Source: Longimicrobiales bacterium
Lineage (GTDB): Bacteria > Gemmatimonadota > Gemmatimonadetes > Longimicrobiales > Gaopeijiaceae
Length of the DNA stretch: 64,000 nt
Direction: 5' to 3'
Assembly: GCA_958295645.1 (NCBI GenBank)
Contig: OY282361.1
Location: 1,888,501 to 1,952,500, forward strand
A program made the translations under genes and the position numbers. This document shows positions 1-64,000 of the stretch, in pieces. The notes under the pieces are model-generated. The model was not told the DNA's origin, searched no databases, and saw nothing but the letters and a program-made list of their open reading frames with translations. The stretch's first letter is position 1. Every line of letters begins with the position of its first letter.

Positions 1-1261
1 GACGGTCCGCCGCCACGACCTCGGCCGCGCGGCGGAGAGGGCGATCCGGCGGCGCCTGCGTCCAGCCGCGCAAGCCGTCCGCGAACACGGCGCCCGACCC
101 CGCGAACGCAACCAGCGCCGCGAAGGTCCGCACGCGTCCCGCAACGGACGCGGACAAGCTTCTCGCCCGGCGAAAGGTCCAGTCCATGCAGCGCGCATAG
201 TACACGAAGCCAATTGGAATTGCGAGAAACGCATAGTGGGGGGCCGCGGTCCCGCTGGTTGCGAGGCCAACGACGATTCCACCGAACGCGCAAGCCAAGA
301 GCGCTTCCTCCGCGCGCCCGGCGGCAACCCCTCTGCGCCCCGAATTCGACGGCCCATTTCCGGCTCTCCGCCTCGTCCCCAAGAAAGTCGCCGCAGCCAC
401 CGCGGCGCCCAGCGCCAGCAAGCCGGACACCGCCGGCCTACTCTTCGCCATGGTCCAGAGCAGTTCGAACCACGCAATCACCGTCTCGCCCACGTTCATT
501 TGCCCGCCGTAGGAAAGGGGGCTGTCGATCATGCCAACCCTCAAGGCCAAGAGAGCGTCCGCCCGCCAGTAGAGAAGGAACAGGAGGCAAGGAAGAACCA
601 GGGCCCCGGCCGAGAACAGCAACGCCGGCTTCCATCCCGTGCTCCATCGCGGCCGGAAGATCGCGGCGAACACGAGCCATCCGCCGAGCGCGGCGGCCGG
701 AATGGCCAAGTTGAGCCGCGTCAGCACAGCCGCCGACGCAAGCACGCCCGCTCCGGCAACCGCCGGGAGCCGATCCCTCTTCGCCAGGAGAAGCCACAAC
801 GCGCCCATGAAGAGGGCTGCCGACGGATTGTCCGTCATCGTGGCCTGTCCGGTGTGGCCCGCCGCCAACACGGCAATCATCAAGCCCGCGGCGCCGGACG
901 ACACGGGACCCGCCCAGCGGCGCGCCACCGCGAACGTGGCGACGCACAGCATCAGCACGGAGAGGTCGCCGAACAACCGCGCGACCCGCAACGTCTCTCC
1001 GAAAAGAGCGAACGCCCCGGCGAGCATGTAGTACAAACCCGGCGGCTTCATGTCGAAAAGTCCCACGCCCGACAGGTTCCCGTCGAGAACGTGGCCGGCC
1101 ATCAAGACGAAAGTGTGCTCGTCGATATGGAGAGCCTCCGTGTCCAGGCTCTCGATCTGAGTGCCGCAGACCGCAAGGGCGAAGACGAGCGCCCAGAAGA
1201 CGCCGCTGTTCGGCCAGCCCCCCCCCCCCCCCCCCCCCCCCCCGCCCGGATCCCTCGCCAT
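1..1261 (-). CDS. GT39-type membrane glycosyltransferase, array copy A (partial, runs off window)
   Basis: This is the last copy of a tandem array of GT-C (ArnT/PMT-like, GT39) genes, probably moving sugars from polyprenyl-phosphate donors on the periplasmic side. The frame is open from the ATG at 1261 to the window edge, where it still matches copies B and C (the QAPPDRPLRRAAE stretch), so only the C-terminal part is missing. Family marks are a Leu-Asp-x-Glu/Asp-Glu-His segment after the first membrane helix and the loop motif KPPGLYY. Directly after MARDPG the minus strand carries 26 consecutive G (1218-1243), read in frame as polyglycine before WPNSGVFW. The ATG lies one base after the TGA of copy B (TGACATG), so translation is probably coupled. 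A poly-G tract at this place could switch the gene on and off by slippage, or could be an assembly artefact. Confidence 0.85.
   Translation of the reverse strand, partial: MARDPGGGGGGGGGGWPNSGVFWALVFALAVCGTQIESLDTEALHIDEHTFVLMAGHVLDGNLSGVGLFDMKPPGLYYMLAGAFALFGETLRVARLFGDLSVLMLCVATFAVARRWAGPVSSGAAGLMIAVLAAGHTGQATMTDNPSAALFMGALWLLLAKRDRLPAVAGAGVLASAAVLTRLNLAIPAAALGGWLVFAAIFRPRWSTGWKPALLFSAGALVLPCLLFLLYWRADALLALRVGMIDSPLSYGGQMNVGETVIAWFELLWTMAKSRPAVSGLLALGAAVAAATFLGTRRRAGNGPSNSGRRGVAAGRAEEALLACAFGGIVVGLATSGTAAPHYAFLAIPIGFVYYARCMDWTFRRARSLSASVAGRVRTFAALVAFAGSGAVFADGLRGWTQAPPDRPLRRAAEVVAADR
1218..1243 (-). repeat. Poly-G tract of 26 in the 5' coding region of array copy A
   Basis: An uninterrupted run of 26 C on the plus strand, read as 26 G in the coding strand, starts 18 bases after the first base of the start codon. 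At this length the downstream frame is correct (nine glycines, then WPNSG). Adding or losing one or two G would frameshift the protein at about residue 15. Runs of this kind are the hallmark of phase-variable surface-glycan genes in other bacteria. Long homopolymers are also a common sequencing error, so the exact length is uncertain. Confidence 0.9.
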
Positions 1262-1262
1262 G

Positions 1263-2930
1263 TCACGGCCGCACCTCGTCGGCCGCGTTCGCCTTGTAGA
1301 CGGAGACGCGTCCGTCGTCGTAGAAGAGCGAGTAGCGGTCCTGTACCCACTTGCCGAAATCTTCGGCGCGTCGAGCATCGTAATTCCGGATGAAGTGGGG
1401 AGGTTCGAACGAGCCGCCGCCCGTGGACCTGACCACGAGATGGGCAGGGTTCGAGTCCATGGTTTCTCCAAGCACGTCCGGAAAGAGATAACCGGACTCG
1501 ACGAGCGGCCCCATGATGAAGGGCTTGCTCAAGTCTCCAGGATAAGCCAGAGGACTTACCGGTTCCAAGTCAAGATACCACGAGACGATGACGGGGTCGA
1601 TTGACCACACGGCGTCGCCGGGCCGGCGGTCCGCCGCCACGACCTCGGCCGCGCGGCGGAGAGGGCGATCCGGCGGCACCTGCGTCCAGCCATGCAAGCC
1701 GCCCGCGAACACGGCACCCGCCCCCGCGAACACAACCAGCGCCGCGGTGGTTCGCAAGCGTTCCGCAACGGGCGCCGACAAGCTTTTCGCTTGGCGAAAA
1801 GTCCAGTCCGCGCAACGCACATAGTACACGAATCCAATTGGACTTGCAAGAAACGCATAGTGGCGAAGCGCGACCCCGCTGGTTGCGAGGCAAGCGACGA
1901 TTCCACCGAACGCGCAAGCCAAGAGCGCTTCCTCCGCGCGGCCGCCGGGAGCAGCGTCCTGCTCCATCGCCGGCGCCGCGGCCTCGGGCTTCCTCCGCGC
2001 GGCCGCCGGGAGCCGACCCGCGCCCTCCGGACTCGACAGCCCATTTTCCGCTCTCCGCCTCGTCCCCAAGAAAGTCGCCGCGGCCGCCGCGGCGCCCAGC
2101 GCCAGCAAGCCGGACACCACCGGCCTGTTCTGCGCCATGGTCCAGAGCAACTCGAACCACGCAACCACCGTCTCGCCGACAGTCATTTGGCCGCGATAGG
2201 AAAGCGGGACGTCGATCATGCCGACCCTCAGGGCCGAGAGGGCGTCCGCCTGCCAGTAGAGGAGGATCAGGAGGCAAGGAAGGACCAGTCCCCCGGCCGA
2301 AAACAGCAAGACTGGCTTCCATCCCCTGCTCCACCGCGGCCGGCAGAGCGCGGCGAACACGAGCCACCCGCCGAGCGCTGCGGCCGGAATCGCCAAGTTG
2401 AGCCGCGTCAGCACAGCCGCCGACGCCAGGACGCCCGCTCCGGCAACCGCCGGGAGCTGGTCCCTCTTCGCCAGGAGAAGCCACAACGCGCCCATGTAGA
2501 GAGCAATCGCCGGAAGGTCCGTCAGCGTGGCTTGTCCGGTGTGGCCCGCCGCGTCCACGGCAATCGCCAAGCCCGCGACGCCCGACGACACGGGACCCGC
2601 CCAGCGGCGCGCCACGGCGAACGTGGCGACGCACAGCATCAGCACGGAGAGGTCGCCGAACAACCGCGCGACCCGCAACGTCTCTCCGAGGAGAGCGAAC
2701 GCCCCGGCGAGCATGTAGTACAAACCCGGCGGCTTCATGTCGAAAAGTCCCACGCCCGGCAGGTTCCCGTCGAGAACGTGGCCGGCCATCAAGACGAAAG
2801 TGTGTTCGTCGATATGGAGCCATTCCGTGTCCAGGCTCTTGATCTGAGTGCCGCAGACCGCAAGAGCGAAGACAAGCGCCCAGAAGGCGCCGCTGTTCGG
2901 CCATCGATTCACCGGGATACCCCTTGCCAT
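1263..2930 (-). CDS. GT39-type membrane glycosyltransferase, array copy B
   Basis: Complete copy of about 555 residues, starting at the ATG at 2930 (MARGIPVNRWPNSG), one base after the TGA of copy C. An in-frame extension to 3140 is not used because it only reads the end of copy C in another frame. It has the N-terminal helix, the DEH acidic loop, the KPPGLYY loop motif, about ten hydrophobic segments and a soluble C-terminal domain ending YDDGRVSVYKANAADEVRP. Expected role: polyprenyl-phosphate-dependent glycosyl transfer at the inner membrane. Unlike copies A and C it has no poly-G tract; its 5' end keeps the sequence (GGTATCCCGGTGAATCG) also found at the end of the upstream gene near 5020, so it looks closest to the ancestral form. 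A 25-bp direct repeat enlarges a cytoplasmic-type loop. The substrate cannot be read from sequence. Confidence 0.9.
   Translation of the reverse strand: MARGIPVNRWPNSGAFWALVFALAVCGTQIKSLDTEWLHIDEHTFVLMAGHVLDGNLPGVGLFDMKPPGLYYMLAGAFALLGETLRVARLFGDLSVLMLCVATFAVARRWAGPVSSGVAGLAIAVDAAGHTGQATLTDLPAIALYMGALWLLLAKRDQLPAVAGAGVLASAAVLTRLNLAIPAAALGGWLVFAALCRPRWSRGWKPVLLFSAGGLVLPCLLILLYWQADALSALRVGMIDVPLSYRGQMTVGETVVAWFELLWTMAQNRPVVSGLLALGAAAAAATFLGTRRRAENGLSSPEGAGRLPAAARRKPEAAAPAMEQDAAPGGRAEEALLACAFGGIVACLATSGVALRHYAFLASPIGFVYYVRCADWTFRQAKSLSAPVAERLRTTAALVVFAGAGAVFAGGLHGWTQVPPDRPLRRAAEVVAADRRPGDAVWSIDPVIVSWYLDLEPVSPLAYPGDLSKPFIMGPLVESGYLFPDVLGETMDSNPAHLVVRSTGGGSFEPPHFIRNYDARRAEDFGKWVQDRYSLFYDDGRVSVYKANAADEVRP
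1928..2013 (-). repeat. 25-bp direct repeat inside array copy B
   Basis: The 25-base sequence at 1928-1952 recurs perfectly at 1989-2013 (period 61). It lies in the Ala/Arg/Glu-rich loop that precedes GRAEEALLACAFGG and makes this loop longer than in copies A and C. The duplication is not a multiple of three, so compensating indels must exist in the same loop, because the gene remains open. Confidence 0.85.
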
Positions 2931-2931
2931 G

Positions 2932-4551
2932 TCACGGCCGCACCTCGTCGGCCGCGTTCGTCTTGTAGACGGAAACACGTCCGTCGTCGTAGAAGAGCGA
3001 GTAGCGGTCCTGTACCCACTTGCCGAAATCGGCGGCGGGTCGGGCGTCGTAATTCCGGAAGACGTAGGGAGGCTTGAACAAGCCGCCGCCCGTGGACCTG
3101 ACCACGAGATAGGCAGGGTTCGAGTCCATGGTTTCTCCAAGCGCGTCCGGAGCGAGATAGCCCGACTCGACGAGCGGCCTCATGATGTAGGGGTCGGTGA
3201 AGTTTTTGGGAAAAGCCAGGGGAGTTGCCGGTTCCAAGTCAAGATGCCACGAGACGATGACGGTGGCGTGGACTGGCCACACGGCGTCGCCGGGCCGGCG
3301 GTCCGCCGCCACGACCTCGGCCGCGCGGAGGAGAGGGCGATCCGGCGGCGCCTGCGTCCAGCCGCGCAAGCCGTCCGCGAACACGGCGCCCGACCCCGCG
3401 AACGCAACCAGCGCCGCGACGGTTCGCAAGCGTCCCGCAATGGGCGCCGACAAGCTTCTCGCCCGGCGAAAGGTCCAGTCCATGCAACGCGCATAGTACA
3501 CGAAGCCAATTGGAATTGCGAGAAACGCATAGTTTAGACCTGTGGCCCCGCTGGTTGCGATGCAAGCGACGATTCCACCGAACGCGCAAGCCAAGAGCGC
3601 TTCCTCCGCTCGTCCGGCGGCAGACGGCCTGCGCCCCGGACTCGACTGCCCATTTCCCGCTCTCCGCCTCGTCCCCAAGAAAGTCGCCGCAGCCGCCGCG
3701 GCGGCCAGCGCCAGCAAGCCGGACACCGCCGGCCTCCTCTGCGCCATGGTCCAGAGCTGTTCGGACCACGCAACCACCGTCTCGCCCACGGTCATTTGCC
3801 CGCCGTAGGAAAGCGGGACGTCGATCATGCCAACCCTCAGGGCCAAGAGAGCGTCCGCCCGCCAGTAGAGAAGGAACAGAAGGCAAGGAAGGACCAAGGC
3901 CCCGGCCGAGAACAGCAAGGCCGGCTTCCATCCCGTGCTCCAACGCGGCCGGAAGAGCGCGGCGAACACGAGCCATCCGCCGAGCGCAACGGCCGGAATC
4001 ACCAGATTGAGCCGCGTCAGCACAGCCGCCGCCGCGAGGACGCCCGCCGCCGCAACCGCCGGGAGCCGGTCCCTCTTCGCCAGGAGAAGCCACAACGCGC
4101 CCATGAAGAGGGCGCTCGCCGGCTGGTCCGTCATCGTGGCCTGTCCGATGCCGAACGCCGCGAACACGACAATCATCAAGCCCGCGGCGCCGGACGACAC
4201 GGGACCTGCCCAGCGGCGCGCCACCGCGAACGTGGCGCCGCACAGCATCAGCAACGCAAAGTCGCCGAACAACCGCACGACCCGCAACGTCTCTCCGAAG
4301 AGAGCGAACGCACCAGCGAGCATGTAGAATAAACCCGGCGGCTTGTTGTCGTAGAGTCCCACGCCCGACAGGTTCCCGTCGAAGACGTGGCCGGCCATCA
4401 AGACGAAGGTGTGTTCGTCTGGGTGGAGAGTCTCCGTGTCCAGGCTCTCGATCTGAGTGCCGCAGACCGCAAGGGCGAAGACGAGCGCCCAGAAGACGCC
4501 GCTGTTCGGCCCCCCCCCCCGCCCAGATCCCTCGCCCAGATCCCTCGCCAT
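2932..4551 (-). CDS. GT39-type membrane glycosyltransferase, array copy C
   Basis: Complete copy of 539 residues from the ATG at 4551, one base after the TGA at 4553-4555 that closes the remnant copy D. Same architecture as copy B: one N-terminal helix, DEH loop, KPPGLFYMLAGAF motif, a multi-helix core and a soluble C-terminal domain. The 5' end differs from copy B: it reads MARDLGEGSGRGGGPNSG and contains a short duplication (GGGATCTGGGCGA then GGGATCTGGGC) followed by 11 G (4510-4520). Sequence differences from copies A and B cluster in a few stretches, for example AFGIGQATMTDQPASALF against GHTGQATLTDLPAIALY, while long blocks are nearly identical, as expected after duplication with gene conversion. 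Same predicted function as the other copies; donor and acceptor unknown. Confidence 0.9.
   Translation of the reverse strand: MARDLGEGSGRGGGPNSGVFWALVFALAVCGTQIESLDTETLHPDEHTFVLMAGHVFDGNLSGVGLYDNKPPGLFYMLAGAFALFGETLRVVRLFGDFALLMLCGATFAVARRWAGPVSSGAAGLMIVVFAAFGIGQATMTDQPASALFMGALWLLLAKRDRLPAVAAAGVLAAAAVLTRLNLVIPAVALGGWLVFAALFRPRWSTGWKPALLFSAGALVLPCLLFLLYWRADALLALRVGMIDVPLSYGGQMTVGETVVAWSEQLWTMAQRRPAVSGLLALAAAAAAATFLGTRRRAGNGQSSPGRRPSAAGRAEEALLACAFGGIVACIATSGATGLNYAFLAIPIGFVYYARCMDWTFRRARSLSAPIAGRLRTVAALVAFAGSGAVFADGLRGWTQAPPDRPLLRAAEVVAADRRPGDAVWPVHATVIVSWHLDLEPATPLAFPKNFTDPYIMRPLVESGYLAPDALGETMDSNPAYLVVRSTGGGLFKPPYVFRNYDARPAADFGKWVQDRYSLFYDDGRVSVYKTNAADEVRP
4510..4520 (-). repeat. Poly-G tract of 11 in the 5' coding region of array copy C
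   Basis: Eleven consecutive G in the coding strand, in the same codon region as the 26-G tract of copy A and directly before the conserved PNSGVFW sequence. The present length leaves the gene in frame. Copy B has no such tract, so the tracts arose within the array after duplication or were lost from B. Confidence 0.9.
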
Positions 4552-4552
4552 G

Positions 4553-5021
4553 TCACGGCCGCACCTCGTCGGCCGCATTCGCCTTGTAGACGGAAACGCG
4601 TCCGTCGTCGTAGAAGAGCGAGTAGCGGTCTTGAACCCACTTGCCGAAATCGGCGGCGCGTCGAGCATTGTAATTCCGGATGAAGTGGGGAGGTTCGAAC
4701 GAGCCGCCGCCCGTGGACCTGACCACGAGATGGGCAGGGTTCGAGTCCATGGTTTCTCCAAGCGCGTCCGGAGCGAGATAGCCCGACTCGACGAGTGGCC
4801 TCATGATGGCGGGGTTGTTGAAGTTTCTAGGAAAAGCCACGGGAGTTGCCGGTTCCAAGTTAAGATACCACGAGACGATGACGGCGTCGATTGGCCACAC
4901 GGCGTCGCCGGGCCGGCGGTCCGCCGCCACGACCTCGGCCGCGCGGAGGAGAGGGCGATCCGGCGGCGCCTGCATCCAGCCGTGCAAGCCGTCCGCGAAC
5001 GCTGTTCGGCCATCGACTCAC
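4553..5021 (-). pseudogene. Deletion remnant of the GT39 array (copy D)
   Basis: The first codons of the family (GTG AGT CGA TGG CCG AAC AGC, 5021 to about 5003) are joined directly to the sequence for the last 145 or so residues (from HGWMQAPPDRP to ADEVRP). About 1.1 kb encoding the membrane core is missing, and the two parts are in different frames, so no full product can be made. The GTG overlaps the TGA of the upstream gene (GTGA), which suggests how the ancestral array gene was coupled to its neighbour. A truncated product from a TTG at 4987 is possible but would lack the membrane part. Confidence 0.85.
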
Positions 5022-6619
5022 CGGGATCCGCTCCGGCCGTGGGCTCGGAACACGACGCCGTCGGCTAGGTCTGCCACGAGCGTTAATCCAGGCATCGAGG
5101 CGAGCGTACGGTTGTCGTAGTCGAACCCGTCCTCGCCGTCGAATCGCAACCAGACAATGTCGAAGCCCGTGTCGGACACGTCCGCCAACGCCGCCAAATC
5201 CGCTTGCCGCCGAGGCAGGGTCGGATACTTGCCGCGGACGTCGGCACCGGTCTGGAGCGCCAGCACCGCGTGCAACACGCCGAATCGGTTGGCGCGCACC
5301 TCATGCGCTGCCGGATTCGCCTTCAAGAACCGAATGGTTTCCGACTCTTGCCAGTAGGCCGAGTTGTACGTTCGAGCATGGAATCCCACGTCGAGCGACT
5401 TCATCGTGACCCTTGCGCCGTGTCGAACCGCCAAGACCACGCTGAAGACGCAACCCGCGACAGCCAGAGCGGCCGTCGTCCGCCTGACCCACGAGAGCCG
5501 GCCTCCCGCGTCCAGGCGAAGGACGTCGTCCAGCAAGCAGGCGCCAGCCAACAGGCAAGGGACATAAGCCACCAGCAAGAACCGGTGATTCATGTCCTGT
5601 CCGGCAAACCGCGACACGGTGCACAGAAGAAAAACGATGTAGAGCGCTCCGAACGCCGCGAACGGCAGGGCCGGCCGAATACCCGCCAACGCCGCCGATT
5701 CCGATCTCCTGGTTGTGCGGACGCATGTCCAGGCAGCGACGCACACGACCATGGCCACGCCCGCCAGCAACAAGTACGCGGCCCAATCCGGCAATTCTCC
5801 GAAAGTCACTGCCCGCGCGGGCGCTTGCAAGAGTTGGCCCAACAACTCGCCCAAGGAATAGGCCCTGGAATGGCTTCCCGTCAGCTTCCAGTCGCCAAAC
5901 AGCATCCAGTTGCGCGCCGACCAGACGGCCAACGGCAGGATGGACGCAGCTCCGTAGACGGCGGCCCGCCCGGTTAGGGCGCGCATCGACGGCGCTGGAC
6001 TGGATCGCGAAGCCGCCGGGCGAAGCAACAACAGCAGGACGCCCGTCAAGACCAACGCCACGCCCGCGAAACGAGTCAGCGCCGCCATGCTGGAGAACGC
6101 CGCAGCCAACGCCAGCGCGCGCCGTCCCGCTCCTGGACGCTGGCACTCCTCCAGCTTCAGGAGAGCCAAAAGCGTGAACAAGATGAACGTGGGCTCCGAC
6201 TGGAGAAACGACGCTTCGTGAGACAAGGGGTAGAAAGTGGCCAACATCACCGCGACCCCGGCTGCGAGCCACGAGGATCCGAGGGTGCGGCCCAACCAAA
6301 GCACGGAGACGAGGATGGTGAGTCCGTAAGCAGTCGCGTTTAGGAGACGGCCGGCCTCCAGCGGCCCCACGCCCCAGGCGCCGACCGCCGCCACCGACAA
6401 GGGAAAGAGCGGCGGCCAAGCGAATAGGCTGGTTCCCCGGAAGTCCTGCAAGCCGTGTCCGTCGATCAGGTTCGCGGCGGCCGACATGTAGCTCACGGCG
6501 TCCGGGCCAATGGCGGCGCCGTACGTGGACGTGCGAAGGAGGACGTGCGCGGCGCTTGAAGCAGCGAGCAGGAATGCAAGCGCCGTGAAGCCGCTTGGGC
6601 GGGCAATGCGGAGGCGCAT
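5018..6619 (-). CDS. GT-C-type membrane glycosyltransferase-like protein
   Basis: Polytopic membrane protein of 533 residues starting MRLRIARPSGF at 6619; longer upstream readings are only the other frame of the neighbouring gene. After the first helix it has the periplasmic-loop pattern of RgtA/ArnT-type enzymes (GPDAVSYMSAA, then a WPPLFPL segment), followed by about nine further hydrophobic segments and a soluble C-terminal domain. It probably uses a polyprenyl-phosphate-linked sugar at the periplasmic face. Its start is two bases after the TAG of the preceding membrane protein and its TGA overlaps the ancestral GTG of array copy D, so it belongs to the same leftward operon. It is only distantly similar to the array copies. 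Acceptor and sugar unknown. Confidence 0.8.
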   Translation of the reverse strand: MRLRIARPSGFTALAFLLAASSAAHVLLRTSTYGAAIGPDAVSYMSAAANLIDGHGLQDFRGTSLFAWPPLFPLSVAAVGAWGVGPLEAGRLLNATAYGLTILVSVLWLGRTLGSSWLAAGVAVMLATFYPLSHEASFLQSEPTFILFTLLALLKLEECQRPGAGRRALALAAAFSSMAALTRFAGVALVLTGVLLLLLRPAASRSSPAPSMRALTGRAAVYGAASILPLAVWSARNWMLFGDWKLTGSHSRAYSLGELLGQLLQAPARAVTFGELPDWAAYLLLAGVAMVVCVAAWTCVRTTRRSESAALAGIRPALPFAAFGALYIVFLLCTVSRFAGQDMNHRFLLVAYVPCLLAGACLLDDVLRLDAGGRLSWVRRTTAALAVAGCVFSVVLAVRHGARVTMKSLDVGFHARTYNSAYWQESETIRFLKANPAAHEVRANRFGVLHAVLALQTGADVRGKYPTLPRRQADLAALADVSDTGFDIVWLRFDGEDGFDYDNRTLASMPGLTLVADLADGVVFRAHGRSGSR

Positions 6620-6621
6620 GG

Positions 6622-8160
6622 CTAGCGGGGGGCCGCCGTGTCGGCGGGGACGCCGGCGCCGCCGCGCAACCGACGCATGGCCCATTCGGCCAGGAGCAGG
6701 CAATAGAGGCCCTGCAACGGCGCAAAGACGATCGCGTAGCGAAGATGCGCGTGCGTGACGATCGAGATGCCGAAGAACTGCGCGTGCACGGCCAAGGCCG
6801 CAACGGCGGCCATGATCAGGCCGCCGTCTCCTTCGCGAGGCGCCGTCCGCAGCCGTTGGCGAATCGCGAGCACGAGAACGACGAGCGATGCGAGCAACGC
6901 CGAGGTGGTCCAGACGCGGTCGGCGAGCACCATCCACCCGGGCTCCGGCGCGATCGCGGGCGGATTGGCGACGAGGCCGTCCCGGTACACGAGATCGTCG
7001 CCCACTTCCTCGACGTACGACGCATAGAGGCGGGCCAGCTCCGCATCGTTGACAGAGTAGTGAAGCCAATGGGCCATCCAGTGCGTCCACGCATTGCTTG
7101 CCCACTGCGCGGGCTCGGCCGCCAAGATGGACCAGGCGACTTCGCCCCGAAGCGACTTCGTACTGGTGCTCCGCGCTTCTACCAGATCGTCGAGACGCCA
7201 TGCGAACAGCCTGCGGTAACCCCTGTTTTCGCCCATTGCTTCAGCGTTCTTCAAGATTATGGCCCGAATGCGCCAGTCCGGCGCTCGACGCACCAAGTCG
7301 CGAAGAGGCGCCATGCTCCGCCTTGCATCGGCGACAAAGTCGGCCACGGCGCTGTCGCGTCGAATATTCGGGGGCAACGCAGACTCGGAATCGAGCATAA
7401 GCGCCTTGCCGAACGCGCGGCGGCTCGCATAACCGTCTGCCGGCATCCCCGACGCATCCCATCTCGCCTGCCTCGCGACTGCCTCGATTCCCAACACCAG
7501 CACGAACGGGACCGCGGCGGCGACCACGATGCGCCGCGTCTTATCGGTGCGCCGGTCGTGCACCAGCCAAAGCAGGAAAGGCCAAACCGGCAGAAGGAAC
7601 CAAGCCGCAAACCGCACAATGATCAACACGCCGAACAGCGACGCACCCGCCGCCGCCAAGCCTGCGGACGGCTTCGCGGCGAACAAGGCCGCAGAGCCCA
7701 TCAGGAAAAACAGCAACGGCGCGAACAAGCCTTCGGACAATACGTAGGCATGAAATCGGGGTATGGCGCACAGCCCCAGCATCGCAACCACGCAAAGGCA
7801 TATCCACGCCCGCGACCGAGCGGAACTGGTTTGCGGACGCGCGATGGCCTTGTCCAAGGCCCAGCCCAGAAAGACGACCGACACGGCCAGGACGACAAGT
7901 TGCGTTCTGGGTATCGCGCCGACGGTCCCAAACAACGTCTGCACAATCTCGACGAAGACCACGTATCCGAGCGGATGGTACAGAGACGCAGACTGGGAAG
8001 AGAAGAAAGCGTCACTGTCCCCATTAATCATGTTCACGCCCAAGGGCGACCAAACATGGACACCGATCGGATCGGACCAGAAGACAAGCACGTAGCACGC
8101 CGACAAGGCGAGCAACACCGCCATGAAGAGTTTGTCGCCCGCGGAGCTGGAGTGGCGCAT
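6622..8160 (-). CDS. Polytopic membrane protein, possible GT-C-like
   Basis: 512 residues from the ATG at 8160 (MRHSSSAGDKLFMAVLL); the frame is open further upstream but that part is Gly/Arg/Pro-rich and crosses the region divergent to the ABC exporter. It has an N-terminal helix, a periplasmic stretch (GDSDAFFSSQSASLYHPLGY), roughly ten hydrophobic segments, and a long soluble loop around residues 250-400. The segment FHAYVLSEGLFAPLLFFLMG resembles the second part of GT-C membrane enzymes, but I see no diagnostic motif, so the assignment is by resemblance and by context at the head of a glycosyltransferase operon. It could also be a polymer-assembly protein. Confidence 0.6.
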   Translation of the reverse strand: MRHSSSAGDKLFMAVLLALSACYVLVFWSDPIGVHVWSPLGVNMINGDSDAFFSSQSASLYHPLGYVVFVEIVQTLFGTVGAIPRTQLVVLAVSVVFLGWALDKAIARPQTSSARSRAWICLCVVAMLGLCAIPRFHAYVLSEGLFAPLLFFLMGSAALFAAKPSAGLAAAGASLFGVLIIVRFAAWFLLPVWPFLLWLVHDRRTDKTRRIVVAAAVPFVLVLGIEAVARQARWDASGMPADGYASRRAFGKALMLDSESALPPNIRRDSAVADFVADARRSMAPLRDLVRRAPDWRIRAIILKNAEAMGENRGYRRLFAWRLDDLVEARSTSTKSLRGEVAWSILAAEPAQWASNAWTHWMAHWLHYSVNDAELARLYASYVEEVGDDLVYRDGLVANPPAIAPEPGWMVLADRVWTTSALLASLVVLVLAIRQRLRTAPREGDGGLIMAAVAALAVHAQFFGISIVTHAHLRYAIVFAPLQGLYCLLLAEWAMRRLRGGAGVPADTAAPR

Positions 8161-8416
8161 CGCGTCGGTGGTCGTGTGTGGGCGAACGGAGCCAACGCAA
8201 CCAAGATAAGCCGGGCAATCGCGCTCAACCAGTCCGAAGGCGCCGGAGGCTCCAGATGCGGCTAGGCGGCGCACGGGCGATTGGCGCACGTCCATCGGTT
8301 GGGCTAGATTGGACACCAGTTGGCGCGGGGTTCGGGACCCTCCCGCGACCGCCCGTCCGTCCCTCTTCCCAACGACGCTTGCTCCATCGGATTCCACCCA
8401 TGGTCCTCCGCCTGTG
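8161..8416. promoter_or_regulatory. Divergent intergenic region between the glycosyltransferase operon and the ABC exporter
   Basis: About 255 bases with no convincing gene separate two divergent operons, so the promoters of both should lie here. I could not point to a confident -35/-10 pair in this GC-rich sequence. In-frame extensions of both flanking genes run into it but are Pro/Arg/Gly-rich and look like chance readings. Confidence 0.4.
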
Positions 8417-9217
8417 ATGCGTTCTCTGGGCGTCGCGTTTGCGGTCGGCGCGAGCGACATCGTCCGTTCTTTCCGTCGCACCTCGCTTTGGGCGACTCCT
8501 GGCTGGTTCGACTTCATCCTCGCCTATCGCCGTACTCTACTGGGGCCGTTCTGGGAGACGGTGGCCATGGCGCTCTGGGTTGGCGGCCTCGGCGTCGTGT
8601 TCAGCTATTCCCTCGGCGCCGGCGACACGCAATACCTGGCGTACGTCAGCGTAGGAGTCGTCGTTTGGTTCTACATGTCCTCGCTTGCCACGACCAGCGC
8701 CAACCTGTTCCGCAGCAAGGATTCCCTTATTCTCAGTACGAACAACCCTTCGTACACGTATGTCCTGCGGCACATCGTCGCCTCCATGGCCCGAGCGCTG
8801 TGGCACGTGCCGGTTCTGGTTGCAGTCCTTGCGATGTCGGCGTGGCCGTCGCCGTTGCAGATGATGCTCTCGGTTCTCGGGGGCGCCGGAATCCTTCTCA
8901 CGTCGCTTTGGGTGGCGGCTCTCATCGGGCTGGCGGGCACCAGATTCGCAGACGCCCACCACGGACTGTCATTGGCAATGCGATTCTTGTTCTTCGCTAC
9001 GCCCGTGTTCTGGCGAGCCGACGCCCTGGGCGGCCGCTCGATGATCGCCAAAGCCAATCCATTCACGCATTTCCTGGACGTGGTGCGCGCGCCCCTGCTG
9101 GGCGAGCCGGTCGCCGACGGAGCTTGGACAGTGGTCTTGGCGACCAACGCAGTTGGAATCGTCCTCACCGTGCTTATCTATGGACAATACAACCGGCGCC
9201 TTGTCTTCTGGCTCTGA
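8417..9217 (+). CDS. wzm: Polysaccharide ABC transporter permease (Wzm-type)
   Basis: 266-residue ABC-2 permease with about six hydrophobic segments, beginning MRSLGVAFAVGASDIVRSF at 8417 (a GTG lies directly before it). The N-terminal amphipathic part (YRRTLLGPFWETVAMALWVGGLGVVFSYSL) is characteristic of O-antigen and polysaccharide exporters of the Wzm/TagG/KpsM group, as is the C-terminal NPFTHFLDVVRAPLLGE. It should form the membrane channel that moves undecaprenyl-linked glycan across the inner membrane. The ATPase gene starts inside its last 38 bases, so the pair is translated together. It is the export partner expected for the surrounding glycosyltransferases. Confidence 0.9.
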   Translation: MRSLGVAFAVGASDIVRSFRRTSLWATPGWFDFILAYRRTLLGPFWETVAMALWVGGLGVVFSYSLGAGDTQYLAYVSVGVVVWFYMSSLATTSANLFRSKDSLILSTNNPSYTYVLRHIVASMARALWHVPVLVAVLAMSAWPSPLQMMLSVLGGAGILLTSLWVAALIGLAGTRFADAHHGLSLAMRFLFFATPVFWRADALGGRSMIAKANPFTHFLDVVRAPLLGEPVADGAWTVVLATNAVGIVLTVLIYGQYNRRLVFWL

Positions 9218-9989
9218 CCCCGGGTTCCGGGACTTCTCCGTTCAGCTCCGGCGCGTGACGCTGGAGATGTCGCTCGTGCAGCGCCGGGGGCGGGGATTCG
9301 CCTTGCGTGATGGGATCGCCGCCGCTTCGCGCGTGCCCCGGCGCATGACGGTGCTCGACGACGTGTCTCTGACGATCGGCCGGGGGGAGAGAGTCGGAGT
9401 CATCGGCCACAACGGCGCGGGAAAGACCGCGCTTCTGCGGATCGTCGCCGGCATCTATCCGCCCACGGCAGGCGCTTGCGAGACCAGGGGCCGCGTGTCC
9501 TGCTTGTTCAACACCGCACTGCACGGCTACGGCGACGCGACCGCGCTGGAATTCATCGTGCTTGTCGGTCTCACGCGTGGCCTCAGCCGCAAGCAAGTCA
9601 GCAGTCGCATACCTGCGATCGCTCGTTTCTCCGAGATCCGCGGCCACATTCACGCACCGATACGAACATTGTCGAAAGGGATGCGCACGCGCTTGTCGTT
9701 CGCAATCGCGATTTGCATCGACTGGGACGTGCTGATACTGGACGAAGAGATCGGCACCAGCGACCTTCGGTTCCTGGCGAAGGCCCGGCGCCGCATCAAA
9801 GACGCCGAAGACGGCAAGACGCTGATGGTCGCCTCTCACAACAGCAGAGTCATCCGCGACCTCTGCGACCGCGCCGTGTGGATCCACAAGGGCCGGATAC
9901 GCGCCAGCGGCGGCGTGGACGAACTGCTGGCCGCCTACCGCGCCCACCACACGAAGCGGCGGAGAGACCTAGAGCAGACCGGAGGCTAG
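9180..9989 (+). CDS. wzt: Polysaccharide ABC transporter ATPase (Wzt-type, short form)
   Basis: 269 residues from the ATG at 9180, overlapping the permease gene by 38 bases. Walker A reads GHNGAGKTAL, the signature is LSKGMRTRL (the LSxGM form of Wzt proteins), Walker B is DVLILDEEIGTSD and the switch histidine is in MVASHNSR. It hydrolyses ATP to drive glycan export by the adjacent permease. There is no C-terminal carbohydrate-binding domain as in long Wzt proteins; the protein ends about 20 residues after the D-loop region with a basic tail, so substrate choice does not involve a terminal-cap recognition domain. Its 3' end overlaps the convergent GT4 gene by 21 bases. Confidence 0.9.
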   Translation: MDNTTGALSSGSDPGFRDFSVQLRRVTLEMSLVQRRGRGFALRDGIAAASRVPRRMTVLDDVSLTIGRGERVGVIGHNGAGKTALLRIVAGIYPPTAGACETRGRVSCLFNTALHGYGDATALEFIVLVGLTRGLSRKQVSSRIPAIARFSEIRGHIHAPIRTLSKGMRTRLSFAIAICIDWDVLILDEEIGTSDLRFLAKARRRIKDAEDGKTLMVASHNSRVIRDLCDRAVWIHKGRIRASGGVDELLAAYRAHHTKRRRDLEQTGG

Positions 9990-11138
9990 ACGCAACGCTC
10001 GAGCCGCCGCTTCGCCGACGGCCTCGGAAGGGTTGAGCACGTCCCGGTGGATTCGCGCCCCCTGCCGATAGCGTTCCAGGTCGCCGACGACCTTGACGAC
10101 CGCCTGCGCCAAGGCTGCCGGGTCCCTTGGCGGCGCAAGTTCGCCGTTGGTTCCGGGACGGACGGCCTCGACCAGGCCGCCCACACGTGTCGCCACGACC
10201 GGGGCTCCCACGGCGGAGGCGGAGGCCAGCGCCGCGCTCTGAGTCGCGTCCCGGTAAGGCGCGACCACCAGGCTGGCCGTCTCCAAGAACGCCTTCAGCT
10301 CCGGCAACGAATAGGGCGTCCATCTGCACCAGCAGCGTCCCCGGAAGCCCAGCGCGGACAGCCGGGCCTCGACGCGCTTGCCCTGCCGCCCGGACAGCGT
10401 GGATGCCGCCAGCAGGAGCCGCCAGTCCCCGAGCTGGGCGTCGATCAGCGGCAAGCTGGACAGCAAGTCCGGGAGTCCCTGCTCGGCGCGCATGTTCGAG
10501 AGATACGCCAGAACCGGGGCTCCCGCCGCCCAGTCGCGCAGGCGGCCAGCCAAGCCGGGGTCCGCCTCGACGCCTCCCAAGACCGGACCGAAATGCGGGT
10601 GGGGCATCTCGCCGCACCGACTCTCCAGGGAGGGATACATGGCCAGGAACCGTCTCCGGGTGTCGCCGTTCATGAAGAGAATCCGCGCCGCGGGCTCGTA
10701 GAAGGCGCGGTACCGGCCTGCCCGGCGGCCTTGGGGGTCGCTGAAGAAGCTCGCGTAGGGCCGGTGCGCCAGAACGACGGGCGCGATCCCGCCTCGAGAG
10801 AGCATGCGCATGGCCCAGGCGTCCAGCCGGGGCAGCAGCAGGCTCGTGGTCACCAGCGCCGACTTGGCGCCCGACGCTTGGAGGCGCCGAATCGCTCTTC
10901 GCCAGTTGAGCGGGTACGAGGCGGCCAGACGCCCAGCTGCGAAGACGTTCTTCTTCAGCGAGAACGCCGGGCGGCGCGTGCGCGCGAAGGAAGTCCAACG
11001 CACGCCGTCCGGCGGCACGAAGCCGGCGCGAGCGATGGAATGGACGTCGACCTCGTGGCCCGCGTCCCGGAGGATGGCGGCGAGAACGCTGAGGAAGTGA
11101 GGGTCCGTGTTCAGGGGGTCCACCCAGAACACCTTCAC
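9969..11138 (-). CDS. GT4 family glycosyltransferase
   Basis: 389 residues, GT-B fold of family GT4. It begins MKVFWVDPLNTDPHFLSVLAAIL, the N-terminal Rossmann half, and has the donor half with VLAYLSNMRAEQGLPDLL and the C-terminal motif GAPVVATRVGGLVEAVRPG. In the usual E-x7-E position the sequence reads PYRDATQSAALASASAVG, so the first glutamate is replaced by a Thr-Gln-Ser stretch, as in several GT4 subgroups. Cytoplasmic transfer of a nucleotide-sugar residue onto the lipid-linked glycan is likely. It is convergent with the ATPase gene (21-base overlap) and is transcribed from the 11139-11355 gap. Sugar and acceptor cannot be told. Confidence 0.85.
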   Translation of the reverse strand: MKVFWVDPLNTDPHFLSVLAAILRDAGHEVDVHSIARAGFVPPDGVRWTSFARTRRPAFSLKKNVFAAGRLAASYPLNWRRAIRRLQASGAKSALVTTSLLLPRLDAWAMRMLSRGGIAPVVLAHRPYASFFSDPQGRRAGRYRAFYEPAARILFMNGDTRRRFLAMYPSLESRCGEMPHPHFGPVLGGVEADPGLAGRLRDWAAGAPVLAYLSNMRAEQGLPDLLSSLPLIDAQLGDWRLLLAASTLSGRQGKRVEARLSALGFRGRCWCRWTPYSLPELKAFLETASLVVAPYRDATQSAALASASAVGAPVVATRVGGLVEAVRPGTNGELAPPRDPAALAQAVVKVVGDLERYRQGARIHRDVLNPSEAVGEAAARALRLASGLL

Positions 11139-11355
11139 GGCGGCGGCCCGCGCGGACGGAGGAGGCGACGGGAGTCGGGGTTCGGCTCCGTGGCTGGTCG
11201 TCGTGGGCCGGTCTCGCTCCGGGCGCGGCGGACAGGCCGATTCTCGGGCTGCTGCTCCATGCCCGGCAACTTACCGAGGCTCGCGACTTGACGGAACCGC
11301 GAGATGGCACCACCCTGCAATGCGAAGGCTTCGTCAATCACAGCGCGGAGGTTGA

Positions 11356-11790
11356 ATGTCCACGAGCGAGAGAAAGAGGTGCAGCAGCCCGACAGGACGG
11401 CTCCTCCTGGCCGCCACCGCCGTCGCCGCCTGGGCCGCGGCCTGCGACTTGGCCACCCCGCCGGCGCTGTCGAACGAGACAGAGACGGCCCCGGAGCCGG
11501 CGGCGGTTCCGAGCGCGGCGGACGGCGCCGGGCTTGCGGTCAGACTCCCGGGGGGCGCGGCGCGACACCCGATCGTCTACGTGGACGGCGTGCGGGTCGA
11601 CAGTCCCGATGGAGTCGCCGGACTCGCCGGGCTTGATCCGAGGAGCATCGAACGCATCGAAGTCCTGAAGAGCGCCGCCGCCGGAGTATTCTTTGGAGAG
11701 GAAGCCTCGGGGCGCGGCGTGATCCAGGTGTTCACCAAGGAGCTCCGCGAGCCGGACGCCGCCGACGCAGGCGAGCCCTCGCGGCCGTAG
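11356..11790 (+). CDS. Lipoprotein consisting of a stand-alone TonB-receptor plug-like domain
   Basis: 144 residues. The N-terminus has a basic stretch, a hydrophobic segment and a lipobox-like AAAC near residue 30, so it is probably a lipoprotein. Residues 60-130 match the plug domain of SusC-type TonB-dependent receptors: PIVYVDGVRVDS, then IERIEVLKSAAAGVFFGEEASGRGVIQVFTK. No beta barrel follows; the gene stops 15 residues later and the next gene is unrelated. Free plug-like lipoproteins of this type are seen in Gemmatimonadota-like genomes; their function is unknown to me. It could modulate a receptor elsewhere or serve as a periplasmic binding module. The gene stands alone between a divergent glycosyltransferase and a hydrolase gene. 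Confidence 0.8.
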   Translation: MSTSERKRCSSPTGRLLLAATAVAAWAAACDLATPPALSNETETAPEPAAVPSAADGAGLAVRLPGGAARHPIVYVDGVRVDSPDGVAGLAGLDPRSIERIEVLKSAAAGVFFGEEASGRGVIQVFTKELREPDAADAGEPSRP

Positions 11791-11890
11791 AACCGCCAGC
11801 CGGCGGCGGGGCAGCACGGTTTCGTCCGGAGGCGGCGCACCGGTTGCGTCTTTCCGCCACGGAGCGGCTCTCGACCTAAGAAGGAGGCCC

Positions 11891-13138
11891 GTGGCGAGTT
11901 CGTCTGTTGCCGCGCTTCGTTTCATCCGCGGCTGGTTCAGGGGACAGTCTCTCCACGCCGAGTGGGGCTGCGAGGCCGAAGGCGCAGGACCCAAGCTGGG
12001 CGACGTTCTGGAGACCCTGGCCACCGAGGGGCCCTGGCCCCCACGGGTTCCCGGCGTTCGGGCCGAGACGAGAACCATCGGGAACCGCGAGCCGATTCGC
12101 GCCCGGTGGTATCGCCCCGCGAAGACGGGCGGGCCGTCTCGGTACCGGCCCGGCCGTCCCCTTCCCGGCTGGTTGCTTCTCCACGGCGTCGCCGTGCAGG
12201 GGCCGGATCATCCGGGACTCGTGCGCTTCGCCACCGCGCTGGCCTCCGCCGGGTCGGCCGCGCTGATCCCCGAAGTGCCCTCCTGGAGCCGCTTGGAACT
12301 CGACCCGGCGCCCGCCGGCCCCGTCGTAGCCAAGGCGATCCGGCACCTCTGCGCAGACCCCGACGTGCTCCCGGGCGGCGTCGTACTGGCGGGCTTCTCG
12401 TTCGGCTGCCCTCAAGCCCTGCGGCTCGCGGCGGAGCTGGGCGACTCGGGGCGCCTCAGGGGCGTCGTGGGCTTCGGCGGATACTGCAACCTGCCGGACA
12501 CCTTCCGCTTCGGACTCGCAGGCGCCTACACCTGGAACGGGCGCACCCGTCGACTCCGCCCCGATCCCTACGGCAGATGGGTCGCCGGGGCCAACTATCT
12601 CCACCGCACCCCCGGCTTCGAAGGCTGCCAAGACGTGTCGAAGGCGCTGCATACGCTCGCAGCCGTGGCGGGCGCCCATGGCGTCCTGGCGTGGGAGCCC
12701 TACTACGACCGCCTCAAGCAGGAACTCGCCGACGCGCTCTCGCCCTCCAGCCGCAGTCTCTTTCGCCTCTTTGCTCCGCCCGCGGGCCAAGAACCCGACC
12801 CCGGCCAAGCCGCCGCCGTCGCGGCGCAGCTCGCCGAAGCCGCCGAGTCCGTCCATCCGCTCCTCGTCCTGCCGCAACCCTTCGACGCCTCCGGCCTGCC
12901 CCCCGTCCACCTTCTCCACGGCCGCAACGACCCGCTGATCCCCTTCACCGAGAGCCTCGCGCTGGAGCGACGCCTCCTCGAAGGCGGGGCCGGCCACGTC
13001 AGAACGACCGTCACGCGTCTGTTCGCGCACGCCCGCGAGTCCGGCAGCATAGCGGCCCAGCCCGCCGAAGCGCTGCGGTTCGTCCGGGCGCTCCGAGCGA
13101 TGATGGCGACGCAGAGGTCGCGCGCCGCGCCTGCTTAG
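11891..13138 (+). CDS. Alpha/beta hydrolase
   Basis: 415 residues from a GTG at 11891 that follows a strong AAGGAGG (11881-11887) with short spacing. Typical alpha/beta-hydrolase elements are present: oxyanion strand WLLLHGVAVQGPDHPG, nucleophile elbow GFSFG (Gly-x-Ser-x-Gly), acid HGRNDPLIPF and a candidate histidine in RLFAHARES. It has no signal peptide, so it is probably cytoplasmic. The lid region between the elbow and the acid is long (about 170 residues) and carries an FGGYCNLPDTFRF motif I cannot assign. Esterase or amidase activity is plausible; the substrate is unknown. Confidence 0.8.
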   Translation: MASSSVAALRFIRGWFRGQSLHAEWGCEAEGAGPKLGDVLETLATEGPWPPRVPGVRAETRTIGNREPIRARWYRPAKTGGPSRYRPGRPLPGWLLLHGVAVQGPDHPGLVRFATALASAGSAALIPEVPSWSRLELDPAPAGPVVAKAIRHLCADPDVLPGGVVLAGFSFGCPQALRLAAELGDSGRLRGVVGFGGYCNLPDTFRFGLAGAYTWNGRTRRLRPDPYGRWVAGANYLHRTPGFEGCQDVSKALHTLAAVAGAHGVLAWEPYYDRLKQELADALSPSSRSLFRLFAPPAGQEPDPGQAAAVAAQLAEAAESVHPLLVLPQPFDASGLPPVHLLHGRNDPLIPFTESLALERRLLEGGAGHVRTTVTRLFAHARESGSIAAQPAEALRFVRALRAMMATQRSRAAPA

Positions 13139-13248
13139 GCGTCCTTCACGCAAACGCGGCGGCGGCGGCGACGGGAGGCTCCGTAGCCCTCGTCCACCGC
13201 GTCCTCCGCACGAACGCCGCGCCGACTCGCTTCACCGGCCCTGCCGTC

Positions 13249-18970
<5,722 letters not shown>

Positions 18971-20587
18971 ATGAGCAAGATTGAAGCACAAGGAGTGCGT
19001 CGGAACACTGTGAAGAAGTGGCCCCGCACAGCGAGACGCACCGCGTACCTGGGAGCGGCGGTCGCCGTGGCTGCAGCAACGCCCGCGACCGCCCAAACCT
19101 TCCCCACCGACGACCCCGTGATTCGGGCGATCTGGGACGAGGGCATGACCGGCCGAAGCCAGGCCGAGGGCCTCGCCCAGGCGCTGCTCGATTCCATAGG
19201 CCCCCGCCTGATGGGCTCGCCCGCCTACGCCCGGTCGGCCGACTGGCTGGCCGCCAACTACGAGCGCTGGGGAATCGCGGCAGAGCGCCAGGAGTACGGG
19301 ACGTGGATCGGATGGGACCGCGGCGTCACGCACATCGATCTTCTGGAGCCTCGCGTCCGCACCTTGGAAGGCATGATTCTGGCTTGGAGCCCGGGGACCG
19401 GCGGGCGGCCCGTCGAAGGGGAAGTCGTTGCTCTGCCGGCCCTCGGGAGCGCCGCCGACCTGGCCGCTTGGCTTCCTTCGGCGCAGGGCAAGTTCGTGGC
19501 GGTCTCGTTTGCCGAGCCCACGTGCCGCGAGGATCGGTCCTGGGAGGACCACGCGACCGCGGAGTCCTTCGAGCGCATGACGGCGGCCCGAGACGCGGCC
19601 CGGCAAGAGTGGCAGAGCAGCTATGCGGCATTCATGCGCAGCGGGGGCCCGGCCCAGATGGAGGAAGCGGGCGCCTTGGGCGTGCTCACGGGGCGCTGGT
19701 CTCAGGGCTGGGGCGTAGACAAGATCTTCTCTTCGCAGACGAGCGAGATTCCGTCCGTCCATCTCTCCTGCGAAGACTATTCCTTGGTGCATCGGCTGGC
19801 GTCGAACGGCCAGGGGCCGAGAATCCGCCTGGAAGCCGAGGCCGAGTTTCTGGGCGACGTGCCGGCCTTCAACGTCGTTGCACGCATCCCCGGTACGGAA
19901 CTGCCGAACGAGTACGTCGTGCTGAGCGCTCACCTGGACTCGTGGGACGGCGCTTCCGGGGCGACCGACAACGGCACCGGCACGATCATGATGCACGAAG
20001 CCATGCGCATCCTGAAGGCGGCGTATCCGAACCCGCGCCGGACGATCCTCGTGGGGCACTGGGGCGGCGAAGAGCAAGGGCTCATCGGGTCCACCGCGTT
20101 TGCCGCCGACAATCCCGAAGTCGTGGACGGACTGCAGGCGGCCTTCAATCAGGACAACGGCACCTGGCGGATCGACTACATCCGGATGCAGGGCTTCCTG
20201 GGCGCCGGCAAGCACTTCGCGCGCTGGTTCGAACAGATGCCGCCGGAGATCACGGGGCATGTGGAACTCGACGTTCCGGGCGTGCCCGAGCGGGGCGGCT
20301 CGGACCACATGTCGTTCATCTGCAAGCCCGCGCCGGGCTTTCGGCTTCAGTCCAACTATCCCGACTACCGGCAGTACACCTGGCACACCAACCGCGACAC
20401 GTTCGACAAGCTCGTGTTCGACGACCTGCGCAACAACGCGACCCTCGCGGCCATGCTGGCCTACGCGGCTTCGGAGGATCCGGAGCGCGTCCGAGTCGAG
20501 CCGCGCGTGTTGCCAACGGACGATAGGACGGGGCGTCCGGGCGCTTGGCCGCAGTGCCGGCCGCCGCGCAGAAGCAGGGGCGGCTAG
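18971..20587 (+). CDS. Secreted M28 family zinc metallopeptidase
   Basis: 538 residues from the ATG at 18971, placed after AGAGAGGA; an earlier ATG at 18932 is less likely. The signal peptide (RRTAYLGAAVAVAAATPATAQ) predicts export. A PA-type inserted domain around residues 130-220 precedes the catalytic domain with all M28 zinc ligands and catalytic residues: HLDSW, GATDNGTG, WGGEEQGLIGS, NQDNG and GGSDHMSF. It should act as an aminopeptidase or carboxypeptidase on peptides outside the cytoplasm. The C-terminal 30 residues are Arg/Pro-rich and look unstructured. Monocistronic, convergent with the small secreted-protein gene at 20594. Confidence 0.9.
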   Translation: MSKIEAQGVRRNTVKKWPRTARRTAYLGAAVAVAAATPATAQTFPTDDPVIRAIWDEGMTGRSQAEGLAQALLDSIGPRLMGSPAYARSADWLAANYERWGIAAERQEYGTWIGWDRGVTHIDLLEPRVRTLEGMILAWSPGTGGRPVEGEVVALPALGSAADLAAWLPSAQGKFVAVSFAEPTCREDRSWEDHATAESFERMTAARDAARQEWQSSYAAFMRSGGPAQMEEAGALGVLTGRWSQGWGVDKIFSSQTSEIPSVHLSCEDYSLVHRLASNGQGPRIRLEAEAEFLGDVPAFNVVARIPGTELPNEYVVLSAHLDSWDGASGATDNGTGTIMMHEAMRILKAAYPNPRRTILVGHWGGEEQGLIGSTAFAADNPEVVDGLQAAFNQDNGTWRIDYIRMQGFLGAGKHFARWFEQMPPEITGHVELDVPGVPERGGSDHMSFICKPAPGFRLQSNYPDYRQYTWHTNRDTFDKLVFDDLRNNATLAAMLAYAASEDPERVRVEPRVLPTDDRTGRPGAWPQCRPPRRSRGG

Positions 20588-20593
20588 CGGAGG

Positions 20594-21121
20594 CTACGGC
20601 GCCTCGGGCGTCCGCAGCACCAAGTTCTTGGCTCCGTCCACGGTCAGCAGGGCCACGTCGCCGGCGGCGAGATCGACTTCCCCGTCCCAAGCGTAGATGG
20701 TTGCGACTCCGTCGCCCGGCTCCGCCCCTTCGGCCAGCACCGCTTCGAAGCGTACCGACAGCGCTGTGCGTCCAGCCCCAGCGGGGAAGTTGCGGAGCAC
20801 GTAGACCGGCCGGTCGCCTCGCACGCCTTTCGGGAACACCGTGTCGCGGACCGCCGCCTTGCCGTCGACGACGACGTCCAATGCAAAGGGGGCGATGGCG
20901 CTCGCGCACTCCTGGGGGCTTCGCATGTGGACGGGAAGGACGGCCAGTTCTTCTTCGGTGCGAGTCCGGCAGGCTTCGACGGGCACGCCCTCCACTCGCC
21001 AGGACAGGCGGATCACGGCGTCGGCGTCGGCTCCGAAGTTCGTCGGAACGCGGGACAGCCAAGCGATTCCGGCGGTCATGGCAAGGGCCAGAAGGGCCGC
21101 CGCCGCCCGGCGCGCGATCAA
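20594..21121 (-). CDS. Small exported protein coupled to the cytochrome b/ferredoxin fusion
   Basis: 175 residues with an N-terminal hydrophobic anchor or signal (AAAALLALAMTAGIAWLS). The rest is predicted beta-rich and soluble, with cysteines in VEACRTRT and SPQECAS that could form a disulfide. I do not recognise the family. Its ATG overlaps the stop of the cytochrome b fusion gene (ATGA), so the two are made together, and it may be a periplasmic subunit of that complex. Confidence 0.7.
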   Translation of the reverse strand: MIARRAAAALLALAMTAGIAWLSRVPTNFGADADAVIRLSWRVEGVPVEACRTRTEEELAVLPVHMRSPQECASAIAPFALDVVVDGKAAVRDTVFPKGVRGDRPVYVLRNFPAGAGRTALSVRFEAVLAEGAEPGDGVATIYAWDGEVDLAAGDVALLTVDGAKNLVLRTPEAP

Positions 21122-22740
21122 GGCACGGCCTCATCCAGCTCGCACTCCACGCCCACGTCGAAGTCCCGTTCCGCGGGCGCCTCCTCCATCGCCAAGATTC
21201 GCGACCGGAAGCGCTCCACCCCGTCCCGCAACACCCTTCCTTCGCCCGCCGCGGCATAGACCACCGCGATCCGGCGACGCTCCACCCTGTCCTGCAGCTC
21301 GGCTTCGCGCCCGTGGTGGACTCGCTCGTTGAACCACTTCACGCCTTCGCGGCTTCGGCAGTCCCTCGGCGGACAGGCCGCCACCATCACGCCTCCAGCC
21401 CCGGCCCGAACCAAGTACTCGATCACGGACGTGTGAAGATTGCCCGCGCACCCGACCGGGAACACTCTCGGCTCCTGCGCCTCCGCGGACGCGGGCGCCC
21501 CGGCAAGCCCGTCCACGGCGGCCAGCCCTGTTGCGACCGCAGTCGAGCCGACGGATCCCGCCGCTCCGTGCATGCATCCCACCACCACCACGTCGCCCGA
21601 TCCCGGCCGCGCCTCGGCCAGGAAGTCCTTCACGCGGGCCAACTGGTCGCGCCCCGTCCGCCCGGGCGGCCCGACGCCCATGGGCGCGCACGATCCCGCG
21701 CAGACGCCGCAGCTCACGCACTTGGCAGGATCGACCCAGCCAACCAGGCCCTCCCTCCCGTCGTCCCGGTCTACCATGGAGATGGCCTCGTAGGGACAGT
21801 CCAGGAAGCACTGCTCGCAGCCGGTGCAGTAACGCGGGTTCACCCAGGACGGGGGCGGCCTCTTCTCCGCGCGCGGCTTGGTCCACACCGGAACCAAAAG
21901 GGCCAAGAGGGCTATTGATCCGCCCACGACCCAAACCCAGCCGGCCGCCATGGCCCGCGCCACGGGCAGCCAGAACCCGTAGACCCAGTCCGCCGGCATC
22001 GTCGCGGGGAGCTTGAGCAGGTCGGCTTCGGGTCCCAGCGGAGGCGGCCAAGCCACAGCTGCAATGGCAAAGAGGCCGACCGTGCCCCACAATAGCCGCT
22101 TGGGCGGAAGCAGCTGCGCCCGAGCCAGCCTCGACACGTGCACCCAGAGAAAGAGCGCGATCCCCACCGGCAACGCGATGTGGGCGAACAAGTTCATGAA
22201 GAAGAACGCGCCCGGCAGGGATTCCTCGCCGGTGAAGGCCCGGCCCAGGGGCTCCGAGAAGACCGGCAACGCGTCCAGGAGACGGGCGCCTTCCACGGCG
22301 AGAGCTTGGCCGTGCACGTCCCAAGCCATGACGTACCCGGTCCAGCCGCAGACGAAGAAGATGCCCAGGAGCACGAGCCCCGAGACCCACGCCAGCGCAC
22401 GGGGTCCCCATGTCCGGCGCTGGGCGAACATCCGAAAGCCGTGCAGGATGGCCGCCACGACCGCCAAGTCGGAGACGTAGCGATGCAGCCCGCGAATCCA
22501 CCGCCCTCCCCACCATTGCGCGTCGATCGCCGCCACGGACTCGTAGGGCGCGCCGATGCGGTAGAAGAGGAGCAGGTACAGGCCCGTCGCCAGAAGCACG
22601 GCGAAGCAGGCCACCACCAGCGCCCCGGAGTGGTAGAGCGGGTTGAAGCGCCAAGTGTACAGCCCGTTGAAGGCGGCATCGAGGCGGGCGAGCGCTCGTA
22701 CGCCGAGGCCTCCGCCTTGCGCCTTCCAGCGATTAATCAT
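21118..22740 (-). CDS. Cytochrome b / 2x[4Fe-4S] ferredoxin / MvhD-like fusion protein
   Basis: 540 residues. Residues 20-240 are a cytochrome b6-type domain with two His pairs 14 residues apart (HRYVSDLAVVAAILH and HIALPVGIALFLWVH) for two b hemes. After a further helix, residues 290-350 hold two four-cysteine clusters (CTGCEQCFLDCP and CVSCGVCAGSCAP). The C-terminal 170 residues resemble the MvhD/FrhD iron-sulfur subunit of hydrogenase/heterodisulfide reductase systems (VVVGCMHGAAG, VGCAGNLH, CPPRDC). It probably moves electrons between the quinone pool and a soluble partner. The ATG touches a palindrome with no room for a ribosome binding site, so the mRNA may be leaderless. Divergent from the Rrf2 regulator. 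Confidence 0.85.
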   Translation of the reverse strand: MINRWKAQGGGLGVRALARLDAAFNGLYTWRFNPLYHSGALVVACFAVLLATGLYLLLFYRIGAPYESVAAIDAQWWGGRWIRGLHRYVSDLAVVAAILHGFRMFAQRRTWGPRALAWVSGLVLLGIFFVCGWTGYVMAWDVHGQALAVEGARLLDALPVFSEPLGRAFTGEESLPGAFFFMNLFAHIALPVGIALFLWVHVSRLARAQLLPPKRLLWGTVGLFAIAAVAWPPPLGPEADLLKLPATMPADWVYGFWLPVARAMAAGWVWVVGGSIALLALLVPVWTKPRAEKRPPPSWVNPRYCTGCEQCFLDCPYEAISMVDRDDGREGLVGWVDPAKCVSCGVCAGSCAPMGVGPPGRTGRDQLARVKDFLAEARPGSGDVVVVGCMHGAAGSVGSTAVATGLAAVDGLAGAPASAEAQEPRVFPVGCAGNLHTSVIEYLVRAGAGGVMVAACPPRDCRSREGVKWFNERVHHGREAELQDRVERRRIAVVYAAAGEGRVLRDGVERFRSRILAMEEAPAERDFDVGVECELDEAVP

Positions 22741-22754
22741 ATTATCATGATAAT
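22741..22754. promoter_or_regulatory. Perfect 14-bp palindrome, probable Rrf2 operator
   Basis: ATTATCATGATAAT is identical to its reverse complement and forms an A+T-rich island in GC-rich DNA. It lies between the divergent cytochrome b fusion gene (start codon directly adjacent) and the Rrf2 regulator gene (25 bases away), so one site could repress both directions. Rrf2 proteins typically bind short AT-rich dyads of this kind; the pairing with the adjacent regulator is inferred. Confidence 0.7.
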
Positions 22755-22778
22755 CAGAAGAAAAACGAAGACAACCCC

Positions 22779-23216
22779 GTGATCCTGTCCCAGACCGCCG
22801 TGTACGCCCTTCGAGCGATGCTCCACTTGGCCGAACGCCCCGACGAGCAGCCGGTGCGTGTGGACGACATCGCCTCCGCGTTGGAGGTGCCGCGCAACTA
22901 CCTGTCCAAGATCCTCCACGTCCTCGCCCGGCGCGGCCTGCTCCGCTCCACGAGGGGTCCCGGCGGCGGTTTCAGCCTCGCCGATTCCTCGGGCCGCACG
23001 ACGGTGCTGGAAGTGGCCGGCCACTTCGACGACATGGACCGCGAGCGCTGCCTCCTGGGCCGTCCCGAGTGCCGAGACGACGATCCGTGCCCGGCCCACG
23101 GCCAGTGGAAAGAGGTCGCCGCGGCCCTGCACGCTTTCTTCCGCAACACCACCATCGCGGACCTCGCCCGCCGCACAACGCCGAACCGCCCGCGACATCA
23201 ACCGGAGGCCGACTAG
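22779..23216 (+). CDS. Rrf2 family transcriptional regulator (NsrR/IscR-like, Fe-S sensing)
   Basis: 145 residues from a GTG at 22779. The N-terminal winged helix is typical of Rrf2 (LSQTAVYALRAMLHLAERP, IASALEVPRNYLSKILHVLARRGLLRSTRGPGGGFSLA). The cysteine cluster CLLGRPECRDDDPC in the second half matches the Fe-S ligand loop of NsrR and IscR. In this family the cluster senses NO or Fe-S status. The gene is first in the operon that encodes the CuA/heme-copper enzyme, and next to the palindrome at 22741, so an NO-responsive autoregulated switch of both divergent units is the simplest reading. Confidence 0.9.
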   Translation: MILSQTAVYALRAMLHLAERPDEQPVRVDDIASALEVPRNYLSKILHVLARRGLLRSTRGPGGGFSLADSSGRTTVLEVAGHFDDMDRERCLLGRPECRDDDPCPAHGQWKEVAAALHAFFRNTTIADLARRTTPNRPRHQPEAD

Positions 23217-23395
23217 TGACCGACCGCGACCCCGCCGGAGCCGGCTCGCCGGAGCCGAACGAAGCCCCGTTCTTCCAGCGGCTGTACGACCGGCCCTTCC
23301 TGCTGCTGGCTCTGGGCTTGGCGGTCATGCTCGTCCTGTTCACCGCCTGGGGATTGTGGGAGGTGCTGACGCTTCCAGAGGCCACGCTGCCCTAG
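23216..23395 (+). CDS. Small single-pass membrane protein in the heme-copper operon
   Basis: 59 residues from a GTG that overlaps the last base of the Rrf2 stop codon (TAGTG). A polar, acidic N-terminus (DRDPAGAGSPEPNEAP) is followed by FFQRLYDRPFLLLALGLAVM and one membrane helix up to LWEVLTLP. Small one-helix proteins commonly accompany heme-copper enzymes as accessory subunits. I do not recognise a named family. Confidence 0.7.
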   Translation: MTDRDPAGAGSPEPNEAPFFQRLYDRPFLLLALGLAVMLVLFTAWGLWEVLTLPEATLP

Positions 23396-23502
23396 GCGGG
23401 CCGAAACGCAGCAAGCCGGGCGCGAGCCGAGACGCCGCGAAGACGACCCGCCGGCGGCCGAGACGCCGCCGCAAGCCACCCAAACGAGGAGCACACGCCG
23501 AC

Positions 23503-24141
23503 ATGCACGCTACGGGCATCACTCCCCCGCAAGGCGTCTGGTGGAAGCCGGCGCACAAGTCGGAGAAGGTGTGGGCCACCGTGGCCTTCGCCTGGTGCAT
23601 GGTGCTGTTCGCCATGATGCCGGTCTGGCACCTGCGCGGAGGGCAGAATCCGTCGGGAATCCGCGCCAAGGTGGACCCGGCCGACTACCAGGCCCGGGTT
23701 CAGGAGTTCATCCGCGACTACCAGGTCGGCACCGACGCCGGCTTTCCGGTCGTGGCGCCGCCGCCGGGCAGCGACGTGTACCTGATAGGCCAGATGTGGA
23801 GTTGGCTGCCGGTTGTTCAGCTTGAGAAGGGCGCCGAGTACACGTTGCATCTGTCGTCGCTGGACGTGAACCACGGCTTCAACCTGTATCCCTTCAACGT
23901 CAACTTTCAGGTGGTTCCAGGATACGACTACGGCCTGCGCATAGTGCCGACCGAGGCGGGCGAATACGGCGTCGTCTGCAACGAGTTCTGCGGGGTCGGC
24001 CATCACTTGATGGTGGGCAAGGTGATCGTCGTGGAGCCCGGCGGCGCTGGAGGGGCGGGCGCCGGTGAAGCGGACGGCGCAGCAGAGACGACCGGCGCCT
24101 CGCAACCGGCAGGCGCCGGGGTGGAGAGCGATCCGCAATGA
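23503..24141 (+). CDS. Heme-copper enzyme subunit II with CuA site (NorS / ba3 CoxB-like)
   Basis: 212 residues from the ATG at 23503; a longer in-frame reading back into the regulator gene is not used. One N-terminal membrane helix (TVAFAWCMVLFAMMPVWHL), as in B-type subunits II, and a cupredoxin domain. The CuA ligands are complete: His in SLDVNHGFNLYP, then CNEFCGVGHHLM giving Cys-x3-Cys-x3-His-x2-Met with the bridging Glu. The last 35 residues are Gly/Ala/Glu-rich and probably disordered. It accepts electrons from a periplasmic donor and passes them to subunit I, whose gene it overlaps by four bases (ATGA). Confidence 0.9.
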   Translation: MHATGITPPQGVWWKPAHKSEKVWATVAFAWCMVLFAMMPVWHLRGGQNPSGIRAKVDPADYQARVQEFIRDYQVGTDAGFPVVAPPPGSDVYLIGQMWSWLPVVQLEKGAEYTLHLSSLDVNHGFNLYPFNVNFQVVPGYDYGLRIVPTEAGEYGVVCNEFCGVGHHLMVGKVIVVEPGGAGGAGAGEADGAAETTGASQPAGAGVESDPQ

Positions 24142-25859
24142 GAAACCCGTTTCGCACTTGTCCGACCACCGGGCTCGACGTTCACAAGGACGCCGACGCC
24201 CTGATCAAGGCCAACGCGGTGGCCGCCACGGTCGCGTTGCTGATCGGCGGCGCCACGGCGGTTCTCGTGCTGCTGACCCGCTGGCAGGCCGTGCATCTCC
24301 TGAGCGACGTGTGGTTCTACCGCATCCTCACCGTCCACGGGATGAACATGCTGATCTTCTTCATCCTGTTCTTCGAGATGGCGGTGCTCTACTTCGCTTC
24401 GGCCGTGCTGCTCAACTCGCGCGTGGCCGCGCCGAAGACGGGGTGGGTCGCGTTCGTGCTCATGCTGGCGGGCGCGGCAATGGTGGAATGGGCCATGTTC
24501 ACGGGCAGGGCCGACGTGCTCTTCACGTCCTACGTGCCTCTGAAGGCGCACTGGGCGTTCTATCTCGGCGTGATCCTCTTCGCGGTCGGCGCGATTCTCG
24601 TCACGGCGATCTTCTTTGCGACGCTGGTCGTCGCCAAGCGGGAGAACACGTACGAGGGGTCGGTGCCTCTGGTGACCTTCGGAGCCATGACGGCGGCGAT
24701 CATCGCGGCCATCACGCTCTTGCACGGCGCCGCGATCTACATCCCCACGTTCCTTTGGTCCCTGGACCTCATGCACGTGGATCCGCAGGTGTACCGCTTG
24801 GTCTGGTGGGGCCTGGGCCATTCGTCTCAACAGATCAACGTGGCCGCCATGGTGGCGATCTGGTACTTGCTGGGCGCGCTCACGGTAGGCGCCGTCGTCG
24901 TGAACGAGAAGATCAGCCGCACGGCCTTCGTCTTGTACATCCTGTTCATTTCCATGGCGTCGGCGCACCACCTTCTGGTGGACCCCGGATTCGGCCCCTC
25001 GTGGAAGATCGTGAACACCTCGTACTTCATGTACATGGCCGTGCTGGCGTCGATGCTCCACGGCTTCACCGTGCCCGCGGGCATCGAGCTGGGGATGCGG
25101 CTGCGGGGCTTCACTCAGGGGATCTTCGGCTGGCTTCGGCGCGCGCCCTGGCACGACCCCGGCTTCTCGGCGCTGTGCCTTTCCGTCGTGGTCTTCGGAT
25201 TCGTGGGCGGCATCACCGGCGTGACCTTCGGCACCGAACAGATCAACATCATCGCGCACAACACACTGCGCATTCCGGGCCATTTCCACGCGACCGTGGT
25301 CAGCGGCACGGCGATGGCGTTCATGGGCGTCACCTACTATGTGATTCCGCTGATCTTTCGCAAGAAGATCGCCTTCTACGGCATGGCGAAATGGCAGCCT
25401 TGGGTGTTCAGCGCCGGAATGCTCGTGTTCTCGACGGCGATGACCTTCGCCGGAACCTTCGGCGTCCCGCGCAGGCACTGGGACGTCACCTTCTCGGGAG
25501 CGCCGTTCGGGGTGGAATATTCCGCCGCGGTGGACTTGTTGTTCGCGGTCATGGCGGCCGGAGGCTTGGTCGCGGCGGTGGGCGGCGCAATGTACATAGT
25601 GGTCACCGTGTGGTCGGTCTTCTTCGGGAAGCCGCTGGGCGACGAAATGACTCAATCGGCCCTTGCGGGCACCGTTCCGCCCGGCCTGTACACGCGCCCC
25701 TTCACGGAACTCCCGGCCGAACCCGCCAAGCTGAAGGAGCACGGAAGGCTGGGGACGATGCCGGGCACGATGATCCTCGTCGGCGTGTTCCTGCTGGCCT
25801 TCGTCGTCTACTACTTCGCCAACTGGAAGCTCCTGTCGGCGATGTGGCAGATCGGGTGA
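24138..25859 (+). CDS. Heme-copper subunit I lacking the active-site tyrosine, probable NO reductase (NorY-like)
   Basis: 573 residues with about 13-14 membrane helices, aligning closely to ba3-type (B family) subunit I. Low-spin heme ligands are His67 and His384, the high-spin heme ligand His382 (GHFHATV), and the CuB-type ligands His228, His277 and His278 (AHHLLVDPG). The O2 reductase motif HPxVY at the first copper ligand is replaced by HSSQQ, so the cross-linked tyrosine (Tyr237 in T. thermophilus ba3) is Gln232. Loss of this tyrosine marks the NO-reducing members of the superfamily. With a CuA subunit, a SenC gene and an NsrR-like regulator the cluster resembles norSY-senC. NO reduction is therefore inferred; the exact subfamily needs a tree. 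Confidence 0.85.
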   Translation: MRNPFRTCPTTGLDVHKDADALIKANAVAATVALLIGGATAVLVLLTRWQAVHLLSDVWFYRILTVHGMNMLIFFILFFEMAVLYFASAVLLNSRVAAPKTGWVAFVLMLAGAAMVEWAMFTGRADVLFTSYVPLKAHWAFYLGVILFAVGAILVTAIFFATLVVAKRENTYEGSVPLVTFGAMTAAIIAAITLLHGAAIYIPTFLWSLDLMHVDPQVYRLVWWGLGHSSQQINVAAMVAIWYLLGALTVGAVVVNEKISRTAFVLYILFISMASAHHLLVDPGFGPSWKIVNTSYFMYMAVLASMLHGFTVPAGIELGMRLRGFTQGIFGWLRRAPWHDPGFSALCLSVVVFGFVGGITGVTFGTEQINIIAHNTLRIPGHFHATVVSGTAMAFMGVTYYVIPLIFRKKIAFYGMAKWQPWVFSAGMLVFSTAMTFAGTFGVPRRHWDVTFSGAPFGVEYSAAVDLLFAVMAAGGLVAAVGGAMYIVVTVWSVFFGKPLGDEMTQSALAGTVPPGLYTRPFTELPAEPAKLKEHGRLGTMPGTMILVGVFLLAFVVYYFANWKLLSAMWQIG

Positions 25860-25914
25860 GGACGATCGCGAGGTTGCCGCTCGGGCGTGAACGGCCCGGT
25901 CAGCGGGCATTCGG

Positions 25915-26850
25915 GTGATTCTCCGGCCCCAGGACAGATGGCCCCTCGGGGCAGTTGCGTTCGTTCTGGCCGTGTCCGCCGCCTGGTGGAGCTTCGCGCT
26001 GTTCGCGGTGCCCGGCGCGCCCGACTGGCTGGACCGCGCCCGCGCCGTCTGCTTCAACATCACCGAGAGCGGCCTGCCGGACGCCAAGGGCTGGCTGCTG
26101 CTGATCGGCCAGCCGCCCGCGATGCTGCTCGCGCTGTACGCCGGATGGAGCCGCCAAGTGCGCGACACGGTCCAGCACTTCGCCCGCTCGCCCGGCGGGC
26201 GGCGCCTGGCGGCCGGCACGGGCTTGGCGATCGTGGCCTTTCTGGCTATTGCCGCGGCCCAGGCCGCCAGCCTTCGCGTGCCGGCACCGACGCTGGCCTC
26301 GGGCGTCGGGCTGAACGGCAACGAACCTCTGCCCGAGACCTATCCCCGTCTCGACCGCCCCTGGCCCCGCACCGACGGCCTGGTCGACCAGCGCGGCGAC
26401 GCGTTCGCGCTGGAGAGCCTCGGCGGCCGCCGGGCCTTCGTGACCTTCGCGTTCGGCCACTGCGCGACGATCTGTCCGATTGTGGTGCGCAACTCGCTGG
26501 CGGCCCGGCGAGCCGTGGAGGCGCAAGGGCGGACGGGGAGCGACACGGCAGCCACCGACATCGCGGTCGTCGTACTCACGCTCGATCCTTGGCGCGACAC
26601 GCCCAGCCGGCTGTCGGCCCTTGCGGCACGCTACGGGCTTGACCCCGCACGCGACTTCATGGTCGGCGGCGCTCCCGAAGCGGTGACCGCCGCCTTGGAC
26701 GCCTTCCGCATGGCCTCCCAGCGCGACACCCGCACCGGCGACATCGTCCACCCGCCGCTGGTCTACGTCGTGGAGCGAGACGGCGCCTTGGCCTACGGCA
26801 CGACGGGCGCGACGGGCCATCTGGTGCAGTTGGCGGGGAGGTTGCGGTAG
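25915..26850 (+). CDS. SCO1/SenC copper chaperone with N-terminal membrane domain
   Basis: 311 residues from a GTG at 25915. About two to three membrane helices in the first 120 residues, including a conserved-looking loop (DWLDRARAVCFNITESGLP). The C-terminal thioredoxin-like SCO domain has the copper site FGHCATICP (Cys-x3-Cys-Pro) and the downstream His in GDIVHPPLVYVV. It should deliver copper to the CuA centre of subunit II. The membrane extension is unlike the single-helix anchor of ordinary SCO proteins. It follows subunit I by 55 bases and probably ends the operon. Confidence 0.85.
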   Translation: MILRPQDRWPLGAVAFVLAVSAAWWSFALFAVPGAPDWLDRARAVCFNITESGLPDAKGWLLLIGQPPAMLLALYAGWSRQVRDTVQHFARSPGGRRLAAGTGLAIVAFLAIAAAQAASLRVPAPTLASGVGLNGNEPLPETYPRLDRPWPRTDGLVDQRGDAFALESLGGRRAFVTFAFGHCATICPIVVRNSLAARRAVEAQGRTGSDTAATDIAVVVLTLDPWRDTPSRLSALAARYGLDPARDFMVGGAPEAVTAALDAFRMASQRDTRTGDIVHPPLVYVVERDGALAYGTTGATGHLVQLAGRLR

Positions 26851-26884
26851 GGGGGACTCTCGAGGCCCGATGCTGGGTGGAGCA

Positions 26885-27918
26885 TCAGCGACCGTGAGGC
26901 TCCCGCGAGGCCCACATCACAAGCTGGAGCTCATTGCCGTCGATCAGCGCATACTCCGGCAGACGCCCCGACAACCTCCGAGTCTCGCTGCGAATGATCG
27001 GCACGCCGTCGCCCCTGCGATCCATCATGTATCGGCGACGCAGGTCGAGGTCGGGATCGACGCGGCGACGCGCCAGCAACGACACGATCAGTTCGTTGCG
27101 GTTGTACTGCCGCAGGTGCATCGTCTCGGGCTTGAGCGTATTGGCAAGCTCTCCCGGTACGTACAACTCCAGGCGGTCGCGGAACATGTGAAGGCGAATA
27201 CGGGCGCCGCTCATCGAGTAGTCGCGGTGCGCGACGGCGTTCACTAAAGCCTCGAACACCGCTCTCTCGCTGAACTGCGGCATCTCCACGCGCGAGGTGC
27301 CCTTCGTTGCCCAGTAGCGCATGTTGCGCTTTACAAAGTGCAGCGCGTCTCGTCGTCGTCGCCCGCCCGCAGGAACTGTGCTGCAAGCGTTCGATCCAAG
27401 CTGGCGACAGTGGCCCTCGGAACCGGAGACTCGTCGAACCTGATCATCCTGCTCTGGCTACGCGCCTGATAAAGCCTTGCACGGTGCTCGGACGACATTC
27501 GCCGCTTCGAACTTCCTATGCGCGCGTAATATCCGCCAGGGCTCCGGTGAACAAACAGCCCGCGCTCCAGTTCCACGCAGATTACTGCGACACGGCTTCC
27601 GTCGGACCCTGGAAGCTCAACCGCGCTGATCAACGCAGTAATCGGAGGATCGACGGCATCGTTGCAGATCTCTCGAACCCACGTCTCGACCATCCCCAAC
27701 CGGTCCCGAGGCACTCCCACGACATCCCGGCTCTTGTCATCCACGCCAAAGACAAGTAGGCCGCCCCACGAGTTCGCCATCGCGGCGAGTTCGTCGGCCA
27801 CGGCATCCCGTGCGGGGCTCTTGACCTTGTCGCCCGCTGTCAGCACGCGCTTGAACTCCAACGTCGAGTCCTCCCCGAGACGTATCCTGTTGGTCAGTTC
27901 TCCGGAGCTGATCATCAC
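26885..27918 (-). pseudogene. AlbA_2-type ATP-binding protein, frameshifted
   Basis: Two reading frames together make one protein of the AlbA_2/COG2865 type. The first half (27918 to 27331) has the AlbA_2 marks ESTLEFKRVLT-like start DSTLEFKRV, then MANSWGGLLVFGVDD. The second half (to 26885) continues with ALHFVKRNMRYWATKGTSRVEMPQFSERAVFEALVNAVAHRDYS and an ATPase-like GELANTL segment. They are in different frames; the shift lies in the GACGACGACGA repeat near 27345-27360, where one base is gained or lost. The start overlaps the TrlF stop (ATGA), so both come from one operon. It may be a real mutation, a sequencing error, or a switchable repeat. Such proteins are usually regulators or accessory factors in defence islands. 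Confidence 0.8.
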
Positions 27919-30647
27919 GGCGACTCCCCCGACGAAACTATTCGGCGATAGCGTTTCTTAAACGCTTCCTCGCCACCCTCCATCACGCGACAGATTTCCT
28001 CTCTTACCCTCTGATCCTGCAGACCACCGTCACACACGATATGCGTCTGGCCGTTCTGGGCGTCAAGCGACATCACATATTCCGCGTCCGCGTGCACTAC
28101 TATATTCGGATTATGCGTAACTACTATCACTTGTCGGTTCCTCTTCACTTCCCGCAGCCTCTTGACGAGCAAATCGTAAACTACGGCATTGTCTAAGTCG
28201 TCCTCCGGCTGATCGAGTATGATGGGTTCCGTGCCTTGACCTAGCACAAACGCCAACAGCGCTGCCGTCTGCTGACCTGGAGATCCGTGTGCCAGCTTCC
28301 TCCAGGCACCCGATTCCTCTTTGTACTCCACCGACACCGAGTCGTCTGGGCTGTAGAGAGCCAGTTGATCGACTTTCGCCGGATCGATATGCTCGAGCAC
28401 GTTAAGAAACCGTTGATCCCGAGCCTCCCAGTCGCCAGTCCGGTCTTCCCGATATCGTCGCATCTTTGCGATCACAGCGTCGAGCCGATCCCAGCTCCAT
28501 GGCTGCTCGCCGGAGGCGGCGGGCCGAATCTCTCGACAAATTGCCGTACGATCCTTCTCAAAGCGATCTGTGCCCAGCGTAATTGCCAGCTCGTCGTCCA
28601 ATCGTTTCCAGTCCGTCAGTCTCCGCACGCAGACCCTCACCGAGTCGCTAGACGCATTGGCAACGTATTCCTGCCGACGCTTTCCTAGTTGCAGCTTCAA
28701 GTCACGATACGCCGCAAGCACCAGTTCGGCTTCTCGTTCGTAATCCGCTCCCTTTGTCTCAGCCTCAGTAAGACGATCGATTTTCTGCTCGAGCTGATCT
28801 TTTTCCGCTAGCAGGTCTGGGTAATTCTCAAGTCCATCAATTCCCTGTTCAGAAAGGTCCTTCATAGCGGTTTCAAAATCTTGCTTGTCGGATAGCATGC
28901 TCTTTCTCCACAAATCAGCTGCTTGACTACTGCGAATTCGTTTCATCGCGCGTTCCGCGTCGTCTAGGCTGTCCTGTATCCGGTGCTGCGTTCGTCCAAT
29001 GGCGTCGTGCAAGGCTTTGTGCATGTGCTGTAGATTCTCCTCGCGCACATCCCCTGCCCCCTTCTTCTCGATGCCAAGGTCCGCTACTTCCAAATCAACG
29101 GCACTGCGACGCGCGACGGCGATGGCACTCCTAACAGAGTCACAGACAGACTTCCAAGTGTTCTCTTCCCGTTGACTACGCCTATATGATGCGAAGGCTT
29201 CGGCACGACCAGCCTTTTGGAGGACGTCCAGCTTTCGGCGGACATCGGTTAGACGAGCGGCGAGTTCTGACCGTCCGTCTGCCTGGCGATACGCTAGACG
29301 CGCTTGTGACCGGCAAGCTAGATACCTGGCGTGTGTTTCCTCCATCGAACGATGAAGGTCGGCACGCCCTACCTGTCGGCTCTCGTCAATCACGGTAAGC
29401 AGTGCATTAGGGTCATGAGCGATCTCGAACAACTGCTTTTGGCTGAATATACGAACGGGGAAGCGATGGGCGATATCTCCCTGTTCTTCGCGAGTGTCGT
29501 TGCCTACTAACCTGACCACTGAAGGAGCTCTGCCGTCCTGGCACCAGGACAAACGAAAACGTTCTCCGTTCCTTCGGTAGACGATGTCGATGCGTGTCGT
29601 TTGTGTCAGAAGTCCTTCCTCGTCACGGGAGGCAGGAACACGCAGACGACGATCAAATGAGTCACGCAGAGACTCGGGCAGGTCCCTCTTTCGGTCTCGG
29701 CGGAGAGTCTTTCGGCAGAAATCGACTATTGTGGACTTTCCGGTCCCACGACCACCTATGATCGCATTGAACCAGGGGTTGAAGCGGAACTCCATTCGTG
29801 TCGGCTGTCCAATATGTCTCGCGTTGTCGACGGTGACGCTTTCCACTACGGTAGAAGAAAACTGCTTGTTTGGATTTGGCGTGTCGTAGTGCATAACGGA
29901 ACGAGAGCTGTCGCTTAGCGAACCGTCTTCGAATGCTAGCCGCACCCCCCCCGAAGAGGGATCTGTCATCTTGATCCACGTATAACGCCGACCTAGATCG
30001 TCATACCTGTGGGCATCGGACCCCCACACGCGCGTGATTCGGCGCGGTACATCGGACGTCTTTCCGTCAATCCACTTGTCGTCAACTTCTTTGTCTGGGT
30101 CGATCTCGACGGCTGCAAGACTGCGATTCCTAAGTATTGCGATCCGCTGTTGTCCTCGTAGCGGCTGTGGTTCGCCATCTGCAACTTGTTCCAGCAAACC
30201 CGCAGGGCCGTTTACGTGGGCACCTATCACGATTGCTGACTTGCCGCAACGACCCAACAAGGTATCGATACTTATAAGGGAACGAGCTTCGGCAGAACCC
30301 CTTTCCGCCACCGGCACCTGGGCACGCGAAAGTATGTCAGCGACATCGTCTTGTTGTTGATTCGGACCCATGATCAACAGCAAGTGGACACCATCAATGG
30401 TGAGTTCGACGCCTGGGAACAACACTAAGCCAATGCGCCTCGCGGCATCCTGTAAGGGGGAGATTCCGTCGGCTGTATTGTGATCGGTCACAGCGGCTAC
30501 GTCGATGCCGCGTTTCTGGAAGGCACTCACCCACCGATCCCAGTTCGGGTTGTTGCGATCGTCCTTGAAGTCGTGGGACGCTGGACTGTGGGCGTGGAGA
30601 TCCACTTGCCACCATCGGGACCCCGGCCACTTCCACGGTTCCGGCAT
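27915..30647 (-). CDS. TrlF-like PHP-domain/SMC-type ATPase, putative defence protein
   Basis: 910 residues in three parts. The N-terminal PHP phosphoesterase domain has DLHAHSPASHD, TDHNT, the GVELT strand and a late WGSDAH, all metal-ligand motifs. The ATPase head has Walker A GGRGTGKST, a signature region near LAHGSPGQQTAALLAFVLGQG, Walker B IILDQPEDDLDN and VVTHNPNI. Between them is a long coiled coil with many Arg/Glu/Lys heptads. This matches the TrlF group of PHP-ATPases found in defence islands; cleavage of a nucleic acid controlled by ATP binding is likely, but the target is not visible. The gene looks richer in A+T than its flanks, which points to transfer. It is transcribed leftwards and coupled to the AlbA-type gene. 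Confidence 0.85.
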   Translation of the reverse strand: MPEPWKWPGSRWWQVDLHAHSPASHDFKDDRNNPNWDRWVSAFQKRGIDVAAVTDHNTADGISPLQDAARRIGLVLFPGVELTIDGVHLLLIMGPNQQQDDVADILSRAQVPVAERGSAEARSLISIDTLLGRCGKSAIVIGAHVNGPAGLLEQVADGEPQPLRGQQRIAILRNRSLAAVEIDPDKEVDDKWIDGKTSDVPRRITRVWGSDAHRYDDLGRRYTWIKMTDPSSGGVRLAFEDGSLSDSSRSVMHYDTPNPNKQFSSTVVESVTVDNARHIGQPTRMEFRFNPWFNAIIGGRGTGKSTIVDFCRKTLRRDRKRDLPESLRDSFDRRLRVPASRDEEGLLTQTTRIDIVYRRNGERFRLSWCQDGRAPSVVRLVGNDTREEQGDIAHRFPVRIFSQKQLFEIAHDPNALLTVIDESRQVGRADLHRSMEETHARYLACRSQARLAYRQADGRSELAARLTDVRRKLDVLQKAGRAEAFASYRRSQREENTWKSVCDSVRSAIAVARRSAVDLEVADLGIEKKGAGDVREENLQHMHKALHDAIGRTQHRIQDSLDDAERAMKRIRSSQAADLWRKSMLSDKQDFETAMKDLSEQGIDGLENYPDLLAEKDQLEQKIDRLTEAETKGADYEREAELVLAAYRDLKLQLGKRRQEYVANASSDSVRVCVRRLTDWKRLDDELAITLGTDRFEKDRTAICREIRPAASGEQPWSWDRLDAVIAKMRRYREDRTGDWEARDQRFLNVLEHIDPAKVDQLALYSPDDSVSVEYKEESGAWRKLAHGSPGQQTAALLAFVLGQGTEPIILDQPEDDLDNAVVYDLLVKRLREVKRNRQVIVVTHNPNIVVHADAEYVMSLDAQNGQTHIVCDGGLQDQRVREEICRVMEGGEEAFKKRYRRIVSSGESP

Positions 30648-30784
30648 TGGCTCTTCTCCACATCAGAGTTGGCAATGGATGACGTAGACGGTAAAGGTAC
30701 CTAAAGTCAGAGGTCGGTTGCAACCCGACGTCGGGCCAAAAGGGCCGCGGTGTTCATGGGCGAACCGAGAGGCGCACCGTCCGA

Positions 30785-31543
30785 TCAGGTGGGCACGCGC
30801 AGCACGACCAGCTCGGAGTCCAGCCCGTGACGAACCACCTCCAGGCGTAGCGATGCGGCGGCCAGCGAGCGAGGTGGCACGTAGGACACGCGGAACGGGA
30901 AGAGGCCGGGCTGCTGGAGCAGGTCGTTGGGCGAGGCGGGGTGGCCGGCGCGAGCGTGAAGGGCGGCTTCGGCGAGCCAGCCGACCAGCTCTGGCGCTTG
31001 GACCGGATGCTGCTCGCCGACGGTGTACTGGCCTCGCGTTGTCGTGTCGGCCAGGACTCCCCAGTCCACGAACGACCGAAGAACGCGACGGGTGGCTCGG
31101 GCGACGGTGGAACGCTCGCCGTACTGCTCTTGGACGCGACGCCGGATCTGGGCCGCGGTCGCGACGCCCTGAAGACGGAGGAGCCTGCCGGCCTGGGTGG
31201 CGACGGCGCTCCAGAAAGGGTAGACCGCCATCGTCATGCCCCAGTGGACAGCCAAGCGGCTGGCGAGCGCCGCGTCGTCCAGAAGGCGGAGGCCGGTGTC
31301 CCGCAACGGGATCAGCCGGGACGGCGGTCCACACCATGTCCTCGTCAGGATGGTGACCGTCTTCTCGCGGTTGCTCCCGGCGGCGTTTCCTCCCACGGAC
31401 ACCTTGTCCCTGAGCATCTCCACAAGGGCGGACCGCGCATTCGCCCGGTTCTGTCCGGCCCGCGCCAAGTGCGCAGCCTCGTCCAGCCATTCAAGCCGTA
31501 CGCGCTGGCTGAACCTGACGGGGCGGGATGCGCCGTCGCTCAA
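30785..31543 (-). CDS. BREX-associated protein downstream of pglZ (brxA position)
   Basis: 252 residues if started from a TTG that overlaps the PglZ stop (TTGA); the first ATG is about 35 codons further. The product is mainly helical with a predicted winged-helix region (AQIRRRVQEQYGERSTVARATRRVLRSFVDWGVLADTT). In BREX type 3 loci the gene after pglZ is brxA (DUF1819), which is also a helical winged-helix protein of about this size; position and general features agree, but I do not see enough direct similarity to name it with certainty. Confidence 0.6.
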   Translation of the reverse strand: MSDGASRPVRFSQRVRLEWLDEAAHLARAGQNRANARSALVEMLRDKVSVGGNAAGSNREKTVTILTRTWCGPPSRLIPLRDTGLRLLDDAALASRLAVHWGMTMAVYPFWSAVATQAGRLLRLQGVATAAQIRRRVQEQYGERSTVARATRRVLRSFVDWGVLADTTTRGQYTVGEQHPVQAPELVGWLAEAALHARAGHPASPNDLLQQPGLFPFRVSYVPPRSLAAASLRLEVVRHGLDSELVVLRVPT

Positions 31544-33585
31544 GCGTCCGCGCTCCTGTCGATGCGCACCAGCGGCACGACGACCTCCTCCAGCGAGGCC
31601 CCACCGTGCCCGACGATGCGCTCGCCTTTGCGAACGAAGGCCGACCGCCCGGAAGCGAGAAGGGGCAGGTAGTCTTCGGGGAGGCCCGCAGGAGGCCACG
31701 ACCGGGCCCGCGGAAACTCGTCCGCGGCCCGTCGCCGCAGGGACGCGCTGGAGTAGACGTGGACGCGCTTGTCCCGGAGCTCGGCGACGTCTCCTGTGGA
31801 CGGGCGGCCGCATCCCGTCGCTTCGACGTTGCCGTGGTCGGAGGTGAGCCAGACCGCGAAGCCGTTCTCCAGCAGTAGGTCGAGGAGTGCGGCCAAGTAC
31901 GGCTCCCGCGCCCACTGGCGGACTTGGCCGTGCATCCCTCGGGCGCCGAGTTCCATGCCGTGCATGATCTTGTCCACCGTGTCCACGACCAGCCCGGCGA
32001 CCCGAACTCGGGGGTGGGAGATCAGGTCGGCTACGGAGTCCAGCGAGCCGTTGCCCAGCTTCTTCTCGTAGACGACGGCGTGGCCGACGAGGCCGCGGTC
32101 GGCCCAGAACTGCCGCCACAACTTCGGCTCGCGGCTCGTGGATTGGATGCTGCCGGGTGGGAAGTAGAACGGCGGCCTCCCTGCGAAGGCCGCTTGCCGA
32201 GACACTGATGTGAGCGTCGGAATCCACGCGAACACGGCGTCTTCGCGAAGGCTGTAGCCGGGTTGACGCTGGGCCAGTTCGTCCCTCGCCGCGACCCACT
32301 GGTCCATGGACAGGCCGTCCACCACTAGCAAGGCCGCCTTGTAGCCGGGGGCAGCGTCCACGTGTCGGGAGAGGAGATGCGGGACGTGATGCAACATGAC
32401 GGGCGGCACCGGCGGCAGCGTGGCCAAGCTGGCATAGCGGCGCCCCAGCCACTCGGCGAAGGCGTCGTCGACACGGCTTCGCAGCGCGGCAAGGCTCGGC
32501 TCCTCGGTCGTCTGCGCATCGTCGGTCGCCGTGGTGGCTCCACCGCTCTCCATCGCCAAGTCGAGCGCCCCGGCTTTCGCCCACGTACGCGCGAACCGCA
32601 ACCAGTCACCGTAGCGCGCGTCCCGGCTCGGTATCGCTTTGGCCGCGGCTTCGACAAGCCGATTCAGCCGTTGCGCGTCGGTGACCCCGCTCGCGGCCTG
32701 CACGCCTGGCGACATCCAAGTGCCAGCGAACGAGTCAGCGGCCTCGTGGGCAACGGGCCGCAGCAACCCTTCAAGGAACAGGTTGTCGATGTAGACGCGG
32801 ACGTCGTCGTGATCGAAGGGAAGCTCGACTGGTCCCGGATAGGCGAGGTCGCGGCCGTCGGCGTCCGGGGTGGCCTCGGTTGCGGAGGCGCTGTCGAGGA
32901 AGAGGGGCCAGCGCTCCTGAAGGAACTCGAAGAATGCGTTCCTCTCCGCCACGATCGCGTCCAGCGGCCAGTCTGCAAAGCGTCCCTCCCGGCGGAAGAT
33001 CCGGACGAGGTGCCGGATCAGTAGCGGAGGAACCGCCTGGCCGCCGTGATGAAGGCGCAGCAGAACCCGCAACATGTCCGGCGGCTCCAGCACAAGCTCC
33101 GTGGCAATCCCAAACACGTGGCGGAGTACGAAGTCCATGGTCGCCTTGTCGCCCAGCATGCTCGGGCGCACTCGTTCCATTGCCTCATGGAGAGCATCAA
33201 GGTGCGACGACTCGACGGCCGCCAAGACCGTCCGGCTGAGCGTCGGAAACAGTGCTTGAAGTCCCACCGACACCCGTCTCCCCGAGCCGGCCACGTCGTA
33301 GGGCAGGTTTTCGGCTCCCAACTCGTCCAGCCGCGACACGACCACGACGTCGACCGGCTTGTCGTCGTCCCAGTAGGCTCGGACCCTCGACTCGTACGCG
33401 TATCGAAACGCCACGGGTTCTTCGAAGACCAGGACCTCGAAGCACCGCCGCCGGAGTTCCGCTAGGACGACTTCATCGAGGATCAGGCCGTCGGGGTCGG
33501 CGACGACCGTCAGCCGCGCGGCTCCTGGAGGAAACTCTCGCAGGATGCGGTGCCGCCAGCCTTCAGTCGATTGGGGCAAGGCCAC
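31540..33585 (-). CDS. pglZ: BREX-3 alkaline-phosphatase-fold protein PglZ
   Basis: 681 residues from a GTG at 33585. PglZ is the core alkaline-phosphatase-superfamily member of BREX phage-exclusion systems. The C-terminal phosphatase domain is recognisable by ALLVVDGLSMDQW (metal-binding Asp), the VDKIMHG segment and LTSDHGNVEATG (Asp-His metal ligands). The N-terminal 350 residues are the helical part of type 3 PglZ proteins. The gene is separated from the rest of the BREX set by the inserted CBASS and PLD modules and therefore needs its own promoter in the 33.6-34.1 kb gap. It is followed by a gene overlapping by four bases. Confidence 0.85.
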   Translation of the reverse strand: MALPQSTEGWRHRILREFPPGAARLTVVADPDGLILDEVVLAELRRRCFEVLVFEEPVAFRYAYESRVRAYWDDDKPVDVVVVSRLDELGAENLPYDVAGSGRRVSVGLQALFPTLSRTVLAAVESSHLDALHEAMERVRPSMLGDKATMDFVLRHVFGIATELVLEPPDMLRVLLRLHHGGQAVPPLLIRHLVRIFRREGRFADWPLDAIVAERNAFFEFLQERWPLFLDSASATEATPDADGRDLAYPGPVELPFDHDDVRVYIDNLFLEGLLRPVAHEAADSFAGTWMSPGVQAASGVTDAQRLNRLVEAAAKAIPSRDARYGDWLRFARTWAKAGALDLAMESGGATTATDDAQTTEEPSLAALRSRVDDAFAEWLGRRYASLATLPPVPPVMLHHVPHLLSRHVDAAPGYKAALLVVDGLSMDQWVAARDELAQRQPGYSLREDAVFAWIPTLTSVSRQAAFAGRPPFYFPPGSIQSTSREPKLWRQFWADRGLVGHAVVYEKKLGNGSLDSVADLISHPRVRVAGLVVDTVDKIMHGMELGARGMHGQVRQWAREPYLAALLDLLLENGFAVWLTSDHGNVEATGCGRPSTGDVAELRDKRVHVYSSASLRRRAADEFPRARSWPPAGLPEDYLPLLASGRSAFVRKGERIVGHGGASLEEVVVPLVRIDRSADA

Positions 33586-33589
33586 TTGA

Positions 33590-33673
33590 CTAACTCTTCA
33601 GCGGACTCCCGGCGGCCTTGTGCGGCTTTCGTCCGCGAGGCCGGGGCTGCTCCACTGCCGTGAGTAAGATCAC
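33590..33673 (-). CDS. Possible 27-residue leader ORF before pglZ
   Basis: A GTG at 33673 lies at good distance from a very strong ribosome binding site (GAAAGGAGGT, 33680-33689) and opens a 28-codon frame reading MILLTAVEQPRPRGRKPHKA and ending in TAG four bases before the pglZ start. By contrast the pglZ GTG itself has no clear site. The peptide could serve translational coupling of pglZ. It is also possible that this is the decayed end of a lost upstream gene. Confidence 0.4.
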   Translation of the reverse strand: MILLTAVEQPRPRGRKPHKAAGSPLKS

Positions 33674-33689
33674 TGCTCCACCTCCTTTC

Positions 33690-34122
33690 GCTCTAACGCT
33701 AACCACTTCGGCATACGCTGTCGCGCGGGCACGCCTCTGGCCAAGACCAGCCCCGGACTCAGGGGGTTGTCGGCACTCCGCCGGAGGAGCGGCAACGTCT
33801 TTCTGAACCGGCGCCTTCGCTCCCGCGGAGATCGGCAAAGGCCGCCGGGGCCGCCGCGAAGGCCGCGGACGGGGTGGGCCTCGCGCTAACCCACCCGCAC
33901 CGACGGCGGCGATCTCACGAGCCGGGCAAGCTCGACGACCTCGGAAGAGGGCACGTCTATTGCGGGTACGATAGACGGCCGAGCAAGGGCTGTAGCACGG
34001 CAACGTAGAATCGGCTATAGTATGGATGCTTCACCGTCCGCCATTGCTCGACCCGGCGCAGGAGGGCGGCGAGTGCGGGCTCACCTGTATCGGAAGTCCG
34101 GGCAACCGCTGGGGCAAGGCAA
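33690..34122. other. Divergent gap between pglZ and the PLD nuclease gene
   Basis: No gene supported. The frames that are open here are Arg/Pro-rich and look like chance readings. The region must contain promoters for the leftward pglZ unit and the rightward PLD/methyltransferase unit. Its position between two BREX parts makes it a junction of the inserted modules. Confidence 0.4.
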
Positions 34123-35145
34123 TTGGCGAAGGTGATCCAAGCAACTTGGGACGACTTTGACAGAGTTGCCGGCGCAAGCCGTGAGCGATTCTTGGTGTGC
34201 ACTCCTTACTACAGTGCGCGGGGACTTGCCCGCCTGTCCGGTGTGCTGCCGTCGGGCGTCGGCCTGAAGTTCATGAGCCGCATCAGTCCGTCCGAATGGG
34301 CTAGCGGCGTCTCCAGCCCCGATGAACTGGCGAAGCAACTCTTGTCGTTGCGGGAACGGGGTCACACCGTCCAATTGCTAGTCCATCAACGACTGCATGC
34401 GAAGGCGTACCTTGCCGACCACTCCACCGGGCTTGTAGGCTCCGCCAATCTGTCGTCCGCTGGCTTCGACAGGCACTTTGAACTAATGCTGGAGCTTACG
34501 GAAGAGGAGACCCTGACCGCAACCAAGATCATCGACGACGAAGCCGACCGGAGCGGAAGGCCGCTGACACTAGATTGTCTCGACGAATGGGCTTGCGAGT
34601 ACCTTCCGAAGATTGACGAGCACAAGGAAACAGTCTCGGATTTGGAGGATCTTGCCGAAGTGCAGCGGCAGTTGGACCTCCTGCTGGGGTACGGACAGGG
34701 TGGCACCGGGTCGGACCAGTTTGCCGACATCGACGACTTCGGCAGCTGGCTGGCCGCCAACTCGTCGCTTGCCGGCGCGAAGGTCTTGCATAGTCGCTAT
34801 CAGAACATCCGCCGTCAAAACCTGACAGGACACTTTCGGCAAAGCTACTGCGCGGCATGTCTGTTCCTCGAGGAATACCGCGGCCACGTCGATCCCTTGG
34901 TTGAGGCGCTAAACCAGATGGGCCCCGACGACATCTACCAGCCGAGTCAAACAGTCCTCGACGACTGGGTTCGCCACCTCAACGACCACGCCACAACCCA
35001 AACCGATCTCTACGACTACGCCGTGTTGCGCGGGATACTGCCGCCCAATCTGGGCGGAACAAGAATCGGCGGCGGTGGCGGGAGCAGCACGCTGAAGCGG
35101 ATGCTTCCCCTGGCAGCTCGATTCATGGCCGCGGAGGGTAGGTAG
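34123..35145 (+). CDS. Phospholipase D-like (HKD) nuclease
   Basis: 340 residues from a TTG at 34123; a GTG at 34132 is an alternative start. One complete HKD motif is present: HAKAYLADHSTGLVGSAN (His-x-Lys-x4-Asp, then Gly-Ser-x-Asn), so the active enzyme would be a dimer, as in BfiI and DrmC-type nucleases. The N-terminal FLVCTPYYSARGLARLSGVLP is also typical of PLDc_2 domains. The C-terminal 170 residues are unrecognised and may bind DNA. The gene is only three bases from the PglXI-like methyltransferase gene and clearly forms a pair with it. A restriction-type role, cutting DNA that lacks the partner's modification, is an inference. Confidence 0.8.
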   Translation: MAKVIQATWDDFDRVAGASRERFLVCTPYYSARGLARLSGVLPSGVGLKFMSRISPSEWASGVSSPDELAKQLLSLRERGHTVQLLVHQRLHAKAYLADHSTGLVGSANLSSAGFDRHFELMLELTEEETLTATKIIDDEADRSGRPLTLDCLDEWACEYLPKIDEHKETVSDLEDLAEVQRQLDLLLGYGQGGTGSDQFADIDDFGSWLAANSSLAGAKVLHSRYQNIRRQNLTGHFRQSYCAACLFLEEYRGHVDPLVEALNQMGPDDIYQPSQTVLDDWVRHLNDHATTQTDLYDYAVLRGILPPNLGGTRIGGGGGSSTLKRMLPLAARFMAAEGR

Positions 35146-35148
35146 TCT

Positions 35149-37794
35149 GTGGCTACCACGCTGTTTGACGGGGTGGGTGAGGGCAAGCACGCCCAAACAG
35201 CCTCCCGTCGCGAGTCCGATTCGCATCGGCGACAACTAGTGGCCGCGCTTTCTCAGCTGTCGAGGACCGAGGGTGCGCCAGTTGCAAGTGCCGACGAGGT
35301 ATTGGATGTATCCATGCCTCCCTACTACACCGCCTGCCCCAACCCCTTTGTCAACGAGACAGCGGTCCCGACAAGACTCCCAGCGGGAATGCCTCCCGGG
35401 GCACTGCTGGACGAACCCCCCGACGTAGCCGCGTTCGCCGCGGACGTTTCCGTGGGCAAGAACGATCCACTTTACTTTGCCCACTACTACAGCACAAAGG
35501 TGCCCCCAGGCGCCATCGTTCCGTACATCCTGCACTTTACAAGGCCTGGCGATGTCGTGCTGGACGCCTTCTGCGGAACCGGCATGACCGGCGTAGCGGC
35601 TCAGCTGTGCGCGAAGGAGGGGGATGGAGCGCGGCGGGCCGTACTGAGCGACCTAAGCCCCGGCGCGTCTTTCATCGCCGCTGGCATGAACGCTGTCGGC
35701 GCACTAGCGGAGCACCTTGACGAGATCGAGAAGATCGTCGCCGCGGTGGCTCGCGACCACGCGGATCTGTTGCAGACGTCCCACGTCGGCTGGCCTAGGG
35801 GTACGACCGAGGTCGGCGAACGGGTCAACATGGACGGTGGTCCTAACCGGGGTCGGCCTAGCGGTCACATACAATATGTCGTCTGGTCCGACGTGTTTCT
35901 GTGTTCTGCCTGCGGTTGCAGAGTTGTGTACTGGGACTTGGTGTTTCGAGGCCCCAAGCGGAAGACGCCGAAAGAGGCACCCTGTCCAGAATGCGGGTCG
36001 CTACAATCGATTCGCACGTTGCACCGCTCTTGGAAGACTCGGTTTGACGCCGAGCTTGCAGAACCCGTGCGCCAAGCCGAGCAGCAACCAGTTCTGATCA
36101 ACTACGCCGTAGGCACGCGCCGCTTTGAGAAGACGCCTGACGATGCCGACCTCGCGCTCATCGCCCGCTTGGATCGGAGTGCGACTCGTCCAGCTCCGCC
36201 CATTGTGGCCATGCCCGACGGCTTCAACACCCAGCAACCTAGGCAGTCTCATGGGTTCACTCATCTGCACCACTTCTTCACGAGGCGCAACCTCACACTG
36301 TTGGCGGACTTTTGGGTTCGCGTGCGCGGGTTGAGAAACCGCGAGGCCCGCTTTCTCGGATTGTTCGTGCTCACGGGCGCGCTCCAGCGCGTCTGCCGTC
36401 TGAACCGGTATATGCCAAACCACGACCGCCATGTCGGCCCGCTGTCCGGGACGCTGTATGTCGCGCCGCTTACCGCCGAGATTCCGGCCACCAACTACCT
36501 GCAGAGCCGGATCGCCGACCTGCGCAGATGTAGTGGCGGCCCACGGAGCAACGGCGTCGTTGTCGGCACGCAGAGCGCAACCGACCTCCGAAACGTGCCT
36601 GACGCTGCCATTGACTACGTCTTCACCGACCCGCCGTTTGGCGGCAACCTCAACTACTCCGAACTGAACACCCTCGTCGAGGGCTGGATCGGCATCCACA
36701 CCGACCCCCGGCGCGAAGCTGTCGTCAACCAGGTTCGGGGCAAGAGCTTGGCGGACTACCGACGTCTAATGCTGATGGCGTTTCGCGAGTATTTCAGGGT
36801 GCTCAAGCCCGGCCGGTGGATCACCGTGGAGTTTCACAACTCGCTGAATGCGGTGTGGATCGCCATCCAGGAAGCACTATCCGAAGCCGGCTTCGTGGTT
36901 GCCGACGTGCGCGTGCTGGACAAGAAGAAGGGGACAACCAAGCAACTCAGCTACGGCTCCACGGTCAAACAGGATCTGGCCATCTCGGCGTACAAGCCGC
37001 GGGACGAGGTTGAAGAACAAGCTCGTCTGCGGGCCAACCACGATGGCAACGTATGGGATTTCGTGCGGATGCACTTGGCAAAGATTCCGTCTCCCCAGAT
37101 TCGCAACGGTACGGTGGAGGCGGTTGCGGAGCGCCACAACTACCTGTTGTTCGACCGCATGGTCGCTTTCTATGTGCAACGCGGCGTGCTGGTGCCGATC
37201 TCGGCCGCCGCGTTCTACCGAGGACTCGCCCAACGCTTTCCCGAGCGGCACGGACAGTACTTTCTTCCCGACCAAGCGGCGGAGTACGACCGGAGAGCCG
37301 CAGACCGGCCGCCCCGTCCTGCTCAGACGGAGTTATTCGTCAGAGACGAGGAGTCGGCGATCCAATGGCTCCGGCAGGCTCTCTCTAGCCAGCCGCAGTC
37401 ATTCCAGGAACTTCACCCCCGATTCTTACGGGAGACCGCGGGTTGGAGCAAGCACGAGCGCGCGATGGAGCTGTCCCACCTGCTTGAGCAGAATTTCCTC
37501 GCCGACGAGGCCGAGCGCTGGCACGTCCCCGATCGCAACAAGGAGGCCGACTTGATGCGGTTGCGGGAGCGCGCCCTCCTCCGCGAGTTCGCCGAATACA
37601 GGAAGGCGGAGGAGCGACAGTTTAAGGTGTTCCGAATCGAAGCGGTCCGGGCCGGGTTCCGCCAAGCGTGGCAGGAGAAGGACTATGCCGCCATCGTCGC
37701 CATGGCCGGAAGGATCCCCGACAGCGTGCTCCAGGAGGACCCCAAGCTGCTGATGTGGTTTGATCAGGCGTTGGTGCGGGTTGGAGGTGGGTAG
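35149..37794 (+). CDS. PglXI-like adenine-specific DNA methyltransferase (second copy, plus strand)
   Basis: 881 residues from a GTG. Motif I is VVLDAFCGTGMTGVAA and motif IV is TDPPFGG, so N6-adenine or N4-cytosine methylation is expected. A zinc-ribbon insert carries CSACGC and CPECGS. It is a clear paralogue of the BREX PglXI encoded at 40872-43670: shared blocks include PPYYTACPNPF, DVSVGK-DPLY, the HxTKVP-AIVP segment and LKPGRW-TV-FHNS-NAVW-AIQE. The two lie in opposite orientation on either side of the CBASS genes. It pairs with the PLD nuclease gene rather than with BREX genes. It is convergent with the E2-like gene (10 bases between). Confidence 0.85.
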   Translation: MATTLFDGVGEGKHAQTASRRESDSHRRQLVAALSQLSRTEGAPVASADEVLDVSMPPYYTACPNPFVNETAVPTRLPAGMPPGALLDEPPDVAAFAADVSVGKNDPLYFAHYYSTKVPPGAIVPYILHFTRPGDVVLDAFCGTGMTGVAAQLCAKEGDGARRAVLSDLSPGASFIAAGMNAVGALAEHLDEIEKIVAAVARDHADLLQTSHVGWPRGTTEVGERVNMDGGPNRGRPSGHIQYVVWSDVFLCSACGCRVVYWDLVFRGPKRKTPKEAPCPECGSLQSIRTLHRSWKTRFDAELAEPVRQAEQQPVLINYAVGTRRFEKTPDDADLALIARLDRSATRPAPPIVAMPDGFNTQQPRQSHGFTHLHHFFTRRNLTLLADFWVRVRGLRNREARFLGLFVLTGALQRVCRLNRYMPNHDRHVGPLSGTLYVAPLTAEIPATNYLQSRIADLRRCSGGPRSNGVVVGTQSATDLRNVPDAAIDYVFTDPPFGGNLNYSELNTLVEGWIGIHTDPRREAVVNQVRGKSLADYRRLMLMAFREYFRVLKPGRWITVEFHNSLNAVWIAIQEALSEAGFVVADVRVLDKKKGTTKQLSYGSTVKQDLAISAYKPRDEVEEQARLRANHDGNVWDFVRMHLAKIPSPQIRNGTVEAVAERHNYLLFDRMVAFYVQRGVLVPISAAAFYRGLAQRFPERHGQYFLPDQAAEYDRRAADRPPRPAQTELFVRDEESAIQWLRQALSSQPQSFQELHPRFLRETAGWSKHERAMELSHLLEQNFLADEAERWHVPDRNKEADLMRLRERALLREFAEYRKAEERQFKVFRIEAVRAGFRQAWQEKDYAAIVAMAGRIPDSVLQEDPKLLMWFDQALVRVGGG

Positions 37795-37804
37795 TGGTCA
37801 AGCA

Positions 37805-38506
37805 CTACTCTGGCTCCGGAGTATCGACAGCTGGTAGACGCTTTCGCTTTGATGTTGGACCGCATTGATGAGCTGCACGTAGCCGCTCGAGGTCGTTCCC
37901 TACATGTCGGCGGCGGCTGTTAGTCTCCCTGCGGAGGCGTGAGAGCAGTTGCCTGTGGCATTGGCGCAGGGATCGACCACTACCACATGGGCACTCGATA
38001 GAGCCCTTAGGATGATTCGGCTTTGCGATTAGCGTCACGAAAGCCATGATCGTCCGGCAGTCCGCACGAAACCCTAGCATCTCTCTATATGCGTCCACGA
38101 TGCCACTAACGCCATGTGACCGCTCACCGTCCAGCGGCCATGATCCGTGTGCTTCGTAATATGCTTGACCTACGAAGTATGGGTGCACCAACACCCGAAG
38201 AAAATCAGCCAGAGAAGAGCCAGGAGGCCAATGCTTGCCGTACTCAGATTCGACGCAAAGACACGCTTTCCCACCAGAGCACACATGCCGATCCTCTTCC
38301 CAAGCGATTTCCTCTCGTTGGCAGTGCAACACAGGGACGTCGTCTGGATAGTTTGTGGAGAATTCCAAGTTCACGGTGTATCCGATACCATCTATGACTT
38401 CCATCACGCCTGTAACTTGGCCACCCGTCTCGTCGGTCGACAGTATGAGTCCGGGAAATTCTTCCGCCAGCTTGGCGCGTTCCTCAATCATCAGTTTGTA
38501 CTTCAT
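37805..38506 (-). CDS. CBASS E2-like protein with C-terminal SEC-C zinc motif
   Basis: 233 residues after a good ribosome binding site (AGGGGGATAG). Residues 1-150 resemble the E2/UBC-fold protein of short type II CBASS: LEFSTNYPDDVPVLHC, the cysteine loop GGKACLCVE, then WPPGSSLADFLRVLVHPYFVGQAYYE and GSWPLDGERSHG. In such systems the E2 forms a thioester with the C-terminus of the CD-NTase and conjugates it to targets, which primes second-messenger synthesis; no E1 or deubiquitinase domain is present here. From about residue 180 a SEC-C motif follows (CPCGSGRSLRQCH), with a basic tail. A SEC-C tail would add a metal-dependent binding module. Last gene of the three-gene CBASS unit. Confidence 0.8.
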   Translation of the reverse strand: MKYKLMIEERAKLAEEFPGLILSTDETGGQVTGVMEVIDGIGYTVNLEFSTNYPDDVPVLHCQREEIAWEEDRHVCSGGKACLCVESEYGKHWPPGSSLADFLRVLVHPYFVGQAYYEAHGSWPLDGERSHGVSGIVDAYREMLGFRADCRTIMAFVTLIAKPNHPKGSIECPCGSGRSLRQCHRQLLSRLRRETNSRRRHVGNDLERLRAAHQCGPTSKRKRLPAVDTPEPE

Positions 38507-38582
38507 AATCTATCCCCCTAGAATTCCCCAAAGCTTGTCGCCCACCGCGCCGTGCTACCAGTGCTGCCGCGAACGTGTTGCC

Positions 38583-39602
38583 CTATCGCAACCTAGAAGA
38601 TGGTGCGGAGTAGGTCTGTGCAACCCATGGCTTCGGCTGAGTGGACCCGAGAGCCGCCACCGCCTTGGCCGCCTTCTCTTTCTCGTCCTGTTCAGCCTCC
38701 TTGATGGCCGAGTCAAAATAATTGGTACACAAGACCTTCTTCCATTTCTTGAGAGCCATCGACCGACTGCAATTGGGCAGGTCGAGCTTGTTCAAATCCT
38801 CGACTGCCGTGGTCAGAACGTCGCGAAACTTGGCAACCTTTGGGTCGTTAGCGTGTTTGGTCAGGTATTCGCCGTCTACTAAAGGGTGCTTGACCACCAA
38901 ACTCCACACCAGTCGCGTGTGGATCGCCTCGATCGTCCGACGCAGGTCGCGGTCGATCCTCCCGGAATCAACTGGGTAGCATTCATGGGCCAAGACGGAA
39001 AGCACCAATCCGCTTGGAAGCGAATACGACGGGCGGTTCTTGCACAAACTCTTCACCAGGCGAACGAGTCGACGCAAACTAGGTTGCGTCGCGCAGCACT
39101 CGGCGAACCAGTCGTTGACACCTTCCGGATTCGACACCTTCCAATCTTGGCTGGCAAGCTCGATCTCTTCCCAGTCTTCTTCTCCCTCACAGCGATAGAC
39201 CGGCATGTCGACCTGGACCCCGTCGCTGTAGAAAATGCGAACGCAGTTCAACTTGACCAGCGGTGGGTTCTTGAACGAACCGTCGTCCACGGCATCGCGA
39301 ACCACCTTCCGTGCGTCGAGCGCAGTCTTGTCCGCGCCTTTCGCTCCCTTGAGAGACTCGCGGGTGAAGACTACGCCCTCGTCGAGATCGTAGGCATTGT
39401 TTGCCTCTTGGATGATCGTGCCCATGGCAAAGGAGCCTTGAGTAACGAACCTAGTCGGCGCAGGCTGATGATTGGCTTCCAGCCCATCTTCGACTCTACG
39501 ACGGTTGCTTGCCCGCTTCTTCTTCAGGTCCGCCGTTTGCGCGTCCGTGAGTTTGACCCTGACATCGTGGTAGTCTCGAATGTCCTTGCTACAGTCGATC
39601 AT
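38583..39602 (-). CDS. CBASS CD-NTase (cGAS/DncV-like nucleotidyltransferase)
   Basis: 339 residues. Nucleotidyltransferase active site is intact: Gly56-Ser57 in TQGSFAMGT, Asp72 and Asp74 in YDLDEG, and a third Asp132 in VQVDMPVY. Further helices (WFAECCATQPSLRRLVRLVKSL) match the DncV-like clade that makes cyclic dinucleotides, often 3'3'-cGAMP. On phage infection it would produce the signal that activates the patatin effector encoded just upstream. The start overlaps the effector gene by 14 bases. The C-terminus (SAPSSRLR) is flexible, as needed for conjugation by the E2 protein. The exact product nucleotide cannot be read from sequence. Confidence 0.9.
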   Translation of the reverse strand: MIDCSKDIRDYHDVRVKLTDAQTADLKKKRASNRRRVEDGLEANHQPAPTRFVTQGSFAMGTIIQEANNAYDLDEGVVFTRESLKGAKGADKTALDARKVVRDAVDDGSFKNPPLVKLNCVRIFYSDGVQVDMPVYRCEGEEDWEEIELASQDWKVSNPEGVNDWFAECCATQPSLRRLVRLVKSLCKNRPSYSLPSGLVLSVLAHECYPVDSGRIDRDLRRTIEAIHTRLVWSLVVKHPLVDGEYLTKHANDPKVAKFRDVLTTAVEDLNKLDLPNCSRSMALKKWKKVLCTNYFDSAIKEAEQDEKEKAAKAVAALGSTQPKPWVAQTYSAPSSRLR

Positions 39603-40734
39603 GTTGACCTCTCGTGGTATCGTGGTTGTTGATCACCGGCATTCCTTCGAAGATCTGCCGGAGGACTTTCCCTTTGGGATTGTTGTCAGTCTGGGTCCAT
39701 CTGTACGTCTCGTTTCCGTCTACGCGGCCGAGCTTAGCCATAGTGCCACGAGCCTTGTCTGATGCCGAATCAAGCTGTAACTGCTTCACCTGTTCTCCCG
39801 ATGGCGTCGTTTCTTCACAGCGAAGTGCGGTTACTTGTCTTCCCATATTGCTGAGTGAGGTAGCGAGTAGGGCGCCTGCGTACTTGGCAGCACTCGCCTG
39901 GCTGTTCATCCCCAAATGCAGGAACCGCAGACCATCTACCCAGTAGGGGAGTCCAACATTCAGTTTATTCGGCGAAACAAACCCCGGTGGTGGTGCACAG
40001 GTACCAACTGATAACAACTGGATTGCTTGCTCGGGTCGTGCCATAGAAATCGCCTCCAACAGGCCAACAAGCATCGGGTTGTTAGCCCAGATCCCACCAT
40101 CCACATACTCAAGTTCATCAGGTTTCGACTTCGGAGATGCAATGGGAAAATAGACTGGCGCTGCACTTGTCGCCATGCACACGTCAACCATGGCCAAGTC
40201 ATTATCGCGGTCTTTGCCAGGAAGGTGTGGCGTCTTGAAGATTCGTGGCTTGTTATTGACAAGAGTCGTTGCGGTAATGCACAATGCGATTTTGCGTCGT
40301 TTATGGACCTCCACCAGAGTTTCACGTCTCAGTAGAGAGCTCAGTGCCTCTCGCAGTTCCTGAGGGCAAGCACTTGGTCTGAAAAGACGACCCAAGTACC
40401 AGCAACGCTTGCGAAACATCCCTGCGGAAGGAAGTGGTCGCGGAAAGATTGTCGGCCCACGGTCCTGAAAGAATCTGCGGAGGCTCTGCAGAGAAATGCC
40501 TGCCGCGATGCAAGCCGCAAGAATTCCACCCGTACTAGTCCCCGCAATGAGATCAAATCCTTTCCCAATATCAAGCGCAAGCGACTTGTCGGGGTCGTCT
40601 TCTCGCTCGCGGAGGAAGCGACGCTCAAGAGTATGAAGAACGGACGCTGTATAAAGCCCGCGCATCCCGCCTCCATCTAGCGTGAGAACGGTGAAAGGTT
40701 TGGAGGCCGAGGAACTTCCTGTCGTCGCTTTCAT
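39589..40734 (-). CDS. capV: CBASS effector, patatin-like phospholipase (CapV)
   Basis: 381 residues from the ATG at 40734 (an ATG at 40752 is possible). Patatin motifs: oxyanion loop LDGGGMRGLY, nucleophile Ser67 in AGTSTGG, and the Asp of the dyad in YVDGGIWANNP. In type II CBASS the cyclic dinucleotide made by the adjacent CD-NTase activates this lipase, which degrades the inner membrane and kills the infected cell. First gene of a three-gene operon (effector, CD-NTase, E2). It lies 137 bases downstream of the BREX pglXI stop, on the same strand, so read-through from BREX is possible. Less G+C-rich than the BREX genes. Confidence 0.9.
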   Translation of the reverse strand: MKATTGSSSASKPFTVLTLDGGGMRGLYTASVLHTLERRFLREREDDPDKSLALDIGKGFDLIAGTSTGGILAACIAAGISLQSLRRFFQDRGPTIFPRPLPSAGMFRKRCWYLGRLFRPSACPQELREALSSLLRRETLVEVHKRRKIALCITATTLVNNKPRIFKTPHLPGKDRDNDLAMVDVCMATSAAPVYFPIASPKSKPDELEYVDGGIWANNPMLVGLLEAISMARPEQAIQLLSVGTCAPPPGFVSPNKLNVGLPYWVDGLRFLHLGMNSQASAAKYAGALLATSLSNMGRQVTALRCEETTPSGEQVKQLQLDSASDKARGTMAKLGRVDGNETYRWTQTDNNPKGKVLRQIFEGMPVINNHDTTRGQHDRL

Positions 40735-40871
40735 GGACGTAGAGCTTACCATACTTGTTCGCTTCCCCGTCAAGGGAAACCCTAAGGGTGACGTAGCTGT
40801 AATCGTGGCTAAGTCGGAGGTAGAAGTCAAGGAGGCGAGAGTGCCCCCGACGCGCCGTGGCCCTCGGAGGC

Positions 40872-43670
40872 CTACTCCGCCGCCTCGCTTCGTGTTTTCG
40901 CCTGGTCGTACCACATGAGGAGCTGCAGGTTCTCGCGCAGAACCTTCTCGGGAATCTTCGTTGCGATCTGGAGGATCGTGCTGTAGTCGTTCCGTCCCCA
41001 AGCCCACCGGAAGCCCGCACGAACGGCCTCAAGGCGGAACTTGGCGAGTCGGCGCTGCGACGGCTGTCGGTAGGTCTCAAACTCTCGTAGCAGCGCACGC
41101 TCCCGGAGCTTCTCTAGGTCGGTGGCCTTGTTGGCGTCCGCGACGTACCAGCGATCCAGGGCGAGCTCTCGCAGGTCGAGAGCATCCTTGGACAGGTTCC
41201 GGGCCGTCTTGTAGTTGCTGGACAGGTAGCCGTGAATCTGGCCGGGCACCTCTCCCTCACCGTCGTAGCAGAGGAAGTTCTGCTCCAGAAGCGTGGTGAG
41301 CTCCAGCATCTGCTCGTGCTTCTGCCAGCCGCCCAGCTCGCGCACGAAGTCGGGGTGGATCGCCTGGAACGTCCGTGGGCGGGCCTTGAGCTGCAACCGC
41401 AGCCACTCGATGGCGGACTTCTCGTCGATCACGAGGAGGGCCAGCTGCTCGACCCCTCGCACGGTCAGGCGCTTGCGGTCGTGCGCCACGACCTGCTCTG
41501 GAAGGAAGTACATGCTGTTTCGCACCGGAAACCGCTGCTTCAGTCCCTCGTAGAACTCGGCGGCCGAAAGGGGAATCGCCACACCACGCTGGACATGGAA
41601 CGCCACCATGCGGTCGAAGAGGAGGTAGTCCAACCGCTCGGCGACGATCTCCGCCACGCCCTTCTTGGATACGAACACCGGCAGGTTCCTGAGATGGTCG
41701 CGAACGAATGCCCACGCGCCCTCTTCGCTCCCGGCTTCCAATTCGAAACGGGTCTCTAGCTCGCGCGTCGGCTTGTAGGCCGAGATCACTAGGTCCTGCT
41801 TCACCGCGCCGCTGGCGACGGCTTGGTTGTAGGACCCCACCCTCTTGTCCAACGTGCGCACATCGGCCACGACGAAACCGGCGGAGGACAGCCCCTCTTG
41901 GATGGCGTTCCACACGGCGTTCCGTGAGTTGTGGAAGACCACGGTCATCCATCGCCCGGGCTTGAGCACCCTGGCGTACTCGGAAAAGCACCGGCGCATC
42001 AGGTACTGGTACTGGTTCAGTTTCTTGGCCTGTGCGTTGCTGACGATTGCTTCGGGGGCGCGGCTTGTGAACACTCGGTGGAACGCTTCGTTGACGAAGT
42101 TCAACTCCGAGTACGCCAAGCTGTCCCCAAAGGGCGGGTCGGTGAAGATGTAGTCGATGGACTCGGACAGGGCAGGAACCACGCCGCAATCCCCAGTCGT
42201 GATCATGGAGGAGCTTCGACATGAAGGCATCGGCGTAAACGTCTTGGGCAATCGAACGGCACGATTGGCCAAATTGTAGCGCAGGGAGCACTCCGATACT
42301 TGGGAACTGACGTAGTAGACGCCGGACATTGGGCGGTTTACTTGAGAGCCACCGGGCCGGCCATGCTGAATCGGTTGGTATCGATTCAAGATGGACATGC
42401 CGAGAATCGCCTGTTCGGCCAAGAACACAAGCATGTTACGCAACCTCGGGTGCTCATGTCGGCGAACGCCGCGCCACAACGCGGTCAGAGCCTGTGCGGA
42501 CCGACTGGGAAACAAGTGATGAACATATTGGAACGAGGCCGTTCCAGCCCTCCATTTATCGCCCCACTTCGTCACGTCGTCGGAGGCATGCATCATTCGA
42601 TCCATCGGCATGTCGCGGTGAACGTTAATGGCCGCGATTCGATTGAGAAGCCGTAGGTCCTCCTCGTCCGGCTCTTTCTCGTACCTGCCCGCACTGGCCA
42701 GATAATCGATCAGAACCGGCACCCGCTTTGCTTCGTCGATGGTTCGACCGAGCGCCTCGTCCCAGTGCGCGGACGACTTCCGCACCAGCCGTCTCTTCGT
42801 CAACGCCGCCCCGCACTCCGGACACGGGAACTCCTTCTTGACCTTCTTGGTGCGAGCATCCACAGCCTCCTTCCCAAACACCACTTCCCCCGCGCACTCC
42901 GGGCACGAGAACACCTCGCTCCACACCGTATAGTTGATCCGGCCCTTCGTCTTGCCGTCCGTGTGGAGGGTCTCGTACATCCAGCCGACTTCCTTCTCCA
43001 CGTCGTCCAACAGCTTCCGGGCCGCCGCGGCGAACTCTTCCACGTCGAACGGGATGTTGTAGTTGGCTGCGATGAACGTGGCGGCGGGCGACAGGTCGCC
43101 GAGGACAGCCCGCCTAGCTCCCCATGCGGGTAGGTCGCGTCCCTCCTTCTTCCATTCGTCCTCCAACTTCCGCCGATACTCTTCCGGCGCCGTGCCGCAC
43201 CACTGGGCCGCCACTCCGGTCATGCCGGATCCGCAGAAGCCGTCCAGCACGATGTCGCCGGGCATGGTGTAATGAAGGATCGACGGCACGATCGCCAAGT
43301 GGGGCACCTTGGTGTGGTAGCCGTGGGCCCGGTAGAGAGGGTCGGTCTTTCCGACGCTCACGTCCACGGCGAAGGGCTCCCGGTGGTAGCCGTCGTCGGG
43401 ATCGTAGAGCTTGCCGTAGTGCTCGACGAAATCGGCCAGGAAGGGGTTGGGGCAGGCCGTGTAGTAGGGCGGGTCCGACATGCGCAGGATGTCTTCGTCT
43501 TCGCCCTTGGGGAAGTCGGGCCGCTTGCGCAGTTCCGGCAGCTTCGCCCGCAACCGAGCCAGGAAGTGCTCGCGGCGGGCGTCGTCCGACTCGAAGGTCA
43601 TTCCCAGGCACTCGACGGGCTCGGCGTCCGGCGCCTCCTTCGCCTCGGTCAGCCCAAGGGAATCTGTCAC
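40872..43670 (-). CDS. BREX-3 adenine-specific DNA methyltransferase PglXI
   Basis: 932 residues, start overlapping the preceding gene (ATGA). Motif I DIVLDGFCGSGMTGVAA, motif IV TDPPFGDS, and a zinc ribbon with CPECAGE and CPECGAA. In BREX type 3 this enzyme marks host DNA so that BREX acts only on phage DNA. The C-terminal 300 residues carry the recurring LLFDRMVAFHVQRGV and ALLREFETY segments also present in the paralogue at 35149. It is followed leftwards by the CBASS effector gene, not by the helicase gene expected in type 3 loci. Confidence 0.9.
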   Translation of the reverse strand: MTDSLGLTEAKEAPDAEPVECLGMTFESDDARREHFLARLRAKLPELRKRPDFPKGEDEDILRMSDPPYYTACPNPFLADFVEHYGKLYDPDDGYHREPFAVDVSVGKTDPLYRAHGYHTKVPHLAIVPSILHYTMPGDIVLDGFCGSGMTGVAAQWCGTAPEEYRRKLEDEWKKEGRDLPAWGARRAVLGDLSPAATFIAANYNIPFDVEEFAAAARKLLDDVEKEVGWMYETLHTDGKTKGRINYTVWSEVFSCPECAGEVVFGKEAVDARTKKVKKEFPCPECGAALTKRRLVRKSSAHWDEALGRTIDEAKRVPVLIDYLASAGRYEKEPDEEDLRLLNRIAAINVHRDMPMDRMMHASDDVTKWGDKWRAGTASFQYVHHLFPSRSAQALTALWRGVRRHEHPRLRNMLVFLAEQAILGMSILNRYQPIQHGRPGGSQVNRPMSGVYYVSSQVSECSLRYNLANRAVRLPKTFTPMPSCRSSSMITTGDCGVVPALSESIDYIFTDPPFGDSLAYSELNFVNEAFHRVFTSRAPEAIVSNAQAKKLNQYQYLMRRCFSEYARVLKPGRWMTVVFHNSRNAVWNAIQEGLSSAGFVVADVRTLDKRVGSYNQAVASGAVKQDLVISAYKPTRELETRFELEAGSEEGAWAFVRDHLRNLPVFVSKKGVAEIVAERLDYLLFDRMVAFHVQRGVAIPLSAAEFYEGLKQRFPVRNSMYFLPEQVVAHDRKRLTVRGVEQLALLVIDEKSAIEWLRLQLKARPRTFQAIHPDFVRELGGWQKHEQMLELTTLLEQNFLCYDGEGEVPGQIHGYLSSNYKTARNLSKDALDLRELALDRWYVADANKATDLEKLRERALLREFETYRQPSQRRLAKFRLEAVRAGFRWAWGRNDYSTILQIATKIPEKVLRENLQLLMWYDQAKTRSEAAE

Positions 43671-44271
43671 TCCTTCAATTCCCGCAAGTAGGCGAGGCCG
43701 GCTTCGGTCACCACGTAGGCTTGGTCCGGGTGGTGGGGTTCGTCCGGGCGGGTCATGCGGACGAGTCCAGCGCGTACCAGCGGATCAAGGTGCTTGCGGC
43801 GGAAGAAGGCGCGGTGGTTGAGGCCCGTCTGTTCCATCAGATCGGCCCGGGTGCGGGGCAGGTTGCAGAGTCTAATGATGAGTTTCTGGTGATCTGTCAA
43901 GTTGGTCACTGCCGGAGTGACCAACCCCTTGGCGCCTGGCGCGGTGCGGCCGACTCGAGCGGCAGAAGCCTCTGGCTCGGCCGGGAATGCCTCCGCTCGC
44001 AGGTGCTTCGCAAGCGCAGGACCGCCGCCCGCGTGGGCACCCGGTTCTCGCCGTGGCCGGCCAGCAATCCCATTTGGCCCAGGAAGTCCACGCCGGACAG
44101 ACCGGCGTACGATCGGTTCCCCGGCTTGGCCTCGTAGACGCCTCGGTACCAGCGAATGCTCTCCTCGTTGAACGCCGTGGCCAGTTCGCACTCGACGGGC
44201 TGCGCTTCCTTGAACTCCACGTCCCGCCACTCGTGCGCTTGAAGCAGGTCGACCAACTCGTCCTGGGTCAT
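43667..44271 (-). pseudogene. AlbA_2/winged-helix accessory gene of the BREX operon, degraded
   Basis: The start ([20 protein letters not shown]) is a normal AlbA_2 beginning and overlaps the brxC stop by four bases (ATGA). The end, in another frame, is a winged-helix domain (LTDHQKLIIRLCNLPRTRADL to AYVVTEAGLAYLRELKE) whose stop overlaps the pglXI start by four bases. Only about 200 codons remain of a usual 450-500; the core of the AlbA domain after EFKEAQ and the ATPase part are missing, and a frameshift near 44040 separates the two halves. The preserved overlaps at both ends show that an intact gene once stood here in the operon. A short N-terminal product of 121 residues could still be made. 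Confidence 0.75.
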
Positions 44272-47200
44272 TTGTTCTCCACCACGATCCTGACCTTGGC
44301 GGGGTCCCTGCCGATGGTCTGATCCTCCAAGTAGGCACCCAGCCGCTTCACCATTTCAGCGGGGGTCGCGGGTGCGCCGCCGGGTGCCAGGGCATCGCAC
44401 AGGTCGGCCGACTTGACGGGCACCTTCTCAAGCCCAGAGAGCGCCTTTGCAATCGCGTTGACCAAGTCTCGCTCGGGGTCCTCCGGGAGCCGTCGGCTTG
44501 CCACAAACCGATCCACATGGGCTCGGGCCGACGGCTCCAGCAACTTCAGGCTCTCTTGAGCGGCCGGGTCCGCCAAGTTGTCCAGCAGCGAGCTGGTCCA
44601 ATGCGCCAACAGCTGATCCGCTTCGCGGTCCAGGGCGTCCAACACGGCATCCACCGGGGGGCCAACGTCGTCCGCGCCCAGGCGAAAGCGGCAATGTTCG
44701 CATGTCGGCGCGGCCTGCAGTTCGCGTTCGGTGAGCACGGCGCAGGCGGTCAGTTCGTCGAGCCGGGCCTGGTACTCGGCCAGCTGCCGCCCGGGCAGGA
44801 TGTCGATTGCGCACAGCTTGGCCAGCCCCTTGAGCCGGTCGCTTCTCCGCAGACGCTGCCTGCGCCGCTCGTCGGCTACGCCCAGCCGACCCCTCGCGTG
44901 GGCGCCCAGGTACATGCGCACGTACTCGGCCTTCAGGCGGGCCAACTCCTGCGCCGCGTTACGCCGAAGCTCGTCGGAGCGGCGCGTCTCCGGGTCGGCG
45001 ATGCGATCCAGCAGGTCTTGCCGGGCTTCCCGAACCCGCTCTGCCCACGCGTGCCCGGGTGGCAGGCCCGCCGTGGCCGCCACCAAGTAGGACGCCAGCG
45101 GCTCCAAATGCGACCGCAACGCGTTCAGCGCCTCGACCTCCGCTAGGCTGGCCACGCCCGCGACCTGGGACTTCACTGCCTCGGCGTCGTGGCGAAAGCC
45201 CTTCAGCTTGCCCGGCGACGTGTACACCCGGAGCGACTCCAGGAATGTCTTCGCGCCGTCCATGTCCCGCTGCAACCGCTCCGCCTCCTCGTCCGCCAGC
45301 AGGCGAGCGCCCCAGAACGGAAAGCGCTCCTGCGCCAGATGCACGCCCTTGGCCAGCCCCTTCACGACATCTTCCAGCCTTTCCTGGAACCGTTGCACCG
45401 CCGCCTGCTGGCCATGCGTCACCTGCCGGGCGGTCCCCGGCGGCAGACCGACCAGCTCGAAGAGCGCCGTCAGCGCGGGCAAGTTCCACTCCTTCGGAGC
45501 CTTGTAGTGCTTGAAGTCGGCCAACTCCTTGACGGAGCACGCTGCCAGCTTGGAAAGGCTCACGGCATCGAACACGGCGCCCGGCACGGCCAGCACCACA
45601 TGGCCGGAGTGCACCAGCGCCGCCAGCACGACCACCACCCACTCCGGCTCCAGCCGCTGGCCGCTGGGGTCCATGTACTCCACGCCGCGATCCTCTTCGA
45701 CAAGCTCGACGCGGTTGACGACCTGCCCGTGTTCTTTCTGCTTCAGCACGTCAAGCACGTGGCGGGCGTAGGGCGAGTCGGACGGGTCGATGCGGTCGCC
45801 GTCCAAGAGCCCCAGCGCGTCCAGCACGGCGGTGGCCTGCGCGGTGGGGCGCTTGTCGGCTATCACCTGCACGGCGTCCCGCGCCGCCTGCTCGCGGCTG
45901 CTGTCCGTGACCAGCTTGGAGAAACGCGGATAATCGGGCGCCTGGTCCTCGAAGTGAGCGGACAGACAGAGGCCTGCCACGACGTTCACGAGTCCGCGAA
46001 AATCGACGACTTGGTCGGGGCGAAGGCCCGCGACCTCTCGCACGGACTTGTCCTTGCTCCAGTCCGCAAGCCTCTTGGTGCGGCCCCGGTACGTGCCCTG
46101 AAAGGCGTCGACCATGTGTCCGCGCAACCAGTCCACGATGTCGCGCAGGAAGCCGTCCGCCTTGGCTCGGTAGGTGTCCCTGGCGTAGCCGGAAGAGGTC
46201 GTGGCCAAGTCCACGGCGGCGGCGTAGCTCTTCAGCGCTTGGTCGAACTCCTGGTCGCGACGGACCAGTCGCACGAACATCTCGTCGGGCTTGTTCTCGT
46301 CCTTGAACCTGGGCGGCTCGAAGGGTTGCAGAAAGTACAGGTAGAAGTCGCGGGGCGGCACGGCGGTGGACCGCTCGTTGGGCGCGCCGAAGAACAAGTA
46401 GCCGCGCCTCGACGCCTTCCGGTCGGGCCACACCAGCTCGTGCTCCCATATCTGGTAGCCGGTCACGTACGTATGATCCGTGCACTCCATGATCCGGCGC
46501 AGTGCGTCGTAGTAGTACCGATCCAGCTTCGATTCGTCCAACGTCTCCGCGCGAGCCTCGATGAGGGCGTCGAAGTCGTCGGTCTTCTTCAGGTCCAGGT
46601 AGTACTGGCCGTTGTCCGGGTTGGACGAGACGAACTGGCCGCTCACAGTCTTGTATATCTCGCGAAGAACGGCTTCGACCTGGGTCAAGAGGTCGTCCGC
46701 CGGGTCGCCGCCCAGCTCCTCGATGCCGGGCTGATGCAAGCAGAGGGCGTCCCGAATCTCCTTCGCCGTGGCGCCCATCTGCGAGTTGACGTCGCCCGTG
46801 GTCAGCCTGTGGACGGACAGCGCGTGAATGATCTGCAGCGCCATCGGCATGTACTGCGGACGCGTGAACGCCTGCTTGACCCGAGCCTCCAGCACTTCGC
46901 TGCACTGAACGACCTCGCGAATGTCCGGCACGGCCCGAAACGCCGGATTCTCCCGCAACGTTCTCCAGTAGCTGTCGTACGTGACCAGACCGGGCTGATC
47001 CCTGGGCACTTCCTCGTCCAGCATCTCCTGCATGGCCAGCGACAGGGTTCGCAGCACCTCGCGCTTCTCCGCCAGGGCCACTTGGTCGAACGTCTCGATG
47101 TAGGCGGGATGCACGGGGAACAGCCGGACGTACTCGTCCATGCCTTCGTTCATGCGCTCGTAGAGCTTGGAGAAGCGCCCCAGGTGCTCGCGTATCCGGG

Positions 47201-48002
47201 CCTGCTGATCCGCCGTCTTCCTGAGCAGGCGTTCGGCGACGACGAACTTCACGTCGCTCCTCGCGATGAGAACCTGTTCGAAGCGATCCTTGACCCGCCG
47301 GAGGGCTTGGGACGCGAACGCCAGCGTCGGGCTGTCGAAGATCGCTTCCTGAACGCCGGCCAGGAAACGGAACCGAAGACCGCAGCAGACTTCGCCCACC
47401 TCGCGCAGGAAGTTCAGGTCGTAGACCATCTCCTGATCCTTCCTGGACCGCAGGTAGTCCAACAGCTCGTCCACCACCAGCAACAGGCCGTGGTCGGGGA
47501 ACGAGCCGTGAAACGCCGTCATCATCTCCTCGAAGCAGCGCTTGTTGTTGTGCACCTCGTCGGCCGGAGGGAACGCGTACTCGACTCCCATGGCGCTCAA
47601 GTGATCCTCCAGGGTGGACGCCACGATGTCCCGCAACGTCATCTGGGTGCCGCCGATCTCCACTCGGATCACCTTGAAGCGACCGGCGATCTTTGCGGCG
47701 GCCTCTGCCACTCCATCGTGCGTCACGTGCGCAGCCAGCCCGCCGTGCTCCGCGATTCCGGCCAGCACCGACATCAAGTGCGACTTCCCGGTGCCGTAGT
47801 TGCCCACGACGAAGAGGCCCCTGTTGTCGATGGGCTGGTCGTATTGAAGCTGAGGGATCACCAACTTCGACAGCTTCTCCGCCATGGCCTCCGAGACCAC
47901 GTAGGACTCGACGAGCCGACGGGCTTGGTCCTCCTCGGCCGACCTTCGGAGTTGAACGACGGACTCGATCGGGTCGAACCGGATCAGGTCGCGGTACTTC
48001 AT
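44268..48002 (-). CDS. brxC: BREX-3 ATPase BrxC (DUF6079/PglY-like)
   Basis: 1244 residues, starting [20 protein letters not shown]. Walker A is [16 protein letters not shown] near residue 65 and Walker B is [13 protein letters not shown] near 190. The remaining sequence alternates ATPase, helical and coiled-coil parts, with a late CEHCRF cysteine pair. BrxC is the large AAA+ ATPase common to BREX systems and is needed for phage exclusion and methylation. It follows brxF by 27 bases and is coupled to the degraded AlbA-like gene. Confidence 0.9.
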
Positions 48003-48029
48003 TCGAGTGGGCTTCCTCGGGGGCGGAGG

Positions 48030-48578
48030 TCAGGTGGCGCGAGAGGCTGGATCGACGACGCTCGCGTTCATGTGGGTCCCGCCGGCCTGCACGACCTGCA
48101 AGCCTGCGGCGGGATAACGGCGGTGCTCCGGGTGGCCCGGGACAGCGTAGGTCAAATGTCCTTCAGCGACTGCGCCGGGCCAAGCGGCCACGACGACCCT
48201 GTGGCGCGACAGGCCCTGGAGCAAGACCAGCGGATCCTGCTCAAGCCCAGGATCGAATACGATCTCGATGTTGTCCAGCAAGACCATGGCGACGGGCTCG
48301 GCAACGGCCGGGTTCTCCTCGTCCGTCTCGGCTTCCCTCACGATGTCGTCCAGCAACTCGGCCAGACGAATCGCCCTTTGGCGTTCCGTCAGCTCCAGCA
48401 TCCGGCGAGCGAGCTCCAGGCTCGCGTTGACTAGCGGAGCCCCGGTGCGATCCCGAATCGTCCGCAACGCCGTGGTCTTGCCCGACCCGGGCGGGCCTAC
48501 GACGAGCACCAGCCGATGGTAGAGGGAGGCGGCTTGGCGAGCCCGTTCGAGGACTTGGCCAGCGAGAGAATCTGCCAT
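48030..48578 (-). CDS. brxF: BREX-3 small P-loop protein BrxF
   Basis: 182 residues from the ATG at 48578; the frame continues upstream but that part is Arg/Gly-rich. Walker A VLVVGPPGSGKTTALR, Walker B AMVLLDNIEIVF, and a helical segment ELTERQRAIRLAELLDDIV. BrxF is the small ATPase that opens type 3 BREX operons, which fixes the subtype. First gene of the leftward operon; the promoter should lie in the 85 bases before the DoxX gene end, where ACAGTATACC gives the only AT-rich patch. Confidence 0.85.
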   Translation of the reverse strand: MADSLAGQVLERARQAASLYHRLVLVVGPPGSGKTTALRTIRDRTGAPLVNASLELARRMLELTERQRAIRLAELLDDIVREAETDEENPAVAEPVAMVLLDNIEIVFDPGLEQDPLVLLQGLSRHRVVVAAWPGAVAEGHLTYAVPGHPEHRRYPAAGLQVVQAGGTHMNASVVDPASRAT

Positions 48579-48663
48579 GCCTACAGTATACCGGCTCCCC
48601 GCACGTTGCGTGCCGACGTCGCAACCCCGGAGGGAGGGCCCGCGACGGCCCGGGCGCGCCCCC

Positions 48664-49074
48664 CTACTCCCCCTCGGCCGCCCCCCTCCGCGACGCCATC
48701 CAGCTGTCCAGCGAATACTTCCCGGCGCCGCTGGCCGAGAAGAACAGCCACGCGAAGCAGTAGAACGCGGCGAGCTCGCCTCGGTTCTCAATGGGCCAAA
48801 ATCCGTTGGGGGCGTGGAACATGAAGTAGGCCACGGCCATCTGGCCGGACAGGAGGAAGGCCACGGGCCGCGTGAAGAGTCCCAGCATGATCAGCAGGCC
48901 GCCGCCGAGTTCCATGATGCCGGCGAGGCCCTGGAGCGTGACGAAGTTCTCGACCTGATCTCGGCCCAGCAGGCCGAAGACCTTCTGCAGGCCGTGTTGC
49001 ATGAACAGGAAGCCCGCGACGATGCGAAGGGCGTTGAGGGCGACCTGGTAGAATCCGCCGCGATCGGTGTCCAT
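48664..49074 (-). CDS. DoxX family membrane protein
   Basis: 136 residues from the ATG at 49074, four membrane helices. Typical DoxX elements: RIVAGFLFMQHGLQKVFG, GIMELGGGLLIMLGLFTRPVAFLL and YFMFHAPNGFWPIENRGELAAFYCFAWLFF. DoxX proteins are small inner-membrane proteins linked to redox or thiosulfate metabolism and stress; the exact role here is unknown. It marks the right border of the defence island. Confidence 0.9.
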   Translation of the reverse strand: MDTDRGGFYQVALNALRIVAGFLFMQHGLQKVFGLLGRDQVENFVTLQGLAGIMELGGGLLIMLGLFTRPVAFLLSGQMAVAYFMFHAPNGFWPIENRGELAAFYCFAWLFFSASGAGKYSLDSWMASRRGAAEGE

Positions 49075-49212
49075 GTTCCGCTTTGCTCCTGGGTTCGGGT
49101 CTCGAGCGAGCGCCGACGAACGACCTGACGGCGCAGGCATCAGAATAGGCGCTCGTGCAACCGCCCGCCAGCGTCCGGCTTCGGAGCGGACACTCGTCCG
49201 CCGCTCGACCGT

Positions 49213-49902
49213 CTAGGCGCTCGTCGTCGTCGCGGACGCCGCGGCCGACGCCTGGGCCTGCGCGGCGGCCACCGCCGCCCGCACGGCCTTGCCCACGGGA
49301 TCGTCCTTGACGAGCTGCTTCACGTGCGCCCGGTAGGGCTTCATCGCCTTCCGGCCGAACTCGAAGCGCAGAAGACCAATGCTGTTCGCCAAGGCCAGCA
49401 ACGCCAGCGTGCGCGGCTCGGCGTCGGACCGCCCGCCCAAGACCAAGCGGCCGAGCCGCAACAAGACGTCCCGCCGGGGGGCTGCATCGGCCTGCCGGTA
49501 GCGCACGCGCGGGAAGACCAGCAAGACGCGCGTGCGCTCGATGCGCAGAACGCCCCGTGCGCCGAGAACCTCGCTCACGCGATCCCTCGCCTTGCCGGCA
49601 ACCGCGAAGCGCTCCACCCAGTAGGACGGCGAGCGAAGCTTTCTGGAGTCCCGCAGGCGCCCAAGGCATTCGTCGTACAGCGGGACCCCGGTGGCCGCGC
49701 CGTCGCGCACCTCCACCCGCTGCTTGCGTCCCGACCCCGTGATCACGACGCGTTCCCGCAGCACCAGTTCGGCCAAGATCGCCCCGCCCAAGGCGTAGCT
49801 CACGTAGCCCACGCCGAACTTGCCGTCCTCTCGCAACGACAACAGGAAGACTTCATCCGGCAGGCCCAGAGCGTCTGCGGCGACCGAGGCAGGCGACGCC
49901 AT
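49213..49902 (-). CDS. GPP34 (GOLPH3-like) family protein
   Basis: 229 residues. The start (LGLPDEVFLLSLREDGKFG) and the segments YALGGAILAELVLRERVVI and LALLALANSIGLLRFEFG match the GPP34 family, a helical fold related to Golgi phosphoprotein 3 that binds phosphoinositides in eukaryotes. Bacterial members are cytoplasmic with unknown role, perhaps membrane association. The C-terminus is Ala/Thr-rich. Single gene, 20 bases upstream of nothing obvious; it follows the DUF5916 gene on the same strand. Confidence 0.8.
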   Translation of the reverse strand: MASPASVAADALGLPDEVFLLSLREDGKFGVGYVSYALGGAILAELVLRERVVITGSGRKQRVEVRDGAATGVPLYDECLGRLRDSRKLRSPSYWVERFAVAGKARDRVSEVLGARGVLRIERTRVLLVFPRVRYRQADAAPRRDVLLRLGRLVLGGRSDAEPRTLALLALANSIGLLRFEFGRKAMKPYRAHVKQLVKDDPVGKAVRAAVAAAQAQASAAASATTTSA

Positions 49903-49921
49903 CTCTAGACGCAGCCCCTCA

Positions 49922-52111
49922 TCAGAACGCCTTCAAGTACGTCAGCTTCACCACGCCCGTACGCCAGCGCCACCGCTCCGTCCGCGGGTCCAGCAGTTCG
50001 CCCGCCAGGTAACCCGTGTCGAAGACCACGAAGAGGTCGCTTCCGGGGGTGTGTATCCAGTCGATGCGGACGTTGGCCTGGAGCACGTTGGAGACGTCGT
50101 CCCACTGCACCAGGGCGTTGGCGAAGAGCGACCGGTTCACGGCGACCAGCGCGGTCATGCTGAACAGCCGGGTCGTGAAGTCGCCGCCGGGCACCGGAAG
50201 GCTGATGTCGTTCCAGGTGTAGTCGCCGCCCAGGGTCAGGTAGGGACCGGTCTTCCAGGCGCCGCCCAGCGAGAGGCCGGTGCGCCTGCCGCTCCAGAAG
50301 CCGCCGGTCGAGAGCGCGCCCCGGGCGGAGAAGCGGCGGCTGTCGTTGGTGCGGAAACGGACGTCGGCGGTGGAGAAGACGTAGTCGCCGGCGGCCAGTT
50401 CCCGGCCTTGAATGCGCTCGCGGCCACTCAGCGCTTCGGTGCGGCGGCGCAGGTTCACCATCACCCAGTCGCCCGTCTCGAAGACCAGCATGTTGTGGGA
50501 CAGCAGGTTGGCGCTCTGCTTGGCTCCGTCCAACCCTTCGACGTACTCGCCGTTCAGCGCCGCAACCATTCGCCTGGCCCAGCGGCTCTGCTCGAAGCGG
50601 GGGAAGGCGGCCACGGAACCGCTGTAGCGCTGCATGTCCCGGCGGCGAACGAAGCCCAGGGCCGGATCGAAGTCGCGGGGGATTCGCGTGAAGCCGGCGC
50701 CGGCCGACATCGTGCTCGTCCCCACGTCCACCGCCAAGGAACCCGCCGTGGCGGCCGAACCCTCCTCCCGAAACGAGCGCGCGGCCCAGCCCACCACCGA
50801 GCTGGAGCCGCCGAAGCGCACCTGCGCGTCCAGGCCCGCCACGCGATTGGCCGCGCCGTCGGCGTCCAGCGACGTGAATATCCCCCCGACAGTCGTCCTC
50901 GGAAACGGGTCGGCCCGAAGCCGCAGCACCGAGTTGAGCCCGCCGGCGGCCACCCGCCCCTCGGCGTCCCGCGAATCTTCCGTGAAGAGGCTCAGCGCGC
51001 CGATGGAGAGCGATCCGACCTGTCCCGTGAGCCGCCCGCCCCCCGCAATGTCGTTGGCGATGCCGATGCGCCGGCTGAAGAAGACTTCCGTCTCGCGGGA
51101 GTCGCCGAACTCGAACAGCCCGGCCCGCTCCAGGAAGAACTCGCGCTTCTCGGGGTAGAAGAGGCTGAACCGGGTCAGGTTGATCTGGACGTTGTCCGCC
51201 TCGACTTGGGCGAAGTCGGGGTTGACGGTGGCGTCCAAGGTCAGGTTGGAGGTGACGGAGTACTTGAAGTCGAGCCCGATTTCGTCAAGCGCGCGCGTGG
51301 CGCCGTCCGCCTCTGCGGTCCGGCCTTCGGCGGTTCTGCCCGCGATGGCGAAGGGCTTGACCTCCATGTAGCGGCCGCGCCGCAGGTCTTCCAGGCCCGT
51401 CAAGGTGGCGTACTGGGACACCTGGGTGAGCCCCGAGCGGAACTCCTGGCCGACGTGGGGCCAGTAGACGAACTCGTTCTTGCGCCGGATGGTGCGCTCG
51501 ACCAGGATGCCCATGGTGGGCGCCGCGTCGTCGGAGAAACGGATCGTGGTGAAGGGGACGGCCGCTTCCACGACCCAGCCGTCCTCCGTGATGCGGGCTT
51601 CGCTCTCGTAGATGCCCTCCCAGTTCCAGTCCGACAGGGTCATGGACTCGTCGGTGATGAGGGCGTCGCCCTGCGTGCCGAACGGGTTGATCTCGAAGAT
51701 GTAGGCGTTGCGGCGGTCGTGATACGTGTCCAGGCCGATGCGGATGTTGTCGTCTTGGTCGATGCGGCCTTCGCGGTGGAGGATGCTCCGGCGGACGGCC
51801 TCGGGGTCGGAGTCGTGAAGGACGAGGGCGAAGTAGAGGTTGTTCTGGTCGAAGGCGACCCGCAGTTCGGTCCGCTCCGAAGCGGGGGCGCCGTCCACGG
51901 GCGCGCGTTGCCGGAAGTCGGTGACGGGCTGCGCCGACTGCCAGAAGGGCTCGTCCAGGATCGCGTCGACGACGGGTGGGGCAGATGCGCGAACGGCCCG
52001 AATGGTGGCGGAGGGGCCGGGCCGCGGCGCCGTGTCCTGCGCGGGCGCCTGGGCCTCGGCGAAGGAGGCGCAAGGGATTGCCGCGAGAAGCAGCGCCCCC
52101 GCGAAGAGCAA
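49922..52111 (-). CDS. DUF5916 outer-membrane protein with N-terminal CBM9-like domain
   Basis: 729 residues from a TTG at 52111, with signal peptide LLFAGALLLAAIPCASFAEA. Residues 35-230 are a family 9 carbohydrate-binding-like domain (ASAPPVVDAILDEPFWQSA, FDQNNLYFALVLHD, GWVVEAAVPFTTIRF). The remainder is a DUF5916 beta barrel rich in alternating hydrophobic strands with a final aromatic residue (YLKAF), as for outer-membrane barrels. It may bind or take up a glycan or other ligand. Downstream of arsM by 25 bases, so perhaps co-transcribed. Confidence 0.85.
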   Translation of the reverse strand: MLFAGALLLAAIPCASFAEAQAPAQDTAPRPGPSATIRAVRASAPPVVDAILDEPFWQSAQPVTDFRQRAPVDGAPASERTELRVAFDQNNLYFALVLHDSDPEAVRRSILHREGRIDQDDNIRIGLDTYHDRRNAYIFEINPFGTQGDALITDESMTLSDWNWEGIYESEARITEDGWVVEAAVPFTTIRFSDDAAPTMGILVERTIRRKNEFVYWPHVGQEFRSGLTQVSQYATLTGLEDLRRGRYMEVKPFAIAGRTAEGRTAEADGATRALDEIGLDFKYSVTSNLTLDATVNPDFAQVEADNVQINLTRFSLFYPEKREFFLERAGLFEFGDSRETEVFFSRRIGIANDIAGGGRLTGQVGSLSIGALSLFTEDSRDAEGRVAAGGLNSVLRLRADPFPRTTVGGIFTSLDADGAANRVAGLDAQVRFGGSSSVVGWAARSFREEGSAATAGSLAVDVGTSTMSAGAGFTRIPRDFDPALGFVRRRDMQRYSGSVAAFPRFEQSRWARRMVAALNGEYVEGLDGAKQSANLLSHNMLVFETGDWVMVNLRRRTEALSGRERIQGRELAAGDYVFSTADVRFRTNDSRRFSARGALSTGGFWSGRRTGLSLGGAWKTGPYLTLGGDYTWNDISLPVPGGDFTTRLFSMTALVAVNRSLFANALVQWDDVSNVLQANVRIDWIHTPGSDLFVVFDTGYLAGELLDPRTERWRWRTGVVKLTYLKAF

Positions 52112-52136
52112 CCCCTGCGGCTCCAGCCGCGCCCGG

Positions 52137-52967
52137 CTACTGCGGCTTGACAGCTTGAATCGTCCCCCCGTGGATGGACTCGGCGAAGGCGCGCGCGTCC
52201 GCCTCCCGGGCCGGATCGTCCTTGACGACGGCCTGCACTTGAGGGTCTCCGAAGATGTGTTCCGCCGGATACGGGCTGCCCATCTCCACCTGCACTCCGG
52301 CGAAGCCCGCGCCGGCCAAGTCGTGCTCGTAGGCGGACACTGGAACGGGCAGGCAACCCACCATGGCCTCCTTGGAAGCGGCCACGAAGCCCGGGGCCCT
52401 GCGCTCCGACACCAAGTCCGAGATCATCAGCCGCCCTCCCGGCTTCAGCACTCGCAACGCCTCGGCCAGCGCCCTCGGGCGGTCGGCGGACAGGTTCAGG
52501 ACGCAGTTGGAGATGACGACGTCCGCCACGTCGTCCCCCAGCGGCAGCGCCTCGATCTCGCCCAGCCGGAACTCCACGTTCGCGAATCCGCCCTTCGTCG
52601 CGTTCGCGCGCGCCCGCTCCACCATCTCCGGGGTCATGTCCACGCCGAAGACCCGGCCCTTCGGCCCAACGCGCTCCGCCGCCAGGAAGCAGTCGAAGCC
52701 GGCGCCCGAACCCAGATCGACGACGGTCTCGCCAGGCGACAGCGAGGCCAGCGCCACCGGATTTCCGCATCCCAAACCGAGGTTGGCGCCCTCCGGCGCG
52801 GCGGCCAAGTCGCTCTCGTCGTACCCGACCGCACGTCCCATGTCCGCGGCGGCGTCCGTCTCCGTGCCGCAGCAGGCCGACGGCCCGCAGCATCCGTCTT
52901 CCTCCACCGCCGTGCGCGCGTAGCGCTCCCTGACTGCCCTCCGCAACTCGGTCGCGGCGATTCCCAT
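52137..52967 (-). CDS. arsM: Arsenite S-adenosylmethionine methyltransferase ArsM
   Basis: 276 residues from the ATG at 52967. SAM-binding motif VVDLGSGAGFDCFLAAE, and the conserved cysteines of ArsM: a cysteine group near the N-terminus (DGCCGPSACCG), Cys in VISNCVLNLSADR and Cys in AMVGCLPVPVSAY. The family methylates As(III) to volatile or less toxic species. Cytoplasmic. Divergent from the methyltransferase gene at 53176 across a 208-bp gap; no arsR-like regulator is seen nearby. Confidence 0.9.
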   Translation of the reverse strand: MGIAATELRRAVRERYARTAVEEDGCCGPSACCGTETDAAADMGRAVGYDESDLAAAPEGANLGLGCGNPVALASLSPGETVVDLGSGAGFDCFLAAERVGPKGRVFGVDMTPEMVERARANATKGGFANVEFRLGEIEALPLGDDVADVVISNCVLNLSADRPRALAEALRVLKPGGRLMISDLVSERRAPGFVAASKEAMVGCLPVPVSAYEHDLAGAGFAGVQVEMGSPYPAEHIFGDPQVQAVVKDDPAREADARAFAESIHGGTIQAVKPQ

Positions 52968-53175
52968 GATCGACTCCTCTCTATGGCGTTTCCGTCTTGA
53001 TTTCGTTTCGCGCCCGACTTCCGATTCGCGCCGGACGCGGCCTTCAGCATAACGGATTCGCGCGAACCGAATCAAACGAGCGGCCACCGAGCCGGCCTCC
53101 CGCCTTGATGCGGCGCCCTTGCAGGATGACCTTTTGGGGCAATTTGGAACCATTCAACGCAAACGGAGTCTTCGC

Positions 53176-54378
53176 ATGGACTGGCAGGAATACCGGGAGT
53201 ACATGGACAGGATCAGGTCGCGGCTCGAGAAGGAACGGCAGGACCTGCGCGACAGGGCGCGGCGGGCGAAGAAGGAGGCGGGCGAAGAGCTCGACAAGAT
53301 GGAGGAGACGTGGAAGGCCTTCGCCTCGCGAGTCTCGGAAGTGGAGCTGAGCGAAGTGACCGAGGACGTGAAGGAGACGGCCGAGCGGCTGGCGGCCGAA
53401 TTGCGCGAGGGCTACTCCAAGTTGCGGGATCGGCTCGGAGATCAGGGCAAGGGCGCGGGCGCTGGACGCGCGACGGCGGAAACGGAGAGCGGAGGGGAGC
53501 CGAAGCCGGCGGCGGCGCGGGAAGAAGCCGGGCGGGAGTCCGCGGCGGCGGACGCCGAGGTCGGTCGGGAAGCCGTGTACACCATGGGGTACAGCGAGGA
53601 GTTTCGCCGAGTCTTGGAGCGTCGCAGCGCGCAGACGCACGCGAGCGACCTGCTGCCGCTGCTTCGCCAAGGAATGCGCGTGCTGGACTTCGGTTGCGGC
53701 ACGGGGTCGATCTCGGTGGGCCTGGCCAAGGCCGTGGAGCCGGGAGAGCTGCACGGGATCGACCTGGAGGAGTCGCAGATCGAGATCGCGCGGGCGGCGG
53801 CGAAGGCGGGCGGACACGACAACGCCTCCTTCCAGGCGGGCGACGCGGCCTCGCTTCCGTTCGAGGACGAATGGTTCGACGCGGCGCACTGCAACGCGGT
53901 CTTGATGCACGTGCCCGGCGCGGAGGCCGTCTTGGCCGAGGTGAATCGTGTGCTGAAGCCCGGCGGAATTCTGTCGGTGCGCGAGCTCAACACGCCGTCG
54001 TCGTTCTTCGAACCGGACTGCGGGGGGATCGACGGGGCCTGGAAGGTGTTCGCGCAGCTCTTGGCGGCCAACGGCGGGCATCCTGGGATGGGCCGCGAGA
54101 TAACGGGCTTGCTCCGGCGAACGGGGTGGTCGGATGTCGAGGCGAACGGATCCTTCGAGCTGTTTCGCTCCGAGGAGGATCGCGCCTTCTTCCACCGCTT
54201 CGTGGGCGAATGGTTCTTCTCCGAGGACACCGTGCGCGCCGCAACTGGACATGGGCTCGTCGCCGAGGCCGAGTTGGACGGGTGGCGCAAGGGGCTGGAC
54301 GAGTGGAAGGATCGCCCGGGAGCGCTGGCGGCCTTCGCATGGGGAGGCGCGATCGCGCGAAAGCCCGGCCTTCGCTGA
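53176..54378 (+). CDS. Class I SAM methyltransferase with charged coiled-coil N-terminus
   Basis: 400 residues from the ATG at 53176. Residues 1-100 form a highly charged helix or coiled coil (MDRIRSRLEKERQDLRDRAR and KKEAGEELDKMEETW), followed by an Ala/Glu-rich linker. The catalytic domain has motif I VLDFGCGTGSISVGLAKAV, DLEESQIEIAR, and LKPGGILSVRELN, as in UbiE/Methyltransf_11 enzymes acting on small molecules or lipids. The substrate is unknown. The long helical extension is unusual for this family and might bind a partner or the membrane surface. Confidence 0.75.
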   Translation: MDWQEYREYMDRIRSRLEKERQDLRDRARRAKKEAGEELDKMEETWKAFASRVSEVELSEVTEDVKETAERLAAELREGYSKLRDRLGDQGKGAGAGRATAETESGGEPKPAAAREEAGRESAAADAEVGREAVYTMGYSEEFRRVLERRSAQTHASDLLPLLRQGMRVLDFGCGTGSISVGLAKAVEPGELHGIDLEESQIEIARAAAKAGGHDNASFQAGDAASLPFEDEWFDAAHCNAVLMHVPGAEAVLAEVNRVLKPGGILSVRELNTPSSFFEPDCGGIDGAWKVFAQLLAANGGHPGMGREITGLLRRTGWSDVEANGSFELFRSEEDRAFFHRFVGEWFFSEDTVRAATGHGLVAEAELDGWRKGLDEWKDRPGALAAFAWGGAIARKPGLR

Positions 54379-54435
54379 GCGGGCTGAAGCCGGCGCGAAT
54401 CCGAGAGGCCCGGCCCGCCTGGAGACCGGCCCCCG

Positions 54436-55653
54436 CTAAGCGGGCTGAAGCGCGCCCTTGACCCTCTGCAGAAGGACGAATCCCACGGTCAGCAGGACGC
54501 CCACGACCAGGAAGCCCGGGCGCTGGTTGCCCCCGGCCAGAAGAACGGCCAGCCCGAAGAGGAACGGTCCGATCACGGACGACGACTTTCCGCAGAGGGC
54601 GTAGAAGCCGAACATCTCGCCTTCCCTGCCCTTTGGAATCAGCAGGGCCATCGCGGCCCGGCTGGCGGACTGCACGGAGCCGAGACCCAGTCCCGTCACG
54701 ACGGCCAGGACGTAGAACGCCGTCTGGCCCTGGATGAAGTACGCCGCGATCACAGCCGCGATCCACAGGGGCAAGACCATGTTCAACACCTTCTTGGGAC
54801 CGATGAGGTCCGTCGGCTTGGCGAGCGCCAACGCGCCGATCAACGCGGAGATCTGCAGAATCAGGAAGAGGACGATGGTCGCTTGGGTGGTGAAGCCGAA
54901 AGTCCCCGTGGCCACGATGGCGGCCATGGCGATGATCGTGTTCACGCCGTCGATGTAGAAGAAGTACGCGAAGAAGAACTGGCGCAGGTCCTTGAGCCGC
55001 CAGACTTCGGCGACGACGTTCTTCAAGTTGGAGACGCCCAAGGCGGCCGCCTTGGCAACGGCCACGTTCCTCCGCCGGTCGGCGGGCAGGTAGCGAAACG
55101 ACGGGATCGAGTTGATCAGGAAGAAGGCGGCGACCGAGAGCCACACCGCCCACATCAGGCCCCTGTCCACCAGCGGAACTGCGATCAGCAACCCCAGCGC
55201 CGAACCCAAGTAGCCGACGCCGAAACCGAGGCCGGACACCCAGCCGCGCCTCTCGGGCGGCGCAACGTCGGGCAGATAGGCGTTGTAGAACACCAGAGCG
55301 CTCTCGAAGCCCACGTTCGCCACGACGAACAGGAGGAAGCCGCGGACGGCCATGCCCGCGTCCAACGTCACCATTCCCACCACGCCGGCCAAGCACATCC
55401 CCACGCAGATCATGAAGAAGCGCTTTCGCACCCCGGCGCGGTCGGCGATCCCTCCCAGAAGCGGCGACATGAAGGCCACGATCAACGCCGAGAGCGACAC
55501 CGCCCTACCCCACCACCAATCGCCTTCGCCGGCCTGCCCGCCCACGATGTGCTCGCGGTAGAAGATCGGGAACACGGTCGCCACCATCACCGCCGGAAAG
55601 ATGGAGTTGGCGAAGTCGAAGAGCGCCCAGGACCAGACCAGTCGCCGGTTCAC
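54436..55653 (-). CDS. UMF1-type MFS transporter
   Basis: 405 residues with about 11-12 membrane helices. The start LVWSWALFDFANSIFPAVMV matches the WxLYDFANSxF signature of the UMF1 (Atg22-like) subfamily; MFS loop motifs appear in GGIADRAGVRKRFFM and LAKPTDLIGPKKV. Substrate unknown; Atg22 exports amino acids in yeast. Convergent with the methyltransferase gene. A small dyad (CCGCT/AGCGG) near 54431-54441 might stop transcription. Confidence 0.85.
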   Translation of the reverse strand: MNRRLVWSWALFDFANSIFPAVMVATVFPIFYREHIVGGQAGEGDWWWGRAVSLSALIVAFMSPLLGGIADRAGVRKRFFMICVGMCLAGVVGMVTLDAGMAVRGFLLFVVANVGFESALVFYNAYLPDVAPPERRGWVSGLGFGVGYLGSALGLLIAVPLVDRGLMWAVWLSVAAFFLINSIPSFRYLPADRRRNVAVAKAAALGVSNLKNVVAEVWRLKDLRQFFFAYFFYIDGVNTIIAMAAIVATGTFGFTTQATIVLFLILQISALIGALALAKPTDLIGPKKVLNMVLPLWIAAVIAAYFIQGQTAFYVLAVVTGLGLGSVQSASRAAMALLIPKGREGEMFGFYALCGKSSSVIGPFLFGLAVLLAGGNQRPGFLVVGVLLTVGFVLLQRVKGALQPA

Positions 55654-55675
55654 GACGGAGGCCGCCGACTGCGTT

Positions 55676-55774
55676 TGTGGCCGAGCCGACTGATTCTGTG
55701 GCCGAGCCGACTACGCCTGTGGTCGAGCTGACTGCATCTGTGGCCGAGTCGACCGTCTCTGTGGCCGAGCCGGC
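55676..55774. repeat. Tandem 21-bp repeats, about 4.7 units
   Basis: Units begin with TGTGGCCGAGCC at 55676, 55697, 55718, 55739 and 55760, with a few substitutions. The period of 21 is a multiple of three and one frame reads a seven-residue repeat (AEPTDSV, AEPTTPV, VELTASV, AESTVSV), but no start or neighbouring gene uses it. It lies between the stop of a small membrane-protein gene and the start of the MFS gene, both leftward, so it would be in an mRNA leader or an intergenic spacer. Confidence 0.9.
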
Positions 55775-55786
55775 GCGTCACCGGAC

Positions 55787-56074
55787 TCAGCCGGACGTCT
55801 TGCTGGGGAGGGGTTTGTTCTCCTTCGCGTTCCTCGCCCCCAGGCCCACGCCGGACCCGACCGCGAGTCCGAGGAAGACGGCCGAGCCCAATCCCACGAA
55901 CGGCGCCACCATCACGACCGGCGCCGCCGCCGCCGCCGTCGCGACCCCCGCGGCCAGCCCCAAGGCGCGCGGATTGCGCACCCAGCTGGTGAAGCGGAGC
56001 CTCTGGTGAACGAACTGCTTGGACATGATGTGTCCGAACGCTCCTGCAACCCCTGCAAAGATCAGCTCGATCAT
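55787..56074 (-). CDS. Small two-helix membrane protein
   Basis: 95 residues from the ATG at 56074, with an ATG followed by IELIFAGVAGAFGHIMS, a basic stretch, and two long hydrophobic segments rich in Gly and Ala (LGLAAGVATAAAAAPVVMVA and LGSAVFLGLAVGSGVGLG). The Lys-rich C-terminus would be cytoplasmic. Family not recognised. Confidence 0.6.
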   Translation of the reverse strand: MIELIFAGVAGAFGHIMSKQFVHQRLRFTSWVRNPRALGLAAGVATAAAAAPVVMVAPFVGLGSAVFLGLAVGSGVGLGARNAKENKPLPSKTSG

Positions 56075-56162
56075 GCTTGTCTCTCCTGTCTGGTGACTGC
56101 CCGCCCGTCTCCAACGCTACGAAATGAATCGGCGATCGGTTTCCGTGCAACCGGCTTGGTCT

Positions 56163-56675
56163 TCACTCCGGCCGTCCCAGTTCCACCCAGGCGCGCGTCA
56201 CGAGCGTGGAGACGTCTTGCAGCGCGTAGAGCGAGGCCGAGTCCAGCTTGCGGCTGATTTCCGGGCCCACGAGCCTGCGCAGGAAACGAAGCGGCTCGTC
56301 GAAGTCGGCATCGAAGAGCGCGTGCGGTCCCCGGTTCAGGTTCTCGAGGATGCGCAGAGCCAAGTAGGTGTCGTCGAGCAGGCCCGCCAAGCCCTGCGTC
56401 ATTTCCGGAATCAGGTCGGCGGGGTCCACGAAGTAGCGGGCGGCATGGTCCAGCAACGGCGTCACCACCAGCTTGAGGTGGCGCTCCTCCGCAGCCTGGG
56501 CCGCGCGGGCCAGCAGCACCGGCACCGTCTCGACGACCTCGAGCGCCACGGACTTGGCCTCCGCGACCTCTTCGTCGGTGGCCTCGGGCGCCATCTGCCG
56601 CACGAACGCCTCGAGCTGGCCGCTGTCGCGAGCCTTGGCGCTCTCGATCACCGCCCGCACGTCGTCCAAGTTCAT
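56163..56675 (-). CDS. DUF1232-like helical protein
   Basis: 170 residues, all helical. The segment YFVDPADLIPEMTQGLAGLLDDTYLALRIL resembles the DUF1232 (YkvA) motif DLIPD-G-LDD. No signal peptide; possibly membrane-associated. Its ATG overlaps the stop of the FG-GAP gene upstream (ATGA), so it ends a three-gene leftward unit that includes the propeller protein. Function unknown. Confidence 0.7.
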   Translation of the reverse strand: MNLDDVRAVIESAKARDSGQLEAFVRQMAPEATDEEVAEAKSVALEVVETVPVLLARAAQAAEERHLKLVVTPLLDHAARYFVDPADLIPEMTQGLAGLLDDTYLALRILENLNRGPHALFDADFDEPLRFLRRLVGPEISRKLDSASLYALQDVSTLVTRAWVELGRPE

Positions 56676-58609
56676 CGCGGGCCTCCGGTATCCGGCCCAG
56701 CCGAACTCGAGGAGCCCGACGCCCTCTCCTGCCCGGCGGCGCCTCGCGGAACGCCCGAGCGTCCCGTCCGGCGATAGAACGCGAGGCCGCCTCCGACGCC
56801 TCCCGCCAGCAAGTCCCAGTCCCCGTCCGCGTCGACGTCGCCAAACGCGGGCGCGGCGAATCCGGGCACCTCGGGGCCCAGCGGATCCGCCGCGGCGAAC
56901 ACCGGCTCCAAGCGCGAGCCCTCGTTCACGTAGACCTGCAAGCCGCCCGCTTCGGAGCCGATCACCAAGTCCCAGTCTCCGTCGCCGTCCACGTCGAGCA
57001 CGGCCGGCACGCTCCTTCGTCCCGCGTCGATGCCCTGGAACTCGTCCGAGACCAGCTCGAAGGCAGGGGCCGCGGGGCCGCCGTCGTTGCGGTAGTAGTT
57101 GAGCGCGCCCGAGGCCTCGCCGACGAAGAGGTCGAGGTCGCCGTCGGCGTCCATGTCGGCCAGCGCGGGCGTCGCGTTGCGGCCTCGCGTGAGCGTGGCG
57201 ACTGCCGAGTCCGCCAGCGCCAGCGCCGGCATCAGAGCCGCGGCGCCCGTGCCGGAGGGGGGCGGGCCGTCGTTGCGGTAGTAGGCGATGTGGTCGCGCC
57301 AGCTGCCCAGGAGCATGTCTTGGTCGCCGTCGCCGTCCAGGTCGCCGAAGGCAGGCGCGTAGTGGTAGCCGTCGGGCAGTCCGGGCACGCGGCCTCTTGC
57401 CGCGAAGGCGGGCGTCGAAGCCGTGCCGGTGTTCTCGAAGACGAAGAGGCCGCCGGTGCGGGGGTTGTCCGGCTCGATCTTGTTGGAGAGGAGCAGGTCC
57501 AGGTCGCCGTCGCCGTCCAAGTCGGACAGGACGGGCAGGGACTCGCTGCCGACGTCGAGCGTGCGGATCAGCCTGGACGTGGCCGGGGCGAAGGCGCCGT
57601 CCTCCTGCGTGAACAGGTGGAGGTTCTCGACCGTGGTGCTGTTGGGGTTGAAGGCGCCGCCCAGCACGCCCATGGCCAGATCGAGGTCGCCGTCCAGGTC
57701 CCAGTCGCCCAGCGCGGGGGCGTTGTAGCCGGACGTGCGCACCGGATCGCGCAGCGGAAAGGGTCTCGGGGCGCCGCGCAGGGACGGATGCGCGCAGGTC
57801 CCCGTGTTCTCGATGAAGAGCAGGCCCGGCTCGAAGAAGTCGCCCCAGAACAGGTCGGGGTCGCCGTCGTCGTCCACGTCGCCCAGCGCCATGGTGTTGG
57901 CCCCGTGCCGGCTGCCGCCCTGCATGGCCGCGACGATCTCGATGTCCTCGAAGGAGTCGGTGACGTGGGCGAAGACGGGAACGCCGCCGTCCCCGGCGCC
58001 GGTCGCTTCGTACCGGGTGATGGTGCCCGTGAGCCGGCCGACGAGCAAGTCCACGCGGTCGTCGCAGTCGATGTCCGCCGCGTTGGGGATGTTCTGCCGG
58101 TCCGAGAAGATGGCTTCGCCGTTCGCATCGCGGAGCGTGTCGGCCGCCAGCACGAAGGCCGAGGCGATGGGGCCGCCGTCGTTGCGGTAGTAGCGGATGT
58201 AGCTGTAGGGGGCTTCGGCGAGCAGATCCAAGTCGCCGTCCAGGTCCATGTCGGCGAAGCGAAACCACTCGCCCACGGAGAGGCCGCCCAGCCCGTCGGT
58301 GACCCAGCGGTAGGGGCCGCCCTCGGCCGCGCCGGTGTTCTCGAAGTACATGACGCGGTCCGACGCTTCCTGGACGAAGAGGTCGAAGTCGCCGTCGCCG
58401 TCGGCGTCCGCAAGCTGGGGACGCGGCAAGTTGAAGCCGCCCAGGAAGGGGTGGTCGACGGGGACGCCCGACTGGTCGAAGACGGAGATTCCGTAGACCA
58501 CGCGTTCCCAGGAGGGTTCCGGGGAGGGGGAAGGCGCGCCGGGCGAGGCGGCGGGTCCGCAGGCTGCGAACAGGCCGACGGCCGGGGCCAGGAGGCGCAC
58601 CCGACGCAC
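56672..58609 (-). CDS. FG-GAP/VCBS-repeat lipoprotein
   Basis: 645 residues from a GTG at 58609, one base after the stop of the propeller gene. Lipoprotein signal VRRVRLLAPAVGLFAAC. The body contains about ten repeats with calcium-binding loops of the type DADGDGDFD, DMDLDGDLD, DVDDDGDPD and DLDGDGDQD, each followed by a hydrophobic strand and a YYRNDGG or FENTG motif, as in FG-GAP beta-propellers. Surface-exposed, calcium-stabilised ligand or adhesion function is likely. Coupled to the YVTN protein upstream and the DUF1232-like gene downstream. Confidence 0.9.
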   Translation of the reverse strand: MRRVRLLAPAVGLFAACGPAASPGAPSPSPEPSWERVVYGISVFDQSGVPVDHPFLGGFNLPRPQLADADGDGDFDLFVQEASDRVMYFENTGAAEGGPYRWVTDGLGGLSVGEWFRFADMDLDGDLDLLAEAPYSYIRYYRNDGGPIASAFVLAADTLRDANGEAIFSDRQNIPNAADIDCDDRVDLLVGRLTGTITRYEATGAGDGGVPVFAHVTDSFEDIEIVAAMQGGSRHGANTMALGDVDDDGDPDLFWGDFFEPGLLFIENTGTCAHPSLRGAPRPFPLRDPVRTSGYNAPALGDWDLDGDLDLAMGVLGGAFNPNSTTVENLHLFTQEDGAFAPATSRLIRTLDVGSESLPVLSDLDGDGDLDLLLSNKIEPDNPRTGGLFVFENTGTASTPAFAARGRVPGLPDGYHYAPAFGDLDGDGDQDMLLGSWRDHIAYYRNDGPPPSGTGAAALMPALALADSAVATLTRGRNATPALADMDADGDLDLFVGEASGALNYYRNDGGPAAPAFELVSDEFQGIDAGRRSVPAVLDVDGDGDWDLVIGSEAGGLQVYVNEGSRLEPVFAAADPLGPEVPGFAAPAFGDVDADGDWDLLAGGVGGGLAFYRRTGRSGVPRGAAGQERASGSSSSAGPDTGGPR

Positions 58610-58610
58610 G

Positions 58611-59675
58611 CTAGCCCGCGGGGCCGATCGAGATGCCGGCCGGGTAGGGGCCGACTTCAATCGTCTGGACGACTTCCAGCGAGTTGGTGTCGATCTTGAC
58701 CAGCGTCCCCACGCTGGAGTTCTCGGCGGCCTGCCGCCGGGGGACGTACGTGCCCTTCAGGTTCCTGTTGGAGACAAAGAGGTGACGGCCGTCCGCCGTG
58801 ACCGCGCTGCCGTGCGGTTCCGCGATGCCGGGGGCCGTGATCCGCTTGGCCACCGTCCAGGTCTCGGCGTCCACCACCACCACCGCGTCGTCGTCCTTCG
58901 CGCCGAAGTAGACCCTTCGTCCGTCCGGCGAGAAGACCGGGTGCCAGGGTTGCGTCCCCACGTCGAGTTCGTGGATCAGCCGGGCGTCCTGCGCATCGAA
59001 CACGAGCAGCTTGCCGGTCAGCTGGGCCGTGGCCACGAGGTAGCGGGCGTCCGGCGACAGAGCGAACTGCACGAACGTGTGCGTTGGGCCCTCCACGCCG
59101 ACCAGGTCGATGTCGTCCGAGGCGGCGTCGAGCAGCGCCATGCGGTTCTCGACGAGCGATGCCGCGACCACGCGGTTCCGGCGGGCGTCCACCACCAGCG
59201 CGTGCGGGCGGGGGAAGAACACGTCGATCTCTTCCAAGCTCATGCTGCGCCGGTCGATCGCGCCGATGCGCTGGGGCGGATTGACGGCCATCATCGACCG
59301 CCCCACGTAGAGCAAGTCGGAGGCCGGATCGACCGCCAGCAGTCCGGGCGTCTCGAAGGCCGCTCGGCCGGCGGGATCGTTGGCCGCGGTGAAGCGAAGA
59401 ACGTGTCCGCCGCCGATCAGCGACACGTACCAGTGGCGGCCGTCCGGGTCCACGGCCGTGTGATGCGGACGCGAGTTGGCGTCGAAGCCCAGCTCGGTCA
59501 GATCGACGGTTCGCAGAACCTCGCCCGACGCGGCGTCCACGACCGATACGCTCGCGCCGGCCTGATTGGCCACGTAGACGCGTTCGCCCTCCGTGCGCTG
59601 CACCGCCTCCGCGGCCTCCGGAAGGCCGGCGCCGACTCCGAGGGCTCCAAGAGCCACCATCGCCCGCATGGCCAT
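58611..59675 (-). CDS. Secreted YVTN-type beta-propeller protein
   Basis: 354 residues from the ATG at 59675 with a signal peptide (MAMRAMVALGALGVGAGLPE, then AAEA). Repeated blade pattern: RVYVANQAGASVSVVDAASGEVLRTV, HTAVDPDGRHWYVS, FALSPDARYLVATAQLTGKLLVFD, FSPDGRRVYFGAKDDDAVVVVDAETW and SAVTADGRHLFVSNRN, as in YVTN propellers. Probably periplasmic or extracellular binding protein; no enzyme residues are evident. First gene of the leftward unit with the FG-GAP lipoprotein. Confidence 0.85.
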   Translation of the reverse strand: MAMRAMVALGALGVGAGLPEAAEAVQRTEGERVYVANQAGASVSVVDAASGEVLRTVDLTELGFDANSRPHHTAVDPDGRHWYVSLIGGGHVLRFTAANDPAGRAAFETPGLLAVDPASDLLYVGRSMMAVNPPQRIGAIDRRSMSLEEIDVFFPRPHALVVDARRNRVVAASLVENRMALLDAASDDIDLVGVEGPTHTFVQFALSPDARYLVATAQLTGKLLVFDAQDARLIHELDVGTQPWHPVFSPDGRRVYFGAKDDDAVVVVDAETWTVAKRITAPGIAEPHGSAVTADGRHLFVSNRNLKGTYVPRRQAAENSSVGTLVKIDTNSLEVVQTIEVGPYPAGISIGPAG

Positions 59676-59795
59676 CCAGACGGTTGGCCGCCGGAGACCC
59701 CGGCCGCGACCCCGGCTCCAAGGGCCACCATCGCCCGCGCGGCCATCCAGACGGTCGGCCGCCGGAGACCCCGGCCGCGACCCGCGGGCATCCGC
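59654..59795 (-). repeat. Imperfect 71-bp tandem duplication over the propeller signal-peptide region
   Basis: The block with CCACCATCGCCCGC at 59654 recurs at 59725 (period 71), both followed by GGCCATCCAGACGG(T)(T/C)GGCCGCCGGAGACC. The duplicated unit contains the start of the signal peptide (MAMRAMVALG); the outer copy reads MAARAMVALGAG, out of frame with the gene because 71 is not a multiple of three. Confidence 0.8.
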
Positions 59796-59903
59796 CCTGC
59801 ACGCCGATCTCCGCCGCCAAGCGACCGCCGAGCCGCTCCCGGTTCTCTCTCTCATCGCCTCCGCCTCCTCCCCCGTCTCGTTTCGTTCGCCCCGTGTCTC
59901 GCC

Positions 59904-61685
59904 CTACTTCGCCTTCGCCCGCCCGCCCTTCGCTTCGTCCAGAATTCGGCGCGCCTTGCCTAGCTCTTCCATCACTTTGTTGGACTGGCGCTGAAGCTCG
60001 GCCAGCACGAAGGGCATCCGCTCGGGAGCCGACTCCTCCATCTCGACCAACTCCAGAGCGGGCGCCAGCCTGGGCATGGGCGCCATCGGCAGGGCCGGGT
60101 CGTGCTCGAAGCGGTCGCCCACCGAATAGCCCAAGGGAACCAGCACGCGCCCCAACCGCAACAGCGCCGCGTTGATGCGGCCGGCGTCGGCGTCCTCTCT
60201 CTCGATCCGTTCGTACAGCGCGTCGACCCGTTCGGCCACGGCCGAGAACTCCGCGCGCAACGGCTTCAGGTTGAGCCGCTTGCCGACGACGGTCTCGCAT
60301 TCCGAAAGCGTCTCGTCGAGTTCCTTGACCGTCTCGCGGAAGTCCAGCGGCAAGATCTCGTCGGTGAGAAACCGGCCCACCGCATGGAGATACACTCGCA
60401 GGTCGCGCTTCATGTTCTCCATGTCTGCGATGTCGATGCGGTCCTTCTCGGTGTGCCAGGCGATGTTGCCGCCGCATCCGCCCACAGGATAGAAGCCCAG
60501 CCGGGCGCGCTCTTCGGCCGGGATGTTCGAGAGCAGCATGAAGAAGGAGGACAGGCCCAGCTGGTTGAAGGAGTAGTCCCCCGCACGGGGCGGTCTCTGC
60601 CGGACGGGTTCCTTGCCCGCCACGGTCCGAATCGCCTCGCGGCAGACGGCGTCCGTCTCCGCCATCCACGGCACTTCGTCGTATTCCGTCGCCCGCCAGC
60701 ATCCCGGCGAATCGATGTTGACCGTCGCCACGCAATGCCTAGACAGCTCCAGCCCAAAGCGGTCGGCGTACCAAGCCGAACCGGCGTAGCGGCCCGTGGA
60801 ATGGCCGGGCCACCAAGCCACCCGCAGGGATCGCCGGAGCGCGCCCCGGTTCTCGTGGAAGATGCGGGCGAGCTCGAGCAGCGTCGCGTCGCCGACCGCG
60901 TTGTCGCCGATTCCCACGTCCCAAGAATCGTAGTGGCCGTGCGCCAGAACGAAGTCGTCCTCCTGTCCGTCGATGTGAGCCACCGGCAGCAGGCACGGAT
61001 ACCAGGCTTCGTCGAGCTTGGTGCGGACGGTCACGCGGTTCAGGCCGGCCCCGATCGCGGCGATCAGCGCGTCGCCGTCCGGCCTGTTGATGGCGGCGAC
61101 CGGCGTCGAAGGCTTTCGTTCGAGTTGGGCAAGGCTGGGGGTTCCCCAAATGGTGGTGCAGATGCCCCAGTGGACGCGGCTTCCCGGATTCACGTACACC
61201 TGCGCGGCGGCGCCCGCCTTCTCGAGCCGGGCCACGGCGGACGGCATCGGATAGCCCTCGGTCACCACGATCTTTCCGGCCACGCCGCGCAGGTTCTCCG
61301 GCAGGCGGGCGTGGAAGAGGTCGTCCAGGCCCTCCGCCGGCGGGGCGGGCAAGTGGACGGGCGTCCCGGAAAGCCCGTTGGCAGGGGTGGACTGGGAGAA
61401 GGAAGGCGGCTTGGCCTTGAAGCGCAGGTCTCCCGCCTTGACCGAAGCATCCCGAGGAATCGACAGGTAGAGCTCCGGCTCGTGCATTTCGTAGGGAATG
61501 CCGAACATCTTGAGACGCGAGGTGATGAACCGGGCCGCCGTGCGCTCGTCGAGCGAGCCGGATTCCCTGACCAGAATCGAGAACCGTTCGATCAGGCTCC
61601 ATCCCAGTTCGAAGGAAGCCGCCGCATCCACGACGTCGATCGGGTCTTCAATCTCGACTTTAGCCATGGTCTCGACTTTAGCCAT
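59904..61685 (-). CDS. M28-like protein without the usual catalytic Glu-Glu motif
   Basis: 593 residues, no signal peptide. Two starts are possible because the first codons are duplicated (MAKVETMAKVEIED, ATG at 61685 and 61667). M28 marks are GHYDSWDVG, IGDNAVGDAT, NIDSPG and NIAWHTEKD. Where the catalytic Glu-Glu is expected (W-GEE-G--GS) the sequence reads WWPGHSTGRYAGSAWYAD. So the general base glutamate and one metal ligand are replaced, and the enzyme may be inactive or work differently. A C-terminal helical domain of about 150 residues ends Lys/Arg-rich. Probably cytoplasmic. Confidence 0.8.
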   Translation of the reverse strand: MAKVETMAKVEIEDPIDVVDAAASFELGWSLIERFSILVRESGSLDERTAARFITSRLKMFGIPYEMHEPELYLSIPRDASVKAGDLRFKAKPPSFSQSTPANGLSGTPVHLPAPPAEGLDDLFHARLPENLRGVAGKIVVTEGYPMPSAVARLEKAGAAAQVYVNPGSRVHWGICTTIWGTPSLAQLERKPSTPVAAINRPDGDALIAAIGAGLNRVTVRTKLDEAWYPCLLPVAHIDGQEDDFVLAHGHYDSWDVGIGDNAVGDATLLELARIFHENRGALRRSLRVAWWPGHSTGRYAGSAWYADRFGLELSRHCVATVNIDSPGCWRATEYDEVPWMAETDAVCREAIRTVAGKEPVRQRPPRAGDYSFNQLGLSSFFMLLSNIPAEERARLGFYPVGGCGGNIAWHTEKDRIDIADMENMKRDLRVYLHAVGRFLTDEILPLDFRETVKELDETLSECETVVGKRLNLKPLRAEFSAVAERVDALYERIEREDADAGRINAALLRLGRVLVPLGYSVGDRFEHDPALPMAPMPRLAPALELVEMEESAPERMPFVLAELQRQSNKVMEELGKARRILDEAKGGRAKAK

Positions 61686-61787
61686 GGTGCATCGCCTCGG
61701 AGAGGACGAGAGAGCCGAGTCGCCGCCGCCGAAGCCCAGGCCGCTCGACCTCTTCGGCGGCTCGAATCGTGGGCCCGCGCCTCGCCG

Positions 61788-62300
61788 TCACGGCCCTCCG
61801 CCGAGCTCCGAAATGTGGTACTGGACTACCCGCCAGGCGTCGTCCTCACGAATTCTCGTCTCCGAGTATCTCCACGTGCCGCCGATGGATCCGGCCCCGG
61901 CCGGCAAGTTGATGGAGCCGTCGAGGTAGGCGACGACGACCGCCGTCCGATCGTACACGCGAACATCCACGTCGCGAACCGAGACGGAAGCGGTCAGGCC
62001 GGCTTCGTACGCCATCCGAAGAGCCGCGATGTCGAAGCCCCGGGCCAGGGCCGCGCCGTCGAGGAAGAATCCCCGCACGTCGTCGTGGTACTGGGCCGCG
62101 AAGGCCTCGAAGTCGCCTTGCGACCAAGCTTCGACCGTGGCTTGGACGGCGGCCCGCACCTGCGCTTCCGCATCTTGCGCCGGCGACAGGCGGCCCGGCC
62201 CAGTTCGTTCGCCGCTTTCGGCGCCCCCCATCTCCCAGCCCATCGCCAAGCCGACCGGCAAGGCCACCAACGCCAAGCCAACCGCGAATGCGCGCTTCAT
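61788..62300 (-). CDS. Secreted NTF2-like (SnoaL/DUF4440-type) protein
   Basis: 170 residues from the ATG at 62300 with signal MKRAFAVGLALVALPVGLAMG; an ATG at 62354 is also possible. The domain begins VRAAVQATVEAWSQGDFEAFAAQYHDDV and ends TWRYSETRIREDDAWRVVQYHISEL, the usual helix-plus-sheet pattern of the NTF2-like fold. Such proteins bind small ligands or are enzymes; function unknown here. Confidence 0.75.
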   Translation of the reverse strand: MKRAFAVGLALVALPVGLAMGWEMGGAESGERTGPGRLSPAQDAEAQVRAAVQATVEAWSQGDFEAFAAQYHDDVRGFFLDGAALARGFDIAALRMAYEAGLTASVSVRDVDVRVYDRTAVVVAYLDGSINLPAGAGSIGGTWRYSETRIREDDAWRVVQYHISELGGGP

Positions 62301-62586
62301 CCTCGAACCAGCCACGTCCACCTCCCCTGTCCCGTCCCGCGTCCTCTTCGGCATCGCTCGTCCATAAGATAAGCTTTGGGGCAAGGGGGAGCCGTTTGGA
62401 GGGCAAGAGGGAGCAGTTTCACCGGCGCCGGAGGCGGCTGAAAGGGCCGGTGGTCCAGTCCCGCCAGTGGTTCAGATGGTCACGAGTGGTCCCGCCCCAT
62501 TAGCGGTCCGGTGCCATTAGCGATCCGGGTCCATTCGCCGGTCCCGCGGCGGCGGCCCCCCGCGAAGGCTAGGACGAGGAAGCCAA
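62301..62586. other. Divergent gap before the MMPL exporter gene
   Basis: No gene supported. The sequence has a short repeated word (CCATTAGCG with GTCC or ATCC, near 62508 and 62529) and must hold promoters for the NTF2-like and exporter genes. A ribosome binding site AGGACGAGGAAG precedes the exporter start at 62587. Confidence 0.4.
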
Positions 62587-64000
62587 ATGTTCCGTTTCAT
62601 GCAGAATCGTAGGATGCGTTGGATGTTGCCGGGCGCTTCGATGGTTGCCGCGGCCGTGCTGCTCGCGGGTGTCGGGGTGGCGGTGGACTTGGCGCCGCGC
62701 GTCGAGGCCGACTTTTTCTTCGCGCCGGGCGACCCGCAACTGCGCGAGTCCCGCGAACTGGCGGAGCGCTATCCTGCGGGCGAAACGCTGATCGTGCGAG
62801 CGGGCGCCCCCGACCCGGAGACCCGCGGCTACTTGGCCCAGCTGGACGCCTTGGGCCGTTCGCTGGATTCGGTCCCGGGCGTGGCGGAGGTGTTTTCCGC
62901 GGCCAACCAGGACCGCAGGAGCCCGTTGTGGAGCCGCGTCCTGACGCCGACGGGGGACGAAGCGACCAACGTGGTGGTGCAGTTGGCGGAGGAGTACGAC
63001 CCGGAAGCGCTGGCGGTGGAGGTTCAGGCCGTGCTGGACGCTCACGGCCGCCCGGACTTCGCCTTGGCGGCCTCGGGCGTGCCCTTGATCGTCGAGCTGA
63101 TCCGGCGGGGGTTGGCTCGCGACTTGGCGGTGTTCAGCACAGTGGCGTTGTTCGTCTTCGGTCTCGTCGCGACGCTGGCGTACCGGGACGCGCGCCTCGT
63201 GGCGGGGACGCTCCTGGCCTGCCTGTCCGCCAGCGCGGCGACGTTGCTGGCGGCCTCCGCGGCCGGCATCGGGGTGGGCCTGCTGACGGCGAACGTCGCC
63301 ACGATCGTGTTCGTCCTGACGCTGTCGCACACGGTGTTCCTCGCGGCCAACTGGCGGGCGGCGGCGAGGGGAGACATGGGGGGGGCGGGCGGGCGCGGGC
63401 GGGCGGCGGAGGCCGTCGCTCGCACGATTCGGCCTTCGTTCTGGTGCATGATCACCACGTTGCTGGGGTTCTCGAGCCTGCTGCTGGCTCCGGCACGACC
63501 TCTGCGCGAACTGGGCGCCGCGGGGGCCATCGGCACGGCCGTCGCGTTCGCCAGCGCGTTCTTGATCCTGCCGGCTTGGCTGGCGCGCGGCGGGAACGGG
63601 CGGCTCGGAGGACGGCGGCAGCCCGGCGGGTCCCGGCCCCACGCTGGCCCGGCCGCAGCGGAGCCCGGGTGGCCGGCGCGGCTCCCGGCCCTCGGCGCCA
63701 CCGCTCTGGTCGTGCTGGGCCTCGCGGCAGCCGGGGTCGGGACCGGCCTCTGGCGCCTCGAAACCGATCCCTCGCTGCTCGGCTACTTCGACCGCTCCGG
63801 GCCGATTCGCTCGGGGCTGGAACTCGTCGACCGCGACGGCGGCAGCAGCCCGCTGCTCTTCGCGGTCGGCGCCAGCGACGGCGGACGCCTCGACAACATG
63901 GCGGCCTACGAACGGATGTGGGAATTCCAAGATTCCCTGGAAGCCGATCCGGCCACGGGCATCGTGTTGTCGCCGGCGCCGCTCCTGGCCCACGCCCGCA
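62587..64000 (+). CDS. MMPL/RND-type exporter (partial, runs off window)
   Basis: 471 or more residues from the ATG at 62587; the frame is open at the window end. N-terminal helix, a periplasmic loop (ADFFFAPGDPQLRESRELAERYP to SGVPLIVELIRRGLARDL), then five to six helices of the sterol-sensing type (VFSTVALFVFGLVATLAYRD, LLTANVATIVFVLTLSHTVFL, RTIRPSFWCMITTLLGFSSLL), a helix that starts the second half, and the second periplasmic loop. This is the MMPL/HpnN-like RND class, exporting lipids or hydrophobic compounds. Partner genes lie outside the window. Confidence 0.85.
   Translation, partial: MFRFMQNRRMRWMLPGASMVAAAVLLAGVGVAVDLAPRVEADFFFAPGDPQLRESRELAERYPAGETLIVRAGAPDPETRGYLAQLDALGRSLDSVPGVAEVFSAANQDRRSPLWSRVLTPTGDEATNVVVQLAEEYDPEALAVEVQAVLDAHGRPDFALAASGVPLIVELIRRGLARDLAVFSTVALFVFGLVATLAYRDARLVAGTLLACLSASAATLLAASAAGIGVGLLTANVATIVFVLTLSHTVFLAANWRAAARGDMGGAGGRGRAAEAVARTIRPSFWCMITTLLGFSSLLLAPARPLRELGAAGAIGTAVAFASAFLILPAWLARGGNGRLGGRRQPGGSRPHAGPAAAEPGWPARLPALGATALVVLGLAAAGVGTGLWRLETDPSLLGYFDRSGPIRSGLELVDRDGGSSPLLFAVGASDGGRLDNMAAYERMWEFQDSLEADPATGIVLSPAPLLAHAR

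Follow-up and report, generated by a model that had tools for sequence, protein, structure and literature searches.

We identified a pair of genes, encoding a PLD/HKD-family protein and a second BrxXI/PglXI-family DNA methyltransferase (MT2), inside the type 3 BREX locus of a Longimicrobiales bacterium. The reading we prefer, to which we give about even credence, is that the two genes form a small and mobile module that resembles a restriction-modification system, has a methylation specificity of its own and is carried as cargo between pglXI and pglZ. Positions below refer to the window (the whole stretch of DNA that was analysed, 64,000 nucleotides of contig OY282361.1) unless another contig is named, and the features are listed in Table 1.

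Table 1. Features of the type 3 BREX locus and its cargo segment
Feature	Coordinates	Strand	Evidence
brxA-like gene, BREX-3 core (approximate bounds)	30785..31543	-	similarity to R. mucosa gene
pglZ, BREX-3 core	31540..33585	-	NCBIfam BREX_PglZ_3 1e-220
Cargo segment without DNA homology to the G160 BREX-3 locus	33565..40873	.	blastn blocks
Divergent intergenic region between pglZ and PLD gene, 537 bp, room for the pair's own promoter	33586..34122	.	
PLD/HKD-family protein, 340 aa	34123..35145	+	Pfam PLDc_2 E=1.1e-9, alignments, models
MT2, full-length BrxXI/PglXI-family DNA methyltransferase, 881 aa	35149..37794	+	PADLOC PglXI, alignment, trees
CBASS E2-like protein, adjoins the pair	37805..38506	-	PADLOC E2 7e-39
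CBASS oligonucleotide cyclase	38583..39602	-	PADLOC Cyclase 4e-105; Pfam DncV-like
CBASS patatin phospholipase effector	39589..41007	-	Pfam Patatin 2.6e-28
pglXI (BrxXI), BREX-3 core	40872..43670	-	PADLOC PglXI 1300 bits
brxC, BREX-3 core	44268..48002	-	PADLOC BrxC 1785 bits
brxF, BREX-3 core (ORF bounds, true start internal)	48030..48791	-	NCBIfam BREX_3_BrxF 3e-48

The gene pair and its host locus

The sequence-only reading had described two genes three bases apart on the strand opposite to BREX, a PLD nuclease and a BREX-type methyltransferase without a helicase, and both parts of this description were borne out. The PLD gene ends with a TAG codon at 35143-35145 and the MT2 gene begins with a GTG codon at 35149, leaving 3 bp between the two open reading frames. 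Both lie on the + strand, opposite to the surrounding core genes of type 3 BREX (brxF, brxC, pglXI, pglZ and a BrxA-like ORF). The two proteins match Pfam PLDc_2 and PADLOC PglXI, far beyond chance, and the genes on either side encode PglZ and the CBASS E2-like protein. Both frames are fully open, with coding-type GC3 (0.73 and 0.76). Upstream of the PLD gene, a scan of the intergenic region shared with the divergent pglZ found no consensus sigma-70 promoter, and the only inverted repeat around the pair was a 21-mer, 81% complementary, that we judged to be chance.

The type 3 gene set given in the text of PMC12839542 comprises brxF, brxC, BrxXI, BrxHII, PglZ and brxA. The brxA-like gene was recognised by its similarity (31%, E = 3e-23, at 30797-31381) to the gene after pglZ in the BREX-3 plasmid of R. 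mucosa; it had no Pfam match. The genome search for BrxHII gave just remote helicase matches elsewhere and no ortholog. Because the same text gives BrxHII in 77% of type 3 loci (PMC12839542), its absence here is not disqualifying for BREX type 3. The possibility that the pair is a degraded BrxHII, which the sequence-only reading had weighed, was ruled out, as the PLD protein is unrelated to a SNF2 helicase.

Three CBASS genes, encoding a patatin, a cyclase and the E2-like protein, lie between pglXI and the pair. The true start of the patatin gene is probably inside its ORF; the Pfam match begins at residue 108.

Other genes of the same neighbourhood are recorded here as separate observations. 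A PHP-SMC protein of the TrlF/Ppl type (27915-30647, - strand; NCBIfam TrlF_fam_ATP, 503 bits, above the cut-off) is encoded between the brxA-like gene and the Schlafen genes. Because it is missing at the corresponding place in G160, a relative from the same family, it is another insertion into this BREX locus. A Schlafen-like gene at 26885-27918 (- strand) is split into two ORFs and, compared with its intact counterpart in G160 (417 aa; contig L018, 72-1325), lacks about 220 bp at the break. In the gap between brxC and pglXI, a short ORF (43906-44271, - strand) matches part of a Schlafen-like gene at the same place in the R. mucosa BREX-3 plasmid and is probably a remnant of such a gene.

The pair occupies a recurrent cargo position

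Comparison with G160 supports the view of the pair as cargo. The BREX-3 core of this relative is 83-89% identical at the DNA level (blastn), and the pair is missing from it. DNA identity ends at 33,564, close to where pglZ starts, and returns at 40,874, where pglXI ends, so that the borders of the cargo are sharp. Here the slot holds CBASS and the pair; in G160 it holds two genes matching models of reverse-transcriptase defence (DRT). Other BREX-3 loci carry SIR2 and HerA between pglXI and BrxHII (G140), or IetAS (G972) or a PDC-S19 gene (G964) after pglXI, and a BREX-3 locus on a viral contig has an ATPase matching HEC-02 after pglXI. Given this variety of defence cargo at pglXI, the pair is in a recurrent cargo position, and slots of this kind hold modules known as separate defence systems. 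We also observed, in the post-pglXI slot of another contig (L110, 6024-8561, - strand), a Schlafen-like protein that at its C-terminal end is similar to the C-terminal part of PglXI.

MT2 is a complete but divergent BrxXI protein

The PADLOC PglXI model matched MT2 with 992 bits (E = 8e-299) over most of the protein length, and the alignment with PglXI of the local BREX spans the whole length, with an internal gap of 34 residues in MT2. The catalytic motifs are intact (motif I, DAFCGTG, at 139; motif IV, DPPF, at 494), and a four-cysteine zinc finger in the insert (C252, C255, C279 and C282) corresponds to C256, C259, C283 and C286 of PglXI.

Over the aligned residues MT2 and PglXI are 45% identical. 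Identity is 62% and 53% in the catalytic parts and 52% in the C-terminal parts, and falls to 32% and 27% in the target-recognition insert. Between PglXI and its G160 copy, the second half of the insert is 52% identical, compared with 79-96% elsewhere; part of the insert is the fastest changing region, which fits a specificity region. On the sequence side, the strong divergence of the MT2 insert agrees with the second specificity that the earlier reading had envisaged, and MT2 may have a target site different from that of PglXI.

The N-terminus of MT2 also departs from its relatives. An N-terminal signature, GFPxGxDExIL..SDPP, which we derived here from 19 sequences and which is not a published definition, is broadly kept in these 19 other BREX-3 BrxXI copies, where the segment GFPxGxDExIL precedes SDPPYYTACPNP. 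In MT2 alone the signature is lost, and the corresponding position reads EGAPVASADEVLDVSMPP. The mean residual over the signature was -23 for MT2, against -14 to +7 for the other 19. This loss hints at a release of MT2 from BREX, although one sequence is no proof of it.

In phylogenetic trees the branch leading to MT2 is long and its placement varies, near copies from phage contigs in one tree and beside G972 in the other. In both trees MT2 falls outside the local clade of G140, G160 and PglXI, and with its long branch this rules out a recent duplicate of pglXI. Nearly all other full-length BrxXI genes that we found adjoin brxC, and nearly all sit in BREX-3 loci. Separately, a full-length BrxXI-type methyltransferase is encoded in a viral contig (L031, 7890-10520, + strand), adjacent to a type I-like methylase. 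The 7.9 kb upstream of it gave no match to brxC, and it is possibly an orphan phage copy.

The PLD protein and its relatives

The Pfam PLDc_2 match of the PLD protein is above the family cut-off. The protein has a single HKD motif (H92-x-K94-x4-D99, followed by GSxN with N109), from which we infer nuclease activity, in an N-terminal PLD domain that is joined to a C-terminal domain of about 190 aa ending in a conserved GG...GGGG...RM.PL.ARF. The C-terminal domain is probably helical: models of modest confidence (mean pLDDT 65.6 and 68.9) predict it to be all-helical, and the catalytic part was modelled with low confidence. Structure comparison of the model and of its C-terminal part gave no match to solved structures.

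Three other contexts contained relatives of the PLD protein, with about 30-33% identity along almost the entire length. In a contig from the MAG 'bacterium isolate CSMAG_2321' (L021), the PLD gene is followed by a type II N6/N4 methyltransferase gene, whose likely start falls within the last part of the PLD gene, and the two form a two-gene unit. No other defence gene was recognised on this 6.8-kb contig, the rest of which encodes a NosL-like protein and further genes that family searches did not identify and whose sequences have no sign of a defence function. In four contigs (L006, L008, L009 and L026) the PLD gene comes after type III Mod and Res, and a YaaC-like gene follows it in those contigs that extend far enough. 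These cassettes share 99.6-99.8% DNA identity in MAGs of different families and phyla, through either recent transfer or mis-binning, and we therefore counted them as one observation. Because Res already has a nuclease domain, the PLD protein looks accessory in this context. The third context is a BREX-1 locus (L007) with the order BrxA, BrxC, a PglX C-terminal half, PLD, a 172-aa gene and a second PglX C-terminal half; the PglX N-terminal half stands further on. In this locus (7371-18703) we also noted that the two C-terminal halves are 54% identical and share a 300-nt stretch with 87% identical DNA, possibly a specificity-switching arrangement.

Including the window, the PLD family, which is rare, thus has four independent contexts, each next to genes for DNA modification, and its C-terminal domain is conserved throughout. 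Tentatively, and with more doubt than confidence, we suggest that the family may be a portable restriction subunit that docks onto BrxXI, PglX, type III Mod-Res or a type II methyltransferase and takes its specificity from the neighbouring methyltransferase.

The sequence-only reading had proposed a search for the pair in other genomes. The exact pair came up only here, whereas the search did find the PLD family beside other modification genes. With genome collections sampled by taxon, the exact pair was absent from 395 Gemmatimonadota genomes, from 121 genomes of the same family (which overlap with the 395), from 350 genomes of the phylum of the L026 MAG (labelled Chloroflexota) and from 291 genomes of the phylum of the CSMAG_2321 MAG. 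It was likewise absent from plasmids, phages and viral contigs, and from two GTDB pattern scans, which are sensitive to relatives through short peptide patterns only. The exact pair is a singleton among everything searched.

Comparison with known systems

The type II enzymes BfiI and NgoFVII resemble the pair in having an N-terminal PLD nuclease domain with a single HKD motif and an adjacent methyltransferase gene with which they are encoded, and they are of about the same size as the PLD protein. BfiI has a C-terminal B3-like DNA-binding domain; in contrast, the C-terminal part of the PLD protein is predicted to be helical, and its partner is of the BrxXI family. The NgoFVII Pfam model scored 20.3 bits against the PLD protein, under the cut-off of 23.8. 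The PLD domain of BfiI has been described (PMC4267653).

The three-gene ATP-dependent restriction-modification systems CglI and NgoAVII also combine a PLD nuclease subunit with a methyltransferase gene, together with a helicase/ATPase subunit and a B3 domain, and their methyltransferase is of the C5 type (PMC4267653). The pair has no adjacent helicase subunit and no sign of B3, and its methyltransferase is BrxXI-type. We rejected membership because the neighbours are PglZ and the CBASS E2-like gene and no SF2 helicase subunit adjoins the pair.

Type 2 BREX-related (DUF499) systems share with the pair an HKD nuclease and a BrxXI-related methyltransferase. However, as set out in the text of PMC12839542, their HKD domain is part of a helicase fusion that acts together with DUF499 and DUF3780. 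The PLD protein here stands alone, beside pglZ and CBASS, with no DUF499 or DUF3780 seen, and this assignment was also rejected. On HKD proteins of BREX systems, the same source mentions in its main text BrxL fusions and helicase fusions. DrmC of DISARM is likewise a PLD protein next to a methyltransferase-based defence system, but the NCBIfam DrmC match reached 29.5 bits over about 35 residues against a cut-off of 133, and with no DISARM genes recognised alongside we rejected this identity. The locus itself resembles BREX type 3 in its flanking core genes and in the full-length BrxXI architecture of MT2. It differs from the usual form in lacking BrxHII and in having another BrxXI gene, which is on the opposite strand and coupled to a PLD gene.

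Competing explanations for the pair

If the pair is a restriction-modification-like module, MT2 would write an N6-adenine mark on host DNA at a site other than that of the BREX PglXI, and the PLD protein, as an HKD nuclease, would cleave DNA without this mark. The PLD protein would more likely be recruited or licensed by the methyltransferase than read a site of its own, since its C-terminal domain is conserved across unrelated methyltransferase partners. Methylation by MT2, its partnership with the PLD protein and their independence from BREX are what we infer from the genes themselves: their spacing, strand and upstream region, the sharp cargo borders in a slot that elsewhere holds DRT, SIR2-HerA or IetAS, the intact motifs of both proteins, the divergent insert and eroded signature of MT2, the two-gene unit of L021, and the recurrence of the PLD family, following type III Mod-Res in one case and flanked by PglX halves in another. 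Against this module stand the singleton status of the pair, the regular association of BrxXI with brxC, the accessory look of the PLD protein in the type III context, its low-confidence catalytic model without a structural match, and the negative promoter scan. The strongest counter comes from type 1 BREX of E. coli, in which the methyltransferase PglX alone gives no DNA methylation and BrxB, BrxC and PglZ are needed (PMC6326788).

The same E. coli result favours the main rival, a BREX-3 accessory, which we consider a serious but rather improbable explanation. MT2 would then be a second specificity subunit that uses BrxC, BrxF, BrxA and PglZ for a second site, and the PLD protein would be an auxiliary nuclease, perhaps for the missing BrxHII. 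The BrxXI architecture of MT2 is complete, with the C-terminal part retained, nearly all of the full-length BrxXI genes that we found are in BREX-3 loci, the PLD gene of the BREX-1 locus is also beside an extra PglX half, and auxiliary nucleases embedded in BREX loci are described as common in the text of PMC12839542. However, the pair is on the opposite strand with its own upstream region, MT2 has lost the N-terminal BREX-3 signature, and L021 has a PLD-methyltransferase pair without BREX. Because G160 has neither BrxHII nor the pair, the pair is not needed as a BrxHII replacement.

It is unlikely that the PLD protein is a modification- or structure-dependent nuclease, type IV-like or abortive, with MT2 only protecting the host or regulating it. 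The presence of the family beside systems with very different methyltransferases is consistent with such a role, as is its conserved C-terminal domain, unlike a site-reading domain; the tight coupling to the methyltransferase gene, with overlap in L021, instead favours partnership. Least probable, and quite improbable, is that the pair is left over from a second BREX-3 system in decay, with MT2 as an orphan methyltransferase next to which an unrelated nuclease gene has inserted. This would suit the singleton status and the long branch, internal gap and changed N-terminus of MT2 but not the open frames, the full set of catalytic motifs, the 3-bp spacing and the coding-type codon composition.

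Implications

The slot after pglXI is a place to seek further defence genes. If the restriction-modification-like reading is true, a BrxXI copy working outside its system with one nuclease would offer a minimal setting in which to ask what the other BREX components do. The PLD family beside four unrelated modification machines would show one nuclease reused across restriction types.
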